A DNA stretch of 64,000 nucleotides from Iamia majanohamensis (GTDB lineage Bacteria > Actinomycetota > Acidimicrobiia > Acidimicrobiales > Iamiaceae): positions 1,054,001-1,118,000 of the forward strand of contig NZ_CP116942.1 in assembly GCF_028532485.1 (NCBI RefSeq). Reading direction: 5' to 3'. A program made the position numbers and the translations under genes. A model generated the notes under the pieces. The model was not told where the DNA came from and searched no databases. It worked only from the letters and a program-made list of their open reading frames with translations. Of the stretch, positions 1 to 64,000 are shown one piece after another (within the stretch, counting starts at the first letter, position 1; every line of letters begins with the position of its first letter).

Positions 1-231
1 AAGACCCACGAGTTCCTCGACGAGGTCGTCGTCGCCTTCGTGGTGGCCGCCCCCGACGCCCCCGACGAGGCCACGCTCGAGGCCCAGGTGATCGAGGCCT
101 GCAAGGGCCAGCTGGCCGACTTCAAGGTGCCCCGGGCCGTCTACGCGGTCGACGCCTTCCCCACCGGGACGCTCGACAAGATCCTGAAGAACGAGCTGCG
201 CGCCATGGCCGACGCCCGCCCCGAGGTCTGA
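1..231 (+). CDS. Adenylate-forming acyl-CoA ligase, C-terminal fragment
   Basis: Only the last 76 residues are inside the window; the start lies to the left. The fragment matches the C-terminal lid subdomain (AMP-binding_C) of acyl/aryl-CoA ligases: a beta strand (VVVAFVVAAP), a helix, then GQLADFKVPRAVYAVDAFP and TGTLDKILKNELRA. In this family the tail motif is usually (S/T)GKxLrreLr, and the lysine of LDKIL falls where the catalytic lysine for adenylation normally sits. Such enzymes activate a carboxylic acid as acyl-AMP and transfer it to CoA in the cytosol. The substrate cannot be read from the lid alone. No complete ligase can be judged here because the ATP-binding motifs are outside the window. 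Confidence 0.85.
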   Translation, partial: KTHEFLDEVVVAFVVAAPDAPDEATLEAQVIEACKGQLADFKVPRAVYAVDAFPTGTLDKILKNELRAMADARPEV

Positions 232-255
232 GGGCGGGCCCGTCGGCCCCTCGGG

Positions 256-273
256 TACGGTCGGACCGACCGT
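256..273 (+). promoter_or_regulatory. -10 box overlapped by 17-bp palindrome (candidate operator)
   Basis: ACGGTCGG-A-CCGACCGT (257-273) is a perfect inverted repeat with a 1-bp centre. It overlaps a TAnnnT -10 box (TACGGT, 256-261) 45 nt before the LAL regulator start. Palindromes of this length over a -10 are typical of TetR-type repressor sites; the binding protein is unknown. Confidence 0.5.
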
Positions 274-306
274 CCGGCGGCACGGGGAGCAGACGCGATC
301 GCCACG

Positions 307-3045
307 ATGCCGCTGCCGACCGACCGTCCCCCCGGCCGGGCCCGGCGACCGGGCCCGTTCGTCGGGCGGCGCGACGAGCTCTCCCGCCTCGGCGGGGTGC
401 TGGCCCGCGCCGAGGCGGCCGCGACCGTCGCCTGGGTCGAGGGGCCCTCCGGCATCGGCAAGACCGCGCTGGTGCGCCGGGCCCTCGACGAGGCCCCGAC
501 CCGTCTGCGGATCGCCGTCAGCGGGGCCGAGGACGAGGGCTCCCTGCGCTTCGGGGTCGTCGACCAGCTGTGGACGGCCCTCGAGGCGACGGCCGGGCCC
601 CGCCCCCCGGCCGGCCCCGACGCCGACCCCCTGGTCGTGGGGGCCGACCTGCTCGCCGTGCTCGGCTCCCTGGAGCGCCCCGCCGTCGTGGTCGTCGACG
701 ACCTGCAGTGGGTCGACGTCGAGTCGGCCCGCGCCCTGCTCTTCGCCCTGCGTCGGCTCCGCGACGAGCCCCTCGCGGTGGTCCTCGCCGGGCACCCCGA
801 CCCCGGCGTCCGCCTGGGGCCCGGGTGGGCGCACCACCTCGGCGACGAGGACGCGGTCGTCCGCATCGCCCTCGGCGGCGTGTCGGCCGAGGACCTGGTC
901 GCGCTGGCGGCGGGCCTGGGCGAGCCCGACCTCAGCCCGCGCCTGGCCCGGCGGCTGCGGGCCCACACCGACGGCCACCCCCTCCACGCCCGGGCCCTGC
1001 TCGAGGAGCACGGCGTCGCCGGCCTCCGCCGCGCCGGTCGCACCCTGCCCGCCCCGCGCTCGCTCGCCACGGTGGTGGCCGACCGGGTCGGGGGGCTGGC
1101 GGACGGGGCCCGGGGCCTCGTCCAGGCGGGCGCGGTGCTCGGTCGCACCTTCACCGTGGACGCGGCGGCCCGGGTCGCCGCCGTCGACGACCCGGTGGCG
1201 GCGCTCGACGCCGCCGTCGAGGCCGGGCTCCTCGAGGAGGTCGACGGGGTGGTGGCCTTCACCCACCCCCTCGTCCGGGCCGCGACCGCCCACGGCACCG
1301 GGCCCCTGCGGCGGCAGGTCCTGCACGAAGCGGCGGCGACTGTCACCTCGGGCACCGCCGCCCTGCTGCACCGTGCCGCGGCCGCGTCGGGGCCGGCCCC
1401 GGACGTCGTCGCCGCGCTGGAGGCGGAGGCCGCCGACCTGGCCGCGGCCGGCGACCACGCCCGGGCCGCCGACCTGCTCGAGGTCGCCGCCCCCCTGGCC
1501 TCCTCGCCCGCGGAGCGGGACCGCCTGGTCCTCGACGCCGCGGTGGGCGTCCACGCCGCCGGCGACTTCGTCCGCCTGGACGCCCTGCGCCCCCGGGTGG
1601 ACGCCTGCGCGCCGGGGCCCCGTCGCACCGTCGTTGAGGGCCTGGCCGCGTTCGCGGTGAACGACCCGGTGCGGGCCGAGGCCCTGCTCGGGCGGGCGGT
1701 GGGCCTCCGAGGCGACCCGGGTGGTGGGCCGTGGGCGTCGCGCGCCGCCGCCACCCTGGCCCTGGCACGGGTGCAGCTGACCGACTGGGAGGGGGCCTGC
1801 GACGCGGCCGAGGTGACCCTGGCCGGTGACTCGCCCTGGGACCGGTCGGTGGCCCGGTACGCACTGGCGCTGTCGTGCGCCCAGGTGGGCGACACCGACC
1901 GGGCCCGGAGGGCCGCCCCCGGCCCGGTGGGCGACGGGCGGGGCCCCGGTGCGCTCGACGACCTGGCGGCGGCGGGCGTGGCCGCGCTGTACGCCGGGGA
2001 CCTGGCCGCCGCCGAGGAGGCCCTCGGGGCCGTGGCCCGGCGGGCCCGGGCCGGCGAGCCCGTGCACCTCCACGAGGTCGCCCTGGCCAACCTGGCCCAC
2101 GCCCAGCACCGGCGGGGCCGCCTCGACGACGCCGCCTTCCACGCCGAGCTGGCCGTGGCCCTCGCCACCGACGCCGGCCGTCCCAGTGGCCGGGTCGCGG
2201 CGCACGGCGCGGCCGCCGCCATCGCCGCGGACCGCGGGCGCCTCGACGAGGCCGACGCCCACCTGGCCGAGGCGGCCGCCGTCCCGGGGCTCGACCGCTC
2301 CCGCCTGGGCCGCCTGCTGGTCGCCCTGGCCCGGGCCGCGGTGGCCGACGCCCGCGAGGACCCCGAGGCCGTGGTGGCCGCCCTCGGGGCCGAGCTCGAC
2401 GGTCGGGTCGAGCCCTGGATGGCCACGGTGGGCCCGCCCACCTGGCGGGCCCTGGTCGTGGGCGGCCTGGTCGGCACCGGGCGGGGCGCCGACGCCTGCG
2501 CGGCCCTCGCCCTCGTCCGCGCCGCGGACGTGGCGACCACCTGGCCGCTGCGGGCCGACCTGGCCCGGGCCGAGGGCCGGCTGGCCGCGTCCGAGGGACG
2601 GGTCGACGAGGCCGAGGCGGCCTACCGGTCGGGCCTGGTGGCCGACGCCGACGGCCCACCCGGCCCCGCCGGGGCCCGGCTGGAGGCCGACCTCGGACGC
2701 CTCTTGGTCGACCAGGGTCGGCGGCGCGACGCCGTGGAGCACCTGCGGTCCGCCCGGCAGGCCTTCGCCCGCAGCGGCGCCGCCGCCGGTGCGGCCCGCT
2801 GCGACGAGGACCTGGCCCGCTGCGGCCTCCCGGTCCGGGCCGGCGACGACGACCCCCTCCTGCTGACCGACGCCGAGCTCCGGGTGGCGCGGCTCGTGGC
2901 CGACGGGGCCACCAACCGCGCCGCCGCGGCCGAGCTCTTCGTGAGCCCCAAGACCGTCGAGTTCCACCTGGCGAACGTCTACGCCAAGCTCGGCATCTCC
3001 TCCCGGCGCGACCTGCCGACCGGGCTGGGCCGCCCCGACCGGTGA
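307..3045 (+). CDS. LAL-type LuxR-family transcriptional regulator with AAA/NACHT-like ATPase
   Basis: A 912-residue cytosolic regulator of the LAL (large ATP-binding LuxR) family. The N-terminal ATPase has Walker A GPSGIGKT (about 46-53) and Walker B AVVVVDDLQW (about 126-135). A long alanine-rich helical middle of TPR character (about 350-830) follows. The C-terminal LuxR HTH (about 848-905) carries LTDAELRVARLVADG and the recognition helix SPKTVEFHLANVYAKLG. The length is normal for the family (about 850-1000). LAL proteins activate target promoters in response to ligand and ATP binding. No neighbouring gene is co-transcribed, so the target is not evident. A palindrome overlaps its own -10 box, which suggests repression by another factor. 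The ATG was chosen because the ATPase begins about 20 residues later; a GGGGAG lies rather far upstream. Its 3' end shares a hairpin with the convergent propeller gene. Confidence 0.9.
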   Translation: MPLPTDRPPGRARRPGPFVGRRDELSRLGGVLARAEAAATVAWVEGPSGIGKTALVRRALDEAPTRLRIAVSGAEDEGSLRFGVVDQLWTALEATAGPRPPAGPDADPLVVGADLLAVLGSLERPAVVVVDDLQWVDVESARALLFALRRLRDEPLAVVLAGHPDPGVRLGPGWAHHLGDEDAVVRIALGGVSAEDLVALAAGLGEPDLSPRLARRLRAHTDGHPLHARALLEEHGVAGLRRAGRTLPAPRSLATVVADRVGGLADGARGLVQAGAVLGRTFTVDAAARVAAVDDPVAALDAAVEAGLLEEVDGVVAFTHPLVRAATAHGTGPLRRQVLHEAAATVTSGTAALLHRAAAASGPAPDVVAALEAEAADLAAAGDHARAADLLEVAAPLASSPAERDRLVLDAAVGVHAAGDFVRLDALRPRVDACAPGPRRTVVEGLAAFAVNDPVRAEALLGRAVGLRGDPGGGPWASRAAATLALARVQLTDWEGACDAAEVTLAGDSPWDRSVARYALALSCAQVGDTDRARRAAPGPVGDGRGPGALDDLAAAGVAALYAGDLAAAEEALGAVARRARAGEPVHLHEVALANLAHAQHRRGRLDDAAFHAELAVALATDAGRPSGRVAAHGAAAAIAADRGRLDEADAHLAEAAAVPGLDRSRLGRLLVALARAAVADAREDPEAVVAALGAELDGRVEPWMATVGPPTWRALVVGGLVGTGRGADACAALALVRAADVATTWPLRADLARAEGRLAASEGRVDEAEAAYRSGLVADADGPPGPAGARLEADLGRLLVDQGRRRDAVEHLRSARQAFARSGAAAGAARCDEDLARCGLPVRAGDDDPLLLTDAELRVARLVADGATNRAAAAELFVSPKTVEFHLANVYAKLGISSRRDLPTGLGRPDR

Positions 3046-3064
3046 CGCCCCACGGGGCGCGTCA
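3043..3064. terminator. Bidirectional hairpin between convergent genes
   Basis: TGACGCCCC (3043-3051) pairs with GGGGCG plus GTCA (3054-3064, one bulged C). Both convergent stop codons, TGA on the plus strand and TCA for the minus strand, lie inside the arms. No T-tract is present, as is usual in very GC-rich actinobacteria. Confidence 0.5.
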
Positions 3065-5128
3065 GCCGGTGAAGCGGGCCGCGGTGCGGATGGGCAGGGC
3101 CGGGACGGCGGGCCCGGGGGCCGGGGTGGGCCCGGGCTCCGGGGTGGGCTCGGGGTCCGGCCTGGGCTCGGGCTCGGGCCGGTCCACGGGGGCGGCCAGC
3201 CCGACGTAGGCGACGATCTCGTAGCCGCCGGGGTTGGTCTGGACGGGCACGTCCTTCCAGTTGTTGGTGAGCCACACGTTGCCCGACTGGTCGATGGCCA
3301 CCCCGGTGTTGCGCACGAGGCCGTCGAAGCCGTACCCGGTGCCGTCGGGCGAGATGCCCTCCCCGGTCGTCACCCCGGGCGGGCAGGTCTCGACCCGGCG
3401 GCCGCAGATGTGGGACAGGCGTCGCCGCGTGAAGTTGGCGTGCCAGACGTTGTCGTCGCCGTCCACCGCGATGCCCCACGGCACCGTCTGGCCCCCGGCC
3501 TCGGCCTCGGTCTGCAGCACGACCTCGCCGGTCGGGCTGAGCAGCGTGCTCGACCCGCCCCCGTCGCCGATCTGCTTGATGGCGGGGCAGGGCAGGTCGA
3601 CGCGGGCCGAGTTGGCGACCCACATGTAGCCGTCGGAGTCGGCGGCGATGCCCATCGGGTAGTCGAAGGCGCCCGGCGTCCCGTCCGGGTTCCCGATGGG
3701 GGAGTCGGGGTACGGGGTGCCGTCCAGGCGCAGGCGGGCCACGTTGTTGCTGAGGGTGCCGGTCACGAAGATGCTGTCGGCGGTGTGGGCCACGGCGAGG
3801 GGCTGCTCCACACCGATGTCGGTGATCTCCTCGGCCCGGTCGGGGTCGCCCTCGGGCAGGCGGGCCACGGAGTCGCCGTCGCAGTTCGCCACCCACAGGG
3901 TGCCGGCCTCGTCGAAGTCCATGCCCTGGGGCCAGTCGTAGGCGCCGGTGAACCCCTCCGCCGGCGACAGCGGGGTGCCGTCGGGGGTGAACTTGGAGAT
4001 GCTGTTGTGCGGGGGCTGGCGGTCGGCGGGGCAGCCGGGCTCGGGGGCGGCGAAGCCGAAGTTGGCCGCCCACACGTCGCCGTAGCGGTCGATCTCGACC
4101 CCGAACCCGGCGCCGCTCAGGCCGCCGCCCCGGAAGGGCGAGCCGGCCACGTACTGGCCGGTGGGGTCGAACTTCAGCAGCAGGTCGCTGCCGCACACGG
4201 GCACGCTGGCGGGGAAGCCGTACTCGTAGTTGTTGACCACGTAGAGGTTGCCCTCGTGGTCGATGGCGAAGTTGCCGGGCCCGTCCATGCTGGTGCCGTC
4301 GCCGTCGAAGCGCAGGGCGAGGGTCCAGGCGTCGGGGGGGAGGGTGCGGGCGGGCTGGTTGGGCGTCGCACCCAGCTGCGACACCGCGAACAGGGCGGCC
4401 ACGTTCGCCACCGAGCGGCCCGGGTTGGCCGCGATGTCGGCCATGGCCTGGAACGTGTCGCCCGGCGGGGCGCCGCCGGGCGGGGTGGCCGCGGCGAGCA
4501 GCGCGGTGCAGTCGGCCGGGCCCTCGACGCAGGCGGCCACCATGTTGGCGAGCGATCCGAAGGTGGCGAGTGCGCTCGTCTCCGAGCCGTTGGGGGCACT
4601 GCCCAGGATCGGGCTGACCCCGCCGCCCTGGGCGTCGGCCAGGTTGCCGACGAAGGCGGAGGCGTTCTGCAGGCCCGGCGCCCGGCCCCCGATGGTGCTG
4701 GCCTCGGTGAACTGGGCCATGGCGAAGCCGGCGGCCACCGTGGTGACCTCGGTGACGGTGGCCACCTCGACCACCGGGGACGTCCCGAGCACGCTGGCCA
4801 GGGTGATGGTGCCCGGCGCCGGCGGCCCCGACGGGTTGCGGGCGAGCAGGTAGAGCACCGAGGAGGGGTCCGACGGCGTGGGGTACTGGATGGAGAACCC
4901 GCCGGCCCCGCCGGTGGTGGCGGAGCCGAGCTGGCCCTGGCCCGAGGCGTGGAGGGTCACCTCGTAGCCGGGGAGGGCGGTGCCGCCGACGACCACCCGG
5001 CCCTCGACCGTCGCGTCCTGGGCCCCGGCCGGCGCGGCCGTGGCCGCAGGGACGAGGAGCACCGCGAGGAGGAGGGCGGCGGCCAGCCCCAGGGTGGCGC
5101 GGGGCCGGTGGCGGGGGGTCCGTGACAT
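3062..5128 (-). CDS. Secreted NHL/SMP-30-like beta-propeller protein
   Basis: A 688-residue exported protein. The start was placed at MSRTPRHRPRATLG because it gives a textbook Sec signal (basic RHRPR, then a hydrophobic LGLAAALLLAVLLVPAATA ending near APAGAQ) and has AGGAG 10 nt upstream. A carboxypeptidase-regulatory-like Ig fold follows (VEGRVVVGGTALPGYEVTLHASG, about 30-90), then a helical segment rich in Ala/Gly. From about residue 255 there are repeated GIAxDxxGNVWxxN blades typical of NHL/SMP-30 propellers (AIDHEGNLYVVNNYE, GVEIDRYGDVWAANF, GIAVDGDDNVWHANF, GVAIDQSGNVWLTNNW). The C-terminus is a Pro/Glu-rich linker (about 645-675) and a short tail, perhaps wall-spanning. Ligand or enzymatic activity is unknown. 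A minus-strand TACGTT -10 (5204-5209) lies about 75 nt upstream. Confidence 0.85.
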   Translation of the reverse strand: MSRTPRHRPRATLGLAAALLLAVLLVPAATAAPAGAQDATVEGRVVVGGTALPGYEVTLHASGQGQLGSATTGGAGGFSIQYPTPSDPSSVLYLLARNPSGPPAPGTITLASVLGTSPVVEVATVTEVTTVAAGFAMAQFTEASTIGGRAPGLQNASAFVGNLADAQGGGVSPILGSAPNGSETSALATFGSLANMVAACVEGPADCTALLAAATPPGGAPPGDTFQAMADIAANPGRSVANVAALFAVSQLGATPNQPARTLPPDAWTLALRFDGDGTSMDGPGNFAIDHEGNLYVVNNYEYGFPASVPVCGSDLLLKFDPTGQYVAGSPFRGGGLSGAGFGVEIDRYGDVWAANFGFAAPEPGCPADRQPPHNSISKFTPDGTPLSPAEGFTGAYDWPQGMDFDEAGTLWVANCDGDSVARLPEGDPDRAEEITDIGVEQPLAVAHTADSIFVTGTLSNNVARLRLDGTPYPDSPIGNPDGTPGAFDYPMGIAADSDGYMWVANSARVDLPCPAIKQIGDGGGSSTLLSPTGEVVLQTEAEAGGQTVPWGIAVDGDDNVWHANFTRRRLSHICGRRVETCPPGVTTGEGISPDGTGYGFDGLVRNTGVAIDQSGNVWLTNNWKDVPVQTNPGGYEIVAYVGLAAPVDRPEPEPRPDPEPTPEPGPTPAPGPAVPALPIRTAARFTG

Positions 5129-5505
5129 GGCGACGGTGCTCCTGGTCGGCGGGGACGACGGGCGACGCCGCGGAGCTCCGGAGGCCCCCCACGGCGCGGG
5201 GCGAACGTAGGCCAGGGTCGGCCGGGCGGGAGCCGATCCTGAGCGTCGCGACCCACAACTGGGGTCGCGACCAGGGTGGCCCGGGGCCCGGCAGGGGTCC
5301 CCGGGGCCCGGGTACCGTCGATGCCGCCGCACCGAGGAGGCACAGCGGCACGCGTCGACCGGGCGTCGGCAGGGGGCCTGATCGCCGACGGAGGCGCGAC
5401 CGGGGCCGGGGCGGGAACAGGTCCCGGGCCGCAGTGGTTGCCTGAAGGTACGGACATTCGGACCACCGAGAGGAGATCGGGACGGGCTCTGCCCCTCCGA
5501 CCGCC
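5129..5505. promoter_or_regulatory. 377-bp divergent intergenic region
   Basis: This region separates the divergent propeller and MBL-rhodanese genes. It holds a minus-strand TACGTT -10 (5204-5209), a 27-nt inverted repeat (5245-5271), and a GGGCCC-rich stretch with repeated cccggggcccgg (about 5279-5312) leading into TACCGT. The stretch nearest the MBL gene contains a GAGGAGAT some 30 nt before the start. No convincing gene was found in it. Confidence 0.4.
5245..5271. repeat. 10-bp perfect inverted repeat (candidate operator)
   Basis: GTCGCGACCC and GGGTCGCGAC flank a 7-nt spacer. It sits about 36 nt upstream of the minus-strand -10 box, a position that suits an activator site, or an operator shared by the two divergent genes. 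A simple hairpin is the alternative. Confidence 0.45.
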
Positions 5506-6852
5506 ATGGAGATCACCACCATCGAGACGCCGTCGCTCGGCGACCGCAGCTACATCGTCCACGACGGCACCGTCGCCCTCGTGGTCGACCCCCAGCGCGA
5601 CATCGACCGGGTGCAGGCCGCCGTCGACGCTGCGGGTGTCACCGTCACCCACGTGGCCGAGACCCACGTCCACAACGACTACGTCAGCGGGGGCCTGGTG
5701 CTCGCCCGCCAGGCCGGGGCGACGTACGTCCACGCCGGGGCCGAGCCGCTGCGGTTCGACCACCACCCCGTGGGCGACGGCGACCGCTTCACGGTGGGGG
5801 AGATCGAGGTCGAGGTGGTCCACACGCCGGGCCACACGCCCCACCACCTCACCTTCGTGGCCCGTCACGGCGACGAGCCCCCGGCCGCCTTCACCGGCGG
5901 GTCGCTGCTGTACGGGACGGTGGGCCGCACCGACCTCATCTCCGCAGAGGCCACCGACGGCCTCACCCGCGCCCAGCACCGCTCAGCCCGGCACCTGGCC
6001 GAGGTCCTCCCCGACGCCACCCGGGTGTACCCGACCCACGGCTTCGGCAGCTTCTGCGCCTCGGCCCCGGCGGAGGGCGAGTCCGACGGCACCCTCGCCA
6101 CCGAGCGCCGGATCAACCTGGCCCTCACCACCGACGACGAGGAGGCCTTCGTCGAGCGCCTCGTCTCCGGGCTGACCGCCCACCCGCGCTACTACGCTCG
6201 GATGGGGCCGCTGAACCTGGCGGGCGGAGGCCCGGTCGACCTCTCGCCCCCCGCCCCGGTCGACCCCGTCGAGCTGGCCCGGCGCATCCACCGGGGCGAG
6301 TGGGTGGTCGACCTGCGCCAGCGGAGGGCCTTCGCCGCCGACCACCTGGCCGGCACCGTGGGGATCGAGCTGGCCGACCCGTTCTCCACCTACCTCGGCT
6401 GGCTGCTGCCGTGGGGCATGCCGATCACGCTCCTCGGCGACGACCCCGAGCAGGTCGCCGAGGCCCAGCGCCAGCTCGTCCGCATCGGCATCGACCGGCC
6501 CTCCGGCGCCGCCACCGGGCCCGGTCCCGAGGCCTGGGCCCCCGACCACGATCGCCGGGCCTACCGGGTCGCCGACTTCGGCGAGGCCGCGGGGCGCGCC
6601 GGCGGCGTCGTGCTCGACGTCCGCCGTCCCGACGAGCGCGAGGCCTCCCACGTGGAGGGGTCGGTCCACGTCCCCCTGGAGGAGCTCCTCGACCGGCTCG
6701 ACGAGCTGCCCGACGACGAGCTGTGGGTCCACTGCGCCAGCGGCTTCCGCGCCAGCATCGGGGCCGCCCTGCTCGACCGGGCCGGCCGGAGGGTCGTCCT
6801 CGTCGACGACGCCTTCGACCACGCCGCCGACGCCGGGCTGACCGTGGTCTGA
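5506..6852 (+). CDS. MBL-fold metallohydrolase fused to rhodanese domains
   Basis: A 448-residue cytosolic enzyme of the persulfide dioxygenase/hydroxyacylglutathione hydrolase-like type. The metallo-beta-lactamase domain (about 1-235) has the metal motif ETHVHNDYVSGG (H54, H56, D58), HTPGHTPHH and YPTHGFG. Two rhodanese modules follow. The first (about 255-330, WVVDLRQRRAFAADHLAGTVG) lacks a recognisable active-site Cys, while the second (about 350-445) keeps it in HCASGFRA (about C410). Family knowledge suggests oxidation or transfer of sulfane sulfur, for example glutathione or other low-molecular-weight-thiol persulfide. The specific thiol cannot be deduced. A short GC hairpin follows the stop. 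Confidence 0.88.
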   Translation: MEITTIETPSLGDRSYIVHDGTVALVVDPQRDIDRVQAAVDAAGVTVTHVAETHVHNDYVSGGLVLARQAGATYVHAGAEPLRFDHHPVGDGDRFTVGEIEVEVVHTPGHTPHHLTFVARHGDEPPAAFTGGSLLYGTVGRTDLISAEATDGLTRAQHRSARHLAEVLPDATRVYPTHGFGSFCASAPAEGESDGTLATERRINLALTTDDEEAFVERLVSGLTAHPRYYARMGPLNLAGGGPVDLSPPAPVDPVELARRIHRGEWVVDLRQRRAFAADHLAGTVGIELADPFSTYLGWLLPWGMPITLLGDDPEQVAEAQRQLVRIGIDRPSGAATGPGPEAWAPDHDRRAYRVADFGEAAGRAGGVVLDVRRPDEREASHVEGSVHVPLEELLDRLDELPDDELWVHCASGFRASIGAALLDRAGRRVVLVDDAFDHAADAGLTVV

Positions 6853-6854
6853 CG

Positions 6855-6872
6855 CCGGCCCCGCCGGGCCGG
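6855..6872 (+). terminator. GC hairpin after MBL-rhodanese gene
   Basis: CCGGCCC and GGGCCGG with a 4-nt loop begin 2 nt after the stop codon. No U-tract. A -10-like TACCGT (6876-6881) follows directly and may serve the next gene. Confidence 0.45.
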
Positions 6873-6955
6873 GGGTACCGTGCGTCGATGCCGAGGGGAC
6901 CCGTCCGCCAGCCCGCCCGGGCCGCCACGGCTCGCCCCCGACCGGGGAGTGCCCC

Positions 6956-7966
6956 GTGCGGGTGATGGTCACCGGGGCCACGGGCTTCGTCGGCTCCCAC
7001 GCGGTGCGAACCCTCCAGGCCGCAGGCCACGAGGTGCGCCTGCTCGTCCGCGACGGGGTGAAGGTCGAGCGCGTGCTCGGGCCCGGCGTGGTCGACCCCG
7101 CGCACGTGGTGGTGGGCGACATGACCGAGCCCGAGGCCGTGGACCGGGCCCTGGAGGGCTGCGACGCCTGCATCCACGCCGCCGCGGTGGTGAGCGTCAG
7201 CACGACCGGTGGCGACCAGTCCAAGAACACCGACGGTGCCCGCACAGTGCTCGGCCGGGCCGTGGCCGCCGGCTGCGACCCGGTCGTCTACACCTCCACC
7301 GTCGGCATCTTCATCCCGCCCCACGCCCCGGTGATCACCCCCGACTCGCCGCTGGCCCAGCCCCGCTCCGGCTACGGGCGCTCCAAGGTGGGCGCCGAGC
7401 ACTACACGCGCGGCCTGGCCGACGCCGGGGCGCCGATCGTGGTCGTCTACCCGGGCGGGGTGACGGGACCGGACCAGCCGGTGCTCGACTCCAACATGGA
7501 GGGCCTGGCCGAGTCGCTGAAGGTGGGGCTGCCCGTGTGCCGCTCCGGCGGGCTCAGCGTCATCGACGTCCGGGACCTGGCCGACGTGCTGGTCGCGGTG
7601 CTGGAGCCGGGACGGGGCCCTCGGCGCTACATGGCCGGGGGCCGCTTCTTCGACTGGGACGCCTACGCCGCCCTGCTCGCCGACGTGTCGGGCCACACCC
7701 TGCGCCGCTTCCCCGTGTCGGGACGGGCCCTGCGGGGCATGGGCGCCGGGCTCGACCTGGTGCGGCGGCTGCGCCCGGTCGACTGGCCGGTCAACCGCGA
7801 CTCCACCGAGTTCATGACCACCATGGTCCCCACCGACGACTCCCTCCTGGCCGAGGACCTGGGCATCACCTACCGGCCCACCGAGGAGACCATCGCCGAC
7901 GCCCTGCGCTGGCTGGTCGCCGCCGGCCACCTCGACGCCGGACTGGTCCCCGCGCTCTCCCCCTAG
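6956..7966 (+). CDS. NAD-dependent epimerase/dehydratase (extended SDR)
   Basis: A 336-residue extended short-chain dehydrogenase. The Rossmann motif TGATGFVG is at residues 6-13. The catalytic Tyr/Lys pair is in SGYGRSKVG (Y140, K144), with the upstream serine in YTSTVG (about 112-116). The substrate-side domain (about 155-330) is of the type seen in hydroxysteroid dehydrogenase/dihydroflavonol reductase-like proteins. It probably reduces or epimerises a small carbonyl compound with NAD(P)H in the cytosol. The GTG start has GGGGAG at good distance and leaves only five residues before the nucleotide motif. TACCGT 75 nt upstream is a plausible -10. The family is broad, so the substrate is open. 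Confidence 0.85.
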   Translation: MRVMVTGATGFVGSHAVRTLQAAGHEVRLLVRDGVKVERVLGPGVVDPAHVVVGDMTEPEAVDRALEGCDACIHAAAVVSVSTTGGDQSKNTDGARTVLGRAVAAGCDPVVYTSTVGIFIPPHAPVITPDSPLAQPRSGYGRSKVGAEHYTRGLADAGAPIVVVYPGGVTGPDQPVLDSNMEGLAESLKVGLPVCRSGGLSVIDVRDLADVLVAVLEPGRGPRRYMAGGRFFDWDAYAALLADVSGHTLRRFPVSGRALRGMGAGLDLVRRLRPVDWPVNRDSTEFMTTMVPTDDSLLAEDLGITYRPTEETIADALRWLVAAGHLDAGLVPALSP

Positions 7967-7991
7967 GCGGAGGCACCGTCGCCGCGAGTGG

Positions 7992-8009
7992 CGTGGAGCG
8001 CGCTCCACG
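7992..8009. promoter_or_regulatory. 18-bp perfect palindrome (candidate operator)
   Basis: CGTGGAGCG and CGCTCCACG abut with no spacer, 90 bp before the lipoprotein start and 25 bp after the epimerase stop. A second, weaker inverted repeat (GCTGTG...CACAGC, 8045-8062) lies downstream. The form resembles a dimeric repressor site; the regulator is unknown. Confidence 0.5.
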
Positions 8010-8099
8010 TCGGGTCCAAGGGGCCTCCACGGGCCCGGGCGGACGCTGTGGCCACACACAGCGACGCCCTCCCCGAGGGCCTGACCCCGGAGAGACCCC

Positions 8100-8969
8100 A
8101 TGCGCACGACCCCTGCCCCCACCGCCTCGACCCGCCGCCCCCACCGGGTGCGCCGGTCGCTCACCGCCGGCACCGCCGCCGTCGCCCTCGTCGTCGGCCT
8201 GGCCGCCTGCGGCGGCGGCTCGGACGACTCGGCCGAGGTGGTCGAGCCCGCCCCGACCACGGCCGCCGCACCGCAGGAGACGCCGACCACGGCGGCCGAC
8301 GAGCCCGTCGAGCCCGACGAACCCCCCACCACCGTCGAGGAGGACGACCCGTCCGAGGAGATGGACGCCCCGGTCGAGCCCGACGACATCGACCCGGCCG
8401 AGCTCGACGACGCCCAGGACCGCGTCGAGCGGATCAACCTCACCTCCGAGGATCTCCCTGCGGAGTGGGTGTCCGAGCCCGCCGACGACGAGATCGGCTC
8501 CGTCCTCCAGACCTGCACCACCAGCGGCGTCGACGAGAACGTGGTGGCCCGGGACCGCTCGGACCGCTTCTCCCTGCCCACCGGCGACGGCGGCGGCCTG
8601 GGACTCGACACCTCGAGCGGCTACCTCGTCGACGAGGCCACGGCCGAGGACCTGGTGGCCGAGCTGGGCTCGGAGGCCTTCGCCGCCTGTGCCACCGAGG
8701 AGCTGCTGTCGGCCGACGGGGTGACCATCGAGGGCGCCCTCTCCCCGGTGGACGGGCTCTCCGGCTACGGCGACGAGGTCGTCGCCCTGCAGGGCGGGTT
8801 CGACCTGAGCGACGAGACCGGCGCCACCGCCCACCTGGACGCCTCGGTCATCGCCATCCGCACCGACCAGGTGCTCACCATCGTGTCGGCCACCGCCCTC
8901 GACACCGAGGGCGACGAGGCCCTCCTCGCCCAGGTGCTCGACCTGGTGGCCGAGCGCCAGGAGCTGTAG
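8100..8969 (+). CDS. Hypothetical lipoprotein
   Basis: A 289-residue protein with a lipoprotein signal: basic residues (RRPHRVRRS), a hydrophobic stretch (GTAAVALVVG) and lipobox LAAC with Cys37. An acidic, Pro/Glu/Asp/Thr-rich linker (about 42-105) leads to a globular domain (about 110-289). Two cysteines occur in the globular part (QTCTTSG and AACATEE), so a disulfide is possible. I do not recognise the domain. It is presumably anchored to the outer face of the membrane and tethered through the linker. GGAGAG lies just before the ATG. A candidate operator lies upstream and a strong hairpin downstream, so it looks monocistronic. Confidence 0.8.
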   Translation: MRTTPAPTASTRRPHRVRRSLTAGTAAVALVVGLAACGGGSDDSAEVVEPAPTTAAAPQETPTTAADEPVEPDEPPTTVEEDDPSEEMDAPVEPDDIDPAELDDAQDRVERINLTSEDLPAEWVSEPADDEIGSVLQTCTTSGVDENVVARDRSDRFSLPTGDGGGLGLDTSSGYLVDEATAEDLVAELGSEAFAACATEELLSADGVTIEGALSPVDGLSGYGDEVVALQGGFDLSDETGATAHLDASVIAIRTDQVLTIVSATALDTEGDEALLAQVLDLVAERQEL

Positions 8970-9010
8970 CGCCGGCGCACCCCTCGCCCGGGGCCGTCCC
9001 CCCGGGCGGC

Positions 9011-9044
9011 GGAGGCCCTCCCCGCACCTGCGGGGAGGGCCTCC
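9011..9044. terminator. 16-bp perfect stem hairpin
   Basis: GGAGGCCCTCCCCGCA pairs exactly with TGCGGGGAGGGCCTCC around a 2-nt centre, 42 nt after the lipoprotein stop. It is very stable and has no T-run. It most likely ends the lipoprotein transcript and insulates the next, apparently leaderless, gene. Confidence 0.65.
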
Positions 9045-9072
9045 TCGCGCCCAGCCCCCGCCGGGGCCCGGG

Positions 9073-9078
9073 TAGGTT
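9073..9078 (+). promoter_or_regulatory. -10 box TAGGTT, leaderless start
   Basis: TAGGTT is followed by exactly 7 nt and then the ATG of the dimethylformamidase-like gene. Transcription would start at or next to the A of ATG. Confidence 0.55.
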
Positions 9079-9085
9079 CCGGCCC

Positions 9086-10633
9086 ATGGCGTTCGCGACG
9101 GTGACCGGGTACTGCTGGCCCCAATCGGTGGTGGGCGGGGGCACCGTCTCGCTCCACCTCTCCTCGGCCGGCGGGCGCGAGGTGGCCGTGGAGGTGGCCC
9201 GCGTCGGGCGGCACCGGGAGGTGGTGGTGTCCGAGCCGGCGGTGCCGGCCGGCGACCACCCGACGCCGCAGGGCGCGGACCGGGAGGGCTGCGGCTGGCC
9301 GCCGGCCCTGACCCTCGAGGTCGACCCCTCCTGGCGCAGCGGCTACTACGAGGTGCGGCTGGAGATCGACGTCGACGGCAGGCGACGGGTGGGCCACGCC
9401 TTCTTCGTGGTCCGGCCCCGGGTCGGCCAGCCCACGGCGCCGGTGCTGATGGCGCTGACCACCAACACCTGGCACGCCTACAACGACTTCGGCGGGCGCA
9501 ACCTCTACACCGGCGGCACCTCCGTGTCGCTCCAGCGCCCCATGTCGCCGGGGTACCTGCACAAGCCGCCGGGGGCCGGCCGGCGGGTCACCACGCTGCA
9601 GGTCCCGGACCCGGAGATGGCCGCCCACCGGGGGTACCTCCAGCTCAACCACCTCTCGCCCTACGCCGGCTCCGCCGGGTGGCCCGACTGGGAGCTGCCC
9701 TTCCTGCAGTGGGCCGAGCGGGAGGGCTACGAGGTCGACGTGGTGACCAACGCCGACCTGGAGGACCACCCGCAGCTCCTCGCCGGGCCCGGCGACGGCG
9801 GCTACTCGCTCTACCTGTCCATCGGCCACGACGAGTACTGGTCCGGCCCCATGCGCGACACCGTCGAGGGGTTCATCGGCCGGGGCGGCCACGCCGCCTT
9901 CCTCTCCGGGAACACCTCGTTCTGGCAGGTCCGCCTGGAGGACCCGACGCCGGAGGGGCCGGCCGCGACCATGGTCGGCTACAAGGGCCAGCTGAAGGAC
10001 GACCCGGTGTACGGCACCGACCGCATCGGCGAGCTCAGCGCCATGTGGTCCGACCGGGAGGTGGGCCGGCCCGAGAACCAGATGACCGGCGTCAGCTTCG
10101 TCCGCGGCGGCTACCACCGCATCGGCAAGCGGGCCACCCGCGGCGCCGGCGGCTACACCGTCCACCGCCCCGACCACTGGCTCTTCGAGGGCACCGGCAT
10201 CGGCTACGGCGACCTGCTCGGCGCGGCCGGCACGACGGTCGGCTACGAGTGCGACGGCTGCGACCTCACCTACGTCGACGGCCTGCCCGTGCCCACCGGG
10301 TCCGACGGCACCCCCGAGGGCTTCACCATCCTCGGCACCGTGCCCGCCTGCCACTTCACCCGTGACACCGCCACCCGGCCCCCGCCCCCGGACCAGCCGT
10401 CCGAGGTGGAGTTCATCGCCGCTCGCATGGCCGGCGGTGGCCGCGGCCCCGAGGACGTGGCCCGGATCTCCCACGGCCACGCCGTGCTCGGCACCTACAC
10501 CTCGCCCGCTGGCGGGGTGGTGGTCACCTCCGGCAGCACCGACTGGGTGCACGGCCTCGGCGGCCGCGACCCCGAGGTGGAGCAGATCACCCGCAACCTC
10601 CTCGACCGCCTGGGCGGCCCGCCCCCCACCTGA
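9086..10633 (+). CDS. N,N-dimethylformamidase-like (DMFase beta-subunit domain) protein
   Basis: A 515-residue protein with the signature of the N,N-dimethylformamidase large-subunit family: LMALTTNTWHAYNDFGG (about 130-146), SIGHDEYWSGPMRD (about 247-260) and GHAAFLSGNTSFWQVR (about 269-284). Family knowledge: DMFase hydrolyses an amide using a mononuclear iron held by tyrosines and a carboxylate. The conserved Tyr of WHAYN and Glu/Tyr of HDEYW are reasonable candidates, but that mapping is inference. No small subunit is encoded nearby, so it may act on another amide or lack this activity. The N-terminal 125 residues form a beta-rich domain. The chosen ATG follows a TAGGTT -10 by 7 nt, and the reading frame upstream carries no homologous sequence. 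Confidence 0.8.
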   Translation: MAFATVTGYCWPQSVVGGGTVSLHLSSAGGREVAVEVARVGRHREVVVSEPAVPAGDHPTPQGADREGCGWPPALTLEVDPSWRSGYYEVRLEIDVDGRRRVGHAFFVVRPRVGQPTAPVLMALTTNTWHAYNDFGGRNLYTGGTSVSLQRPMSPGYLHKPPGAGRRVTTLQVPDPEMAAHRGYLQLNHLSPYAGSAGWPDWELPFLQWAEREGYEVDVVTNADLEDHPQLLAGPGDGGYSLYLSIGHDEYWSGPMRDTVEGFIGRGGHAAFLSGNTSFWQVRLEDPTPEGPAATMVGYKGQLKDDPVYGTDRIGELSAMWSDREVGRPENQMTGVSFVRGGYHRIGKRATRGAGGYTVHRPDHWLFEGTGIGYGDLLGAAGTTVGYECDGCDLTYVDGLPVPTGSDGTPEGFTILGTVPACHFTRDTATRPPPPDQPSEVEFIAARMAGGGRGPEDVARISHGHAVLGTYTSPAGGVVVTSGSTDWVHGLGGRDPEVEQITRNLLDRLGGPPPT

Positions 10634-10832
10634 CCCCGGGGCCGCCGCCCCTGACCCCGGCCTCGTCCTCGACCACCTGCTCTCCGGCCCCCCCCGGGCC
10701 GCCCGAGGCGCACTGGCGCGGGATCCGGTGCCCAGGGCGACCAGATCCCGCGCCAGTACGAGGGGTTCGGGGAGAGGAGGGGTCGGGGAGCAGAGCAGGC
10801 CAGGGGTGCTCAGGCCGAGGGGCCGTCGCTGC
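10634..10832. other. 199-bp convergent intergenic region
   Basis: This gap lies between the dimethylformamidase-like gene and the convergent membrane-protein gene. It contains the palindromic element at 10712-10757 and otherwise only GC-rich sequence with no gene. Confidence 0.5.
10712..10757. repeat. Dispersed palindromic element, complete copy (REP-like)
   Basis: The outer arms ACTGGCGCGGGATC and GATCCCGCGCCAGT are a perfect 14-bp inverted repeat. The interior continues pairing (GGT/ACC, CCC/GGG around a single A), so nearly all 46 nt can fold. The right arm is repeated exactly, in reverse complement, at 62819-62835. It may also serve as a bidirectional terminator here. Confidence 0.6.
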
Positions 10833-11576
10833 TCAGGCCGAGGCGGCCGTCGCGTCGTCGCGGAGGAGGGTGCGGCCGACCCAGGCGAACCAGGCGATGA
10901 AGCCGAGGCCGAACACCGGGGCGCCGACGGGCTCCAGGGCGGGGACGACGGTGAGGAGCCCGCCGACGCCCACGACCACGCCGAGCCGGGTCAGGCCCCG
11001 GCCGAGGGCGCCCGTGCCGAGCCCGGCCGCGACCAGGGCCAGCACCCACACCGCCCCCAGCAGCTCGATGCCGCCCCCGAGGCCCTCCTGCACCGCCCGC
11101 ACCGCCACCCAGGTCGACTCGGCCTGGGCCGGGTCGGTGGCGTGGAGGTCGACCACCACGCCCTGGCCGACCAGGGCGACCATGCCCGCAGCCAGCACCA
11201 ACCCGGACCAGATCAGCCCGAAGGCGGTGGCCACCGGGGCCAGGGTCGACCCGGCCCGGCGGAGGCGGTGGTGGAGGGCGGCCGCCAGGCCGACGAGGGC
11301 GACGCCGGCGACCAGGTAGATCACCACGTGCCAGGCGTAGAGCGCCGCCTGGTGGTCGAGGAGGAAGGTCAGGGCGGCGGCCGGGTCGTCGGTGCCGTCG
11401 AGGTAGCCCTCGGGGGCGAGGTAGGCGGCCAGGAGGACGAAGCCGACCACGTAGGTGGCCGCCTCGACCAGGGCGGCGACGCCGCCGACCCGGGCCGGGG
11501 ACCAGGGCCGTCGGGCGGTCGCCGCCGGGGCGGCGAGGGAGGGGGACGGGTGCGGGGTGGGGTGTGTCGTCGTCAT
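10833..11576 (-). CDS. Multi-pass membrane protein (DUF4386-like)
   Basis: A 247-residue integral membrane protein with about six hydrophobic helices (for example VGGVAALVEAATYVVGFVLL, AWHVVIYLVAGVALVGLAAA, VATAFGLIWSGLVLAAGMVALV, and a C-terminal VFGLGFIAWFAWVGRTLL). The first helix sequence SPARVGGVAALVEAATYVVGF and overall layout resemble DUF4386-type proteins of unknown function. I chose MTTTHPTPHPS as start; a second ATG nine nucleotides upstream (MTAMTTT) is equally possible because neither has a clear ribosome site. It is divergent from the sensor kinase gene and may be a target of that two-component system. Confidence 0.75.
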   Translation of the reverse strand: MTTTHPTPHPSPSLAAPAATARRPWSPARVGGVAALVEAATYVVGFVLLAAYLAPEGYLDGTDDPAAALTFLLDHQAALYAWHVVIYLVAGVALVGLAAALHHRLRRAGSTLAPVATAFGLIWSGLVLAAGMVALVGQGVVVDLHATDPAQAESTWVAVRAVQEGLGGGIELLGAVWVLALVAAGLGTGALGRGLTRLGVVVGVGGLLTVVPALEPVGAPVFGLGFIAWFAWVGRTLLRDDATAASA

Positions 11577-11696
11577 GGCGGTCATGGTGACGATCGGGCC
11601 CCACGGCCGCATCGGGGGATCGGTCGCACCTGCCCCGGCCGTTCGGCCGAGGCGGGGATCGTCCCTCCGGCCGATGACCGGACGGCCGGGGTTCCC

Positions 11697-11702
11697 TACG
11701 CT
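11697..11702 (+). promoter_or_regulatory. -10 box TACGCT, leaderless start
   Basis: TACGCT plus 7 nt leads directly to the GTG at 11710. This decides the kinase start against the ATG 36 nt further upstream. Confidence 0.5.
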
Positions 11703-11709
11703 GCGGGCC

Positions 11710-12852
11710 GTGCTCCGGGGTGCGTTGCGGTCGCTGTGGGAGGAGCCCCGCGTCCCCGACCCCGGGCCGGCGCCGTGGTGGGACCGGGTGCTGGTGGCCG
11801 TGCTCGCCCTCGTGACCGTGGGGGAGGGCCTGCTCCGCCCCGACGTCCCGTGGCCGCCGTGGTCGATCGGGTGGGCCCTGCTGTGCGTGTTCCCGCTGCT
11901 CGTGCGTCGGTCGCACCCCCTGGCTGCGGTGGTCGTCGCCTTCGGCGCCCAGACCGTCGCCGGCCTCGGCCCGGAGCTGGCGGGGCGGGACTACGCGGTG
12001 CTCGACGCCACCGCGGTCGTGCTCCTGTTCCCGTACTCGCTGTGCCGGTGGGCCTCGGGCCGCGACGCGGTGGTGGGCATGGCCTTCGTGCTGGCCTGCC
12101 ACCTCGGGCGGGAGCCGCTCTACGGGAGCACCGCGGCCTCGATGGTCGTCGGGGCCGGCTTCCTCATGTTCCCCGCGGCCCTGGGCGCGTCGATCCGGTT
12201 CCGCGCCACGGCGCGGCAGCGGTCCGTCGAGCAGGTGCGCCTGCAGGAGCGCGAGGAGCTGGCGCGCGAGCTGCACGACACCGTCGCCCACCACGTCTCG
12301 GCCATCGCCATCCAGGCCCAGGCCGGGCGAGCCGTGGCCGCCGCCGACCCGTCGCGCGCCGCGTCCGTGCTCGAGGTCATCGAGGGGGCCGCGACCGAGG
12401 CCCTGGCCGAGATGCGCGAGGTGGTCGGCATCCTGCGCACCGGCGCGGCGGAGCGGGCCCCCGCCCCCGGTGTGGCCGACATCGCGCGCCTGACCGAGGC
12501 CGGGCCCGGCGCCCTCCGGGTGGAGGTCGACCTGCGGGGCGACCTCGGCCACCTCACCGGACCCGTCGACGCCGCCCTGTACCGCCTGGCCCAGGAGTCC
12601 ATCACCAACGCCCGTCGCCACGCCCGCGGGGCGCGCCGGGTCGCCGTGCGGGTGGAGGGGACCGGCGACGCGGTGCGCCTGGAGGTGCGCGACGACGGCC
12701 GGGGCGGTCGGGACGGCCGGGAGCCCGGCTACGGCCTGGTGGGCATGGCCGAGCGGGTCGAGCTGCTGGGCGGCACGTTCTCGGCGGGGCCCGCGCCCAC
12801 CGGCGGGTGGACCGTCACCGCGGTGCTGCCCCGTGCCGGGGAGGCGCCGTGA
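11710..12852 (+). CDS. Sensor histidine kinase (NarL-system type, HisKA_3)
   Basis: A 380-residue membrane sensor kinase. The N-terminal sensor (about 25-165) is a bundle of four to six membrane helices with short loops and no large extracellular domain. The dimerisation/phosphoacceptor helix has EREELARELHDTVAHHVSAI, with the phospho-histidine at about H189. The HATPase domain (about 280-378) shows an N-box (AQESITNARRHA), DDGRGG and GYGLVGMAERV. It should autophosphorylate and pass phosphate to the response regulator 22 bp downstream, with which it forms an operon. An ATG at 11674 would add 12 residues, but the GTG follows a TACGCT box by 7 nt, the spacing seen at other starts here. The stimulus is unknown; the helical sensor suggests membrane stress or an intramembrane signal. 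Confidence 0.9.
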   Translation: MLRGALRSLWEEPRVPDPGPAPWWDRVLVAVLALVTVGEGLLRPDVPWPPWSIGWALLCVFPLLVRRSHPLAAVVVAFGAQTVAGLGPELAGRDYAVLDATAVVLLFPYSLCRWASGRDAVVGMAFVLACHLGREPLYGSTAASMVVGAGFLMFPAALGASIRFRATARQRSVEQVRLQEREELARELHDTVAHHVSAIAIQAQAGRAVAAADPSRAASVLEVIEGAATEALAEMREVVGILRTGAAERAPAPGVADIARLTEAGPGALRVEVDLRGDLGHLTGPVDAALYRLAQESITNARRHARGARRVAVRVEGTGDAVRLEVRDDGRGGRDGREPGYGLVGMAERVELLGGTFSAGPAPTGGWTVTAVLPRAGEAP

Positions 12853-12874
12853 GCCGGGTGCGAGGAGGACGACG

Positions 12875-13534
12875 GTGACGGTGCGCGTGCTGGTGGCCGA
12901 CGACCAGGACCTGGTCCGGGTCGGGCTGCGCATGATCCTCGACGCCCAGCCCGACATCGAGGTGGTGGGGGAGGCGGCCGACGGCGAGGAGGCCGTCGCC
13001 CTGGCCCGGCGCCTCCGCCCCGACGTGTGCCTCTTCGACGTGCGCATGCCGGGGATCGACGGCATCGAGGCCACCCGCCGGCTGGCCGGGGCCGACGTGG
13101 CCGACCCGATGGCCGTGGTCGTCATCACCACCTTCGACCTCGACGAGTACGTCCACGACGCCCTGAAGGCGGGCGCCCGGGGGTTCCTGCTGAAGGACGC
13201 CGGGCCCGAGCTGCTGGCCCAGGCCGTGCACGCGGCAGCCGAGGGCGACGCCCTCATCGCCCCCCGCATCACCGCCCGGCTCCTCGCCACCTTCGCCGGC
13301 CCGTCGGGCGCAGGGCCGCCGCCCCAGCCCGTCGACCCCCTGACCGCGCGCGAGGAGGAGGTCCTGCTGACCGTGGCGCGCGGGCGGACCAACGCCGAGG
13401 TGGCGGCCGAGCTGCACGTGTCCATGAGCACGGTGAAGACCCACCTGGCCAGCCTCATGGCCAAGATCGGGGCCCGGAACCGGGTGGAGATCGCCATCTG
13501 GGCCTACGAGACGGGCCGCATGCCGACGCCCTGA
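12875..13534 (+). CDS. NarL/FixJ-family response regulator
   Basis: A 219-residue response regulator. The receiver domain (1-120) has acidic residues DD at 9-10, phosphoacceptor D55 (VCLFDVRMPG), a threonine in ITTFD and K107 (FLLKDAG). The LuxR HTH (about 152-215) has LTAREEEVLLTVARG and MSTVKTHLASLMAKIG. GTG was chosen because GAGGAGG lies 6 nt before it and the receiver starts at once. Phosphorylated by the upstream kinase, it would bind DNA as a dimer; the divergent membrane-protein gene is a plausible target. Confidence 0.93.
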   Translation: MTVRVLVADDQDLVRVGLRMILDAQPDIEVVGEAADGEEAVALARRLRPDVCLFDVRMPGIDGIEATRRLAGADVADPMAVVVITTFDLDEYVHDALKAGARGFLLKDAGPELLAQAVHAAAEGDALIAPRITARLLATFAGPSGAGPPPQPVDPLTAREEEVLLTVARGRTNAEVAAELHVSMSTVKTHLASLMAKIGARNRVEIAIWAYETGRMPTP

Positions 13535-13555
13535 GCCTTGCCGGGTGGGCAAGGC
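13535..13555 (+). terminator. Hairpin after two-component operon
   Basis: GCCTTGCC, a 5-nt loop and GGCAAGGC start directly at the response-regulator stop, followed by GTGTTG. This is the most terminator-like element in the window. Confidence 0.7.
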
Positions 13556-13608
13556 GTGTTGTCACCGGGTCCTGCCCGGTCCAGGCTCGGGGCCGAAGGA
13601 GGTGCGCC

Positions 13609-14247
13609 GTGAGCGACGACGTGACGGGGCCGACCGAGGCCGAGGAGCACTGGGAGGCCCGCTACCGCGACAGCGACCGGGTCTGGAGCGGGCGGGTCAC
13701 CGCCGTGCTGCAGGCCGAGGCGGCCCGCCTCACCCCCGGGACCGCGGTCGACCTGGGCTGCGGCGAGGGGGCCGACGCCATCTGGCTGGCCCGGCAGGGC
13801 TGGGACGTGACCGCGGTCGACATCTCCGCCACCGCGCTGGCCCGCGTCGAGGAGCACGCAGCCGAGGCCGGGGTCGCCGACCGGGTGCGGACCGCGCGCC
13901 ACGAGCTGGGCCGCAGCTTCCCCGAGGGCACCTGGGACCTGGTGTCGGCCCAGTTCCTCCAGTCCCAGGTCGAGCTGGACCGCGTCGCGGTGCTGCGGCG
14001 CGGCGCCGAGGCGGTGGCCCCCGGCGGCGTCCTCCTCTCGGTGAGCCACGCCGCCCCGCCGGCCTGGGCGCCGGAGCACATGGCCGACCACCACTTCCCC
14101 CAGCCCGACGAGGAGCGCGAGGCGCTGGCCCTCGACCCCGGGGCGTGGGAGGTGCTCCGCTGCGAGGTGGTGGCGCGCGAGGGCCGCAGCCCCGACGGCC
14201 ACACCGGCACCCTCCTCGACGGCGTCCTGCTCCTCCGTCGCCGCTGA
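13609..14247 (+). CDS. Class I SAM-dependent methyltransferase
   Basis: A 212-residue Rossmann-fold methyltransferase. SAM motif I is VDLGCGEGADAIWLA (about 46-60). The acidic strand end VTAVDIS follows, motif IV is WDLVSAQFLQS, and the post-motif strand is VAPGGVLLSVSH. The length and N-terminal EEHWEARYRDSDRVWSG resemble TehB/thiopurine-methyltransferase-like small-molecule methyltransferases. The acceptor is unknown. The start is firm: AAGGAGG stands 6 nt before the GTG. It is isolated from the upstream operon by a terminator. Confidence 0.88.
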   Translation: MSDDVTGPTEAEEHWEARYRDSDRVWSGRVTAVLQAEAARLTPGTAVDLGCGEGADAIWLARQGWDVTAVDISATALARVEEHAAEAGVADRVRTARHELGRSFPEGTWDLVSAQFLQSQVELDRVAVLRRGAEAVAPGGVLLSVSHAAPPAWAPEHMADHHFPQPDEEREALALDPGAWEVLRCEVVAREGRSPDGHTGTLLDGVLLLRRR

Positions 14248-14278
14248 CCCACGTCCCCGAGGGGCGCGGCCGCACCTC

Positions 14279-14284
14279 TACGGT
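14279..14284 (+). promoter_or_regulatory. -10 box TACGGT, leaderless start
   Basis: TACGGT plus 6 nt precedes the GTG of the DUF6454 gene; no ribosome site is present between them. Confidence 0.5.
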
Positions 14285-14290
14285 GCAGCC

Positions 14291-15082
14291 GTGCCCCCCG
14301 TGCCCCTGGCTGACGCTCTCCTGCGGACCGGGCGATCGACGTGGGTCGAGCCGGTCGGCCACGTCGCCCTCGAGGGCCCGGTCCACCATCCGCAGGGCCT
14401 GGTCCGGGCCCAGGGCCTCTGGTGGATCTCCACGGTCGACACCGACGCCGAGGTGGGCCACCTCCTCGCCTTCGACGACGCCGGCGCCCGGGTGCACGAC
14501 GTGGCCCTCGTCGACGGGCCCCGGTTCCACCCCGGCGGCATCGACCTCGACGGCGACGTCGTCACCGTGCCGGTGGCCGAGTACCGCCCCGACAGCACCA
14601 CCGCGCTGGTCCGGGTCCACCTGCCCGACGGCGCGGCCGAGGTGGTGGGCCGGGTCGACGACCACCTCGGGTTCCTCGCCGCCCCCCGCCCCGACGGGAC
14701 CACCACGGCGATGACGTGGGGCTCGCGCCGGGTCCTCACCCTCGACGCCGAGGGCACGGTGCTCGCCACCCGGCCCAACCCCAGCCACTGGGTCGACGTG
14801 CAGGACGGCCAGCGGCTCGACCACCACCGGGTGCTGTGCACCGGCATCGGGGTGATGGCCGACGGCGACCGCCTGGTCGCCCTCGGCGGGTTGGGCGTGT
14901 GGGACGAGGACGCCGCGGCCTGGGCCCACGAGCTGCCGCTGGCCACCACCGTGGCCTCGGGCCGGATCCTCACCACCAACCCCGTCTGGGCCACCGAGGA
15001 CGCCGGCGACGTGCTGCTCCACGCCGCCCCCGACGACCACGACGGCACCCTCACCACCCACCGCCTCCACACCGCTCCCTGA
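14291..15082 (+). CDS. DUF6454-type beta-propeller protein
   Basis: A 263-residue protein without signal peptide or membrane helix. Motifs HHPQGL, WISTVD, RFHPGGID and VPVAEYRPDS recur in the DUF6454 family, a short propeller fold of unknown function. The many His/Asp pairs could bind metal or sugar, but nothing is known. The GTG start follows a TACGGT box by 6 nt. It stands alone between the methyltransferase and the kinase-like gene, each with its own upstream region. Confidence 0.75.
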   Translation: MPPVPLADALLRTGRSTWVEPVGHVALEGPVHHPQGLVRAQGLWWISTVDTDAEVGHLLAFDDAGARVHDVALVDGPRFHPGGIDLDGDVVTVPVAEYRPDSTTALVRVHLPDGAAEVVGRVDDHLGFLAAPRPDGTTTAMTWGSRRVLTLDAEGTVLATRPNPSHWVDVQDGQRLDHHRVLCTGIGVMADGDRLVALGGLGVWDEDAAAWAHELPLATTVASGRILTTNPVWATEDAGDVLLHAAPDDHDGTLTTHRLHTAP

Positions 15083-15214
15083 GCGACGGCGCGACGACGC
15101 GACGGCGGGCTGCTCGCAGGAGACGACACGAGGTGCCGGGCACCTCGGGTCGCCTCGCCGCTGACCGGAGGGGACCGGCGGCGGGCTGACCTCTCGGCGC
15201 GCGAGGCTCCCGGT

Positions 15215-16327
15215 GTGACCACCACCACACCCGGCCCGGCGGGCGCCCACCCCGCGGGCATCGCCGACACCCCCGAGGCCCTCACCCCGGCCTGGCTGAC
15301 CGAGGTCCTCACCAGCGGCGGGCACCTCGACGGCACGGCCGTGGCAGCCGTCGACCTCCGCCCCCTGGGGACGGGGCAGATGTGCGACAGCCTCCGGGTC
15401 GCGGTCACCTACGACGGGCCCACCGAGGCCCCGGCGACCCTCGTCGCCAAGCTCCCGGCGGCCGACCCCACCAGCCGGGCCACCGCGGTCAACCTCCGCT
15501 CCTACGAGAAGGAGGTGCGCTTCTACCAGGAGCTGGCCGGCGAGCTGCCGGTGCCGACCCCCACCGTCTTCCATGCCGACATCGAGCCCGAGAGCGCCGC
15601 CTTCGTGCTCCTGCTGGAGGACCTGGCGCCGGCCGAGCAGGGCGACCAGCTCGACGGGTGCTCGCTCGCCACCGCCCGCTCGGCGGTGGACGCCATGGCC
15701 CTGCTCCACGCCCCCCGGTGGGACGACGCCGGCCTGCGCGACCGGGACTGGCTGCACACCGACGACGAGACCGGTCGGGCCTTCCTCGCCGCCCTCCTGC
15801 CCAGCCTCTGGGCCGGGTTCCAGGAGCGCTACGCCGCCGACCTCGGTCCCCACGTGGCCCCCGTGGGCGAGGCCTTCTTCGCCCACCTCGACGCCTACCT
15901 CACACCCACCGGTGGCCCGCTCACCCTCGTCCACGGCGACTTCCGGCTCGACAACCTGCTGCTCGAGCCGGGCACCGGTGCCGTGCGCGGGGTCGTGGAC
16001 TGGCAGACCTGCGCGGTGGGCCCCGCCCTGCGCGACGTCGCCTACTTCCTCGGCGCCGGCCTGCTGCCCGACGAGCGTCGGGCGGCCGAGGAGGAGCTGG
16101 TGCACCGCTACCACGACGGGCTGGCCGCGGCCGGGGTGGCCGACTACCCCTGGGAGCGGTGCTGGGAGGACCACCGGCGGGGCACCTTCGCCGGGCTGCT
16201 CATGGCGGTGGCCGCATCGATGCTCGTGGCCCGCACCGACCGGGGCGACGAGATGTTCCTGGCCATGGCGTCGCGCCACGCGCGCCACGTCCTCGACCTC
16301 GACGCCCTGGAGCTGCTGGCGCCCTGA
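15215..16327 (+). CDS. APH/ecdysteroid-kinase-like phosphotransferase
   Basis: A 370-residue protein-kinase-like small-molecule phosphotransferase. The N-lobe has LVAKLP with the ATP-binding lysine (about 85-90) and a downstream Glu (SYEKEVRFYQEL). The catalytic loop is LVHGDFRLDNLLLEP (about 240-254), and the metal-binding motif is VVDWQTCAVGP, where DWQ replaces DFG as is normal in this group. The C-terminal helices are typical. Family members phosphorylate hydroxyl groups of antibiotics, choline or steroids. In actinobacteria many lie near lipid catabolism genes, so a steroid-like or fatty alcohol substrate is a guess. The upstream GAGGCT lies 6 nt before the GTG, perhaps a weak -10 of a leaderless transcript. 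Confidence 0.85.
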   Translation: MTTTTPGPAGAHPAGIADTPEALTPAWLTEVLTSGGHLDGTAVAAVDLRPLGTGQMCDSLRVAVTYDGPTEAPATLVAKLPAADPTSRATAVNLRSYEKEVRFYQELAGELPVPTPTVFHADIEPESAAFVLLLEDLAPAEQGDQLDGCSLATARSAVDAMALLHAPRWDDAGLRDRDWLHTDDETGRAFLAALLPSLWAGFQERYAADLGPHVAPVGEAFFAHLDAYLTPTGGPLTLVHGDFRLDNLLLEPGTGAVRGVVDWQTCAVGPALRDVAYFLGAGLLPDERRAAEEELVHRYHDGLAAAGVADYPWERCWEDHRRGTFAGLLMAVAASMLVARTDRGDEMFLAMASRHARHVLDLDALELLAP

Positions 16328-16366
16328 CGGGCGGCCGCTGCGCCCGGTCTGCGGGCGGGCGGGGTG

Positions 16367-17212
16367 CTAGCGCCGGCCCCCGAAGGCGCCGGTCCGGGGG
16401 GCGAAGGCGCGGGTGATGGCGTCGGGGGAGAAGCCCGAGGGCACCGACCCGGTGGTGGCGTACTGGTAGAGGGCGGCCCGGAAGATGCCGTTGAGCGCCG
16501 ACATCACCAGGGCGACCGCCGCCACCCACAGGACGCCGAGGACGATGCCCACGAGGGGCACGACCAGGCCGACCAGCACGGCCACGGCGACGCCCGGGAG
16601 CATGACCAGGAAGCCGATGAGGCCGAAGCCCAGCTGGGCGGTGAGGTTCTCGCCCCAGGTGGTGCGGAACAGCTCGGTGCTGCGCTTCAGGGTCGCCCCC
16701 GGGCCCAGGCCCTCGACCACCACCACCGGCACGGCCAGGAAGGTGAGCACCTGGAAGCCGAAGTCGAGCATGCCGGCCACGAGGCGGCCGATCGCGCCCC
16801 GGTCGGCGATCGCCTGGAGCACGAGGCCCACGGTGCCGGCCAGCAGGGCCCAGCCGACGACCTGGGGGAGGCGCCGGCTGGCGCCGCCGAACGCGGTGCC
16901 GAGCGACGGGTCCTCGCCGGTGAGGCGCTGGTGGGCGCCGGCGACGAGGGCGGCGGTGAAGTAGGTGCCGACGATGCTCACCGCCAGGTAGCCGACGACC
17001 CCGACGGCGTAGGTGGCCGCCGAGGGCTCGTAGCCGGTGCCGCTGGCGTCGACGGTCTCGGTGAGGGTGGCCCAGGCGGCGCCGCCGAAGGCGGCCACCA
17101 CCACCAGCGTCACCACCAGCCCGAGGAGCGGGATGGCCACCAGCTCCTTGTCGGCCCGGAGCACCACGGCCGACTCCTTCAGGATCTCCCAGCTCCGTCG
17201 GATCCGGCCCAC
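16367..17212 (-). CDS. DUF6159 family membrane protein
   Basis: A 281-residue integral membrane protein with about six helices. The N-terminus MGRIRRSWEILKESAVVLRADKEL followed by a long helix matches DUF6159 proteins. The paired loops GGASRRLPQVVGWALLAGTVG and GATLKRSTELFRTTWGENL resemble the repeated amphipathic helices of these permease-like proteins. Function unknown. The GTG start lies 7 nt after a minus-strand TAGGTT, so translation is probably leaderless. The C-terminal 25 residues are cytosolic and basic. Confidence 0.8.
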   Translation of the reverse strand: MGRIRRSWEILKESAVVLRADKELVAIPLLGLVVTLVVVAAFGGAAWATLTETVDASGTGYEPSAATYAVGVVGYLAVSIVGTYFTAALVAGAHQRLTGEDPSLGTAFGGASRRLPQVVGWALLAGTVGLVLQAIADRGAIGRLVAGMLDFGFQVLTFLAVPVVVVEGLGPGATLKRSTELFRTTWGENLTAQLGFGLIGFLVMLPGVAVAVLVGLVVPLVGIVLGVLWVAAVALVMSALNGIFRAALYQYATTGSVPSGFSPDAITRAFAPRTGAFGGRR

Positions 17213-17219
17213 GGGCGGG

Positions 17220-17225
17220 AACCTA
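17220..17225 (-). promoter_or_regulatory. -10 box TAGGTT, leaderless start (minus)
   Basis: On the minus strand TAGGTT plus 7 nt precedes the GTG of the DUF6159 gene. Confidence 0.5.
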
Positions 17226-17278
17226 CTCGTCCGCCGGGTGGCCGTCCGGTGACCGCGGCGGCGCAGGCGCGGGTCGGG

Positions 17279-18655
17279 TCAGGGCTCGGTGGCGGTCGAC
17301 CAGCGGGCGCCGCCGGCCCGCTTGGCCCGGTACAGCGAGGCGTCGGCGGCGCGCAGCAGGGCGTCGAGGTCGCCGGCACGGGGGTCGTCGGCGCCGATCA
17401 CGGTCAGGCCGATGCTGCACCCGACGTGGTGGTCGGTGCCGTCGACGGCGATGGGCGGTTCGAGGGCGGCGATGACGTCGTCGGCCAAGGCCTCGGCCTC
17501 CTCCTGGCGCACCACCCCCGTGCACCAGATGGCGAACTCGTCGCCGCCGAGGCGGACCACGCGACCCCGCCGCCCGCAGGCCCGGGTCATGCGGCCCGCC
17601 ACCTCGCGGAGGATGCGGTCGCCGACGAGGTGGCCGTGGCGGTCGTTGACCCGCTTGAAGTCGTCGAGGTCGCAGAACAGCAGGGCGGCCAGCGGTGGCC
17701 GGTCGGCCGCCACCCGCTCGGCCAGGGCGGCCCGGTTGCCCACCCCGGTGAGCGGGTCGGTGGTGGCCCGGGTGAGCAGGTCGTGGTGGCTGTCGGCCCA
17801 CCGCAGGGCCAGCTGCACGAGCCGGGCGGTCTCCTCCAGGTGGCGCCGGTGCGTGGCCAGGATCGGCCCGGGACGGAGGCGCCAGCAGACGAGCACCGCC
17901 TCGGGACGGCCGGACGGCCCGCCGGGGACCGGCGTGGCCCACACCTGGTGGACGCCGGCCTCCGCCGCGACCTGGGCCCGGGGTGCGCCGAGGTCGGCGG
18001 GGCCGGCCTCGGCCATGCGGCCCTCGTCGATGGCCGCCCGCCAGGGCCCGGGCTCGTCGACCCCGACCCGGAGCTCGGCCCCGAGCGGGGCGGGGAGGGC
18101 GGACCAGGCCGCGGCCCGGTACGACCCGTCGGGCTCCCGCCGGAGCACGACCGACGCCGAGTCGGGGGCCAGGGCGTCGCACCACCCGACCACCTGGTCG
18201 AGGATCGTCGCCAGGTCGCCGGCGGTCAGGAGCGAGCCCAGGACGTCCAGCAGGCGGCTGGTCGAGGCGTAGGGCCGGCCCCACGACAGGAAGAGCCCGG
18301 AGCCGTCGGTGCCCCGCAGGTCCATGCCCCCGAACTCGAAGGCGGGCCAGGACCCGTCGGCGTGGGCCAGGCGCAGGACGGCGAGGATCCGGTCGCGCGA
18401 GTCGCGGGCCGTCTCGCTGAAGGTGAACGCCAGCACCTCCTGGTCGTCGGGGTGGACGAGCTCGAGGGCGTTGGTGCCGATGAGGGTGCGGGCCGGGCGG
18501 CCCAGGATGCGCTCGGTCGACTCGCCCATCCAGGCGATGGTCCCGTCGTCGGTGACCGCCGAGAACAGGGTGACGCCGTCGCCGAGGAGGCGGGCCACCA
18601 GGTCCGGGTCGGCGAGGGGCCCGAGCGGGTCGTCGGGGTCGAAGGCCACGGTCAC
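17279..18655 (-). CDS. Diguanylate cyclase (PAS-GAF-GGDEF)
   Basis: A 458-residue soluble signalling enzyme. An N-terminal PAS domain (about 20-125; LFSAVTDDGTIAWMGESTERILG, ELVHPDDQE) and a GAF-like domain (about 135-275) lead to a GGDEF domain (about 290-455). The GGDEF domain has DPLTGVGNRAAL, FCDLDDFKRVND and the intact active-site loop LGGDEFAIW, so it should make c-di-GMP from two GTP. I do not see a clear RxxD inhibitory site just before the loop (sequence RGRVVRLGGDEF), so product inhibition may be weak. No EAL domain or c-di-GMP receptor is in the window. GTG start; the next GTG two codons later is possible. There are no membrane segments, so sensing is cytosolic. Confidence 0.92.
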   Translation of the reverse strand: MTVAFDPDDPLGPLADPDLVARLLGDGVTLFSAVTDDGTIAWMGESTERILGRPARTLIGTNALELVHPDDQEVLAFTFSETARDSRDRILAVLRLAHADGSWPAFEFGGMDLRGTDGSGLFLSWGRPYASTSRLLDVLGSLLTAGDLATILDQVVGWCDALAPDSASVVLRREPDGSYRAAAWSALPAPLGAELRVGVDEPGPWRAAIDEGRMAEAGPADLGAPRAQVAAEAGVHQVWATPVPGGPSGRPEAVLVCWRLRPGPILATHRRHLEETARLVQLALRWADSHHDLLTRATTDPLTGVGNRAALAERVAADRPPLAALLFCDLDDFKRVNDRHGHLVGDRILREVAGRMTRACGRRGRVVRLGGDEFAIWCTGVVRQEEAEALADDVIAALEPPIAVDGTDHHVGCSIGLTVIGADDPRAGDLDALLRAADASLYRAKRAGGARWSTATEP

Positions 18656-18800
18656 GGGCGCCCCGCCCCCACCTGTCGAGGGTCGGGCGCGTCGCGGCAG
18701 GGGCGTGCCGTGCTCCCGTCCTCCACCGTCGTCGCCTCCGTCCCGCCCGGTCGGTCCGTGGTCGCGTGACCCTACCGCTGGTCCGAGGCGCGGGAGGTCG

Positions 18801-20954
18801 TTACCGGATGAGGGGGTCCCGGGGCAGGCCGAGGATGCGCTCGCCGATCTGGTTGCGCTTGATCTCCGAGGTGCCGCCGGCGATCGACATGGCCCGGTGC
18901 ATGAGGACCAGGGGGCCGGTGATCGCCCCCGCCCCGTCGAGGAAGGCGGTGTCGGGTCCGCCCAGCTCGGCCAGGATGGCCGCCGCCTCGTGGCCGTTCT
19001 CCGAGAGCACCAGCTTGGCCACGTTGCCCTCGGGGCCGGGACCGCCGCCGGCCACCGCCCGCTGGGCGCTGCGGAGGTTCATCACCCCGGCGGCGCCCGT
19101 GGAGGCGATGTAGCGGCCCACCCGGGCCGGGCCGCCGGCCAGGCGCTCGGGGTGGGCGTCGAGGGGCGCGACGAGGGCCTGGCCCGGGTAGGTCATGCCG
19201 CCCTGGCCGCCACCGATGCTCACGCTCTCGTTGCCGAGCGTGGCCCGGGCGACGGTCCATCCGCCGTCGACGGGGCCGACCACGTCCTCGTCGGGGACGA
19301 AGACGTCGTCGAAGAAGACCTCGTTGAACTCCGAGGCACCGGTCGGCATCTTCAGCGGCCGGACCTCGACCCCGTCGGCGTGCATGTCGATGACCACGGT
19401 GGTGATGCCCTGGTGCTTGGGCACGTCCGGGTCGGTGCGCACGGTGGCCAGGCCGAAGGCGGCCACGTGGGCCCCGCTGGTCCACACCTTCTGGCCGTTC
19501 AGCAGCCAGCCGCCGTCGGTGCGGGTGGCCCGGGTGGTGACGCCGGCCGCGTCGGAGCCGGCGTCGGGCTCGCTGAAGAGCTGGCACCAGATCACGTCCT
19601 GGCGCAGGGCGGGCAGGACCCAGCGGTCGACCTGGTCCTGGGTGGCGTGCTGGATGAGGGTGAGGATGACCCAGCCGGTGATCCCGTAGCCGGGCCGGGT
19701 GATGCCGGCCCGGGCGAACTCCTGCTCCACCACGAGCTGCTCGACCGCGCCGGCGTCGCGCCCCCACGGGGCCGGCCAGTGGGGCTGGATGTAGCCGGAC
19801 TCGATGAGCGCCGCCCTCTGGCCGTCGGCGTCGAGGTCGCGGATGCCCTCGGCGAAGGTGCGGACCTCCTCGCGCACGGCCTCCGCCTCGGGCGGGAGGT
19901 CGACCGACGGCGGGCGGCTGACGCCGGCGCGGGTGAGGTCGGTGACCTGGGTGGCGGCCGACTCCACGTCGACGAGGGTGGCGAGGACGGTGGCCCGCCG
20001 CAGCAGCATGTGGGCGTCGTGCTCGAAGGTGTAGGCGATGCCGCCGTGGACCTGGATGTTGAGCTGGGCGTCGAGGTCGGCCGCGGGGAGGGCGAGGGTC
20101 GCCGCGGTGGCGGCCGCAAGCGACAGCTGGTCGCCGCCCTCGGTGGCCGCCCGGGCTGCGTCCCAGGTGGCCGCGGTGGCCAGCTCGGCGGCCACGAGCA
20201 TGTTGGCGCAGTGGTGCTTGACCGCCTGGAAGGTGGCGATGGGGCGCCCGAACTGGACCCTCTCCTTGGCGTAGGCGGCGGCCGACTCGGTCGCCTCCCG
20301 GGCCACGCCCACCGCCTCGGCCGAGACGAGCGTGCGGGTCAGGTCCACCAGCACCTGGCGGGCGCCCGGCAGCAGGGTCGCCGGGGCGCCGTCGAGGGTG
20401 AGGCGGGCGCTGCGGCGGGTGGGGTCGAGGTTGGGCGGCACCTCCCGGCTGACGCCGTCGCCGGTGAGGTCGACCACGGCGACGTCGTCGCCCACGGGCA
20501 CCACGGCCACGTCGGCCAGGCCGCCGCCGAGCACCACGGTGGTCCCGTGGGCGGCACCGTCGCGCACCTCCACGCCGTCGGCCAGGCCCACGGCGCCGAG
20601 CGTGGTGCCCGCGGCCAGGCCGGGGAGCAGCCGGCTCCGGCTGTCGTCGTCGCCCGCCGCCACCAGGAGCGCGCTGGCGATGACGGTGGGAAGGAAGGGC
20701 CCCGGCGCCACCGCGGCCCCGAGGGCCTCCACCACCACGACCAGCTCGGGCAGGTCGAAGCCCGAGCCGCCGTGCTCCTCGGGCACGTGCAGGCCCGGCC
20801 AGCCCAGGGCGCACAGGTCGTCCCAGAAGGGGGGCAGCACCTCCTCGTCGGCCTCCAGCAGGGCGCGGGCGGCGCCGCGGGCATCGTGCTTGCGCAGGAA
20901 GTCCGTCGCCGTGTGGGAGAGCGCCAGGTGGTCCTCGGTGATCGCGATCGCCAT
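18801..20954 (-). CDS. Two-domain acyl-CoA dehydrogenase (FadE34/ChsE3-like fusion)
   Basis: A 717-residue protein made of two acyl-CoA dehydrogenase units in tandem. The N-terminal unit (about 1-330) ends with QVHGGIAYTFEHDAHMLLRRA. The C-terminal unit (about 345-717) shows FSEPDAGSDAAGV, WLLNGQKVWTSGAH and AGGTSEIKRNQIGERILGLPR. Family knowledge: FadE34/ChsE3 of mycobacteria is such a single-chain version of the heteromeric FAD dehydrogenases that act on steroid side-chain CoA esters. The position before GGTSEI, which is Glu in MCAD, is Gly here, so catalysis likely relies on the other half. The substrate is inferred only. The ATG was fixed by TACGCT 8 nt upstream plus GGAG. Divergent from the molybdopterin enzyme across a palindrome. 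Confidence 0.9.
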   Translation of the reverse strand: MAIAITEDHLALSHTATDFLRKHDARGAARALLEADEEVLPPFWDDLCALGWPGLHVPEEHGGSGFDLPELVVVVEALGAAVAPGPFLPTVIASALLVAAGDDDSRSRLLPGLAAGTTLGAVGLADGVEVRDGAAHGTTVVLGGGLADVAVVPVGDDVAVVDLTGDGVSREVPPNLDPTRRSARLTLDGAPATLLPGARQVLVDLTRTLVSAEAVGVAREATESAAAYAKERVQFGRPIATFQAVKHHCANMLVAAELATAATWDAARAATEGGDQLSLAAATAATLALPAADLDAQLNIQVHGGIAYTFEHDAHMLLRRATVLATLVDVESAATQVTDLTRAGVSRPPSVDLPPEAEAVREEVRTFAEGIRDLDADGQRAALIESGYIQPHWPAPWGRDAGAVEQLVVEQEFARAGITRPGYGITGWVILTLIQHATQDQVDRWVLPALRQDVIWCQLFSEPDAGSDAAGVTTRATRTDGGWLLNGQKVWTSGAHVAAFGLATVRTDPDVPKHQGITTVVIDMHADGVEVRPLKMPTGASEFNEVFFDDVFVPDEDVVGPVDGGWTVARATLGNESVSIGGGQGGMTYPGQALVAPLDAHPERLAGGPARVGRYIASTGAAGVMNLRSAQRAVAGGGPGPEGNVAKLVLSENGHEAAAILAELGGPDTAFLDGAGAITGPLVLMHRAMSIAGGTSEIKRNQIGERILGLPRDPLIR

Positions 20955-20962
20955 GGGCTCCG

Positions 20963-20968
20963 AGCGTA
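20963..20968 (-). promoter_or_regulatory. -10 box TACGCT, near-leaderless start (minus)
   Basis: On the minus strand TACGCT plus 8 nt precedes the acyl-CoA dehydrogenase ATG. Confidence 0.5.
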
Positions 20969-20988
20969 CGGCGTCCCGGGCGACCGCA

Positions 20989-21005
20989 CCTGACGGGCCG
21001 TCAGG
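20989..21005. promoter_or_regulatory. 17-bp palindrome in divergent promoter
   Basis: CCTGACGG-G-CCGTCAGG is a perfect inverted repeat with a 1-bp centre. It lies about 20 bp upstream of the minus-strand TACGCT box and 30 bp upstream of a plus-strand TAGCGT (21035-21040). One regulator bound here could control both divergent genes. Confidence 0.5.
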
Positions 21006-21068
21006 GAAGCCGGGCAGGCCGTCCCGGCCGTGGGTAGCGTCCCGCCCAGCCACCAGGAAGGGACGCCG

Positions 21069-23324
21069 ATGACGGTCACCGAGGCCACGACGGGGGAGCC
21101 CGGGGCGGGGGGCGAGCGCCGGGTCCACCTGCGCACCTGCCCGCTGTGCGAGGCCATGTGCGGCCTCGAGGTCCACGTGCGCGACCAGCAGGTCGAGCTC
21201 ATCCGGGCCGACCGCGACGACGTGTGGTCGAAGGGCCACCTCTGCCCCAAGGGCACCACCCTCGGCCACCTCCACCACGACCCGGACCGGCTCCGGGTGC
21301 CGCAGCTGCGCCAGGCCGACGGCTCGTTCCGCGACGCCACCTGGGAGGAGGCCTTCGCCCGGGTCGACGAGCTCCTCCACCCCGTCGTCGCCGAGCACGG
21401 CATCGAGGCCGTCACCGCCTACGTGGGCAACCCGCTGGCCCACGCCCTCAGCCTCAGCCGCTACGTCGGGATCCTCATCGGGATGTCGGGGATCCCGATG
21501 ATCTACTCACCCGGCACCGTCGACCAGTGGCCCAAGAACGTCAGCAGCCACCTGATGTACGGCGGCATGTGGTCGATCCCGGTGCCCGACGTGCGCCGCA
21601 CCGACCTGCTCGTGGCCATGGGCGCCAACCCCCACGCCTCCCAGGGCTCGCTGCTCTCGTGCCCCGACCTCATGGGCGAGATCGAGGGCATCCGCGAGCG
21701 TGGGGGTGAGGTGGTGGTGATCGACCCCCGGCGCACCGGCACCGCCGAGCGGGCCAGCGAGTGGCTGCCCATCACCCCGGGCACCGACGCCGCCCTGCTG
21801 CTCGCGATGGTCCACGTCCTGTTCGCCGAGGACCTCGTCGACCTGGGCACCGTCGGCGACCTCGTCGACGGGGTGGACGACCTGCGGGCGCTCACCGCGG
21901 GGTGGACCCCGGAGCGGGTCGCGCCCACCACCGGCATCTCGGCCGAGCGCACCCGGGGCCTGGCCCGCCAGATGGCGGTGGCCGAGCGGGGCGTCCTCTA
22001 CGGCCGCATCGGGCTGTGCAACCAGGAGTTCGGCACCCTGGCCAGCTGGCTGGTCGACGTGGTCAACGCCCTCACCGGCCACCTCGACGCCCCCGGGGGC
22101 CTCATGTTCCCCCGGGCCGCGGCCTGGCCGGTGACCATCCTGCCCATGCCCGGGCTGGAGGGGGGCAAGCCGCTGTTCGGGCGGTGGCGGAGCCGGGTGC
22201 GGGGCGCCCCCGAGGTCCTGGGCCACGTGCCCGCCTCCTGCCTGGCCGAGGAGATCGCCACGCCGGGCGACGGCCAGATCCGGGCCCTGTTCACCGTGGC
22301 CGGCAACCCGGTGCTCTCGCTGCCCGAGGGCGATCGCCTCGACGAGGCCCTCCCCGGGTTGTCCTGCATGGTCAGCGTCGACAACTGGATCAACGAGACC
22401 ACCCGCCACGCCGATGTCATCCTGCCCGGCCTCTCCCCGCTCGAGCAGGGCCACCACGACGACCTCATCTGGCAGTTCGCGGTGGGCAGCGGGGCGAAGT
22501 GGTCGCCGCCGGTCTTCCCGCGCCCCGACGGCCGCCCCGAGGAGTGGGAGATCCTCATCCGCCTGGCCGGGGCCTGCCTGGGCCAGCCCGCGGGCGAGGT
22601 CGACGTGGCCGCCGTCGACGACGGCTTCTTCGACGTGCTGGCGTCGGTCCACGGCCTCGACGGGGCCGCCCTGCGGGAGGGCTACGACCACGGCGGGCCC
22701 GAGCGCCTCCTCGACCTGACCCTCCGCACCGGTCCCTTCGGCGACCGCTACGGCGAGGACCCCGACGGCCTCACTCTGGAGAGGGTGAAGGCCGCACCCC
22801 ACGGCATCGACCTCGGGCCCAACGTGCCCCGGCTGGCCGAGGTCCTCCAGACCGAGACCGGCAAGGTGGTGCTGGCACCGCCCTACATCACCGCCGACGT
22901 GCCCCGGCTGGCCGAGCGCCTGGAGCGCCCGGCCGACGACCTGGTGCTGGTGAGCCGCCGCCACCTGCGGTCCAACAACTCGTGGATGCACAACGTGCCG
23001 GTCCTGGTGAAGGGCCGGGAGCGCTGCACGCTCCTCGTGCACCCCGACGACGCGGGCCGCCTGGGCCTCGTCGACGGGGAGCCGGCGAAGGTGGCCTCGG
23101 AGGCCGGGTCGCTGGTGGTGCCGGTCGAGGTCACCGACGGGATCCGGGTCGGTGTGGTGTCGCTGCCCCACGGCTGGGGCCACGACAAGGCCGGCACCCG
23201 CCTGTCGGTGGCGACCGAGCACGCCGGGGTCAACACCAACGTGCTCTCGCCCGGCGGCTTCGTCGACGTGCCCTCCGGCAACGCCGCGGTCAACGGCATC
23301 CCGGTCACCGTCGCCCCCGCCTGA
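21069..23324 (+). CDS. Molybdopterin-dependent oxidoreductase (DMSO-reductase/formate-dehydrogenase superfamily)
   Basis: A 751-residue bis-MGD enzyme. The N-terminal [4Fe-4S] site is CPLCEAMC plus LCPKG (C24, C27, C31, C59). Pterin-binding regions include GTLASWLVDVVNALTGHLDAPGG and the C-terminal MopB domain (about 610-750; SRRHLRSNNSWMHN, SLPHGWGHDKAG, GVNTNVLSPGG). There is no Tat signal, so it is cytosolic. The fifth Mo ligand could not be assigned confidently. The architecture resembles the mycobacterial Rv0197-type oxidoreductases of unknown substrate. No electron-transfer subunit lies beside it. RBS AGGAAGGG precedes the ATG; the -10 is TAGCGT about 28 nt upstream. The arrangement opposite a FadE34-like gene suggests a role in the same catabolic programme, which is inference. 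Confidence 0.88.
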   Translation: MTVTEATTGEPGAGGERRVHLRTCPLCEAMCGLEVHVRDQQVELIRADRDDVWSKGHLCPKGTTLGHLHHDPDRLRVPQLRQADGSFRDATWEEAFARVDELLHPVVAEHGIEAVTAYVGNPLAHALSLSRYVGILIGMSGIPMIYSPGTVDQWPKNVSSHLMYGGMWSIPVPDVRRTDLLVAMGANPHASQGSLLSCPDLMGEIEGIRERGGEVVVIDPRRTGTAERASEWLPITPGTDAALLLAMVHVLFAEDLVDLGTVGDLVDGVDDLRALTAGWTPERVAPTTGISAERTRGLARQMAVAERGVLYGRIGLCNQEFGTLASWLVDVVNALTGHLDAPGGLMFPRAAAWPVTILPMPGLEGGKPLFGRWRSRVRGAPEVLGHVPASCLAEEIATPGDGQIRALFTVAGNPVLSLPEGDRLDEALPGLSCMVSVDNWINETTRHADVILPGLSPLEQGHHDDLIWQFAVGSGAKWSPPVFPRPDGRPEEWEILIRLAGACLGQPAGEVDVAAVDDGFFDVLASVHGLDGAALREGYDHGGPERLLDLTLRTGPFGDRYGEDPDGLTLERVKAAPHGIDLGPNVPRLAEVLQTETGKVVLAPPYITADVPRLAERLERPADDLVLVSRRHLRSNNSWMHNVPVLVKGRERCTLLVHPDDAGRLGLVDGEPAKVASEAGSLVVPVEVTDGIRVGVVSLPHGWGHDKAGTRLSVATEHAGVNTNVLSPGGFVDVPSGNAAVNGIPVTVAPA

Positions 23325-23440
23325 GCGGCGGACGCGGCGATGGACCGGGGCTCAGCCGGGTGCGGCCTCGGCCCGGAGGACGCCGGCACCGGGCCGGACG
23401 GAGCGGTCGGCGTCCATGAGGCCGACGGCGACGTCGACGG

Positions 23441-23926
23441 TCATCCGGCGTGGTCGGGGAGGGTGCAGGCCGTGTCGAGGCCGAAGACGCGGTTGAGGCG
23501 ACCGAAGGCGAGCCACGAGCCGAGGCACATGGTGAGCTCGGCCACCTCCCGTTGCGAGTAGGCGCCCAGCATCCGCGCCCAGAAGTCGTCGTCGAGGCCG
23601 TGGTGGTCGAGGGCATAGCGCTCGGCGTACTCGGCGGCCAGGCGGGTGCGCTCGTCGAAGGCGTCGGTGGTCCGCCAGTCGACGACGGCCTGGTCGAAGT
23701 CGTCCTCCACCACCTCGCCGTCGCGGTCGGTGCGCCAGTCCTGGCAGAACAGGCAGCCGTTGATCTGGGCGATCCGCAGGCGGGCGGCCTCGAACTCGCG
23801 CAGGCCCAGGGTGGAGTCGGAGTAGACGCTCTGGGCGAAGGCCGAGGCCGCGGGACCGATGCCCGGCACCAGCTCGCCCCACACGTACATGACGGGGTGC
23901 TTGTCGTCGGGGACGTCGATGATCAC
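23441..23926 (-). CDS. Carboxymuconolactone decarboxylase family protein (AhpD-like)
   Basis: A 161-residue all-helical protein with the CMD/AhpD core ARLRIAQINGCLFCQDWRT (about 47-65), where the CxxC is the redox motif of AhpD-like members, followed by REVAELTMCLGSWLAFGRLNRVFG. Proteins with the CxxC often act as thiol peroxidase-like disulfide reductases. Those without act as decarboxylases, so a redox role is more likely. The GTG start overlaps the stop of the upstream dehydrogenase by 4 nt (GTGA) and has GGGAGGAG before it, so translation is coupled. It is encoded convergently to the molybdopterin enzyme. Confidence 0.87.
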   Translation of the reverse strand: MIIDVPDDKHPVMYVWGELVPGIGPAASAFAQSVYSDSTLGLREFEAARLRIAQINGCLFCQDWRTDRDGEVVEDDFDQAVVDWRTTDAFDERTRLAAEYAERYALDHHGLDDDFWARMLGAYSQREVAELTMCLGSWLAFGRLNRVFGLDTACTLPDHAG

Positions 23927-24999
23927 GGTGCGCTCCTCCCGAGACGTCCGGCCGCGGGCTGCAGCGGGACGTCGACGGCGTCGTAGATGCCGGGGCCGGC
24001 GGCCCGCAGCCAGGGGATGGCGTTGACGAGCCGACCGACCGCGGTGGCGTTGCCGCCCGCGGCCCGACCGTCCTCGTCGTCGGCCTCGACGGTCACCTCG
24101 ATGCGGGGCCGGCCCTCGATGACCACCCGGTGGGCGCCCTCCGCCCCGTCGGGGGGCTGGGGCCAGTCGGGCGCGCAGCCCGGGTCGATGCGGGTGACGT
24201 GCTCGACGACGATGACCGGCTCGCCGTCGACGATGCCCTGGACCTCGAAGCGCAGGGCCCCCTGGGTGCCGGCCTCGAAGGCGCCCATGGCGTTGGTGAC
24301 CGTCGCCTCCAGTGGGCGGCGCTCGAGGGTCTCGCGCACGTCGTCGAGGGTGACGCCGAGGGCCCGGGCCATGAGCCGCACCTGGCCGCCCCACACCATG
24401 GTGGGGACGGTGGGGGCCACCATGGGCGGGACCTGGTCCATCGGGCCGCCCATGCCGACCAGGTCGCGCACCGCGTCGGGCTGGTCGTAGGAGGTGTAGT
24501 CGAAGACCTCCTGGCACCGGACCTGGGTGACCGTCGAGGCCAGGCCGGTCATCAGCAGCGGGAGCACGTCGTTGCCCCAGCCCGGGTCGATGCCGGAGAC
24601 GAACAGGGCGCCGCCGCCGTCGACCGCGGCCTCCGCCAGCGGGTCGTGCAGCTCGGGCGGGGCCGAGCGGGGGTCGTACATGGCGTAGAGGGAGGGGGTC
24701 ACCACCACCGCGCCGGCGCGGAGGGCCCGGGCCACGTCGGCCGCGGCGTCGTCGGGGCGGACGTCGCCGGACACGGCGTAGACCACCGCGCCGGGTCCGT
24801 CGGCCAGCACCGCGTCGACGTCGTCGGTGGCGGCCACGCCCAGGTCCCGGCCCCGCCGGGACAGGTCGCCGGCGTCGCGCCCCACCTTGGCCGGGTCGGC
24901 CACCAGCACCGCGGCCAGCTCCAGCTCGGGGTGGGCGGCGACGCCGCGGACGGCGGCCCGGCCCACGTTGCCGGTGCCCCACACCACGGTCCGGATCAC
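23923..24999 (-). CDS. DapB-like NAD(P)H-dependent dehydrogenase
   Basis: A 358-residue Rossmann-fold protein beginning with VVWGTGNVGRAAVRG (about 5-19; GxGxxG). It resembles dihydrodipicolinate reductase/2,4-diaminopentanoate dehydrogenase-like proteins common in mycobacteria and related actinobacteria. The second half has GIDPGWGNDVLPLLMTG and EVFDYTSYDQPDAVRD. The lysine-pathway substrate is unlikely because the protein is much longer than DapB (about 245-270 residues); the true substrate is unknown. It is coupled to the CMD-like gene by a GTGA overlap, which suggests a shared pathway. GTG start with GGGA; a minus-strand TACCGT about 30 nt upstream is the likely -10. A paralogue is encoded at 42978-44039. 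Confidence 0.82.
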   Translation of the reverse strand: MIRTVVWGTGNVGRAAVRGVAAHPELELAAVLVADPAKVGRDAGDLSRRGRDLGVAATDDVDAVLADGPGAVVYAVSGDVRPDDAAADVARALRAGAVVVTPSLYAMYDPRSAPPELHDPLAEAAVDGGGALFVSGIDPGWGNDVLPLLMTGLASTVTQVRCQEVFDYTSYDQPDAVRDLVGMGGPMDQVPPMVAPTVPTMVWGGQVRLMARALGVTLDDVRETLERRPLEATVTNAMGAFEAGTQGALRFEVQGIVDGEPVIVVEHVTRIDPGCAPDWPQPPDGAEGAHRVVIEGRPRIEVTVEADDEDGRAAGGNATAVGRLVNAIPWLRAAGPGIYDAVDVPLQPAAGRLGRSAP

Positions 25000-25089
25000 G
25001 ACGGGTCCCTGCGCACGGCGGCGACGGTACCCGGGTCGGGCGACCCTCGCCGGGGAGCGGGCGACCCGCCTGCGGGGTCCCCGGGCGGG

Positions 25090-25983
25090 TCAGCCCTCGC
25101 CGAAGGGCGGGCGGCCCATCTGGTCCCGCACGGGCGTGACCGGCGGGTTGGTGAGCGAGCGGCGCTGCCAGTTGGCCCCGTCGACCACGAGGGTGTGGCC
25201 GGTGACGAAGGCGGCGTAGGGTGAGGCCAGCCAGGTGGCCGCCCACCCCAGCTCGCGCAGGCGGCCGGTGCGGAGGGCGGGCTGGGCCCGCTCCCGGTCG
25301 TCGACGGCGGTGCGGTCGAGGTTGCCCCGGATGTCGGCGGTCATGTCCTCGTGGGGGAACAGGCCGGGCACCAGGCCGTTGACCCGGATCCCGTAGGGCG
25401 CCCACTCGACCGCCAGCGACTCGGTCATGTTCTTGACCCCGGCCTTGGCCGCCGCGCTGTGGGCGAAGCCGGGCCCGCCGGTCCAGGCGTAGCTGGCCCC
25501 GACGTTGACCACCGCCGCCGGCGTGCTCGCGGCCAGGTGGCGACGGGCCAGCTCGCGGGCGCACAGGAAGGTGCCGTTGAGGGTGATGTCGACGACGGTC
25601 CGCCAGGCGTTGGGCGACAGGTCCTCGGCGGGGGAGGGGAAGTTGGCCGCGGCGTTGCTCACCAGCACGCCGGGGACGCCGAAGGCCTCGGTGGCCACGT
25701 CGAAGGCGGCGGCGACGGCCTCCGCGTCGCGGATGTCGCAGGCCACGCCGAGGGCCCGGGCCCCGACCTCGGTGATCGCAGCCTCACCCTGGGCCCGGTG
25801 CTCCTCCTTGCGGCTGGCGACCACCACGTCGGCGCCCAGGCGGGCGAACTCCACCGCGATGGCCCGGCCCAGCCCGGTGCCGCCACCGGTGACGAGCACG
25901 CACGTGCCCTCGTAGGTGCCGGCGGGCAGGGCCGAGGCACCGAGCGGGGGCGGCTCCGGGAGCCCGGGCGGCGGGTCGGCCAC
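25090..25983 (-). CDS. SDR oxidoreductase, 2,4-dienoyl-CoA reductase-like
   Basis: A 297-residue classical SDR. TGGGTGLG (32-39) binds NAD(P), and NAAANF follows. The usual YxxxK is replaced by GFAHSAAAKAG, so the lysine is kept while the Tyr position holds His/Ser context. This pattern is typical of peroxisomal-type 2,4-dienoyl-CoA reductases rather than FabG. It would reduce dienoyl-CoA during breakdown of unsaturated acyl chains. The GTG start is one nucleotide after the enoyl-CoA hydratase stop and has GGGGAG within that gene's tail, so the two are translationally coupled. Confidence 0.85.
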   Translation of the reverse strand: MADPPPGLPEPPPLGASALPAGTYEGTCVLVTGGGTGLGRAIAVEFARLGADVVVASRKEEHRAQGEAAITEVGARALGVACDIRDAEAVAAAFDVATEAFGVPGVLVSNAAANFPSPAEDLSPNAWRTVVDITLNGTFLCARELARRHLAASTPAAVVNVGASYAWTGGPGFAHSAAAKAGVKNMTESLAVEWAPYGIRVNGLVPGLFPHEDMTADIRGNLDRTAVDDRERAQPALRTGRLRELGWAATWLASPYAAFVTGHTLVVDGANWQRRSLTNPPVTPVRDQMGRPPFGEG

Positions 25984-25984
25984 G

Positions 25985-26767
25985 TCAGCTCCCCGTGTAG
26001 CGCGGGGCCCGGCCCTCGGCCTCGGCCGCCCGCTTCTCGGCCAGGTCGTCGGAGCGGTTGACGAACGTCTGGGCGATGAGCTCCTCGTCCATCGACGACC
26101 GCAGCGTCGGCTCGGAGAGGTGGCGGATCACCCGGCGGGCCATCTTCACCGTCACCGCCGGCGCGGCTGCCACCCTCTCGGCCATCTCCCGGCAGGTGGC
26201 GTCGAGCTCGTCGGGCGCCACGATGCGGCTGACCACGCCGTGGGCCAGGGCCTCGTCGGCCTCCAGCACCCGCCCGGTCAGCACCATGTCGCTCACCAGG
26301 CCGTGGCCGGCCATCTGGTAGAGCCGCCCCATCCCCCCGGTGTCGGGGATGACGCCGTGGCCCACCTCGGGCAGGAGCATGCGCGTGCCCTCGGCCGCGA
26401 CCCGGACGTCGCACACCAGGGCCCGCTGGAACGAGCCGCCGATCACCCAGCCCTTCAAGGCCACGATGATCGGCGCCTCGATGTCGAGGACCTGGAGGAT
26501 GCCCCGGTGGCCCCGGCTCATGAGCTCGTGGTGGGACAGGTCGACCTGCTCGCCGCCGAGGGCGGAGACGTCCCGTCCCGAGGACCAGCTGCGACCCTCG
26601 GCCCGCCACACGACGGCCCGCAGGTCGCGCCGCTCCCGGAGCTCGCCCAGGATCGCCCACAGCTCGGCGTCCATGGCGTCGTCGAAGGCGTTGTGCTTGT
26701 CGGGGTTGTCGTTGGTGATGGTGGCGATCGGGCCGTCGACCTCGAGGTGCACCCGGCCGGCGCTCAT
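25985..26767 (-). CDS. Enoyl-CoA hydratase/isomerase family protein
   Basis: A 260-residue crotonase-fold enzyme. The oxyanion-hole segments are SSGRDVSALGG (about 62-72) and KGWVIGGSFQRALVCDVRVAA (about 104-124). LPEVGHGVIPDTGGMGRLYQ follows, where the classical second Glu of hydratases (GxxPxxGG...) is replaced by an Asp-containing DTGG. It adds water to, or isomerises, an enoyl-CoA in beta-oxidation. It forms an operon with the dienoyl-CoA reductase-like SDR. The ATG overlaps by ATGA with a possible 10-residue leader peptide. Divergent from the PfkB kinase across a 24-bp palindrome. Confidence 0.88.
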   Translation of the reverse strand: MSAGRVHLEVDGPIATITNDNPDKHNAFDDAMDAELWAILGELRERRDLRAVVWRAEGRSWSSGRDVSALGGEQVDLSHHELMSRGHRGILQVLDIEAPIIVALKGWVIGGSFQRALVCDVRVAAEGTRMLLPEVGHGVIPDTGGMGRLYQMAGHGLVSDMVLTGRVLEADEALAHGVVSRIVAPDELDATCREMAERVAAAPAVTVKMARRVIRHLSEPTLRSSMDEELIAQTFVNRSDDLAEKRAAEAEGRAPRYTGS

Positions 26768-26796
26768 CGGTCGGTGGCGGGGCGGGGCGGCGACAT
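26764..26796 (-). CDS. Possible 10-residue leader peptide upstream of enoyl-CoA hydratase
   Basis: MSPPRPATDR followed by a stop that overlaps the hydratase start as ATGA. A minus-strand CAGGAT lies 7 nt before its ATG, the same spacing as the leaderless promoters in this window, although the box deviates from TAnnnT. If translated it would feed ribosomes onto the hydratase start, which lacks its own ribosome site. It may equally be chance; no conserved feature can be judged from a single sequence. Confidence 0.2.
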   Translation of the reverse strand: MSPPRPATDR

Positions 26797-26825
26797 CGGG
26801 CCGATCCTGGCACAGCGCCGGACGG

Positions 26826-26849
26826 CCGGTCCGGGGATCCCCGGACCGG
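26826..26849. promoter_or_regulatory. 24-bp perfect palindrome in divergent promoter
   Basis: The half-sites CCGGTCCGGGGA and TCCCCGGACCGG meet without spacer, 37 bp before the PfkB kinase start and about 60 bp before the hydratase start. This is the longest perfect uninterrupted palindrome I found. It suits an operator shared by two divergent genes, or a transcript-end hairpin. Confidence 0.55.
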
Positions 26850-26886
26850 GGCGTGGCACCATGAGCGACCCGACGGAGGTGGAGCC

Positions 26887-27810
26887 ATGGCGACGGGTGA
26901 GGCTGCGGAGGTGCTGGTCGTCGGCTCGGTGAACCGCGACCTGGTGGCCACCGTCGACCACCTGCCCGTGGCCGGCGAGACCGTGGCCGGGGCCGCACTG
27001 GCCGAGGGCCTGGGCGGCAAGGGGGCCAACCAGGCCGTGGCCGCGGCCCGGGCCGGTGCCCGGGTGGCCCTGCTCGCCACCGTGGGCGACGACCCCGGGG
27101 GCGGCGCGCTCCGGGCCCGCCTGGCCGAGCTGGGCGTGGGCACCGAGCTGGTCGCGACCGCACCCGGCCCCAGCGGCACCGCCCTGGTGGCCGTGGACGC
27201 CGCCGGCGAGAACCAGATCGTCGTCGTGCCCGGCGCCAACGCGGCCACCGGCCCCGAGCGGGTCGACGCCCTGGTCCCCGGCCTCGCCCCGTCCACCGTC
27301 GTGGTCGTCCAGGGCGAGGTCCCCCTCACCACCATCGTCACCGCCGTCGGCGCGGGCCGGGCGGCAGGCGCCACCGTGGTGGTCAACCTGGCCCCCTTCG
27401 TCGCCCTCCCGCCGGGCGTGCTCTCGGGGTGCGTCGTGGTGGTCAACGCGGTGGAGCTGGGCCAGCTCCTCCGCGCCGACCCGCCGCCGACCGTCGAGGC
27501 GGCCCGGGCCGCGGCCGCGGCCGTGGTGGCGGGAGGGCCGGCGGCGGTGGTGGTGTCCCTGGGCGCCGACGGCGCCGTCTGGGTCACCGCCGAGGGCGAG
27601 GGGGGCCACGTGGCCGCCCCACCGGCCTCGGCGGTGGTCGACACCACCGGCGCGGGCGACGCCCTGGTGGGCGTGCTCGCCGCCGCCCTCGCCGCGGGCC
27701 GGTCCCTCGACGCCGTCGTCACCGCTGCCGTCGCCGCTGCGACCGCGAGCGTGGCCCACCCCGGCGCGGCCGAGGGCTACCCGCCCTTCGCCGTCGGCGC
27801 CGCCCGGTGA
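26887..27810 (+). CDS. PfkB-family carbohydrate kinase, ribokinase-like
   Basis: A 307-residue sugar/nucleoside kinase. The first PfkB signature region is GSVNRDLVATVDHLPVAGET with GLGGKGANQAVAAARAGA (GGKGANQ at 43-49). The second signature is DTTGAGDALVGVLAAALAAG, with catalytic base D258. The GGKGxNQ motif is that of ribokinases, and N15/D17 contact sugar. It would phosphorylate ribose or a related sugar with ATP. No sugar transporter lies nearby. GGAGG stands 6 nt before the ATG. The stop overlaps the next start by GTGA. Another ATG 26 nt upstream is out of frame. Confidence 0.88.
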   Translation: MATGEAAEVLVVGSVNRDLVATVDHLPVAGETVAGAALAEGLGGKGANQAVAAARAGARVALLATVGDDPGGGALRARLAELGVGTELVATAPGPSGTALVAVDAAGENQIVVVPGANAATGPERVDALVPGLAPSTVVVVQGEVPLTTIVTAVGAGRAAGATVVVNLAPFVALPPGVLSGCVVVVNAVELGQLLRADPPPTVEAARAAAAAVVAGGPAAVVVSLGADGAVWVTAEGEGGHVAAPPASAVVDTTGAGDALVGVLAAALAAGRSLDAVVTAAVAAATASVAHPGAAEGYPPFAVGAAR

Positions 27811-28298
27811 CGCGGCCGCCGAGGACCGTGGAGGTCCGCGCCTCCTCGTCGCTGGCGGCCGGGCTCGAGGACGTGGCTGCGGCGGCGTCGACCCTCGACG
27901 GCGTCAACGCCGAGCTGGCCCCGTGGGTGCGGATGACCGGCGGGCGCGGCCTCGGCGACCTCCGCACCCGGGCCGAGGCGCACCCGCCCGGGACCGTGCT
28001 GCTCCGCTGCTGGATGCTCGCCCTCGGCGTCGTCCCCTTCGACCGCCACGCCCTGGCCCTGGCCCGCATCGTCGACACCGACGACGAGCAGGGCTTCGAC
28101 GAGCGGTCGACCTCGTGGCTCCAGGGCTGCTGGCACCACGACCGCCGCATCCGCCGCGACGGCGACGGGTGCACGGTGACCGACCACGTCCGGGCCGAGC
28201 CTCGCCTGGCCCTGGCGGCGCCCGCGGTGCGCGTCGTGGTGGGCGCCCTGTTCGCCCACCGGCACCGGAGCCTCCGCCGCCGCTTCGGCACCGGCTGA
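27807..28298 (+). CDS. SRPBCC/polyketide-cyclase-like protein
   Basis: A 163-residue protein starting VTRPPRTVEVRASSSLAAGLEDV. The pattern of a first strand, helix DGVNAELAPWVRMTG, a central WMLALGVVPFDRHALALARIV, strands SWLQGCWHHDRRIRR and GCTVTDHVRAEPRLALAAP, and the terminal helix GALFAHRHRSLRRRFG matches small START/SRPBCC proteins that bind hydrophobic ligands. No catalytic residues can be named. It is coupled to the PfkB kinase by a GTGA overlap, an unusual partnership; whether the two share a pathway is unclear. Confidence 0.7.
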   Translation: MTRPPRTVEVRASSSLAAGLEDVAAAASTLDGVNAELAPWVRMTGGRGLGDLRTRAEAHPPGTVLLRCWMLALGVVPFDRHALALARIVDTDDEQGFDERSTSWLQGCWHHDRRIRRDGDGCTVTDHVRAEPRLALAAPAVRVVVGALFAHRHRSLRRRFGTG

Positions 28299-28422
28299 GC
28301 CAGCCGACCCGCGAACGGTCGACGGGGAGGGCACCCCCGACCGGACGCCGGCCACGGACCCACGGACGTCGATACCGTCGCCGAGGGGTCGTCCACCCGA
28401 CGGCGTGCGAGAGGAGACGAGC

Positions 28423-29130
28423 ATGCGAGCTCGACGGGCAGCAGGGGCAGTCGGTGTGGCGGTCGCGCTGCTCGTTGCCGCAGGGTGCGGCGAGGGTGCG
28501 GGGGATGAGCAGGTGACCGGTACCGACGCCGCGCCGCTGCTCGAGGCGGGAGCGCTCGATGAGACCGGCCTCGAGGGGAGCACCGGGCTGTCGTGGGAAC
28601 CGGTCGAGGGCGCCACCGACGACACCGACCTGCCCGCCTGTGCGGACCTGACGACCGTGGGCGAGGGGCCCCTCGCCGCCGTCGTCGCCGAGGAGCGGTC
28701 GGGCTCCTTCGCCGGCGAGGTCCCCGGGGGCCCGACCACCACCAGCGCGAGCGTCCGGGGCGCGGTGCTCGTCTACGCCGACGACTCGTCGGCCGAGGCC
28801 GCCCTGGCCGCGGTGGACGCCGGTCTGCTGGCCACCTGCATCGCACCGTCGGTCACCGAGGGCGCGGCAGCCGAGATCGAGGTGGAGGAGGGCGGTGCCC
28901 CGACGGCGGGCGACGACGGTGTCGCCCTGGCCTCCGAGCTCGACGACTACGTCTTCTTCGGGGGCAACGACAACTTCCACCGGACCGAGCTGGTGGTGGC
29001 TCGCACCGGTCCGGTGCTGGTCGTGGTGCAGGTGATCGCCAGCAGCCAGTCGTTCGAGGGCGTCGACGTGGGCGCCGTCGCCCACGACGCAGCCGTCCAC
29101 GCCGTGGCCGGGGTGGAGGAGGCGCGGTAG
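28423..29130 (+). CDS. Hypothetical lipoprotein
   Basis: A 235-residue exported protein. RARRAAGAVGVAVALLVAAGC gives a short lipoprotein-type signal with Cys22 (lipobox AAGC is a weak match because Leu is not at -3). The mature part is acidic, with paired cysteines (PACADL and ATCIAP) and a repeating beta/alpha pattern; DYVFFGGNDNFHRTELVVARTGPVLVVV looks like a core strand pair. Layout and composition resemble the lipoprotein at 8100-8969, but I do not see clear homology. GAGGAG precedes the ATG; TACCGT (28373-28378) may be the -10. Confidence 0.75.
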   Translation: MRARRAAGAVGVAVALLVAAGCGEGAGDEQVTGTDAAPLLEAGALDETGLEGSTGLSWEPVEGATDDTDLPACADLTTVGEGPLAAVVAEERSGSFAGEVPGGPTTTSASVRGAVLVYADDSSAEAALAAVDAGLLATCIAPSVTEGAAAEIEVEEGGAPTAGDDGVALASELDDYVFFGGNDNFHRTELVVARTGPVLVVVQVIASSQSFEGVDVGAVAHDAAVHAVAGVEEAR

Positions 29131-29216
29131 AGGTGCGACCGACGTAGGATGCTGCACGAAGCGTGCGAGAACCTTCGCGGCACGCCGCGCACCACGACGA
29201 CGGACCCACCGAGGCC

Positions 29217-31049
<1,833 letters not shown>

Positions 31050-31063
31050 GCGCGAGCGGGCGG

Positions 31064-32620
31064 TCAGCCGATCTGGCGCTCCTGGCCCTCCCAGTAGGGG
31101 GCCCGCAGGTCCTTCTTCAGCAGCTTGCCCGAGGGGTTGCGGGGCAGCTCGTCGGCGAAGTCGACGCTCTTGGGCACCTTGTAGCCGGCGATGCGCTCGC
31201 GGGCGTGGGCGATGACCGCCTCGGGGTCGACCCCCTCGTCGCCCGCGACCACGATGGCCTTCACCGCCTCGCCCCACTTGGCATCGGGGACGCCGATCAC
31301 GGCCACGTCGGTGACGCCGGGACAGCCCATGATGGCGTTCTCCACCTCGGCCGGGTACACGTTCTCGCCGCCCGAGACGATCATGTCCTTCACCCGGTCG
31401 TGGAGGAACAGGTAGCCCTCGCGGGCGTAGCCGGCGTCGCCGGTGCGGAACCAGCCCTCGTCGTCGAGGGCGGCGGCCGTGTCCTCGGGGCGGTTCCAGT
31501 AGCCCACCATCACCTGGGCGCCCCGGACCCACACCTCGCCGACCTCGCCCTCGGCGACGTCCTTGCCCTCGCCGTCGACGATCCGCACGTCGATCCACGG
31601 GTAGGGCTTGCCCGCCGAGCGCAGCAGCTCGGGCCGACCCTCGGGGTCGTGGTCCTCGGGGGCCAGCTCGAACACCGCCCCGGTGGTCTCGGTGAGCCCG
31701 TAGACCTGGGCGAAGCGGGTGCTGCCGAACTGGGCCATGGCCCCCTTGAGCACGTCCTCGGTGATGGGGGCGGCCCCGTAGGCGATCAGCTCCATGGAGC
31801 TGAGGTCGTGGTCGTGGGCGTCGGGCACGATCTGCAGGAAGGCGAGCACGGCGGGCACGTAGATGGCGTGGGTGATGCGGTGCTGCTCGATCTCCCGGAG
31901 GATGAGGGAGGGGTCGACGTCGCGGTCGAGCACCATGCGCGACCCCATGGCGAGCGAGAGCAGCCCCCAGCCCGACCCGGCGATGTGGAAGGTGGGCATC
32001 ACCACGTGGGACACCGACTCGGGCGTGAAGCCCCACCGCTTGGGCACCTCGTCGATGAAGGAGAAGAGGTTGGCGTTGGAGAGCATCACGCCCTTGGGCA
32101 GGCCGGTGGTGCCGGAGGTGTAGAGCTGGAGGCAGACGTCCTCCATGGCCGTCTCGTGGCCCGGGTCGTCGGTGCCGTGCTCCGCCGACCACTCCTCGAG
32201 CGACGGGACGCCGTCGACGCCGTCGCCCAGGCCCACGGTGACCTCGACGGCGGGGGCGCCGGAGGTGATGAGCTCGCGCTCGCCCGCGGCGTCGACGCCG
32301 AGGCAGAGGACCCGGGCCCCGGCGTCGTCGACGATCTGGCGCTTCTCGGGTCCGGCCAGGCGCCAGTTGACGTCGACCAGCACGGCGCCGACCTTGGCCG
32401 CGGCGAAGGCGAGCAGGAAGTAGTCCGGTGCGTTCTTCTCGATGCGGGCCACCCGGTCGCCGGGACCGATGCCCGCCGCGGCCAGGGCGTTGGCGATGCG
32501 GCTGCTGCTCTCGTCCAGGTCCCGCCAGGTGATCTCCCGGTCGCCGTGCACGATGGCCACGGCGTCGGGCCGCTCCTCCCGGTGGGTGCGGATGATGTCG
32601 GCGATGCTGTGGATCGTCAT
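31064..32620 (-). CDS. Acyl-CoA synthetase (AMP-binding, fatty-acid type)
   Basis: A 518-residue adenylate-forming ligase with all core motifs: LYTSGTTGLPKGVMLS (about 166-181), QVYGLTETTGAVFE, GWFRTGDAGY, DRVKDMIVSGGENVYPAE and the catalytic lysine in NPSGKLLKKDLR (about K499). It activates a carboxylic acid to its CoA thioester with ATP. The length and sequence style are those of FadD-like medium/long-chain or aromatic acid ligases; chain length cannot be told. With the convergent Baeyer-Villiger enzyme it could activate the carboxylic acid released after lactone opening. The start MTIHSIADIIRTH is typical. I did not see a strong promoter box close by. Confidence 0.9.
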   Translation of the reverse strand: MTIHSIADIIRTHREERPDAVAIVHGDREITWRDLDESSSRIANALAAAGIGPGDRVARIEKNAPDYFLLAFAAAKVGAVLVDVNWRLAGPEKRQIVDDAGARVLCLGVDAAGERELITSGAPAVEVTVGLGDGVDGVPSLEEWSAEHGTDDPGHETAMEDVCLQLYTSGTTGLPKGVMLSNANLFSFIDEVPKRWGFTPESVSHVVMPTFHIAGSGWGLLSLAMGSRMVLDRDVDPSLILREIEQHRITHAIYVPAVLAFLQIVPDAHDHDLSSMELIAYGAAPITEDVLKGAMAQFGSTRFAQVYGLTETTGAVFELAPEDHDPEGRPELLRSAGKPYPWIDVRIVDGEGKDVAEGEVGEVWVRGAQVMVGYWNRPEDTAAALDDEGWFRTGDAGYAREGYLFLHDRVKDMIVSGGENVYPAEVENAIMGCPGVTDVAVIGVPDAKWGEAVKAIVVAGDEGVDPEAVIAHARERIAGYKVPKSVDFADELPRNPSGKLLKKDLRAPYWEGQERQIG

Positions 32621-32755
32621 GGGGTGCTCCGTGCGCGTCGTCGGGACCCCGATCCTCCCAGACCTCGCTCCGGTGTGCTCGGCGTCACATCCAGCCTCCG
32701 AGACGGCGGACGTGGCTCCCGCCGGGTGCGACCCAGGACCGCAGCTCCGATGGGG

Positions 32756-33700
32756 TCAGGCGGAGGCGCCGGCGACGACCCGGTCGACCTCGGCCCGGTC
32801 CTCGGCGGTGAGCGACCAGGTGGACGCGGCCACGTTGGCCCGCACCTGGTCGGGCCGGGTGGCGCCGGAGATCACCGACGCGACCAGGGGGTGGGAGGTG
32901 TGCCAGCTGATGGCCAGGTCGAGCAGGGTGTGGTCGCGCTCCTCGCACCAGGCGATGAGGCGCTCGACCACCGCCAGGCGGTCGTCGTCGATGAAGTCGG
33001 CCGAGCGCTCGCCCCAGCGGGCCAGCCGGGCGTCGTCGGGGCGGTCCTCGCCGGCCCGGTACTTGCCGGTCAGCAGGCCCGACTCGAGCGGGAAGAAGGG
33101 CACGAAGGCGGTGCCCAGCCGCTCACACGCGTCGAACACGCCGTCGGTCTCGGGGTCGCGGGTGAGCAGGCTGTAGTGGTTCTGCACCGAGGCCCAGGGC
33201 GGCACCCCGGCGGCCTCGGCCGCGGCGTGGTGCTCCTCCAGCTGGGCCGCGCTGAACGCCGTGCAGCCGATCTCCCGGACCTTGCCCTCGGCCCGCAGCT
33301 CGGCCAGGACGCCGAGCGTCTCCTCCGGCGGCGTGTCGGGGTCGGGACGGTGCAGCTGGTAGTGGTCGACGTGGTCGGTGCCCAGCTTGGTCAGGCTGGC
33401 CTCCAGGTGCTCTCGCACGAGGGCCGGGTCGCCCCCGCGCTCACCGGCGGCCAGGCTCTTGGTGTGGCCCCACTTGGTCGCGATGACCATCTCGTCGCGC
33501 CGCGACCCGAGGGCCTTCCCGAGCATCACCTCGGACTCGCCGCCGCCGTAGCTCTCGGCCGTGTCGAAGTAGGTGATGCCCGCCTCCAGGGCGGCATCGA
33601 CCACGGCCTGGGTGCCGGCCTGGTCGATCATCATCCCGAAGTTGTTGCAGCCCAGCCCGACCGCCGACACCTCCAGCTCCCCGATCTCCTTGGTCTCCAC
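32756..33700 (-). CDS. Aldo/keto reductase
   Basis: A 314-residue TIM-barrel NADPH oxidoreductase with the full tetrad: D46 and Y51 (YFDTAESYGGGESE), K76 (IATKWG) and H117 (YQLHRPDP). The C-terminal NADPH-binding segment is VASVISGATRPDQVRAN. The closest style is the YghZ/PdxI-like or general stress AKR group. It reduces aldehydes or ketones; the substrate is unknown. GTG start with GAGGAG 10 nt upstream. Transcribed in the same direction as the acyl-CoA ligase but separated by 135 bp. Confidence 0.9.
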   Translation of the reverse strand: METKEIGELEVSAVGLGCNNFGMMIDQAGTQAVVDAALEAGITYFDTAESYGGGESEVMLGKALGSRRDEMVIATKWGHTKSLAAGERGGDPALVREHLEASLTKLGTDHVDHYQLHRPDPDTPPEETLGVLAELRAEGKVREIGCTAFSAAQLEEHHAAAEAAGVPPWASVQNHYSLLTRDPETDGVFDACERLGTAFVPFFPLESGLLTGKYRAGEDRPDDARLARWGERSADFIDDDRLAVVERLIAWCEERDHTLLDLAISWHTSHPLVASVISGATRPDQVRANVAASTWSLTAEDRAEVDRVVAGASA

Positions 33701-33748
33701 GTCTGCGCTCCTCTGCGTCGTCGTCGGCTGCCCGCTCGGTCCTCCGGT

Positions 33749-34207
33749 CTACCGGCGCTGGTCCCTGATCCCGCCCTCCAGGCCGAGCCCCGTGCCCCGG
33801 CCCGATGCTCGGTCCCGCGGCCGCCGCCGATGGGCGGCCCCGACGACGACTCCAGCCCCGATGGAGACGAGGCCGAGGAGCGGGCTCAGCACAGCAGCTC
33901 CGAAGGCTCCACCGAGGCTCCCGACGACGGCGCGGCCCGGCCACGTGCTCGCGGCGTACTGGGGATCGAGCTGCACGGCGACGCACCCTGCGGAGGTCGC
34001 GAGCAGGAGGAGGACGATGAAGGTGGCGGCAGCGACGCGCCACCCGACGCTGGCGCTGGTCACGAGCTGCGGGCGAAGGTCGGGCTCGACGCATGGGCCC
34101 GGAGGGGGCGGTCCGGCGTCGGCATGAGAGGCGCGATGACCTCCGGGTCGGCCGCGTGGTCCACCAGTAGGCGGTCGCGGATCGTGGGCGTGCACGGTGC
34201 GGATCAT
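33749..34207 (-). CDS. Small membrane protein of the MerR-linked operon
   Basis: A 152-residue protein with a disordered Pro/Gly/His-rich N-terminus (about 1-45), then two hydrophobic helices (GWRVAAATFIVLLLLATSAGC, about 54-75, and VVGSLGGAFGAAVLSPLLGLVSIGAGVVVGA, about 93-124), and a short arginine-rich tail. I do not recognise a family. It is treated as real because its ATG overlaps the DUF1990 stop by ATGA, making a three-gene coupled operon, and because the hydrophobic profile is coherent. Confidence 0.6.
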   Translation of the reverse strand: MIRTVHAHDPRPPTGGPRGRPGGHRASHADAGPPPPGPCVEPDLRPQLVTSASVGWRVAAATFIVLLLLATSAGCVAVQLDPQYAASTWPGRAVVGSLGGAFGAAVLSPLLGLVSIGAGVVVGAAHRRRPRDRASGRGTGLGLEGGIRDQRR

Positions 34208-34776
34208 CGGCGGGACTCCTCAGAGGTGGCTGCCGCCCACGCCGCCAGGTAGCGGCGGGCGGCCAGGGCCTGGAACCGTCGGGTGACGGGGCCGGCCAGG
34301 CGGACGATGGGGGTCGCCCCCCGGGCGTGGATGCGCACGGTGAGGCGAAGCCGGTCGGGCCCCGCCCGCTCGGCCAGGAACAGCTCCTCGCCCTGCTCGG
34401 GGTGGCCGGGGAGGGTGCCGTAGGCGAACCCGACCCGGTCGTCGTCGTCCAGGACGGCCACCACCCGGTTCGGGGCCACCATCTCGAACGGTCCGAAGGG
34501 GACGACGACGAGGACGGTGGCTCCCTCCTCGGGCGGATCGGCCGGGACGACGCGACCGTCGATGCCGGCGTGGGGGGCCCAGCGTGCCAGTGCGGCGCGG
34601 GCCCCCGCGAGGCTGCCGACGGCGTCGGTGGCGAACCGTGCGGCGACGGTCCCCGGCGGCGCGGCGCCGTCGAGCGTCGACTGCACGTGGTCGTACGTCG
34701 GCTCAGCGAGGGACGCCTGCACACGGGCTGCACCCAGGTCCCGGGTCGAGCGACGTCCGAGGAGCAGCCAGCTCAC
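34204..34776 (-). CDS. DUF1990 domain protein
   Basis: A 190-residue soluble protein that matches the DUF1990 pattern: YDHVQSTLDG near the start, ARAALARWAPHAGIDGRVVP, VVPFGPFEMVAPNRVVAVLDDDDRVGFAYGTLPGHPEQGEELF and LRLTVRIHARGATPIVRLAGPVTRRFQALAARRYLAA. GFAYGTLPGHPExGEE is the most recognisable block. Function is unknown; the fold is probably START/SRPBCC-like. The GTG start overlaps the YndJ-like stop by GTGA. Such proteins often accompany YndJ-like membrane proteins, as here. Confidence 0.85.
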   Translation of the reverse strand: MSWLLLGRRSTRDLGAARVQASLAEPTYDHVQSTLDGAAPPGTVAARFATDAVGSLAGARAALARWAPHAGIDGRVVPADPPEEGATVLVVVPFGPFEMVAPNRVVAVLDDDDRVGFAYGTLPGHPEQGEELFLAERAGPDRLRLTVRIHARGATPIVRLAGPVTRRFQALAARRYLAAWAAATSEESRR

Positions 34777-35648
34777 GGCGTCGCGCTCATCGGTCGCACC
34801 TGGGGGGAGCGCACCCTCGGCGTCCGGTCGGCGGCGGGCCGCCGCTGCACCCACCGGGCGAGCAGCCCGCACCCGACGAAGCCCACGGCGTTGAGCCCGC
34901 CGTGGGTCGGGATCATGTCGGGGATCGAGAGCGCCGCCACCTCGGCGTGCTGGGCCGCAGCCCACGCCACGGCCAGGACCATCGGCGCCCAGACCGACAG
35001 GGCGGAGACGGCCAGGAGGAGGCGCGCCACCCTCGGCCCGGTCCGATGGGCCTCGGCCAGCTGCATGCCCGCGGTCGCCCACACCCCGAGGGTCATGACC
35101 ACCGCCCCGCCGACCTGGGCCACGGCCGAGCGGGTGACGAACCCGGAGGCGACGAGCGCTGGGGCGGCCGCGCTGAGGGCCACGGCGCCGGTCCCGAGGG
35201 CCCGGCGGGTCGGTGCGGCGTCGGCTGCGGCCCCAGCCAGCGTGACTGCGGCCGCCCCGGCATAGGTGAAGTGCACCGCCGTCAGGGCGACGATCGGCTC
35301 GTGGATGCCGAGGGGGGAGGCGCCGGCCCGGGAGAGGACGAACCAGCACCCGGCGACCAACGCGTCGACCGAGGCGACGAGGTGGACGACGTCTCTCCGG
35401 GTCCAGCTGCGCACGGGGCCGGCGGCGCGGAGCGCGGTGGCGAGCTGGGCCAGGACGACCGTGGGCCAGGCGAGGGCGGCCGCGACGGCGGGTCCACTGC
35501 CGACGGGCGCAGCGAGGGCGACGAGCGCAAGGAGCGCAGCCACGGCCCATCGGCGCCGTTCGCCGCCCAGGCACGCCGGCAGCACCAGGGCCACGCCCGC
35601 CAGCACGGCCATGGCGATGCCGAGCGAGGGGGTCAGCGTCAAGCTCAT
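34773..35648 (-). CDS. YndJ-like membrane protein
   Basis: A 291-residue membrane protein with about eight to nine helices and the YndJ-family motif IVALTAVHFTYAGAAAVTLAG (about 139-159), plus GGLNAVGFVGCGLLARWV near the end. Function unknown. First gene of the coupled operon YndJ-like / DUF1990 / small membrane protein. The promoter is readable: minus-strand TTGCCG (35678-35683), 16 nt, TAGTGT (35656-35661), then 7 nt to the ATG, so the mRNA is likely leaderless. Divergent MerR gene; direct repeats lie over the -35. Confidence 0.85.
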   Translation of the reverse strand: MSLTLTPSLGIAMAVLAGVALVLPACLGGERRRWAVAALLALVALAAPVGSGPAVAAALAWPTVVLAQLATALRAAGPVRSWTRRDVVHLVASVDALVAGCWFVLSRAGASPLGIHEPIVALTAVHFTYAGAAAVTLAGAAADAAPTRRALGTGAVALSAAAPALVASGFVTRSAVAQVGGAVVMTLGVWATAGMQLAEAHRTGPRVARLLLAVSALSVWAPMVLAVAWAAAQHAEVAALSIPDMIPTHGGLNAVGFVGCGLLARWVQRRPAADRTPRVRSPQVRPMSATP

Positions 35649-35655
35649 GATCAAT

Positions 35656-35702
35656 ACACTACCGAATGGTCGCAGATCGGCAACTCGCAGATCGGCTAGG
35701 GT
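35656..35702. promoter_or_regulatory. Face-to-face leaderless promoters with direct repeat
   Basis: Minus strand: TTGCCG (35678-35683)/TAGTGT (35656-35661), ATG 7 nt further. Plus strand: TAGGGT (35697-35702), GTG 7 nt further. Between them TCGCAGATCGGC occurs twice (35670-35681 and 35685-35696; 15-bp period), covering both -35 regions. It is a likely binding site for the divergent MerR regulator, although MerR sites are more often palindromic. Confidence 0.55.
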
Positions 35703-35709
35703 GCCCGTC

Positions 35710-36453
35710 GTGCCTGAGGACGACGGCGAGATGCGCCTCGACGCCCTGGCCGCCGAGGCGGGGGTGGCCTCCACCACCGTGCGGCTGTACCAGCAGCGGG
35801 GTCTGCTGCCCCGACCGCGCCTCGTCGGCCGGACGGGGTGGTACGGGCCCGCCCACCTCGCCCGCCTCCGGCTGGTGCTCCGCCTCCAGGAGCAGGGCTT
35901 CTCCCTCGCCGGCATCGCCCGCCTGCTGGAGTCGTGGGAGCACGGCGGTGACCTCACCGACCTCCTCGACGCCGAGGCCCAGGTCGACGCCCTGCTCCAT
36001 CGCCGCACCGCCCGCGAGGTGACGCCGCAGGAGCTGTCCGCCCGGTTCCCCGCCGAGGCGCTCACGCCCGAGCTGGTGTCGCGCGCGGTCTCGCTGGGCC
36101 TGGTGGAGGGCGGGAGCGACGGGCGTCTCCGGGTCCCCGACGTCCGCTTCCTCGAGGTGGGCTCGGAGCTGGCCCGGCTGGGCGTCCCGCTGGAGGTGGT
36201 CCTCGACCAGTGGGAGGAGCTCCGGGCCGACACCGACCGTATCGCCGAGCGCTTCGTCGCCGTCTTCGAGGCGGACCTCCTGCCCGAGGGGTGGGAGGGC
36301 GACCTGGAGGACGAGCGACTGGCTGCGGCTGCGGCGACCCTCGCCCGCTTGCAGCACCTGGCCGGCCAGGTCCTTGTCGCTGCGCTCGACACCTCGATGG
36401 CCGCTGCGGCCCAGGCCCGCCTCGGTGCGCTGGCGTCACCCGACGAGATCTGA
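35710..36453 (+). CDS. MerR-family transcriptional regulator
   Basis: A 247-residue regulator. The N-terminal MerR winged helix (about 8-75) has MRLDALAAEAGVASTTVRLYQQRGLLPRPRLVGRTGWY and LARLRLVLRLQEQGFSLAGIARLLE. The rest is helical (about 90-247) without the cysteines of metal-sensing MerR proteins, so the effector is probably organic. The GTG is fixed by TAGGGT 7 nt upstream; a GTG at 35701 overlaps that box and the ATG at 35731 would also keep the domain. The divergent YndJ-like operon is the obvious target. Confidence 0.88.
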   Translation: MPEDDGEMRLDALAAEAGVASTTVRLYQQRGLLPRPRLVGRTGWYGPAHLARLRLVLRLQEQGFSLAGIARLLESWEHGGDLTDLLDAEAQVDALLHRRTAREVTPQELSARFPAEALTPELVSRAVSLGLVEGGSDGRLRVPDVRFLEVGSELARLGVPLEVVLDQWEELRADTDRIAERFVAVFEADLLPEGWEGDLEDERLAAAAATLARLQHLAGQVLVAALDTSMAAAAQARLGALASPDEI

Positions 36454-36458
36454 GGGGG

Positions 36459-36510
36459 CGAACCAGAGACCGTTCGCGTTGCCAGGGCAACGCGTCTGGT
36501 CGCTGGTTCG
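36459..36510. terminator. 25-bp near-palindrome, bidirectional terminator
   Basis: The arms 36459-36483 and 36486-36510 pair at 21 of 25 positions around a 2-nt loop. The ends CGAACCAG/CTGGTTCG and core GCGTTGCC/GGCAACGC are perfect. It lies between the convergent MerR and flippase-like genes, 6 nt after the MerR stop. Confidence 0.65.
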
Positions 36511-36529
36511 GGGGAGGGGGAGGGGCGGG

Positions 36530-38932
36530 TCAGAGCTCGTCGTTGCGCTGCATCCAGCCCAGGGCCAGCCAGCCGGGGAGGAGGGGGAGCCAGAAGGTGG
36601 CCAGGCGGAAGGTGAGGGTGGACGACACGGCCACCCCGTCGGCCAGGCCGAAGGCGGTGAAGCCGGCGATCATGGCCGACTCGATGGCGCCGATGCCGCC
36701 GGGCGTGGGGGCGACGGTGGCCACGGCCACGGCCACCAGGTAGGCGGCGCCGATCTGGGGGACCGAGATGCCGCCGCCGAAGGCCTCGACGCAGCAGGCC
36801 ACGGCGACGACGTAGGTGAGGGTGATGCCGGCGGAGCCGCCGAAGAGGGCGATCACCCGGCCCGGGTTCTGGAAGGTGCGACCGATCTGGGCCAGGCCGT
36901 CCTTCAGCGTGGCGAGCGCCGGCGCCACCAGCTTCCGTCGGGCCGGCGGGACCGCGACCAGCACGCCCACGATCACCACCAGCACCCCCACCACGAGCAG
37001 CACGATCTGGGTGTCGGGGAGGGAGAGGCCGCCGGTGCCGGTGCTGCCGGCCCAGACCACGAAGCCGACGAGGAAGAGGAGGTGCACGGCGAAGCCGCCC
37101 ACCGCGTTGACGGCGACCGAGCCCCCCGCGTCGGTGGTCGACACGCCGAGGCGCTGGAGGAACCGGGCGTTGAGGGCGAAGCCGCCCGCCCCGGCGGGGC
37201 CCACCAACCCGGCGAACGATCCCGCCACCTGGGCCCGCAGGTTGGGGGCGAAGGGGATGTCGTCGGTGACCGCGCCCTGGAACGACACTGCCGCGAACAG
37301 GTAGCTGACCGCCGAGGCCGCCACCGCGGCGAGGATCCAGAGGGGCTTGGCGTCGCCGAAGGCCCGGGCCGTCTTGTCGAAGTCGGCCAGCTGGGGCAGC
37401 AGGGAGTAGAAGGCGAGGGCCGACACCGCGGTGATGGCGACGGTCTTGGGCTTGATGCGCTCGAGGTGCTCGAGCTCGATGTCGGGCTCGCCCGTCGCCT
37501 CGTTGACGGCGTGCTGGAGCGCATCGAGCAGGTCGCCCTCATGATCCTTCACCCGGGCGCGGGTCCGCGGGGGCAGGGCCAGGGGCTGGAGCATGCGGAG
37601 GGCGGGGGCCACCCGCTCGGCGCCACGGACCCGCACCGCCGCGGCCACGGCGTCGTCGGCCCCGACGACGAGGGCCGACTCCACCAGCAGGGCGGCCGCG
37701 TCGCGGGCCACCTCGGTGACCGGCGGCGCCGTCTGGGCGGCGTCGAAGTCCTCCAGCCACACCTTGCCGTCCTCGTCCACCCGCAGGGCCTCCAGGGCCA
37801 GGCGCCGGTGGGCCAGCCCGGCGTCGTGCAGCGCGCCCACCTGGGTCCAGAGGTCCTCCAGCACCTCGGGGCGGGCCAGGTCGTCCGGGCCGGCCGGGGC
37901 CGAGGGCGCCGGTGCGGTGACGAGGTAGGCCGAGCCGCGGTCGGTGGTGCCGATGCGCACGACCCTCGGCGCCCGGACCTGGGCCTGGTGGGCGAGGACG
38001 AGGATGAGGGCCTCGTGCTCGATGCGGCGCTTGAGCGTGGAGTAGCGCGTCCCGACCTCCGACGAGCGGTAGCGGAGCCGGCGGTAGAGGCGGGGGAGGA
38101 GGTCGGCGTCGCGCTCGGTGGGGGTGCGGAGCAGGACGTCGTAGTGGGCGCCGTCGTGGTCGACGACGTCGTAGCGCAGCGCGCCCCCGCCCAGGTCCTC
38201 ACGGTCGATCCGGTGGGGGTCGAGCCCGTCGGCGCGGAGGGCGGCCAGCACCTCCTCGGGCTGGGGCTCGGCGCTGGGGGACCCGAACAGCACCAGCACG
38301 AGGGACCCCACGACGGTGCCCACCCCGAGGGCGAGCACCAGGTCGAAGGCGGGGTTGGCCACCGCGATGAGGCGCAGCACGACGAGGACCCCGACGCTGT
38401 ACCAGAGGGTCTGGCGCCACCGCCGGGAGAGCCACGGTGCCGCCACCGTCACCACGGCCACGGTCGAGGCGATCACCGTCGAGGTGGGGTAGGCCGCGGT
38501 CACGTCGTTCTCGGTCCGCAGGTCGGCGAAGGCCTGGGCCAGGGCCCGGTTGATGACCACCCCGTCGGCCAGGACCATGGCCAGGGTGGCCACGCCGCCG
38601 GTGAGGACGAGGAGCGCCGCCACCCGCCACCGCCGACGGACGAGGAGCACCACCAGGGCCACGAGGGGGACGAAGCTGGTGACCACCTGGGCGATGGTGA
38701 GCACCGCGGCCTCGAGCTGGCCCGGGAGGCGGGCGAAGGCACCGGCCAGGTCCTCCTCGACGCCCTCGATGGTGGCCTGGGCCACCTCGGCCACCAGCGC
38801 CCCCGCGCCCACCAGGGCGAGGCCGCTGACCAGCCGGACGAGGTCGCCGGCGGCGAAGGACCGCCGGCCCGGGGGCGGGTCGAACAGCTCCACCCCGGCC
38901 GCCTGGTCCGGGGGCGCGGCGGTGGTCGTCAC
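36530..38932 (-). CDS. Flippase-like (LPG-synthase TM region) protein with embedded pseudokinase
   Basis: An 800-residue membrane protein in three parts. Residues about 30-215 hold six helices. Residues about 225-430 are a soluble kinase-like domain with GALHDAGLAHRRLAL and VWLEDFDAAQ. Residues about 490-795 are the lysylphosphatidylglycerol-synthase TM region (UPF0104), with GAGGFALNARFLQRLG and VATVAPTPGGIGAIESAMIAGF. In the kinase part the catalytic HxD is HRR and the Asn is lost, while the DFG-type Asp remains (D395), so it is probably a pseudokinase that may sense ligand. No LPG transferase (GNAT) domain is present, so it is unlikely to make lysyl-PG. It may move a lipid or glycolipid. 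GTG start; minus-strand TAGCGT (38987-38992) is about 55 nt upstream. Confidence 0.85.
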   Translation of the reverse strand: MTTTAAPPDQAAGVELFDPPPGRRSFAAGDLVRLVSGLALVGAGALVAEVAQATIEGVEEDLAGAFARLPGQLEAAVLTIAQVVTSFVPLVALVVLLVRRRWRVAALLVLTGGVATLAMVLADGVVINRALAQAFADLRTENDVTAAYPTSTVIASTVAVVTVAAPWLSRRWRQTLWYSVGVLVVLRLIAVANPAFDLVLALGVGTVVGSLVLVLFGSPSAEPQPEEVLAALRADGLDPHRIDREDLGGGALRYDVVDHDGAHYDVLLRTPTERDADLLPRLYRRLRYRSSEVGTRYSTLKRRIEHEALILVLAHQAQVRAPRVVRIGTTDRGSAYLVTAPAPSAPAGPDDLARPEVLEDLWTQVGALHDAGLAHRRLALEALRVDEDGKVWLEDFDAAQTAPPVTEVARDAAALLVESALVVGADDAVAAAVRVRGAERVAPALRMLQPLALPPRTRARVKDHEGDLLDALQHAVNEATGEPDIELEHLERIKPKTVAITAVSALAFYSLLPQLADFDKTARAFGDAKPLWILAAVAASAVSYLFAAVSFQGAVTDDIPFAPNLRAQVAGSFAGLVGPAGAGGFALNARFLQRLGVSTTDAGGSVAVNAVGGFAVHLLFLVGFVVWAGSTGTGGLSLPDTQIVLLVVGVLVVIVGVLVAVPPARRKLVAPALATLKDGLAQIGRTFQNPGRVIALFGGSAGITLTYVVAVACCVEAFGGGISVPQIGAAYLVAVAVATVAPTPGGIGAIESAMIAGFTAFGLADGVAVSSTLTFRLATFWLPLLPGWLALGWMQRNDEL

Positions 38933-39012
38933 CGCGCCGCCCGGGTCGGCGGCGCACCCGCGCTGCTCGTGCGACCCACGCCGGGCACGCTAGGCCCTGC
39001 CAGGATGGGCCG

Positions 39013-39471
39013 ATGCCCACCGCCGCACCGGACGCCGCCCCCGTGGTCGGCGCCGTGGCCCGCTGGCACGAGCTCCTGCGGGGCGACGTGGCCGCCGGCC
39101 TCGACGCCCTCCTCGCCGACGACGTCGTCTTCCTCTCGCCCGTGGTCTTCACCCCGCAGCGGGGCAAGGCGATCACGACGATGTACCTGGTGGCCGCCTA
39201 CGGCACCCTCGGGGGCTCGGGCGGCGACGGCGACGGGCCCGGCGGAGCGGGCTTCCGCTACGTCCGCGAGGTGCTGGGCACCCACGACGCGGTGCTGGAG
39301 TTCGAGACCACCGTCGACGGCACGCACGTCAACGGCGTCGACATGGTCCGCGTCGACGACGAGGGCCGGATCGTCGAGTTCAAGGTGATGGTCCGCCCCC
39401 TCCAGGCCGTGCACAAGCTCCACGAGGTCATGCGCGCCCAGCTGGAGGCCATGGGCGGGCCGCCGGGCTGA
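39013..39471 (+). CDS. SnoaL-like / NTF2-family protein
   Basis: A 152-residue cone-fold protein: ARWHELLRGDVAAGLDALLADDVVFLSPVVFTPQRGKAITTMYLVAA (about 15-62), then strands VLEFETTVDGTHVNGVDMVRVDDEGRIVEFKVMVRPLQAVHKLHEVM. The VVFLSPVVFTPQ.GKAIT pattern recurs in actinobacterial NTF2-like proteins. These bind hydrophobic ligands or act as small isomerases/hydrolases; the activity here is unknown. The start follows CAGGAT by 6 nt, perhaps a degenerate leaderless -10. Divergent from the flippase-like gene. Confidence 0.8.
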   Translation: MPTAAPDAAPVVGAVARWHELLRGDVAAGLDALLADDVVFLSPVVFTPQRGKAITTMYLVAAYGTLGGSGGDGDGPGGAGFRYVREVLGTHDAVLEFETTVDGTHVNGVDMVRVDDEGRIVEFKVMVRPLQAVHKLHEVMRAQLEAMGGPPG

Positions 39472-39483
39472 GCCCCGGTCGGG

Positions 39484-40887
39484 TCAGGCGTCGACGACGG
39501 GGTCGAGGCGGACGGGCCGCTCCACGTCGAGGCGGAACCGACCCCGACCCGTGCGGGTCATGCGGATGGCGGCCTCCCGCTCGTCGAGGCGCCGCTTCAG
39601 CAGGATCAGCCGGCTCTCCAGGTTGTCCTTGAACCCGGGCATGTCGAGGGTCGGGTCGAGCCGCAGCTCCTTGTTGGTGAAGTCCACCCGGCCGTCGCGG
39701 TGGAGCTCGCCCAGGAGCGCCCAGAGGATGCGCCCGGCCACCCCCTTGATGAGGTACTCGCCGTCGAGGAAGGTGCTCCCGTCGGCGGCGAAGTGGCGCA
39801 CGCGCACCGGGGCGCGCCCGTCGGGTGCGACCCCGCCGGGGGCGGCGGACCCGGGGAGCACGGGGTCCGCGGCCCGCTCCTCGGCGCGTAGGGTCTCGTA
39901 GGCGCTGGCGAAGAGGGAGGCGACCACCGACAGGGCGGCCTCGTCGGCCGGCCCGAAGGCGACCCTGTCCCGGCTGTCGGCCGAGAGCACCCCCACCAGC
40001 TGGCCCAGGGCGAAGGCCGGCACCGCCACCCGGCTGTGGGCCCCCGGGAGCCCGGGCATCGGCACCGCCGGGGCCGCGCCCTCGCCGCCGTGGTCCTCCC
40101 ACGAGCGCTGGACGGTGCGGGAGTACTTGGACATCTGCCCCAGGTTCCCCACCCGCATGGGCTCGCCGCGCTGGGCGGCCATGCCGATCACGCCGTCGCC
40201 CATCGTCACCTCGGCCCCGACGCTCTCGGCGTCGAAGCCGCGACTGGCCATCGTGTAGAGCGAGCGCCCGTCTTCGGCGGCGAGGAGCAGGTGGACGTGG
40301 TGGTAGCCGAGGACCCGGTCGAGGCCGTCGACCAGGGTGGCCACCAGGGACTCGAGGTCCGGGCAGCGGGCGATGCGCGAGCACATCTCGCCCACGGCCA
40401 CGGTGCCGGGCCCGGGCCGGCCACCCTCCGGGGGCGGCGGCGCATCCGGGTTGATCGGCGTGGCCACCAGGCTCGTCACGCGGTAGATGTCGGCGGCGCG
40501 CAGGCGGAAGACGTCCTGCATGCCGGTCATGGCCGCGATGGCCACCACGTCGGCGGCCAGCCGGTCGAAGAGCTCGCCCCTGCGCTCGGTCCGCTCGTAG
40601 GCGAGGTCGAGGCGGTACTCGTCGTGGGTCACGGGGTCGATGATGAGCATCGAGGCCCGGGGGTTCTCGGCCAGGTTCCGAGCCGTCTTGGAGAAGAACT
40701 GGTTGGAGAGGGCCAGGCGCTCGTCGTCGACCGCGTGGCAGCGGGACAGGTAGGTGACGTTGGGCGTCCCGTCGGCCGACGCGGTGGCGATGACGGCCGG
40801 GATCACCCCGGTGAAGCACCGCTCGAGGACCGACAGGGGCAGCTGCTCGCCCTCGGGGGCGCCGGGCGGCGGGGCGGTGGCGGTCAC
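39484..40887 (-). CDS. PNPOx-like domain + GAF domain + winged-helix fusion protein
   Basis: A 467-residue three-domain protein. Residues about 20-140 are a pyridoxamine-5'-phosphate-oxidase-like split barrel (GVIPAVIATASADGTPNVTYLSRCHAVDDERLALSNQ). Residues about 170-335 are a GAF domain (LESLVATLVDGLDRVLGYHHVHLLLA, VGMAAQRGEPMRVGN, VGVLSADSRDRVAFG). Residues about 370-455 end in an OmpR-like winged helix (GRILWALLGELHRDGRVDFTNKELRLD, SRLILLKRRLDE, GRGRFRLD). It may bind flavin or haem and respond by DNA binding, a one-component sensor. That reading is inference, as the HTH assignment is from pattern only. The GTG start overlaps the upstream PNPOx-like stop by GTGA. Confidence 0.78.
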   Translation of the reverse strand: MTATAPPPGAPEGEQLPLSVLERCFTGVIPAVIATASADGTPNVTYLSRCHAVDDERLALSNQFFSKTARNLAENPRASMLIIDPVTHDEYRLDLAYERTERRGELFDRLAADVVAIAAMTGMQDVFRLRAADIYRVTSLVATPINPDAPPPPEGGRPGPGTVAVGEMCSRIARCPDLESLVATLVDGLDRVLGYHHVHLLLAAEDGRSLYTMASRGFDAESVGAEVTMGDGVIGMAAQRGEPMRVGNLGQMSKYSRTVQRSWEDHGGEGAAPAVPMPGLPGAHSRVAVPAFALGQLVGVLSADSRDRVAFGPADEAALSVVASLFASAYETLRAEERAADPVLPGSAAPGGVAPDGRAPVRVRHFAADGSTFLDGEYLIKGVAGRILWALLGELHRDGRVDFTNKELRLDPTLDMPGFKDNLESRLILLKRRLDEREAAIRMTRTGRGRFRLDVERPVRLDPVVDA

Positions 40888-41351
40888 GCGCGGTCGCCGG
40901 TGATGGGGGCACCTGCGCCCGGGCCCGGCGTCTGGTCGAAGACGCCGTCCACCGCCACCTCGCAGCGCACCAGGTCGACGGGGACCTGGCGCTCCATCAG
41001 CTCGACCGGGACGTCGTCGACCTCGAGGACGGCCCCGTGGTAGCCGTCGGTGTAGCGGCGGCTGCGCGCCCGGTCGTCGTCGGTCGCCGCCGCCAGGCCG
41101 TCGGCCCGGCCCTTCAGCTGCACGGCCTGGAGGGTCTCGACGTCCGCCGCGGTGACGGCCACCGGCGCGCCGGAGGCCAGGTGCCCGAGGAGGACCACGT
41201 CGTCGGCGGGCAGCAGGAGCCGGACCCGGGCACCGTCGTCGAGGACGTCGAGGCCCCAGCCGCGGGCCGCCCACGGCGCGCCGTCGGGGCCCACGGTGCC
41301 GACGATGAGTGCGCCCGACTCCAGCAGAGCGACCAGATCCGAGGTGAGCAC
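40884..41351 (-). CDS. PNPOx-like split-barrel protein
   Basis: A 155-residue protein with the split-barrel start LVALLESGALIVGTVGPDGAPWAARGWGLDVLDDGARVRLLLPADD. LGHLASGAPVAVTAADVETLQAVQLKGRAD follows, as in flavin/F420-binding PNPOx-like proteins of unknown substrate. It is translated just before the PNPOx-GAF fusion (GTGA overlap), so the two probably work together. GTG start with GGAGGGG close by. A minus-strand TAAGAT about 35 nt upstream is a plausible -10. Confidence 0.82.
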   Translation of the reverse strand: MLTSDLVALLESGALIVGTVGPDGAPWAARGWGLDVLDDGARVRLLLPADDVVLLGHLASGAPVAVTAADVETLQAVQLKGRADGLAAATDDDRARSRRYTDGYHGAVLEVDDVPVELMERQVPVDLVRCEVAVDGVFDQTPGPGAGAPITGDRA

Positions 41352-41485
41352 CTGCCCCTCCGCGTCCCCTTAGGAAGTTGTGAGGGTGATCTTACGAGGG
41401 TCTCAGGAACGGGGTCGATCGGACCGGCGGATGATCGTCCCGAGCGGTTCGAAGACGTCGGCCGCCGACCGAGAGGACAGACCCC

Positions 41486-42199
41486 ATGACCACCATTGAC
41501 CGCCCCCACACCGCCCCCGACGGGATCGACCGCTCGCAGCTCGTCTCCTTCGACCTGTACCGCGACATCCACAAGGGCATCCGGACCGAGCTGTTCGCCA
41601 CGACCGTGGAGGCCGGGCGCACCGACCCTGCGGACCCGGCGGCCCGCGCCGCGCTGGCCGACCGCGTCGCCGGCCTCGCCGCCCTGCTCGTGTCCCACGC
41701 CCACCACGAGGACGCCGCCATCGACCCCGTCCTCGAGGTCCACCGCCCGGACCTGGCCGAGGCCGTGACCACCGACCACGCCGTGCTCGACGCCCGCCTG
41801 GCGGCCATCGTCGACCGCACCCGCTCGGCGGTCGACGCCCCCGACGACCACCGGGCCCAGCTCCACTGGGCCCACCTCGACCTGGCCTCGTTCACCAGCG
41901 CCTACCTGGCCCACCAGGACCTGGAGGAGCGGGTGGTGATGCCCGCCCTCGACCAGGCCATCGGCTTCGAGGCCCTGCTCGGCCTCCACCAGTCGATCAT
42001 CGGCGCCATCCCGCCCGACGAGCTGGCCGAGAGCCTGGCCCTCATGCTCCCGGCGATGAACGTCGAGGACCGGGTGGAGATGCTCGCCGGCATGCGGGCG
42101 TCGGCCCCGCCCGAGGTGTTCGCGGGTGTGCTGGGCCTGGCCGCCTCGGTGCTGGCCGGCCCCGACCACGAGGTGCTGGTGCGCCGCCTGGAGGTCTGA
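41486..42199 (+). CDS. Hemerythrin-like domain protein
   Basis: A 237-residue helical protein with the histidine/acid pattern of hemerythrin HHE domains: DIHKGIRTE (about H29), SHAHHEDAAIDP (about 70-81), DHAVLDARL (about 95-103) and AYLAHQDLEERVVMPAL (about 135-151). These would hold a di-iron centre that binds O2, NO or peroxide. A C-terminal helical part (about 160-237) is extra. It is divergent from the PNPOx-like operon across 134 bp; both may deal with oxygen or redox state, an inference. AGAGGA precedes the ATG. Confidence 0.85.
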   Translation: MTTIDRPHTAPDGIDRSQLVSFDLYRDIHKGIRTELFATTVEAGRTDPADPAARAALADRVAGLAALLVSHAHHEDAAIDPVLEVHRPDLAEAVTTDHAVLDARLAAIVDRTRSAVDAPDDHRAQLHWAHLDLASFTSAYLAHQDLEERVVMPALDQAIGFEALLGLHQSIIGAIPPDELAESLALMLPAMNVEDRVEMLAGMRASAPPEVFAGVLGLAASVLAGPDHEVLVRRLEV

Positions 42200-42338
42200 C
42201 CGGCGCCGAGGACCGTGGCCGCCACCGGGACCGGCGCCCGCTGCGCGACGACGAGGGGCGATCGGTGCGGCTCGCCGCGCCGGTCGCCCTCCGGTGCGCC
42301 CGGCGACGACGGCCCTGGTCCCCGTCCGACGGGTGGCC

Positions 42339-42344
42339 TACCCT
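42339..42344 (+). promoter_or_regulatory. -10 box TACCCT, near-leaderless start
   Basis: TACCCT plus 8 nt precedes the GTG of the GDSL lipoprotein gene. Confidence 0.45.
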
Positions 42345-42352
42345 CCCGGGTT

Positions 42353-42925
42353 GTGGGGGTGCGTCGGGTGGTCGTCGTCCTCGCCGTGGCCGTGCTCGCC
42401 GCGGCGGGCCTGGGAGCCTGCTACCCCGCGCCCCAGACGAACGTGGTGGTGGCGATCGGCGACTCGCTCCTGCTCGGCGCCGAGCAGCAGGGGCTGGCCG
42501 AACGGCTGCGGGACCTCGGGCTCTCCCCCGAGATCGACGCCGAGGGCGGCCGCCCGGCCGACCGGGCGGTGGCGCTGGTCGACGCGGCCACCCGCGGGCG
42601 GCGGACGGGCGTGCTCTACCTGGGCCTCGGGACCAACGACGGCACCGACCGGGCGTCGTTCCGGGCCGACATCGAGGCCGTCATGGTCGCCGCTCGGGGC
42701 TGGCCCGTGGTGTGGAGCCTGGTCGAGTGGCCCAAGGTGCTGGGGCTGAACGACGAGCTGCGCGCCGCCCGCGACCGCCACGCCAACCTGGCCCTGATCG
42801 ACTTCACCCCCGAGGTGACGGCCCGCCCCTGGTACCGGGCGACCGACGGCGTCCACCTGGTGCCGGCCGGGTACGTGGCCCGGGCGGCCCACATCGCCGC
42901 CTTCTGCGACCGGTACCGGCCCTAG
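42353..42925 (+). CDS. SGNH/GDSL-type hydrolase, lipoprotein
   Basis: A 190-residue exported esterase-like protein. VGVRRVVVVLAVAVLAAAGLGAC is a lipoprotein signal with Cys23. The mature part has block I VVAIGDSLLLGAEQQG (nucleophile Ser), LGLGTND (block III-like) and the C-terminal DGVHLVPAGY with the catalytic Asp/His pair. It is short for the family, a minimal flavodoxin-like hydrolase. Acyl-ester or O-acetyl cleavage outside the membrane is likely; substrate unknown. The GTG is set by TACCCT 8 nt upstream; longer in-frame extensions have no signal-like sequence at their start. Confidence 0.82.
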   Translation: MGVRRVVVVLAVAVLAAAGLGACYPAPQTNVVVAIGDSLLLGAEQQGLAERLRDLGLSPEIDAEGGRPADRAVALVDAATRGRRTGVLYLGLGTNDGTDRASFRADIEAVMVAARGWPVVWSLVEWPKVLGLNDELRAARDRHANLALIDFTPEVTARPWYRATDGVHLVPAGYVARAAHIAAFCDRYRP

Positions 42926-42977
42926 CGCCCGCCCCCGACCGGTTGCGGGGCGCCGGGCCGGCTGGGAGGCTCGCCCG

Positions 42978-44039
42978 ATGGCGCTGAAGGTCATCCAGTG
43001 GGCGAGCGGCGGGGTCGGGCGGGCCGCGGTGGCGGGCATCGCGGCCCACCCCGAGCTGGAGCTGGTGGGCCTGTGGGTCCACGACCCGGACAAGGTCGGG
43101 CGCGACGCGGGCGAGCTGGCCGGCACCGACCCGCTGGGCGTGGCCGCGACCGACGACGTCGAGGCCCTCCTCGCCCTGGGCGCCGACTGCGTCGTCTACA
43201 GCCCGATCGTCGCCGACGAGGCGGTGGTGGCCCGGATCCTCGCCGCCGGCACCAGCGTCGTCACCCCGCTGGGCTGGTTCTACACCGGTGGCCGCGACGT
43301 GTCGGTCCTGGCCGCCGCGGCCGAGGCGGGCGGCGCCACGCTCCACGGCACCGGCATCCACCCCGGCGGCGTCACCGAGCGCTTCCCGCTCATGGTGTCG
43401 GCCCTGTCCGGCAGCGTCACCCACGTGCGGGCCGAGGAGTTCTCCGACATCCGCACCTACGACGCACCCGGCGTGGTGCGCGACATCATGCTCTTCGGCG
43501 CCACGCCCGAGGCCGCCGCCGCCAGCCCGATGGTCGGCTTCCTCGGGTCCGGCTTCCTCCAGTCGATCGACATGGTCGTCGACGCCCTCGGCTTCCGCGC
43601 CGACGCCGAGCGCCGCTCCCGCCACGAGGTGGCGGTGGCCACCGCCCCCATCGACTCGCCCATCGGTCCCATCGAGCCGGGGCTGGTGGCGGCCCAGCGG
43701 TTCACGTGGGAGGCCACCGTCGACGGCGAGCCGGTCGTGACCGTCCGCACCAACTGGATGATGGGCGAGGAGGACCTCGACCCGGCCTGGACCTTCGGCC
43801 CGGGCGGCGAGCGCTTCGAGGTCGAGGTCAGCGGCGACCCGTCGAGCCTCGTCACCTTCCACGGCTGGCACCCGGAGTCCATCGCCGCCGGCCTCGAGCG
43901 CAACCCGGGGGTGGTGGCCACGGCCAACCACTGCGTCAGCGCCGTCCCGGCCGTGTGCGCGGCGCCGCCCGGCGTGCTCTCCTACCTCGACCTCCCGCTC
44001 GTCGCGGGCCGGGCCGCGCCCCACCTCGGCCGGGCCTGA
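42978..44039 (+). CDS. DapB-like NAD(P)H-dependent dehydrogenase (second copy)
   Basis: A 353-residue Rossmann protein starting ALKVIQWASGGVGRAAVAGIAAHPELELVGLWVHDPDKVGRDAGEL, clearly paralogous to the protein encoded at 23923-24999 through its first 150 residues (shared AAHPELEL and KVGRDAG; GTGIHPG here aligns with GIDPGWG there). The nucleotide motif is ASGGVG rather than GTGNVG. The substrate half diverges (EEFSDIRTYDAPGVVRDIMLFG). It is probably an imine/ketone-type dehydrogenase with an unknown substrate. Unlike its paralogue it has no CMD partner. GAGGCT lies 6 nt before the ATG, a possible degenerate -10. Confidence 0.82.
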   Translation: MALKVIQWASGGVGRAAVAGIAAHPELELVGLWVHDPDKVGRDAGELAGTDPLGVAATDDVEALLALGADCVVYSPIVADEAVVARILAAGTSVVTPLGWFYTGGRDVSVLAAAAEAGGATLHGTGIHPGGVTERFPLMVSALSGSVTHVRAEEFSDIRTYDAPGVVRDIMLFGATPEAAAASPMVGFLGSGFLQSIDMVVDALGFRADAERRSRHEVAVATAPIDSPIGPIEPGLVAAQRFTWEATVDGEPVVTVRTNWMMGEEDLDPAWTFGPGGERFEVEVSGDPSSLVTFHGWHPESIAAGLERNPGVVATANHCVSAVPAVCAAPPGVLSYLDLPLVAGRAAPHLGRA

Positions 44040-44040
44040 G

Positions 44041-44065
44041 CCGGGGCCGGGCGCCTCAGCCCCGG
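44041..44065. terminator. Hairpin between convergent genes
   Basis: CCGGGGC (44041-44047) pairs with GCCCCGG (44059-44065) around an 11-nt loop that contains the minus-strand stop of the BTAD gene. It begins 2 nt after the plus-strand stop. Confidence 0.45.
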
Positions 44066-46422
44066 AGCCGGGCCTCCGCCGCCGCCACCCCCGGCGAGGG
44101 GGGCAGGCCGAGCTCGCCCGACGCCCGCCGGGCCCGCTCCAGCAGGCTCCGGGCCGAGCTGCGCCGGCCGGCGTCGAGCAGGCGGTCGGCGGCGTCGACG
44201 CAGCGGTCCTCGTCGAGGGGGTCGAGGTCCACGGCCCGGTGCACCAGCGCCTCGGCGTCGTCGAGGCGGCCGGCGTCGAGCGCGACCCGGGCCCGCAGGT
44301 CGAGCAGGTCGAGCCGCAGCCGGCGCAGGGCCTCGCGGGGGGCTGCGGCCCAGGGTGCGTAGAGGTTGTCGAGGGCGAAGTCGCCCTCGTCCCACCGCAG
44401 GGCCCGCAGGGCGAGGCGGTCCGCCTCCTCCGGGTCCCGCCGCTCGGTGCCGAGGGCCCGCCGGCCCAGGCCCTGCAGCTCGAGGGCGTCGACGACCACG
44501 CCCGGCCCCAGGACGAGGACCGCGCCCTGGCGCACCAGGACCTCGGCGCCGAGCAGCGACCGGGCCCGCTTGAGCACGTTGCGCAGCCGGGCCCGGCCCA
44601 GGGTGGGGGCCACGTCGGGCCACAGCTGCTCGATGAGCTGGTCGGCGTGGACCCGGCCGCCCTCGGCGCTGACGATCTCGAGGGCCGCCGTCACCCGCCC
44701 CACCGGCAGCGGGGTGGCCGGGGCCCCGTCGACCTCCACGTCGAGTCGCCCCAGGAGGTGGATCCGGGTGGTGCCGCGCTCGGGGTGCTCGGGGGCGTCC
44801 CCGGTGGCCCGGGAGAGGAGGTCCGACGCCCGGTCCCGCCAGGCGGGCGCACCCAGGTTCTCGAACAGCTGGGCCGCGGAGCGGAGGTGGACCTCGGCGT
44901 CGCCCGGCCGCCCCTCGGCCACCAGCCGGCGACCCCACTCCAGGCGGACCCGGGCCAGCGGCCACGGCAGCGGCGGGTCGCTGACCCGCCGCAGCGCGTC
45001 GCCCAGGTCGGCGTCGACGTCGGTGCCCCGGCCGAGGCTCGACCCCACCCGGGCGGCCAGGCTGAGGCCCCGGTCGTGGCCGGCGCGCCGGGCCCGGCGC
45101 TCGAGGTCGTCGAGGAGGACGCCGGCCTCGTCCTCCCGGCCCACGGCGGCCAGCGACTCGACCAGGCACGCCTCCCACAGCGTGGGGGCGGGGTTCTGGT
45201 CCGGCGGGCCGCCGTCGGCCAGCGGGGCCACCGCGTCGAGGGCCTCCCGGGGCCGCCCCGCCAGCAGGTGCAGCTCGGCCAGGGCCGCGCGGGCCGTCAG
45301 CCGGGCCGGGTCGCCGGGGGCGGTGGCCTCGGCCAGGGCGAGGGCGGCGAGGGTCCTCGCCTCCTCGTCGCCCCGGCACGCGGCGACCAGGGCGGCGGTG
45401 GCGTGGGCGCCCGGCCGCCACCCCGTGGGCCCCGGGGGCGAGGCGGCCACCGCGTCGGCCGCGTCGCGCACCGCGGCGTCCCAGTCGCCCAGCCCGAAGT
45501 CGATGATGGCGCTGACGACCAGTGCCCCGGCCCGGGCCGCCGGGTGGGTGCCGTCGTCGGTGGCGGCCACGACCCGGTCGGCCACGGCCCGGGCGTCGTC
45601 GTAGTCCTCCACCCACACCAGGGCGAGGGCCACCACCACCAGCACGTCGAGGGCCTCGGGGTCGGCCGAGGGGGCCGCCACCAGCCCGCCGGGCGCGTGG
45701 AGGAGGGCGCTGCCCGCCGTCGCCTCCCCGGCCAGCACCAGGGCGCCGCCCCGCAGGGCCCGGAGGAGGGCCCCGTCCGGGCCCGGCTCGTCCTCGGCCC
45801 CGGCGGTGAGGGCCAGGGCCCGGGTGGCGTCTCCGGAGCGGACCGCGCCGACGGCCCGGGCCACCCGCTCCCGGTCGGCGGCCACCGGCCCCAGGTCGGT
45901 GACCGGCAGCGCCTCGGGCGCCTCCCGGCCGGCCGCCGCCCAGCCGAGGACCACCGTGGTGGCGGTCCCCGCGGCCCGCCGGCCCACGAAGGCGAGCGCC
46001 TCCCGGGTGGGCTCGTCGAGGAGGTCGGCCCGCTCGACCACGAGCGCGACCGGCCGCTCGCGCGCCGCGGCCCGCAGCAGGTCGCGTGCGGCCAGGCCGC
46101 AGGTGAGGGCATCGGGGGGCCCGCTCCCCGGGCCTCGGCCGAGGGCGGCGTCGAGGGCGGCTCGGCGCGCCGGCAGGAGGGCGGCGGCGTGGTCGAGCAG
46201 CGGCTCGAGGAGGTCGTGGAGCCCGGCGTGGGCCAGCCCCGACTCGGCCGCCACCCCGCGCCCCCGCACCACCGTGGCCCCCTGGGCGCCCAGGGCCGCG
46301 GCGAGGGCGGCGACCGCGTCGGCGGTCGCCGCCTCCGGGCCCCGGACCACGACGGCCCCGCCGGCGCCCCCGCCCGCTGCGGCCAGGGCGAGCCCGGGAC
46401 CGGTGGTGGGGTCGTCGGTCAT
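44056..46422 (-). CDS. BTAD-type transcriptional regulator with degenerate ATPase domain
   Basis: A 788-residue regulator with reversed order compared with AfsR. An ATPase-like N-terminus (about 20-170) and TPR-like alanine-rich repeats (about 190-545) precede a winged helix (about 552-645; IHLLGRLDVEVDG, QLIEQLWPDV, RARLRNVLKRARSLLG) and a bacterial transcriptional activation domain (about 650-775; PWAAAPREALRRLRLDLLDLRARVAL). The P-loop is gone (VRGPEAATADAV instead of GxxGxGKT) and the Walker B Asp is Glu (LVVERADLLDE), so ATP hydrolysis is unlikely. SARP/BTAD proteins activate secondary metabolism or stress genes. GGAGGT precedes the ATG; the minus-strand TACGCT (46474-46479) is the likely -10. 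The divergent small-protein operon is a likely target. Confidence 0.85.
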   Translation of the reverse strand: MTDDPTTGPGLALAAAGGGAGGAVVVRGPEAATADAVAALAAALGAQGATVVRGRGVAAESGLAHAGLHDLLEPLLDHAAALLPARRAALDAALGRGPGSGPPDALTCGLAARDLLRAAARERPVALVVERADLLDEPTREALAFVGRRAAGTATTVVLGWAAAGREAPEALPVTDLGPVAADRERVARAVGAVRSGDATRALALTAGAEDEPGPDGALLRALRGGALVLAGEATAGSALLHAPGGLVAAPSADPEALDVLVVVALALVWVEDYDDARAVADRVVAATDDGTHPAARAGALVVSAIIDFGLGDWDAAVRDAADAVAASPPGPTGWRPGAHATAALVAACRGDEEARTLAALALAEATAPGDPARLTARAALAELHLLAGRPREALDAVAPLADGGPPDQNPAPTLWEACLVESLAAVGREDEAGVLLDDLERRARRAGHDRGLSLAARVGSSLGRGTDVDADLGDALRRVSDPPLPWPLARVRLEWGRRLVAEGRPGDAEVHLRSAAQLFENLGAPAWRDRASDLLSRATGDAPEHPERGTTRIHLLGRLDVEVDGAPATPLPVGRVTAALEIVSAEGGRVHADQLIEQLWPDVAPTLGRARLRNVLKRARSLLGAEVLVRQGAVLVLGPGVVVDALELQGLGRRALGTERRDPEEADRLALRALRWDEGDFALDNLYAPWAAAPREALRRLRLDLLDLRARVALDAGRLDDAEALVHRAVDLDPLDEDRCVDAADRLLDAGRRSSARSLLERARRASGELGLPPSPGVAAAEARLRG

Positions 46423-46503
46423 GGCGGGCGGCACCTCCGTCGGGGGCGGACGAGGCCCCCGCGCCGGGCCGGCAGCGTACCCGGGCCCACCGGGTGGTGG
46501 CCG

Positions 46504-46523
46504 CGTGGCCCGTCCGGGCCACG
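46504..46523. promoter_or_regulatory. 20-bp palindrome in BTAD/small-protein divergent promoter
   Basis: CGTGGCCCG-TC-CGGGCCACG has perfect 9-bp arms. It lies about 25 bp upstream of the minus-strand TACGCT, near its -35, and 56 bp upstream of the plus-strand TACCGT (46579-46584), so it could control both directions. Confidence 0.5.
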
Positions 46524-46617
46524 ACCCGGATGGCTCCCGGCGACACGGCCCCGGCCCGCCGGCAGCCCGACCCGTCCGTACCGTCCCCGGGGGAGAGGGA
46601 ACCCGGGGAGGACGGCC

Positions 46618-46836
46618 GTGGTGGAGAGCTTCGTGGTGAGGGTGCGGGCCGGCCTGGCCGCCGGTGCGCTGGCGGGGGAGGTCGAGGTGGTGGCGACCGG
46701 CCGGCGCGCCGTGTTCCGCAGCGCCGAGGACCTGGTCGGCCTCCTCGTCGACCTCACCGCCGCCGGTGGGGCGCCGAGCCCGCCCGGCGGCGAGGGCCCC
46801 GCCGCCGGCGCCCCGGCGGGGGAGGTGGCGGGGTGA
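46618..46836 (+). CDS. Small conserved-type protein of unknown function
   Basis: A 72-residue protein: VVESFVVRVRAGLAAGALAGEVEVVATGRRAVFRSAEDLVGLLVDLTAAGG plus a Pro/Gly/Ala-rich tail. The pattern of a beta strand, a turn, G.vevv.TG...F.s.edL..lL is one I associate with small actinobacterial proteins found beside LuxR/BTAD-type regulators; function unknown. GGGGAGG lies 6-8 nt before the start, and a second GTG follows immediately as an alternative. It overlaps the next gene by GTGA. The -10 TACCGT is about 33 nt upstream. Confidence 0.6.
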   Translation: MVESFVVRVRAGLAAGALAGEVEVVATGRRAVFRSAEDLVGLLVDLTAAGGAPSPPGGEGPAAGAPAGEVAG

Positions 46837-47294
46837 CCGCCCGCCCGCCCCACGGACCACGGCGCCGGCGCCCGGTCCTGCTGGCGGCCCTGGCCCTGGT
46901 CCTGGTCCTGGCGTCGGCCTGCGGCGGCGGCCCGACGGACCGGGCGGCGGGGGCCCGCCCGGTCGCCACCGCAGCCCGCCGGGTCGTGCCGGGCACGACG
47001 CGTGGCGGCCCCGCCCGCTTCGCCCCCCTCGGTGACCGGCGCAGCCCTGCGGGTCCGCGAGCCACGCCGACGGCCGCCACCTCGCCGCCGGCCGACGTGG
47101 CGCGGGCCGGCGCCCTCGCGGGCGAGGGGCTGGCCCGGGCCGCGGTTGCCCGCGCCCCGTCCCGTGCCGCGTCGGGGACCGCCCGCCGGCCGGCGCCCCC
47201 GACCCGGCTCCCGGCCTCCGGGACCACGGCCGTCCGCCCGGCGTGGACGGGCCCCGGCACCCTCACCCCGGCCCACCCCGGGGGCAAGGGCTGA
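46833..47294 (+). CDS. Low-complexity lipoprotein
   Basis: A 153-residue protein with a clear lipoprotein signal (RPPHGPRRRRPVLLAALALV then LVLASAC) and a mature part dominated by Ala/Arg/Pro/Thr without a recognisable fold. The strong start context (GGAGG, GTGA overlap with the preceding gene) supports translation, but the mature sequence resembles random GC-rich coding, so it may be a degenerate or fast-evolving surface protein. Confidence 0.5.
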   Translation: MTARPPHGPRRRRPVLLAALALVLVLASACGGGPTDRAAGARPVATAARRVVPGTTRGGPARFAPLGDRRSPAGPRATPTAATSPPADVARAGALAGEGLARAAVARAPSRAASGTARRPAPPTRLPASGTTAVRPAWTGPGTLTPAHPGGKG

Positions 47295-47320
47295 CCCGGG
47301 CCGCGCTCCCGGGTGGGACG

Positions 47321-48142
47321 ATGGGGAACGTGCCCACCGCAGAGGTCAACGGGATCGAGGTCGCCTACGAGCGGACGGGGGAGGGGCCCCGCCTGCTCTT
47401 CCTCGGCGGCTCGGGCTCGTCGCTGCGGGAGTCGGCCCTGCTGCGGGCGCCGTTCGCCGAGCACTTCGACGTCCTGGCCCACGACCAGCGGGGGCAGGGC
47501 GCCACCTCGGTGCCGCCCGGTCCGTACTCCATGGCCGACTACGCAGCCGACGCCCTCGCCCTCCTGGACCACGTGGGCTGGGACACCTGCCGCCTGGTGG
47601 GCATCTCCTTCGGCGGGATGGTCGCCCAGGAGGTGGCGGTCACCGCCCCCGACCGCATCGAGCGGATGGCGCTGCTGTGCACGTCGCCCGGCGGCGCGGG
47701 CGGCGCGTCGTACCCCCTCCACGAGCTGGCGGACCTCGACGCCGAGGCGCGGGCCGCGACCTACCCCACGCTGCTCGACACCCGGTTCACCCCCGGGTGG
47801 CTGGCCGACCACGAGGGCGACCGCGGCCTGCTGGAGGTGATGGCGGCGCGCACCGGCCGGGAGCGCAGCGCCGAGGCGCGCCGGGGCGAGGCCGAGCAGC
47901 TCGAGGCCCGCCGCCACCACGACGTGTGGGACCGCCTCCCCGACGTGACCTGCCCGACGCTCGTGGCCTCCGGGCGCCACGACGGGATCGCCCCGCCGGC
48001 CAACGGCGAGGCCATCGCCGGGCGGATCCCGGGGGCCGAGCTGCGGACCTACGAGGGAGGCCACGCCTTCTTCGTGCAGGACCGGGCGGCCTTCCCCGAC
48101 GTCGTCGCCTTCCTGGCCGGCGACGGGGCCCGGGGCGGGTGA
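47321..48142 (+). CDS. Alpha/beta hydrolase
   Basis: A 273-residue alpha/beta-hydrolase-fold enzyme. The oxyanion strand is LLFLGGSGSSL, HDQRGQGATS follows, and the nucleophile elbow is VGISFGGMVAQE (Ser about 98). The acid is in ASGRHDGIAPPANG and the histidine in YEGGHAFFVQD. It is similar in style to 3-oxoadipate enol-lactonase or esterase-like members, but several families share these motifs and substrate prediction is unsafe. Start ATG at MGNVPTAEVNG; a GTG three codons later is also possible. Convergent with cydB, sharing a hairpin at the stops. Confidence 0.87.
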   Translation: MGNVPTAEVNGIEVAYERTGEGPRLLFLGGSGSSLRESALLRAPFAEHFDVLAHDQRGQGATSVPPGPYSMADYAADALALLDHVGWDTCRLVGISFGGMVAQEVAVTAPDRIERMALLCTSPGGAGGASYPLHELADLDAEARAATYPTLLDTRFTPGWLADHEGDRGLLEVMAARTGRERSAEARRGEAEQLEARRHHDVWDRLPDVTCPTLVASGRHDGIAPPANGEAIAGRIPGAELRTYEGGHAFFVQDRAAFPDVVAFLAGDGARGG

Positions 48143-48147
48143 CCGAC

Positions 48148-48168
48148 GGGCCCCCTCAGGGGGCGCCC
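48148..48168. terminator. Hairpin over the convergent cydB stop
   Basis: GGG-CCCCC (48148-48155) pairs with GGGGG-cg-CCC (48159-48168), and the loop TCA is the minus-strand stop codon of cydB. It probably ends both convergent transcripts. Confidence 0.45.
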
Positions 48169-49160
48169 TCCTCGGGCAGCAGGCCCTTCTGGTCGAGCCG
48201 GTAGAGCAGGCCCAGGGCCGGGAAGATGAACACCACGGCCAGGCCGGTGGCCACCAGCACCGCACCGAGGGTGCCGTCGGGGGCGGCGGCCTCGGCCACG
48301 GTGAGGGACCCGGGGAGCATGTCGTCCCACTGGGCCACGCCCCACGCCACCACCACCGCCGCCACCGCCAGGGCGGCCAGCTCCCGCCCGCCCCGCTCGG
48401 ACCGGCGCACGAGGAGCACGAGCGAGCCCAGGCCGGCCAGGGCCGACAGCACCACGACGGGCAGGGCCCGGGAGGTGAGGCCGTCGAAGAGCCGGTCGGC
48501 GTCGGCGGCGAGGACGAACACCCCGACGCCGGCGACGACCCCGGCGACCACCGCGGTGGCGATGGCCCGGGTGCGGAAGTAGGCGACCATGGCGTCGTCG
48601 CCGAGGCGCCGAGAGTCCCGCACCAGGTAGACGGCGGCGAGGTAGGCGACGACGCACACGGCGAGCACCCCGCCGAGCACCGAGGTGGGGTTGATCCAGC
48701 TCGTCCACATGTCGCCGGCGCGGCCGTCGGGCACCCGCCCCGAGGCGATGCCGCCGGCGACGGCGCCCATGCAGTAGGGGACCAGCACCGACGAGGCCGC
48801 GAAGGCGGCGCCGAAGTTGCGCTTGTCGCGCGTGCGCAGCACCACCTTGCGGAAGGCGAAGCCCGACCCCCGCAGCACGATCCCGAAGGCGGCCAGGGCG
48901 AGGGGCACGAACAGGGTGAGGGTGATGGACTCGTAGGCCGCGGGGAAGCAGGTCCACAGCACGACGAAGACGTAGATGAGCCAGACGTGGTTGGCCTCCC
49001 ACACCGGGCCGATGGAGTGGTCGATCACCTCCCGGGGCCGCTCGCCGCGCCGGGCGCCGCCGGCCACCAGGTCCCAGAACCCGGCGCCGAAGTCGGCCCC
49101 GCCCAGCACCGCGTAGGCGGTGACGCCGACGAACAGCACGACCGCGGCGGCGGTGCTCAC
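48156..49160 (-). CDS. cydB: Cytochrome bd ubiquinol/menaquinol oxidase subunit II
   Basis: A 334-residue membrane subunit with about eight to nine helices. Family landmarks are VLGGADFGAGFWDL (about 16-30), IGPVWEANHVWLIYVFVVLWTCFPAAY (about 50-76) and FRKVVLRTRDKRNFGAAFAASS. CydB stabilises CydA and the haems in the quinol-oxidising, O2-reducing, membrane-bound oxidase with high oxygen affinity. GTG start overlapping the cydA stop by GTGA. No cydC/cydD assembly transporter follows, so these must lie elsewhere. Confidence 0.95.
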   Translation of the reverse strand: MSTAAAVVLFVGVTAYAVLGGADFGAGFWDLVAGGARRGERPREVIDHSIGPVWEANHVWLIYVFVVLWTCFPAAYESITLTLFVPLALAAFGIVLRGSGFAFRKVVLRTRDKRNFGAAFAASSVLVPYCMGAVAGGIASGRVPDGRAGDMWTSWINPTSVLGGVLAVCVVAYLAAVYLVRDSRRLGDDAMVAYFRTRAIATAVVAGVVAGVGVFVLAADADRLFDGLTSRALPVVVLSALAGLGSLVLLVRRSERGGRELAALAVAAVVVAWGVAQWDDMLPGSLTVAEAAAPDGTLGAVLVATGLAVVFIFPALGLLYRLDQKGLLPEEGAP

Positions 49161-50659
49161 GGTCCGGCCCCCCGGTCGTCGTCGACGTCGCCCGGCGGCC
49201 CGTCGGCCGCGCCGGGGTCGGCGCCGACACCCGCCGGTGCGGCTCCCGCCCCGGGGCCGTAGGGCACGTCGTCGGCGGTGGAGGCGTCCTCGTCGCCCGC
49301 CTCGGCCTGGGCCCGGAACCGCCGGCTCATGCCCCGCAGCACGAGCACGGTCGTCACCCCCAGCCCGACGTAGAGGACCGTCACGCCGATGAAGGTGACC
49401 CAGACCCCGGAGCTGGTGGTGGCGGCCTCGTCGACCCGCATGAAGTTGTAGACGATCCAGGGCTGGCGTCCGACCTCGCTCACGATCCAGCCCGCCTCCA
49501 TGGCGATGATCGACAGCACGCCGGCGCTGGAGGCGAGGCGCAGGAACAGGCGGCTCTGGGGCATGTCCCGCCGTCGCCACCAGGTGAGCCCGAACCACAG
49601 CGACAGCAGGAACAGCGCCGTGCCCAGCCCCACCATGACGTCCCACGACCAGTGGACGATGTTCACCTGGCGGGTGGTCGGGCGCTCGTCCTCGGGCACC
49701 GCCTCGAGGCCCTGGATCACCGTCCCGGTGCCGGTGCTCGGGTCGACGAGGATCGACGCCACGCCGGGGATGGGGATGCCCCCGGAGATGCTGCCGTCGT
49801 CCTCCAGGCGGCCGAAGAGGGTCTCGGGGACGTCGTCGCTCGTCTCCGGGACCATCTCGATGGCGGCGAACTTGGTGGGCTGGTTGTTCGCCACCCAGCG
49901 GGCGAGGGAGTCGCCCACCCCCATCTGGATGGGGGTGGCGATGGCGGCCACGGTGAAGGGGATCAGGAACCCGAGACGGTGGTAGCGGTCGCGCCGGCCC
50001 CGGAGCATCCCGACGGCGTAGACCGAGGCGACGAGGAAGCCGCCCACCACGTAGGCGGCCACCACCATGTGGGCGGCCATCAGCGGCATGGCGTCGTTGA
50101 AGATGACCGACCACGGGTCGACCTCGACCACCTCGCCGGCAGCGTCGAGGGTGAAGCCCGACGGCGAGTTCATCCAGGCGTTGGCCGAGATCACGGCCAC
50201 GCTGCCCATGATCCCGGTGACGACGATGGGGACGCCGGTCCAGAAGTGGGCCCACGGCGGCAGCCGCCGCCACCCGTAGATGTAGATGGAGACGAAGACC
50301 GCCTCGAGGAAGAAGAACAGCCCCTCGAACGCGAACGGGATCCCGAACACCTCCCCCCACCGGCCCATGAAGCGGGGCCAGAGGAGGCCGAACTCGAAGG
50401 ACAGGACGGTCCCGGTCACGGCCCCGACCGCGAAGGTGACGGCCATGTACTTCGACCAGCGCTGGGCGAGCAGCAGGGCGTCGCGGTCGTCGTGGCGGAT
50501 CGCCTTGTAGTTGGCGATCAGGATCATCAGGGCCCACGACACCCCGAGGGGCACGAGGATGATGTGGGCGGCGAGGGTGAACGCCATCTGGGCCCGGGCC
50601 CAGGGCAGCGGGTCGACGGCCGCCAGCACCGGCGCGACGGTGGCGAGGGTGCCGCTCAC
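49157..50659 (-). CDS. cydA: Cytochrome bd oxidase subunit I
   Basis: A 500-residue membrane protein of nine helices. RAQMAFTLAAHIILVPLGVSW gives the N-terminal haem His. FEFGLLWPRFM and FAFEGLFFFLEAVFVSIYIYGW carry the conserved acidic proton-path/haem d residues. MPLMAAHMVVAAYVVGGF has the haem b558 His, and GRQPWIVY is the diagnostic CydA motif. The segment between helices 6 and 7 is short, so it belongs to the short Q-loop type usual in actinobacteria. The C-terminal tail (about 450-500) is acidic, Pro/Gly-rich and probably disordered, an extension not needed for function. GTG start. Confidence 0.95.
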   Translation of the reverse strand: MSGTLATVAPVLAAVDPLPWARAQMAFTLAAHIILVPLGVSWALMILIANYKAIRHDDRDALLLAQRWSKYMAVTFAVGAVTGTVLSFEFGLLWPRFMGRWGEVFGIPFAFEGLFFFLEAVFVSIYIYGWRRLPPWAHFWTGVPIVVTGIMGSVAVISANAWMNSPSGFTLDAAGEVVEVDPWSVIFNDAMPLMAAHMVVAAYVVGGFLVASVYAVGMLRGRRDRYHRLGFLIPFTVAAIATPIQMGVGDSLARWVANNQPTKFAAIEMVPETSDDVPETLFGRLEDDGSISGGIPIPGVASILVDPSTGTGTVIQGLEAVPEDERPTTRQVNIVHWSWDVMVGLGTALFLLSLWFGLTWWRRRDMPQSRLFLRLASSAGVLSIIAMEAGWIVSEVGRQPWIVYNFMRVDEAATTSSGVWVTFIGVTVLYVGLGVTTVLVLRGMSRRFRAQAEAGDEDASTADDVPYGPGAGAAPAGVGADPGAADGPPGDVDDDRGAGP

Positions 50660-50941
50660 CGGGCGGGGCCCGGCCTCCGCCCGGCGCGGTCACCACCCCG
50701 GTGGTCGTCTCGCTCGGTGGTCGATGGCGGCATCGGCGCGTGCTCCTCCCGGTGGCGGCGGTCTACCAGATCGGCCGCGCACCACCCGTCCGGGTGGCGC
50801 TCGCGCCGCGGTGCGCCCGGCCGGAGGGTCACGAACCCGGCCTCCCTGCCGACCCTAGGATCAGCCGGGAGGGCGCGGAAGGGGTGGTCAGCCCGGTCCC
50901 GTCCCCGGGTCCGAGACGGATCGCCGACCGACCGGAGCGCC

Positions 50942-52633
50942 ATGTCCACCACCGAACCCCTCGCCGTCTCCGAGCGCGGCCGGAGCCTGCTGACGCGGCC
51001 GATCCTCAACAAGGGCACCGCCTTCACGGCCGACGAGCGCGACGCCTTCGACCTCCACGGCCTGCTCCCGACCCACGTCGAGACCCTGGAGCAGCGGGCC
51101 GACCGGGTGCGCATGCAGCTCGCCCTGGAGACCACCGACATCGGCCGCCACGTCCTCCTCCGCGAGGTCCAGGACGAGGACGAGACCCTCTACCTGCGCG
51201 TGCTGCTCGACGACATCGAGGACCTGCTGCCGATCGTCTACACGCCGGTGGTCGGGGAGGCGTGCCAGAAGTTCAGCCGCATCTACCGGGGCCACCCCCG
51301 GGGCCTGTTCCTGTCGTACCCGGACGCGGACCGCCTCGAGGACATGCTCCGCGCCGTGCCCCGCGCCCCCGACGAGGTGGCCGTCATCGTCGTCACCGAC
51401 GGCGAGCGCATCCTCGGCCTGGGCGACCAGGGGGCCGACGGCCTCGGCATCCCCATCGGCAAGCTCTCGCTCTACTCGGCCTGCGCCGGCATCGACCCGG
51501 CCGGCACGCTGCCCATCATCCTCGACGTGGGCACCGACAACGAGGAGCGGCGCAGCGACCCGACGTACCTGGGGTGGCGCCACGAGCGGGTCGACGGCGA
51601 CGACTACGACGCCTTCGTCGACCGCTTCGTCCAGGCGGTGAAGACCGTGTTCCCCGACGTGCTGCTCCAGTGGGAGGACTTCGCCGAGCGCCACGCCCAC
51701 AAGCTGCTCGCCCGCTACCGCGACCAGCTGTGCACCTTCAACGACGACATCCAGGGCACGGCCACGGTCGTCACCGCCTCGGTGCTCTCGGCCATGCGGC
51801 GCTCGAGCCGGGACCTCCGCGACCAGCGCGTGGTGCTGGTCGGGGCCGGCTCGGCCGGCTCCGGCATCGCCGAGCAGCTGGTGCAGGCCATGGTCGCCGA
51901 GGGCCTCGCCGAGGACGAGGCCCGGTCGCGCTTCTACATGGTCGACCGCCCCGGCCTCCTGACCTCGGACATGGACGGCCTCGAGCCCTTCCAGGTGCCC
52001 CTGGCCCAGGACCCCGCCGCAGTGGCCGACTGGCAGCGCGCCGACCCGTCGGAGACCACCCTCCTCGACGTCATCGCCAACGCCTCGCCGTCGGTGCTGA
52101 TCGGCGTCACCGGCGTGCCCGGGCTGTTCACCGAGGAGGTCGTGCGGGGCATGGCCGCGGCCGACGAGGCCCCGGTGATCTTCCCGCTGTCGAACCCGAC
52201 GTCGCGCGCCGAGGCCACCGCGGCCGACGTGCTCGCCTGGTCCGACGGGCGGGCCCTGGTCGCCACCGGCAGCCCCTTCGACCCGGTGACGATCGACGGC
52301 GTGACCCACACCATCGCCCAGAGCAACAACTCCTACATCTTCCCCGGGGTGGGCCTGGGCGTGCGGGCGGCACGCGCCCGCCGGGTGTCCGACGGCATGT
52401 TCATGGCCGCGGCCCGGGCCCTGGCCGACGCCGTCCCCGCCCACCACACCGGCGACAGCCTGCTGCCCGCCCTGGCCGACGTGCGGGAGGTCAGCCGGTC
52501 CATCGCGGTGGCGGTGGCCGCCCAGGCCCAGGCCGAGGGCCTGGCCCCGGAGACCACCACGGAGGAGCTGGAGGCGGCCGTCGACGCCACCACCTGGGAG
52601 GCGCAGTACCGCCCCTACGTCCCCGGCGACTGA
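50942..52633 (+). CDS. NAD-dependent malic enzyme
   Basis: A 563-residue oxidative malate decarboxylase of the large (eukaryotic/MaeA-like) class: LLPIVYTPVVGEACQKFS (about 95-112), VVTDGERILGLGDQGADGLGIPIGKLSLY (about 152-180), TFNDDIQGTATV (metal ligands) and the NAD Rossmann motif VLVGAGSAGSGIAEQ. It converts malate to pyruvate and CO2 with NAD(H) in the cytosol. NAD versus NADP preference is inferred from the class. It leads the run of genes ending with the pyruvate oxidase, whose substrate it makes. A TAGGAT box (50856-50861) lies about 80 nt upstream. Confidence 0.92.
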   Translation: MSTTEPLAVSERGRSLLTRPILNKGTAFTADERDAFDLHGLLPTHVETLEQRADRVRMQLALETTDIGRHVLLREVQDEDETLYLRVLLDDIEDLLPIVYTPVVGEACQKFSRIYRGHPRGLFLSYPDADRLEDMLRAVPRAPDEVAVIVVTDGERILGLGDQGADGLGIPIGKLSLYSACAGIDPAGTLPIILDVGTDNEERRSDPTYLGWRHERVDGDDYDAFVDRFVQAVKTVFPDVLLQWEDFAERHAHKLLARYRDQLCTFNDDIQGTATVVTASVLSAMRRSSRDLRDQRVVLVGAGSAGSGIAEQLVQAMVAEGLAEDEARSRFYMVDRPGLLTSDMDGLEPFQVPLAQDPAAVADWQRADPSETTLLDVIANASPSVLIGVTGVPGLFTEEVVRGMAAADEAPVIFPLSNPTSRAEATAADVLAWSDGRALVATGSPFDPVTIDGVTHTIAQSNNSYIFPGVGLGVRAARARRVSDGMFMAAARALADAVPAHHTGDSLLPALADVREVSRSIAVAVAAQAQAEGLAPETTTEELEAAVDATTWEAQYRPYVPGD

Positions 52634-52703
52634 ACATCGCGCCCTCGCCGGCCGATGGATGCGGTCGGCACCGACATCCGCACCCGACCCCCGGAGCCCC
52701 GCC

Positions 52704-53945
52704 ATGATCGACACCAGCACCTACACGCCGAAGGGGGACAAGAGGAACTCCGAGTTCTTCGTGGAGTACCTCCCCAAGGTCTACGAGCGCCGGGCGGCGT
52801 CCGGGCTCGACCAGGTCGTCGGGCGCATGGCCGGGGTCCTCGTCCAGGTCGAGCACGGCGACGCGGTGGCCTACCTGGCCGAGCTGGCCGCCATGGGCCC
52901 GTACCGGCTCGTCGACTCCCGGCTCACCGAGACCCACCGGGTCTTCCTGCTGCAGTCCCAGCCCGACTTCCCCCGCCTGGTGGTGACCGAGCCGCTGAGC
53001 CCGTCCTACGAGGACGAGGTCACCCGCTGGAACGAGCTCTACCCGCTCTCCCGGGCCAAGCCCAACGCCCGCTACATCGGGGAGATCTACCGGGCCGACT
53101 CGGTGGCCGCGGTGCGCGAGGCGCTCGAGCCCCAGAACATCCGCTTCGTCTACGAGGGCGACCAGGCCAACGACCTCTACTGCCGCGAGCACCTGACCTT
53201 CACGTTCCTCTCGGACTTCACCTACAACCGGGTCGGCTACGTCGACGTCGACCTCGACGACCTCGACGACCTGGGCCTGGGGGAGCGGTTCACGCTCTCC
53301 TCCGAGGAGCAGGGGAAGATCGACGCCGCCGCCGCCCTCCAGGCCGAGCACGGCGTGGCCGGGCTGGTGCTGGGCCTCGACCACATGGCCACCCGCATCC
53401 TCGCCGGGGAGCGGGAGGACGCCATCCTCGAGTACCTGACCATGGTCCCCTACTACTTCTGGGGGGCCTACAACATCAGCGAGATGAACTCGTCGACGAA
53501 CGTCACCCGCCACCCCGACGTGCCCGACGACAAGATGTCGCCGGCCCGGGTGTTCACCGCCAACAACACGCCGTCGTTCGTGAACTCCTTCGAGGACCTC
53601 CCCATGCCCACCGAGGACTTCGTCCGCAACTTCGGTCGGCGCATGCACCACATGGCCTACGCCGTCACCGACGGCCACGTCGTCGACGAGAAGAACGTCG
53701 ACTTCGTGGTGCGCCAGCTGGGCGAGATGGGCACGCCCTTCCTGGCCAAGGTCGTGGGCGAGTGCAAGGACGAGCCCAACCTCAAGCAGATCTTCTCCAA
53801 GGCCTCGCCCTACTCCGTGCTCATCACCGAGTACATCGAGCGCTGCCACGGCTACGAGGGCTTCTTCACCCGGGACAACGTCGCCGCCCTCACCGCCGCC
53901 GCCGGCGAGGACGAGCGCTACGACCACGGCCATGTCTTCGACTGA
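52704..53945 (+). CDS. HPPD-like VOC-superfamily dioxygenase
   Basis: A 413-residue protein that resembles 4-hydroxyphenylpyruvate dioxygenase in its C-terminal half. LGLDHMATRI (H227), RRMHHMAYAV (H315/H316) and ITEYIERCHGYEGFFTRDNVAAL (E376) occupy the places of the 2-His-1-Glu iron ligands. The ending GFFTRDNVAALTAA parallels the HPPD GN(F)xALFxA helix. The N-terminal half is another VOC repeat without ligands. It differs much from ordinary HPPD (for example SEMNSSTNVTRHPDV), and no tyrosine-degradation gene is nearby, so the substrate may be another 2-oxo acid. The ATG at 52704 has GGAG 8 nt upstream. The 3' end overlaps the NDH-2 start by 14 nt, so the two are co-expressed. Confidence 0.75.
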   Translation: MIDTSTYTPKGDKRNSEFFVEYLPKVYERRAASGLDQVVGRMAGVLVQVEHGDAVAYLAELAAMGPYRLVDSRLTETHRVFLLQSQPDFPRLVVTEPLSPSYEDEVTRWNELYPLSRAKPNARYIGEIYRADSVAAVREALEPQNIRFVYEGDQANDLYCREHLTFTFLSDFTYNRVGYVDVDLDDLDDLGLGERFTLSSEEQGKIDAAAALQAEHGVAGLVLGLDHMATRILAGEREDAILEYLTMVPYYFWGAYNISEMNSSTNVTRHPDVPDDKMSPARVFTANNTPSFVNSFEDLPMPTEDFVRNFGRRMHHMAYAVTDGHVVDEKNVDFVVRQLGEMGTPFLAKVVGECKDEPNLKQIFSKASPYSVLITEYIERCHGYEGFFTRDNVAALTAAAGEDERYDHGHVFD

Positions 53946-55284
53946 CGCGCCGACCACCGAGCGGGTGGTGATCGTCGGCGGCGGCTTCGCCGGGGTGGCC
54001 TGCGCCCAGGGCCTGGCCGAGCACGGGGTCGAGGTGACCCTGATCGACCGGAACACCTACCACCAGTTCCAGCCCCTGCTGTACCAGGTGGCCACCGCGC
54101 AGCTGGCGCCCAGCGACATCATGCGGCCCCTGCGCGGCCTGTTCCGCAAGCACCCCTCGGTGGCCGTGAAGGAGGCCGAGGTCACCGCGGTCGACCCCGT
54201 CGCCCGGACGGTGCGCACCGCCGAGGGCGAGACCTTCACCGGCGACGTCCTCGTGCTGGCCACCGGGGCCCGGGCCGCCTTCTTCGGCGTGGCGGGCGCC
54301 GAGGAGCACGCCTTCCCCCTCTACACGGCGCGCGACGCCGAGCGGCTCCGCAACCGGGTGCTGCAGCTGTTCGAGGACGCCGACCTCGAGCCCGCCCGCC
54401 TCGACCGGGGGGCGCTCACCTTCGTCGTCGTCGGCGGTGGGCCCACCGGGGTCGAGACCGCCGGCGCCCTGGCCGACCTGGTGAACGACGTCATGCCCGA
54501 GCGCTACCACGACCTCGACGTGCACCGCGCCCGCATCGTGCTCGTCGACGGCGGCGACACCGTGCTGCGGCCCTTCTCGTCCAAGGCCCACGACTACGCG
54601 GCCGAGGTGCTGGCCCACAAGGGGGTCCGCCTGGAGCTGGGCGCCTCGGTCGAGGAGGTGACCCCGGAGAAGGTGGTGCTGGGCGACGGCTCGGAGATCG
54701 CCACCCGCTGCGTGGTCTGGGCCGGCGGACTGTCGGTGCCCCCGCTCGACGGCACCGACGACATCGCCCGCGGGCGCGGCGGGCGCATCGGCGCGGGACA
54801 GGACCTCTCGGTGCCGGGCTTCCCCGGCGTCTACGCCATCGGCGACGTGGCCGGGGTGGAGGGCCCCGACGGGCGCCCCTACCCCCAGCTCGGCTCGGTG
54901 GCCATGCAGGCCGGGCGGGCCGCGGCCACCAGCATCCTCGCCACCCGCGCCGGTGTGGCCGCCCCCGCCTTCCGGTACCACGACAAGGGCATCATGGCCA
55001 TGATCGGCAAGGGCGCGGCCGTGGCCGAGATCGGCGCCCACCACCACGAGCTGCACGGCACCATCGCCTACAGCGCCTGGCTCGGCGTGCACGCCTGGCT
55101 GATGAACACCACCCGGGCCCGCGTCGACGCCTTCATCTCCTGGGCCTGGGACTCGTTCTCCCGCAGCCGAAGCCCGGCGATCATCGACGCGCCCGACCAG
55201 CCCCGCATCGACTGGGGCGACGAGGACCAGACCGACGACGCGGCCGCGGCGGACGACGCCCGGCCCGAGGGAGCACAGCCATGA
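53932..55284 (+). CDS. ndh: Type II NADH:quinone dehydrogenase (NDH-2)
   Basis: A 450-residue monotopic flavoprotein. The FAD Rossmann motif is VIVGGGFAGVACAQGLAEHG (about 13-32). HQFQPLLYQVATAQLAPSDI is diagnostic for the NDH-2 quinone/FAD region, the NADH-binding Rossmann motif is VVVGGGPTGVETAGALADL, and YAIGDVAG with PYPQLGSVAMQAGRAAA follows. The C-terminal amphipathic region (HAWLMNTTRARVDAFISWAWDSFSRSR) should bind the membrane. It oxidises NADH and passes electrons to menaquinone without proton pumping. Joined to the genes on both sides by overlaps (14 nt and ATGA). Confidence 0.9.
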   Translation: MSSTDAPTTERVVIVGGGFAGVACAQGLAEHGVEVTLIDRNTYHQFQPLLYQVATAQLAPSDIMRPLRGLFRKHPSVAVKEAEVTAVDPVARTVRTAEGETFTGDVLVLATGARAAFFGVAGAEEHAFPLYTARDAERLRNRVLQLFEDADLEPARLDRGALTFVVVGGGPTGVETAGALADLVNDVMPERYHDLDVHRARIVLVDGGDTVLRPFSSKAHDYAAEVLAHKGVRLELGASVEEVTPEKVVLGDGSEIATRCVVWAGGLSVPPLDGTDDIARGRGGRIGAGQDLSVPGFPGVYAIGDVAGVEGPDGRPYPQLGSVAMQAGRAAATSILATRAGVAAPAFRYHDKGIMAMIGKGAAVAEIGAHHHELHGTIAYSAWLGVHAWLMNTTRARVDAFISWAWDSFSRSRSPAIIDAPDQPRIDWGDEDQTDDAAAADDARPEGAQP

Positions 55285-56897
55285 TCGAGAACGCCCGCAC
55301 CAAGGTCTTCTGGGGCATGCTCGTCCTGGCCGTCCTCGTCCTGCCCTTGGCCCTGGTCAGCCCGTGGTTCCTGCTGCTCGAGGTCGTGCTCGTGCCGCTC
55401 GTGCTCCTCGGCGTCTGGGACCTGGCCCAGACCCGCCACAGCATCCTGCGCAACTACCCGATCGTGGGCCACCTGCGCTTCGTGTTCGAGGACATGGGCC
55501 CCGAGCTCCACCAGTACCTGGTGGAGAACGACACCGACGGCCGCCCCTTCGACCGCGACACCCGCAGCCTCATGTACGAGCGGGCCAAGGGCGTGCCCGA
55601 CCAGAAGCCGTTCGGCACCGAGCTCGACGTCTACGGGACCGGCTACACGTGGATGACCCACTCGGTCGCCCCCCACCCGATGATCGACGAGCCCGAGCGC
55701 AACATGCGGATCACCGTGGGCGGCCCGCACTGCGCCCAGCCCTACTCCAGCTCGGTGCTCAACATCTCGGCCATGAGCTTCGGCGCCCTCGGCCACGCGG
55801 CCGTGCGGGCCATGAACCTCGGCGCCAAGAAGGGCGGCTTCGCCCACGACACCGGCGAGGGCGGCCTGTCGAAGTACCACCGCGAGAACGGCGGCGACCT
55901 CATCTGGCAGGTCGGCACCGGCTACTTCGGCTGCCGCACGCCCGACGGCGACTTCTCGCCGGAGCTGTTCCAGGAGACGGCCGCCCTGGAGCAGGTGAAG
56001 ATGATCGAGATCAAGGTGTCCCAGGGCGCCAAGCCCGGGCACGGCGGCATCCTGCCCGGTGCCAAGGTCACCGAGGAGATCGCCGAGGCCCGCCTCGTCC
56101 CCGCCGGCCAGGACGTGCTCTCGCCCACCTACCACAAGGCCTTCTCCACCCCCCGGGAGATGATGTCGTTCATCACCCAGCTCCGGGAGCTCTCCGGGGG
56201 CAAGCCGGTGGGCTTCAAGATCTGCATCGGCTACCCGATCGAGATCGCCTCCATCGTCAAGGCCATGGTCGAGACCGGGGTGGTGCCCGACTTCATCGTC
56301 GTCGACGGCGGCGAGGGCGGCACCGGTGCGGCCCCGCTGGAGTTCTCCGACGCCCTCGGCGCCCCGCTCATCGAGGGCCTGATGATCGTGCAGAACGTCA
56401 TGGTGGGCGCCGGCCTCCGGGACCAGGTCAAGATCGGCGCCAGCGGCAAGCTGGTGTCGGCCTCGGCCATGGCCCGGGCCATGGCCCTCGGCGCGGACTG
56501 GTGCAACTCGGCCCGCGGCTTCATGTTCGCGGTGGGCTGCATCCAGTCCCAGCGCTGCCACACCAACCGGTGCCCGGTCGGGGTCACCACCCAGAACGAG
56601 AAGCTCCAGCGGGCCCTGGTGGTGCCGGACAAGGCCGAGCGGGTCCACGGCTTCCACCGCCACACCGTCCACGCCCTGGCCGAGATGGTCGCGGCCATGG
56701 GCCTCGACCACACCGCCGAGCTGCGCCCCGACCACGTGCTCCAGCGGGTCAGCACCACCGAGGTGAGGTCCTTCACCGAGATCCACCAGCCCTTCACCCC
56801 GGGCCAGCTCCTCGACGGCACCGCCCCGGCCCGCTTCCAGGACATCTGGGACCGCGCCTCGGCCGACGACTTCCGGCCGTCGGTCGGTGCCGCCTGA
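55281..56897 (+). CDS. Membrane-anchored FMN-binding glutamate-synthase-family protein
   Basis: A 538-residue protein with two N-terminal membrane helices (VFWGMLVLAVLVLPLALV, FLLLEVVLVPLVLLGVW; about 9-46). The FMN TIM barrel of the glutamate synthase central domain (about 145-470) follows: ISAMSFGALGHAAVRAMNLGA, TGEGGLSKYH, KVSQGAKPGHGGILPGAKVT, DGGEGGTGAAPLEFSDALG. The [3Fe-4S] cysteines are in CIQSQRCHTNRCPVG. It has no amidotransferase or GXGXG domain, so it is not a glutamate synthase. The family is of unknown substrate; position between NDH-2 and pyruvate oxidase suggests membrane redox chemistry. The ATG overlaps the NDH-2 stop by ATGA. Confidence 0.88.
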   Translation: MIENARTKVFWGMLVLAVLVLPLALVSPWFLLLEVVLVPLVLLGVWDLAQTRHSILRNYPIVGHLRFVFEDMGPELHQYLVENDTDGRPFDRDTRSLMYERAKGVPDQKPFGTELDVYGTGYTWMTHSVAPHPMIDEPERNMRITVGGPHCAQPYSSSVLNISAMSFGALGHAAVRAMNLGAKKGGFAHDTGEGGLSKYHRENGGDLIWQVGTGYFGCRTPDGDFSPELFQETAALEQVKMIEIKVSQGAKPGHGGILPGAKVTEEIAEARLVPAGQDVLSPTYHKAFSTPREMMSFITQLRELSGGKPVGFKICIGYPIEIASIVKAMVETGVVPDFIVVDGGEGGTGAAPLEFSDALGAPLIEGLMIVQNVMVGAGLRDQVKIGASGKLVSASAMARAMALGADWCNSARGFMFAVGCIQSQRCHTNRCPVGVTTQNEKLQRALVVPDKAERVHGFHRHTVHALAEMVAAMGLDHTAELRPDHVLQRVSTTEVRSFTEIHQPFTPGQLLDGTAPARFQDIWDRASADDFRPSVGAA

Positions 56898-56942
56898 GCC
56901 GGCCGCCACCACCCACCACCACCACCACCCCGAGGACATGAG

Positions 56943-58682
56943 ATGAGCCAGACAGTCGCAGAGGTCCTCGTGGACCAGATGGTCGAGGCCGGGATCCGGT
57001 CCGTGTACGGGATCGTCGGCGACTCGGCCAACCCCATCGTTGACGCCCTCCGTCGCCACGAGGCCGGCATCCGCTTCGTCCACGTGCGCAACGAGGAGGC
57101 CGGCGCCTTCGCGGCCGGCGCCGACGCCCAGATCTCGGGACGGCCCACGGCCGTGCTCGGGTCCTCGGGCCCGGGCAGCGTCCACCTCCTGAACGGCCTC
57201 TACGACTGCCAGCGCAACGGCGCCTCGGTGTTCGCCATCGCCACCCACATCCCCAGCACCGAGATCGGCACCGGGTACTTCCAGGAGACCGACCCCACCG
57301 GGATCTTCCGCGGCTGCACCCACTTCTGCGAGACCATCTCCTCGCCGGCCCAGCTGCCCCGCCTCTCCGAGCTGGCCCTGCAGTCCGCCGTCCTCGACCG
57401 CGGCGTCGGCATGGTCATCCTGCCCGGCGACATCGCCGCCATGGAGGTGCCCGAGGGCGAGCGCGACCCGGTGCACACCCACCGGCCCGCCCTCCGCCCG
57501 GCGGAGGAGTCCCTCGAGGAGGCCGCGGCCGTGATCAACGCGGCCGAGCGGGTGGTCATCTTCGGCGGCGAGGGCACCCGTCACGCCCGCGACCAGGTGC
57601 TGGCCCTCTCCGAGCGGCTGAAGGCCCCGGTCGGCTACGCCTACCGCGGCAAGGACGTGCTCGAGGCCGACAACCCCTCGGCCGTCGGCATGACCGGCCT
57701 GCTGGGGTGGGGCGGCGCCGCCGGGGCCCTGGCCAGCTGCGACTGCCTCCTGCTGCTGGGCACGGACTTCCCCTACCGGCCGTTCCTGCCCTCGGCCCCC
57801 AAGATCATCCAGGTCGACGACAGCACCCGGCGCCTCGGCCGGCGGGCCGCGGTCGACATCGGACTCCTGGGCGACACCGCGGTGACCCTCCGGGCCCTGC
57901 TGCCCAAGCTGACCGAGCGCACCGACCGCAGCTACCTCGACAAGGTCCTCGAGCACCACCGCAAGGAGGTCGAACACCTCGCCACCTACGTCCACCACGA
58001 GGGCAGCGGCGAGGGCCTGCGCCCGGAGATGGTCGCCTCGACCATCAGCGAGCTGGCCGACGACGACGCCGTGTTCACCGTCGACACCGGCATGTGCAAC
58101 GTGTGGGGCGCCCGCTACGTGCACATGCGCCCGGGCCAGCGCATGCTCGCCTCGTTCCGCCACGGGTCGATGGCCAACGCCATGCCCCAGGCCATCGGGG
58201 CCAAGGTCGGCGCCCCCGACCGCCAGGTGATCGCCCTGTGCGGCGACGGCGGCTTCACCATGCTGATGGGCGAGCTGCTCACCGCCGCCGGCCTCGACAT
58301 CCCCGTCAAGCTCATGGTCTTCAACAACTCGACCCTCGGCATGGTCCGGGCCGAGATGATGGTGAGCGGCTACCAGCCGTGGGGCACCGACGTCACCAAC
58401 CCCGACTTCGGGGCCCTGGCCAACGCCGTCGGCGTGCACGGCGAGCGGGTGGAGCCCGGCGGCGACGTGCGCGGGGCCATCACCCGGGCCCTCGCCCACC
58501 CGGGCCCCGCGCTGGTCGACCTCGTCACCGACCCCCGGGCCCTGTCGATGCCCCCGCACACGACCCTTGAGCAGGTCAAGGGCTTCGCCCTCACCACCAG
58601 CAAGCTCGTGTTCGGCGGCGAGGCGGCCGAGGTCTGGGAGCAGGCCAAGTCCAACATCCGCGACATCGGACAGGTCATCTAG
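56943..58682 (+). CDS. poxB: ThDP-dependent pyruvate dehydrogenase (quinone)/pyruvate oxidase-like
   Basis: A 579-residue three-domain ThDP enzyme. The Pyr domain contributes the activating glutamate in FVHVRNEEAGAFAAGADAQISG (about 37-58). The FAD/central domain covers about 190-330, and the PP domain has the ThDP motif ALCGDGGFTMLMGELLTA...VFNNSTLGM. The C-terminus (about 540-579, LEQVKGFALTTSKLVFGGEAAEVWEQAKSNI) resembles the membrane-targeting tail of PoxB. It oxidises pyruvate to acetate and CO2 and reduces quinone at the membrane. A related acetolactate synthase function is less likely because the residues typical of ALS are absent. GAGGAC is close to the ATG. Last gene of the run, 45 bp after the glutamate-synthase-like gene. 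Confidence 0.85.
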   Translation: MSQTVAEVLVDQMVEAGIRSVYGIVGDSANPIVDALRRHEAGIRFVHVRNEEAGAFAAGADAQISGRPTAVLGSSGPGSVHLLNGLYDCQRNGASVFAIATHIPSTEIGTGYFQETDPTGIFRGCTHFCETISSPAQLPRLSELALQSAVLDRGVGMVILPGDIAAMEVPEGERDPVHTHRPALRPAEESLEEAAAVINAAERVVIFGGEGTRHARDQVLALSERLKAPVGYAYRGKDVLEADNPSAVGMTGLLGWGGAAGALASCDCLLLLGTDFPYRPFLPSAPKIIQVDDSTRRLGRRAAVDIGLLGDTAVTLRALLPKLTERTDRSYLDKVLEHHRKEVEHLATYVHHEGSGEGLRPEMVASTISELADDDAVFTVDTGMCNVWGARYVHMRPGQRMLASFRHGSMANAMPQAIGAKVGAPDRQVIALCGDGGFTMLMGELLTAAGLDIPVKLMVFNNSTLGMVRAEMMVSGYQPWGTDVTNPDFGALANAVGVHGERVEPGGDVRGAITRALAHPGPALVDLVTDPRALSMPPHTTLEQVKGFALTTSKLVFGGEAAEVWEQAKSNIRDIGQVI

Positions 58683-58936
58683 AGGGTTTCGCCGTCACTC
58701 GCTCGCTGCGCTCGCTCCGTTCCGACGAGCTGAGCGCCCTCGCTGCGCTCGGACCCAGGTCGCCGACCAGCAAGCTGGATCGGCTCCCTCCCCCTGGGGG
58801 CTCCGCCCCCAGACCCCCAGCGGCAGAGCCGGCCGTCACGTCGCGGTGTGACCCGGGCGCGTCGGTCGGACGACGGGTTGTGCCAGGCACACTCCGTCGG
58901 GTGGGACGGCGGGGACGTGGCGGTACGTTCGGCCGG
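58683..58936. repeat. Repeat- and hairpin-rich intergenic region
   Basis: This gap follows the pyruvate oxidase stop. CTCGCTGCGCTCG occurs twice (58702-58714 and 58739-58751), itself near-palindromic. Further on CTGGGGG-ctccg-CCCCCAG (58794-58812) forms a hairpin followed by accccc. Such GC sequence is often repeated around actinobacterial genomes. The right end carries the ABC gene promoter; no gene is visible. Confidence 0.55.
58924..58929 (+). promoter_or_regulatory. -10 box TACGTT, leaderless start
   Basis: TACGTT plus 7 nt precedes the GTG of the ABC ATPase gene. Confidence 0.5.
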
Positions 58937-59965
58937 GTGCCTGCTGTCGACCCGCGCCGTGACGGCCAGGGACCGGACCTCGCCATCGAGGTGCGGGACC
59001 TGGCCAAGCACTACGGCGCCACCCACGCCCTCGACGGGGTCGACCTGGAGGTCCCCCAGGGCGGCGTGGTCGGGCTCCTCGGCCCCAACGGGGCGGGGAA
59101 GACGACCCTCGTGCGGGTCCTCACCACCCTGCTCCAGCCCACCTCGGGCACGGCCCGGGTGTTCGGCCTCGACGTCACCCGGGAGGCCACCGCCATCCGG
59201 GAGGTGATCTCGCTCACGGGCCAGTACGCCGCGGTCGACGAGCTGCTCACCGGGCGGGAGAACCTGCTCATGTTCGCCGAGCTGCTCCAGCTCACCCCCC
59301 GCTCCGCCCGGCGCCGGGCCGACGAGCTGCTGGAGCGCTTCGACCTCACCGACGCGGCCGAGCGCCGGGCCAGCACCTACTCCGGGGGCATGCGGCGGCG
59401 CCTCGACCTGGCCTCCAGCGTCATCGTCCCGCCCCGGCTGCTGTTCCTCGACGAGCCCACCACCGGCCTCGACCCCCGCACCCGCAACCAGATGTGGGAC
59501 GTCATCCGGGAGCTGGTCGAGGCCGACACGACCATCCTGCTCACCACCCAGTACCTGGAGGAGGCCGACCAGCTGGCCGACCGCATCGTGGTCATCGACC
59601 ACGGCCGGATCATCGCCGACGGCACCGGCGACGAGCTCAAGGACGCGGCGGGGGGCATCACCGTCGAGGTCCTGCTCGGGCCCGGGGCCGACATCGACGA
59701 GGCCTGCGGCCACCTGGAGGCGGCCGGGCTCGACGCCCGGCCGGTCCGCGGCGCCCAGGTCGACCTGGAGGTGCCCACCGACGCCGGGGGCGGGCTGGCC
59801 ACCGTCCGCCAGGTGGCGGCGGCCCTGGAGGAGGCCGGCTGCCCGGTGCGCGACCTGGGCCTGCGCCGGGCCTCGCTCGACGAGGTGTTCCTCCAGCTGA
59901 CCGGCGCGCCCGCCGACGCCCTGCCGACCGACGACGCGGCCCCGGCCGAGGAGGTGCACCCGTGA
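58937..59965 (+). CDS. ABC transporter ATP-binding protein, DrrA-like
   Basis: A 342-residue cytosolic ABC ATPase. Walker A is GPNGAGKT (49-56), the signature is YSGGMRRRLDLA and Walker B is LLFLDEPTTGLDPR. The switch loop TTQYLEEAD has Gln in place of the usual His, which is characteristic of the DrrA/antibiotic exporter group. The C-terminal 100 residues are the DUF4162-type extension. It pairs with the downstream permease (GTGA overlap) to export a hydrophobic compound, such as a drug or a lipid. The GTG is chosen from the TACGTT box 7 nt upstream and because longer frames add only low-complexity sequence. Confidence 0.9.
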   Translation: MPAVDPRRDGQGPDLAIEVRDLAKHYGATHALDGVDLEVPQGGVVGLLGPNGAGKTTLVRVLTTLLQPTSGTARVFGLDVTREATAIREVISLTGQYAAVDELLTGRENLLMFAELLQLTPRSARRRADELLERFDLTDAAERRASTYSGGMRRRLDLASSVIVPPRLLFLDEPTTGLDPRTRNQMWDVIRELVEADTTILLTTQYLEEADQLADRIVVIDHGRIIADGTGDELKDAAGGITVEVLLGPGADIDEACGHLEAAGLDARPVRGAQVDLEVPTDAGGGLATVRQVAAALEEAGCPVRDLGLRRASLDEVFLQLTGAPADALPTDDAAPAEEVHP

Positions 59966-60822
59966 CCGCCACCGCCGAGCCCCGCGGCACCGCCGACGGC
60001 GCCACCCTCGCCTCGGACCACCTGGTCGAGCGGCGCTCCCGGCGGCCGGGCCTGAAGGCCCTCCGCGACGGGTGGACCATCGGCAAGCGCAACCTGCGCC
60101 ACTTCACCCGCCTGCCCCGCCTGCTGGTGTTCTCCACCATCCAGCCGGTGATGTTCGTGCTGCTGTTCGGGACCGTGTTCGACGGTGCCGTGCGGGGCGC
60201 GCTGCCCAACGGCTTCCCCGACTACCTGGCCTTCGTGATGCCCGGCATCTTCATCCAGTCGACGATCTTCCGGATGACCCAGACCGCCGTCGGGTTGGCC
60301 GAGGACCTGGAGAAGGGCGTCATCGACCGCTTCCGCTCGCTGCCCATGGCCCGCTCCGGCGTGCTCATCGGGCGCACGATCGCCGACCTGGTGCGCTCGA
60401 TGGCCGTCATCCTGCTCATGGTCGCGGTGGGCATGGCGGTGGGCTTCCGCTTCGGCAACGGCCCCCTCGCCGCCGTGGCCGCGGTGGCCATCGTCGGGGT
60501 CTTCGGCTACGCCCTGTCCTGGGCCTTCGTGAACATCGCCATGGTCGCCGGGGGCACCGAGTCGGCCCAGTCGGCGTCGTTCGTCCTCGCCTTCCCCCTG
60601 TCGTTCGTCTCCAGCGTGTTCGTGCCGACCGAGAGCTACTCCATCGGCTGGCTGGCGGCCATCGCCCGCAACTCGCCGGTGACCGCAGCGGCCGACGCGG
60701 CCCGGGGCCTGGCCGTGGCCGGCCCCGTCGCCGGCCCCGTGGTGAAGACGCTCATCTGGGCTGCGGTGCTGCTGGCCGTGTTCGTCCCCCTGAGCGTGGC
60801 CCGCTTCCGCCGCCTCGAGTAG
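59962..60822 (+). CDS. ABC-2 type permease, DrrB-like
   Basis: A 286-residue membrane permease with six helices. LLVFSTIQPVMFVLLFGTVFDGAV (helix 1), YLAFVMPGIFIQSTIF (helix 2), the coupling segment LAEDLEKGVIDRFRSLPMARSGVLIGRTIADLVRS and FVSSVFVPTESYSIGWLAAIARNSPVTAAADAAR are typical of the DrrB family. It forms a homodimeric channel with the upstream ATPase. GAGGAGG stands just before the GTG. Its stop is followed by the 62-bp tandem repeat. Confidence 0.9.
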   Translation: MTATAEPRGTADGATLASDHLVERRSRRPGLKALRDGWTIGKRNLRHFTRLPRLLVFSTIQPVMFVLLFGTVFDGAVRGALPNGFPDYLAFVMPGIFIQSTIFRMTQTAVGLAEDLEKGVIDRFRSLPMARSGVLIGRTIADLVRSMAVILLMVAVGMAVGFRFGNGPLAAVAAVAIVGVFGYALSWAFVNIAMVAGGTESAQSASFVLAFPLSFVSSVFVPTESYSIGWLAAIARNSPVTAAADAARGLAVAGPVAGPVVKTLIWAAVLLAVFVPLSVARFRRLE

Positions 60823-60834
60823 CCGGCGGCGCGT

Positions 60835-60963
60835 CCCGGTCCGGGTCCCCCCGTGTTCTGGGGCAGATCGGCGTCGCAGGGGCGACGGGACCCTGCCCCG
60901 GTCCGGGTCCCCCCGTGTTCTGGGGACGATCGGCGTCGTGGGGGCGACGGGATCCTGCCCCGG
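60835..60963. repeat. 62-bp tandem repeat, two copies, between convergent genes
   Basis: Copy 1 spans 60835-60896 and copy 2 60897-60958, followed by five bases of a third. The units differ at only a few positions near gttctgggg(ca/ac)gatcgg, cg(ca/tg)ggggcg and ggga(c/t)cctgc. Copy 1 with the junction can form GCAGGG...CCCTGC inside GGGGCAG...CTGCCCC. It lies between the convergent permease and amidohydrolase genes, so a terminator role is likely. Confidence 0.65.
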
Positions 60964-60975
60964 AACGGTCGTCGG

Positions 60976-62724
60976 TCAGTGGCCGTGGCGGGGCACGCCG
61001 TCGAGCCAGGTCTCGCTGACCGCGATGTCGCCGATGCGGGCCGGGTCGACCGCGGTGGGGTCCTCCTCCAGGACGGCGAGGTCGGCGGCCTTGCCCGGCT
61101 CCAGCGACCCGGCCAGGTGGTCGACCCGGCACTGCCAGGCGGCGTCGGCGGTGACGGCCCGGAGGGCGGCCTCGACGGGGATGCGCTCGTCGGGGCCCAG
61201 GACCTCGCCCCCCTCGTCCATCACCCGGGCGGCGGCGTCGGCGACGTAGCGGAGGGGCTCCAGCGGGGTCACGTTCCAGTCCGAGTGCAGCGAGATGCGC
61301 AGGCCGTGGGCCAGGGCGGTGGCGCAGGGGTCGTAGAGGGCGGCCCGGTCCGGGCCCAGGACCCGGTCGCGGAACGCCCGGCCCCACCAGCGGACGTGGC
61401 CGATGAGGAACGACGGCGACACCCCCAGCGTGGCCATGCGGTCCATCTGGTCGGCGTGGAGCACGCTGCAGTGCTCGACCCGGTGGCGGTGGTCCGGCCT
61501 CGGCGCCGCGTCCAGGGCGGCGGCGAAGGCGTCGAGGGTGACGTCGATGGCGGCGTCGCCGTTGGCGTGCACGCCGACCTGCCAGCCGCCCCGGTGGGCC
61601 CGGGCCACGGCCTCGGCCAGCTCCTCGGCGCTGTAGTTGAGCGCGCCCCGCCCGCCGCCCAGGTAGTCCTCCCGCTGGAAGCCGGTGCGGGCCTGGTTGG
61701 ACCCGTCGGACCAGGCCTTCACGCCCTCGACCCGGAAGCGGTCGTCGCCGTCGCCGGGGCGGACCCCCATCTCCTCCCAGGCGTCCATGGCGGTGGACAC
61801 GAGCATCCCCCGGTACCGCACCGGTGGGTCCTCGGCCATCACCGCCCGGAGCAGGGCGAGGTCGCCGGGACCGGTCAGCATGCCGATGCCGCAGTCGTGG
61901 AGCGTGGTGCAGCCGACGGACGCGGCGTGGTCGAGCAGCCGCCGGGTGCGGGCCCGGACCTCGTCGCCGCCGGCGGTGGGCATGACCGCCATGAACGGCA
62001 TGAAGGCCGGCGGCTCCTCCAGGCGGCCGGTCAGCTCGCCGTCCGCGTCGCGGGCGAAGCGGGCCGTCGGCGGGTCGGGCGTGTCCCGGGTGATGCCGGC
62101 GAGGCGCAGCGCGGTGCTGTTGGCGTAGGCCACGTGGGCGTTGCTCTCCAGGACGAACACCGGCGTGTCCGGGGCGAGGGCGTCGAGCTCGGCCCGGGTG
62201 GGGGCGGGGCCGTCGACGGTCAGGCTGGGGTCGTACTGGCGGGCCCGCACCCACTCGCCGGGGCCGGCCGTCGCCACCGCGGCGCGCAGGGCGGCGTCGA
62301 CGTCGGCCTTGTGCGGGGCGGCCATGGGGCTGACGTCGACCCAGTCCTCGAACAGGACGAACACGAAGTGCATGTGCGGGTCGATGAGGCCGGGGAGCAG
62401 TGTGCGCCCGTCGAGGCCGACCACCTGCGTGTCCGGGCCGACCAGGCCCCCGACGTCGTCGCTGCTGCCGACGGCCATGATGCGCCCGTCGCGCACGGCC
62501 ACCGCCTCGGCCCGTCCCGGCGTCGCCCCCGACGGGGCGGCCATGGTGAGCACCCGTCCCCCGGTGAGCACGACGTCGGCCCGGTCGCCCCGCCGCCGCT
62601 GCCGGTGGGTCGGGCCGGCGGGTCGGGGGCGGCGGGGGAGGGGGTCGGGGCGCTCGAGGGTGGGCAGCACCCCGGTGCCGGCCCGGGCCACGGCCAGGGA
62701 CCCCGGGTCACAGGCGATGCACAT
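60976..62724 (-). CDS. Amidohydrolase family protein (NfdA-like, Amidohydro_3)
   Basis: A 582-residue metal hydrolase. After an unusual N-terminus MCIACDPGSLAVARAG, the small beta domain starts DVVLTGGRVLTMAAPSG. Metal ligands are in LPGLIDPHMHF. VGVHANGDAAI and HRVEHCSVLH bear further ligand histidines, and SLHSDWNVTPLEPLRYV holds the metal-binding/catalytic Asp. N-substituted formamide deacylase and related proteins share this design; the true substrate is unknown. The cysteines of CIAC might bind a metal or be a lineage habit. GGAGGA precedes the ATG and TACGGT (minus, 62753-62758) is the -10. Confidence 0.88.
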   Translation of the reverse strand: MCIACDPGSLAVARAGTGVLPTLERPDPLPRRPRPAGPTHRQRRRGDRADVVLTGGRVLTMAAPSGATPGRAEAVAVRDGRIMAVGSSDDVGGLVGPDTQVVGLDGRTLLPGLIDPHMHFVFVLFEDWVDVSPMAAPHKADVDAALRAAVATAGPGEWVRARQYDPSLTVDGPAPTRAELDALAPDTPVFVLESNAHVAYANSTALRLAGITRDTPDPPTARFARDADGELTGRLEEPPAFMPFMAVMPTAGGDEVRARTRRLLDHAASVGCTTLHDCGIGMLTGPGDLALLRAVMAEDPPVRYRGMLVSTAMDAWEEMGVRPGDGDDRFRVEGVKAWSDGSNQARTGFQREDYLGGGRGALNYSAEELAEAVARAHRGGWQVGVHANGDAAIDVTLDAFAAALDAAPRPDHRHRVEHCSVLHADQMDRMATLGVSPSFLIGHVRWWGRAFRDRVLGPDRAALYDPCATALAHGLRISLHSDWNVTPLEPLRYVADAAARVMDEGGEVLGPDERIPVEAALRAVTADAAWQCRVDHLAGSLEPGKAADLAVLEEDPTAVDPARIGDIAVSETWLDGVPRHGH

Positions 62725-62882
62725 GGCGGTCCTCCGTCCGTCGGCTCCGAGCACCGTAGGAGGTGCCCGCGCCCTGCGGCGGCGGGCGGTCCCCCGTACC
62801 CGCCCCTCCTGCCGGGTGCTGGCGCGGGATCTGGTGGTCCTGGCCCCCGGATCCGACACTGGTTCGGCGGCTCGGTCGGCGG
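62725..62882. other. 158-bp intergenic region with a degenerate repeat copy
   Basis: The region holds the amidohydrolase promoter (minus-strand TACGGT at 62753-62758) and, at 62819-62835, CTGGCGCGGGATCTGGT, a partial copy of the palindromic element at 10712-10757. No gene is visible. Confidence 0.5.
62819..62835. repeat. Partial copy of the dispersed palindromic element
   Basis: CTGGCGCGGGATCTGGT equals the reverse complement of 10740-10756 and differs at one base from 10713-10729. Only one good arm is present; the second arm is eroded (CGGATCC some 30 nt further). Confidence 0.6.
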
Positions 62883-63911
62883 TCAGTCCGGTGCGGCGGC
62901 GAGGGCGACGAGGTGCTCGAGGGTGGCCAGCTGGTGGTCGTGGTCGCCGTCGAGCTTGGCCAGCAGGGTGGTGATCCCGGCGGCCCGGTGGAGGGCGATG
63001 CGCTCGGCGATCGCCGCCGGGGTGCCGAGCAGGTTGGTGCCCCGGCCCAGCTCCAGGGGCACGGCGGCCGCGGCCTCGTCCCGTCGGCCGTCGTGCCACA
63101 GGGCAGCGACGTGGGCCACCTCGTCGCCGAAGCCGAGCCGGGTGAAGGCGTCGTTGTAGAAGTTGCGGCCGCCGCTGCCCATGGCCCCGATGGTGAAGGC
63201 GTACCCGTCGGCGTGGCGGCGGGCGGCGGCGTCGGCCTCGGCGTCGTCGGCGGTGACCTCCACCGCCACCGGCGCCACCAGGTCGAGCCCGGCGAGGTCT
63301 CGGCCGGCCCGGGCCGCGCCCTCGCGCAGCGGGGCGAGGAACACGTCGGCCGCCTCGGGCAGGAAGGCGTTGCCCAGCCAGCCGTCGGCCACCTCCCCGG
63401 TGAGGCGCAGGTTGGCCGGCCCCATGGCGGCCACGTACACCGGGACGGGGGCCGGGGCGACGAGGGGGCGCAGGGCCCGGCCCTCGCTGTCGGGCAGCGG
63501 CAGCGGGTACACCTCGCCCTCGTGCTCGAGGCGGTCGCCCCGGCTCACGGTGCGGATGATCTCGATCGTCTCGCGCGTGGCCTGCACCGGGCGGGTGAAG
63601 CGCACGCCGTGCCAGCCCTCCATCACCTGAGGGCCCGAGACGCCGACGCCGAGGCGGAACCGCCCGCCGGAGAGCGACTGCAGGCTGAGGGCCGAGGTGG
63701 CCAGCAGGGCCGGGCTGCGGGAGCCGAGCTGGACCACGAAGGTGCCCAGCCCGATCGACTCGGTCCGGGCGGCCAGGTGGGCCAGCCCGGTGAGGGCGTC
63801 GTAGCCCCACACCTCCGGGACCCACAGCGAGCCCACCCCGATGCGCTCTGCCTCCCGCGCGAAGGCGCCGGCGCCCGGGTGGTGGGGATCGACCATCGCT
63901 GCGACGTGCAC
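62883..63911 (-). CDS. LLM-class, probably F420-dependent oxidoreductase
   Basis: A 342-residue luciferase-like TIM barrel. ERIGVGSLWVPEVWGYDALTGLAHLAARTESIGLGTFVVQL (about 22-62), LSGGRFRLGVGVSGPQVMEGWHG and VPVYVAAMGPANLRLTGEVADGWLGN are hallmarks of the F420-dependent LLM group, with the SGPQVMEGWHG loop near the cofactor. It transfers hydride between F420 and a small organic substrate in the cytosol. The substrate, and F420 rather than FMN use, are inferred from family pattern. GTG start with GGAGG; the -10 is minus-strand TAGGGT (63947-63952), about 35 nt upstream. Confidence 0.88.
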   Translation of the reverse strand: MHVAAMVDPHHPGAGAFAREAERIGVGSLWVPEVWGYDALTGLAHLAARTESIGLGTFVVQLGSRSPALLATSALSLQSLSGGRFRLGVGVSGPQVMEGWHGVRFTRPVQATRETIEIIRTVSRGDRLEHEGEVYPLPLPDSEGRALRPLVAPAPVPVYVAAMGPANLRLTGEVADGWLGNAFLPEAADVFLAPLREGAARAGRDLAGLDLVAPVAVEVTADDAEADAAARRHADGYAFTIGAMGSGGRNFYNDAFTRLGFGDEVAHVAALWHDGRRDEAAAAVPLELGRGTNLLGTPAAIAERIALHRAAGITTLLAKLDGDHDHQLATLEHLVALAAAPD

Positions 63912-64000
63912 GGGGCCTCCGGTCCGCTTGTCCCCCGACGGGGGTCACCCTACGGTCGCCCCGCCCCGGCGGCCCCGCCGGGCCCGACGTCAGGAGCGGC
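63912..64000 (-). promoter_or_regulatory. Promoter region of the LLM oxidoreductase
   Basis: This stretch holds GGAGG and TAGGGT for the minus-strand gene, plus GGCGGCCCCGCCGGGCCC of no clear role; nothing else is visible before the window edge. Confidence 0.4.

Follow-up and report, generated by a model that had tools for sequence, protein, structure and literature searches.

The window analysed here is a stretch of 64,000 nucleotides (positions 1054001–1118000) of the Iamia majanohamensis genome, which is a single contig of 4.58 Mb with ~75% GC. Between window positions 48156 and 58682 it contains a divergent cydAB pair and a tight run of five genes. The pair lies on the reverse strand and encodes cytochrome bd oxidase subunit II (cydB, 48156–49160; PF02322, 2.9e-63; the sequence shows a GTG start codon at 49160) and subunit I (cydA, 49157–50659; PF01654, 1.5e-124). 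A 282-bp intergenic region (50660–50941), which presumably holds promoters, separates cydA from the five forward-strand genes. These encode an NAD(P) malic enzyme of the eukaryote/MaeA type (ME, 50942–52633), an unannotated protein of 413 residues resembling 4-hydroxyphenylpyruvate dioxygenase (HPPD-like, 52704–53945), a type II NADH dehydrogenase transferring electrons from NADH to quinone (NDH-2, 53932–55284), a membrane-anchored protein with the FMN/3Fe-4S domain of glutamate synthase (GltS-like, 55281–56897) and a PoxB-like pyruvate:quinone oxidoreductase converting pyruvate to acetate and CO2 (56943–58682). The HPPD-like gene overlaps NDH-2 by 14 nt and NDH-2 overlaps the GltS-like gene by 4 nt; gaps of 70 nt and 45 nt follow ME and the GltS-like gene, respectively. 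The run from ME to PoxB looks like one operon. A first-pass annotation had named these seven genes and their families, with those downstream of ME co-directional, two junctions overlapping and cydAB divergent, and Pfam, NCBIfam and PDB matches bear it out. Searches of the block and its surroundings gave no consensus sigma-70 promoters and no Rfam RNAs, and the one terminator-like match is no more than expected by chance. Inverted repeats in the region between cydA and ME resemble the usual background of high-GC DNA. The five-gene run is followed, 197 bp further on, by a pair of genes for a daunorubicin-type ABC transporter.

Four of the five proteins in the run can be placed by sequence comparison. 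ME scores 794 bits against a PRK13529 cut-off of 326, contains both malic domains (PF00390 and PF03949), retains the family motifs YTP, RGLF, GKLSLY, EDF, FNDD, SNPT and NNSYIFPG, and matches PDB entry 6ags (6.9e-182). NDH-2 (PF07992) has the two-dinucleotide-binding fold, and its top PDB match over residues 7–419 is 9mqy, an NADH:ubiquinone reductase (4.5e-62). The GltS-like protein (538 aa; PF01645, 3.1e-86) has a hydrophobic N-terminus followed by the FMN/3Fe-4S synthase domain only; the N-terminal glutamine amidotransferase domain of the glutamate synthase large subunit is absent. Its 3Fe-4S cysteine motif, GCIQSQRCHTNRCPVG, aligns with that of glutamate synthase 2vdc, and the protein is predicted to interconvert glutamate and 2-oxoglutarate. 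The PoxB-like protein carries all three TPP domains and aligns over residues 1–575 with 9ev4, an entry described as a thiamine-pyrophosphate enzyme of the pyruvate dehydrogenase type (3.6e-169), and over residues 1–571 with 3ey9, E. coli pyruvate dehydrogenase [cytochrome] (1.2e-165), the C-terminal membrane-binding tail included. Its score of 756 bits is under the NCBIfam equivalog cut-off of 893.

The remaining protein is the least familiar. Its start was set at 52704 rather than at the upstream ATG at 52659 because the aligned homologues begin there. It matched no Pfam or NCBIfam family (the HPPD family TIGR01263 included), no PDB entry by single-sequence or profile search and no plasmid record, and an hhalign profile comparison with 21 HPPDs was not significant. 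Over 33 family members, the sole widely recurrent domain trace is a sub-threshold VOC/glyoxalase match. A genome scan nevertheless recovered 80 homologues that are 48–80% identical. The carriers include Actinomycetota, Cyanobacteria (Cyanobium and Synechococcus) and Alpha- and Gammaproteobacteria, among the last two Ruegeria, Roseibium, Sneathiella, Rhizobiaceae, Chromatiales, one Legionellaceae and one Crenothrix MAG. The gene is rare in the class to which the window belongs (3 of 395 genomes, and 1 of 41 in a search of near relatives), and the spread of the family is thus patchy.

As plain sequence comparison gave no identity, the family was resolved by fold prediction alone. The structural model has a mean pLDDT of 68 and a pTM of 0.76, and confidence is low for much of the region surrounding the metal site. 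Its top Foldseek match is hydroxymandelate synthase (HMS) 2r5v (1.4e-8), followed by HPPDs, and VIA-align Z scores are 16.1 to HPPD and 15.1 to HMS over 268–296 residues, nearly the whole chain. On the strength of this model, an HPPD/HMS-type VOC fold is predicted. Similar length, a similar order of elements and the HPPD-type motifs GLDHMA, HHMA and QIFS...ITEYIER agree with this, and the protein would be an Fe(II) oxygenase. Because the model is weak in the metal-site region, the His-His-Glu ligands were assigned by motif and invariance; the predicted ligands H227, H316 and E376 are identical in all 81 sequences. The protein thus represents a new family, which would belong to an established mechanistic class, the two-substrate alpha-keto-acid oxygenases.

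Arg231, four residues past the metal ligand His227, is also invariant (81/81), whereas canonical HPPDs have Asn at this position in 20 of 20 readable sequences. The same spacing is seen in HglS (DUF1338, PF07063), where Arg74 forms a salt bridge with the distal carboxylate of 2-oxoadipate and His70 is a metal ligand (PMC7286885). Judged from spacing alone, Arg231 is predicted to be the distal-carboxylate residue, and its invariance supports a dicarboxylic keto acid as substrate. The chain length is left unfixed by this residue, since HglS itself does not use 2-oxoglutarate and the Arg would thus mark the second carboxylate only. HglS and the HPPD-like family would share the Fe(II) VOC fold, the His-His-Glu ligands and, by prediction, a self-decarboxylating and self-hydroxylating mode of action. 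However, there is no detectable sequence relation between them: the PF07063 profile matched none of the 33 family members. HglS does not appear among the fold matches listed, which are HPPDs and HMS, and this absence excludes nothing.

The fold matches raise the question of whether the protein could be a divergent HPPD or HMS of aromatic amino-acid metabolism, and the lack of a canonical HPPD in the Cyanobium and IMCC26207-type carriers would fit such a role. However, a separate canonical HPPD is present in 10 of 21 carriers, including the genome of the window (C1:3059180–3060244, above the TIGR01263 cut-off). The family is only 10–19% identical to HPPD and HMS, Arg takes the place of Asn at His+4, and its gene neighbourhood differs: genes of the homogentisate pathway were not recognised beside it, the linkage being to ME and glutamate genes. 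We consider this reading quite improbable.

Conservation of the neighbourhood was assessed by a tblastn search of the genes of the window against 81 HPPD-like loci. Sixteen loci from three groups have ME directly upstream of the HPPD-like gene, on the same strand and at a distance of 12–74 bp: two in Actinomycetota (the window and L003), three in Gammaproteobacteria (L037, L054 and L055) and 11 in alphaproteobacterial or unclassified proteobacterial sequences (L035, L039, L046, L049, L051, L053, L068, L071, L072, L073 and L080). In a Sneathiella locus (L041) ME is 1.5 kb upstream. Five further Actinomycetota loci (L002, L005, L006, L007 and L008) have ME divergent from a GltS–HPPD-like pair; this ME belongs to another subfamily, 43–47% identical to that of the window. 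In a quick ME tree with long branches and unsure placing, the divergent IMCC26207-type ME also groups with the other subfamily, at ~46% identity to the ME of the window. Adjacent ME is missing in Cyanobium, Roseibium and most Ruegeria. In four alphaproteobacterial genomes (G053–G056) this ME type occurs at the HPPD-like locus only, the other matches being weak (~30% identity).

The next most frequent neighbour is the FMN-only GltS, which adjoins the HPPD-like gene in several arrangements in loci of the Actinomycetota, Chromatiales and Sneathiella types. The order ME, HPPD-like, NDH-2, GltS is repeated in an Ilumatobacteraceae contig (L003), where the gap is 57 bp and NDH-2 overlaps as it does in the window. 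This recurrence, together with the ME–HPPD-like pairs in Alpha- and Gammaproteobacteria, shows that the arrangement is more than coincidence. Gene order in relatives had been set beforehand as the test of the block, and for these four genes it came out in favour of the block. No PoxB was found in the flanks of the other loci (up to 8 kb), except for a TPP enzyme in L051 that is 24% identical. The core conserved across phyla is ME and the HPPD-like gene, with GltS a frequent third; PoxB and the present cydAB lie outside it. In the family trees, ME-adjacent members fall in widely separated parts, so the link is either old and many times rearranged or has arisen more than once. Either history implies a shared function.

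Other genes near the HPPD-like gene concern amino acids. In Ruegeria, pxpB-pxpC-pxpA, the 5-oxoprolinase genes whose products make glutamate, directly precede the HPPD-like gene in the same orientation, and amino-acid permeases occur nearby in L003 and L068. Together with GltS, these count in favour of glutamate or 2-oxoglutarate as the source of the substrate. With ME on one side and enzymes forming or using glutamate on the other, the keto acid fitting both is 2-oxoglutarate. Self-hydroxylating keto-acid oxygenases convert R-CH2-CO-COOH to R-CH(OH)-COOH and CO2. The product predicted from 2-oxoglutarate is malate, the substrate of the neighbouring ME, and this too speaks for the 2-oxoglutarate to malate reading.

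An oxygenase of the same mechanism could instead act on another dicarboxylic keto acid, converting 2-oxoadipate to 2-hydroxyglutarate (the HglS activity) or oxaloacetate to tartronate. The Arg at His+4 would serve such substrates equally, as it does in HglS, and the genome of the window has no match to HglS/DUF1338 (PF07063), so that the function would not be redundant. However, neither 2-hydroxyglutarate nor tartronate is a substrate of malic enzyme, and lysine-degradation genes were not recognised beside the HPPD-like gene in the loci examined. We regard these substrates as unlikely. HglS acts only on 2-oxoadipate, and the HPPD-like protein differs from it both in a predicted substrate one carbon shorter and in the linkage of its gene to malic enzyme. 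The position of ME upstream in the gene order could also place the oxygenase after it, in a chain from malate to pyruvate to glycolate, as an HMS-type reaction of pyruvate with O2 would yield glycolate and CO2. However, the invariant Arg would find no second carboxylate in pyruvate, the linkage to GltS and 5-oxoprolinase would be unexplained, and the enzyme would compete with PoxB at the locus of the window. This is the least probable of the alternatives.

We therefore favour, with a probability of roughly 0.55, the reading of the locus as a dissipative, oxygen-dependent route from glutamate through 2-oxoglutarate, malate and pyruvate to acetate. The 2-oxoglutarate would come from the membrane-anchored flavoprotein of the GltS type, for which this direction is a prediction, or from some other glutamate-yielding enzyme. 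The HPPD-like Fe(II) oxygenase would then convert 2-oxoglutarate and O2 to malate and CO2, decarboxylating its own keto acid and hydroxylating the same carbon chain, as HMS and HglS do. This step would bypass oxoglutarate dehydrogenase, succinyl-CoA, succinate and fumarate. ME, from its family, would convert malate to pyruvate, CO2 and NAD(P)H. In the genome of the window, again at the level of families, PoxB would oxidise pyruvate to acetate and NDH-2 would oxidise NADH, both reducing quinone, and cytochrome bd would reoxidise the quinol pool with O2. Of these steps, those of the oxygenase and ME make up the conserved core, to which PoxB, NDH-2 and cyd are local additions; the block is probably co-regulated. 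That a widespread O2-dependent family converts 2-oxoglutarate to malate, and with ME provides a shortcut skipping four enzymes of the TCA cycle, has in our estimate an even chance of being correct.

The first-pass annotation had instead described an overflow or low-oxygen respiratory block leading from malate to acetate, a reading in which the HPPD-like and GltS-like genes, there called poorly known, would be incidental. The families of NDH-2, PoxB, ME and bd oxidase are all confirmed and suit a passage of electrons to quinone and O2, so the quinone-linked part of that description is reasonable. Other Acidimicrobiia (L005 and L008) likewise have NDH-2 and cydAB close to the HPPD-like gene; these are non-orthologous copies, and they support a respiratory connection in that class. 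However, the supposedly incidental genes are those that are kept with ME across phyla, and the context suggests a start at glutamate or 2-oxoglutarate rather than at malate. The low-oxygen role is doubtful as well, since an oxygenase within the operon is predicted to consume O2, which argues against a purely low-oxygen function. Because such an enzyme would spend O2 without conserving energy, overflow or dissipation appears the better description. Taken as a whole, a respiratory block with two incidental genes is distinctly unlikely.

Several known systems resemble parts of the proposed route. In E. coli, PoxB, NDH-2 and cytochrome bd provide a quinone-linked, weakly coupled electron transfer, and their genes are scattered; the same enzyme families occur in the window, where the genes lie within, or next to, a single putative operon that also includes ME and the oxygenase. 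The cyanobacterial 2-oxoglutarate decarboxylase/succinic semialdehyde dehydrogenase pathway and GABA shunts skirt oxoglutarate dehydrogenase and lead to succinate without consuming O2. The route proposed here would likewise skirt this enzyme, but would end at malate through one O2-dependent step. More generally, 2-oxoglutarate is a meeting point of carbon and nitrogen metabolism, and its exits from the TCA cycle are considered well known. If correct, the proposed reaction would be a new exit that is irreversible, CoA-free and conserves no energy, and its enzyme a fourth type of two-substrate alpha-keto-acid oxygenase. A search of the literature turned up no enzyme that forms malate from 2-oxoglutarate, which is weak evidence of novelty as subscription papers were mostly outside the search. 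The proposal provides a highly conserved family, to which Pfam and NCBIfam currently assign no function, with one that can be tested. It also recasts a quinone-respiration block as a coherent amino-acid overflow pathway, and the route may be of use in engineering as a shorter way from glutamate to pyruvate.

Of 21 carriers, 14 have oxoglutarate dehydrogenase E1, the genome of the window among them, and the bypass would be non-essential in these. A general role of the family as replacement for a missing oxoglutarate dehydrogenase was rejected on this ground. E1 is missing from all six cyanobacterial carriers and from the Chromatiales MAG, and replacement is possible there; if so, the reaction might answer how 2-oxoglutarate is used in some cyanobacteria that lack the dehydrogenase.

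The genome of the window encodes a second CydA elsewhere, 30% identical to that at 49157–50659. Among the genomes of 41 relatives, matches at the thresholds used were obtained for ME in three, for PoxB in six and for bd oxidase in seven. The scarcity of these genes in relatives would fit a block that has been acquired or is specialised.

Immediately 3' of the PoxB-like gene, after a gap of 197 bp and on the same strand, lies a DrrA/DrrB-like ABC exporter pair (window 58880-60822), which could be expressed by read-through from the PoxB operon. A second CydA, 30% identical to that of the window, is encoded outside it at G000:C1:3985740-3987185, so the genome has a bd oxidase besides the window's own. 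Elsewhere in the window are a large LuxR-type regulator of the LAL family (307-3045, plus strand), carrying AAA_16 and MalT-like TPR domains, and a BTAD/AAA-type regulator-like ORF (44056-46860, minus strand) that is possibly SARP/LAL-like. The latter falls in a stretch of ~82% GC where the codon-position signal is very weak.

In many Ruegeria assemblies (loci L017, L019, L022 and L024, among others) the contig ends at almost one position, ~3 kb 5' of the HPPD-like gene and just ahead of pxpB. The recurrence of this break suggests that the adjoining DNA is a long repeat, for instance an rRNA operon. One Ruegeria and one Roseibium carrier also contain a further, sub-threshold HPPD-like gene (G050:C8:14106-15068 and G052:C5:81476-82438) scoring ~200 bits against TIGR01263, the model for canonical HPPD. 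Both genes are outside the family of the window's HPPD-like gene (52704-53945).

Two loci, L006 and L007, derive from metagenome-assembled contigs labeled Bifidobacterium breve. Their gene order is near-identical to that of Actinobacteria bacterium IMCC26207 (L008), and the label looks wrong.
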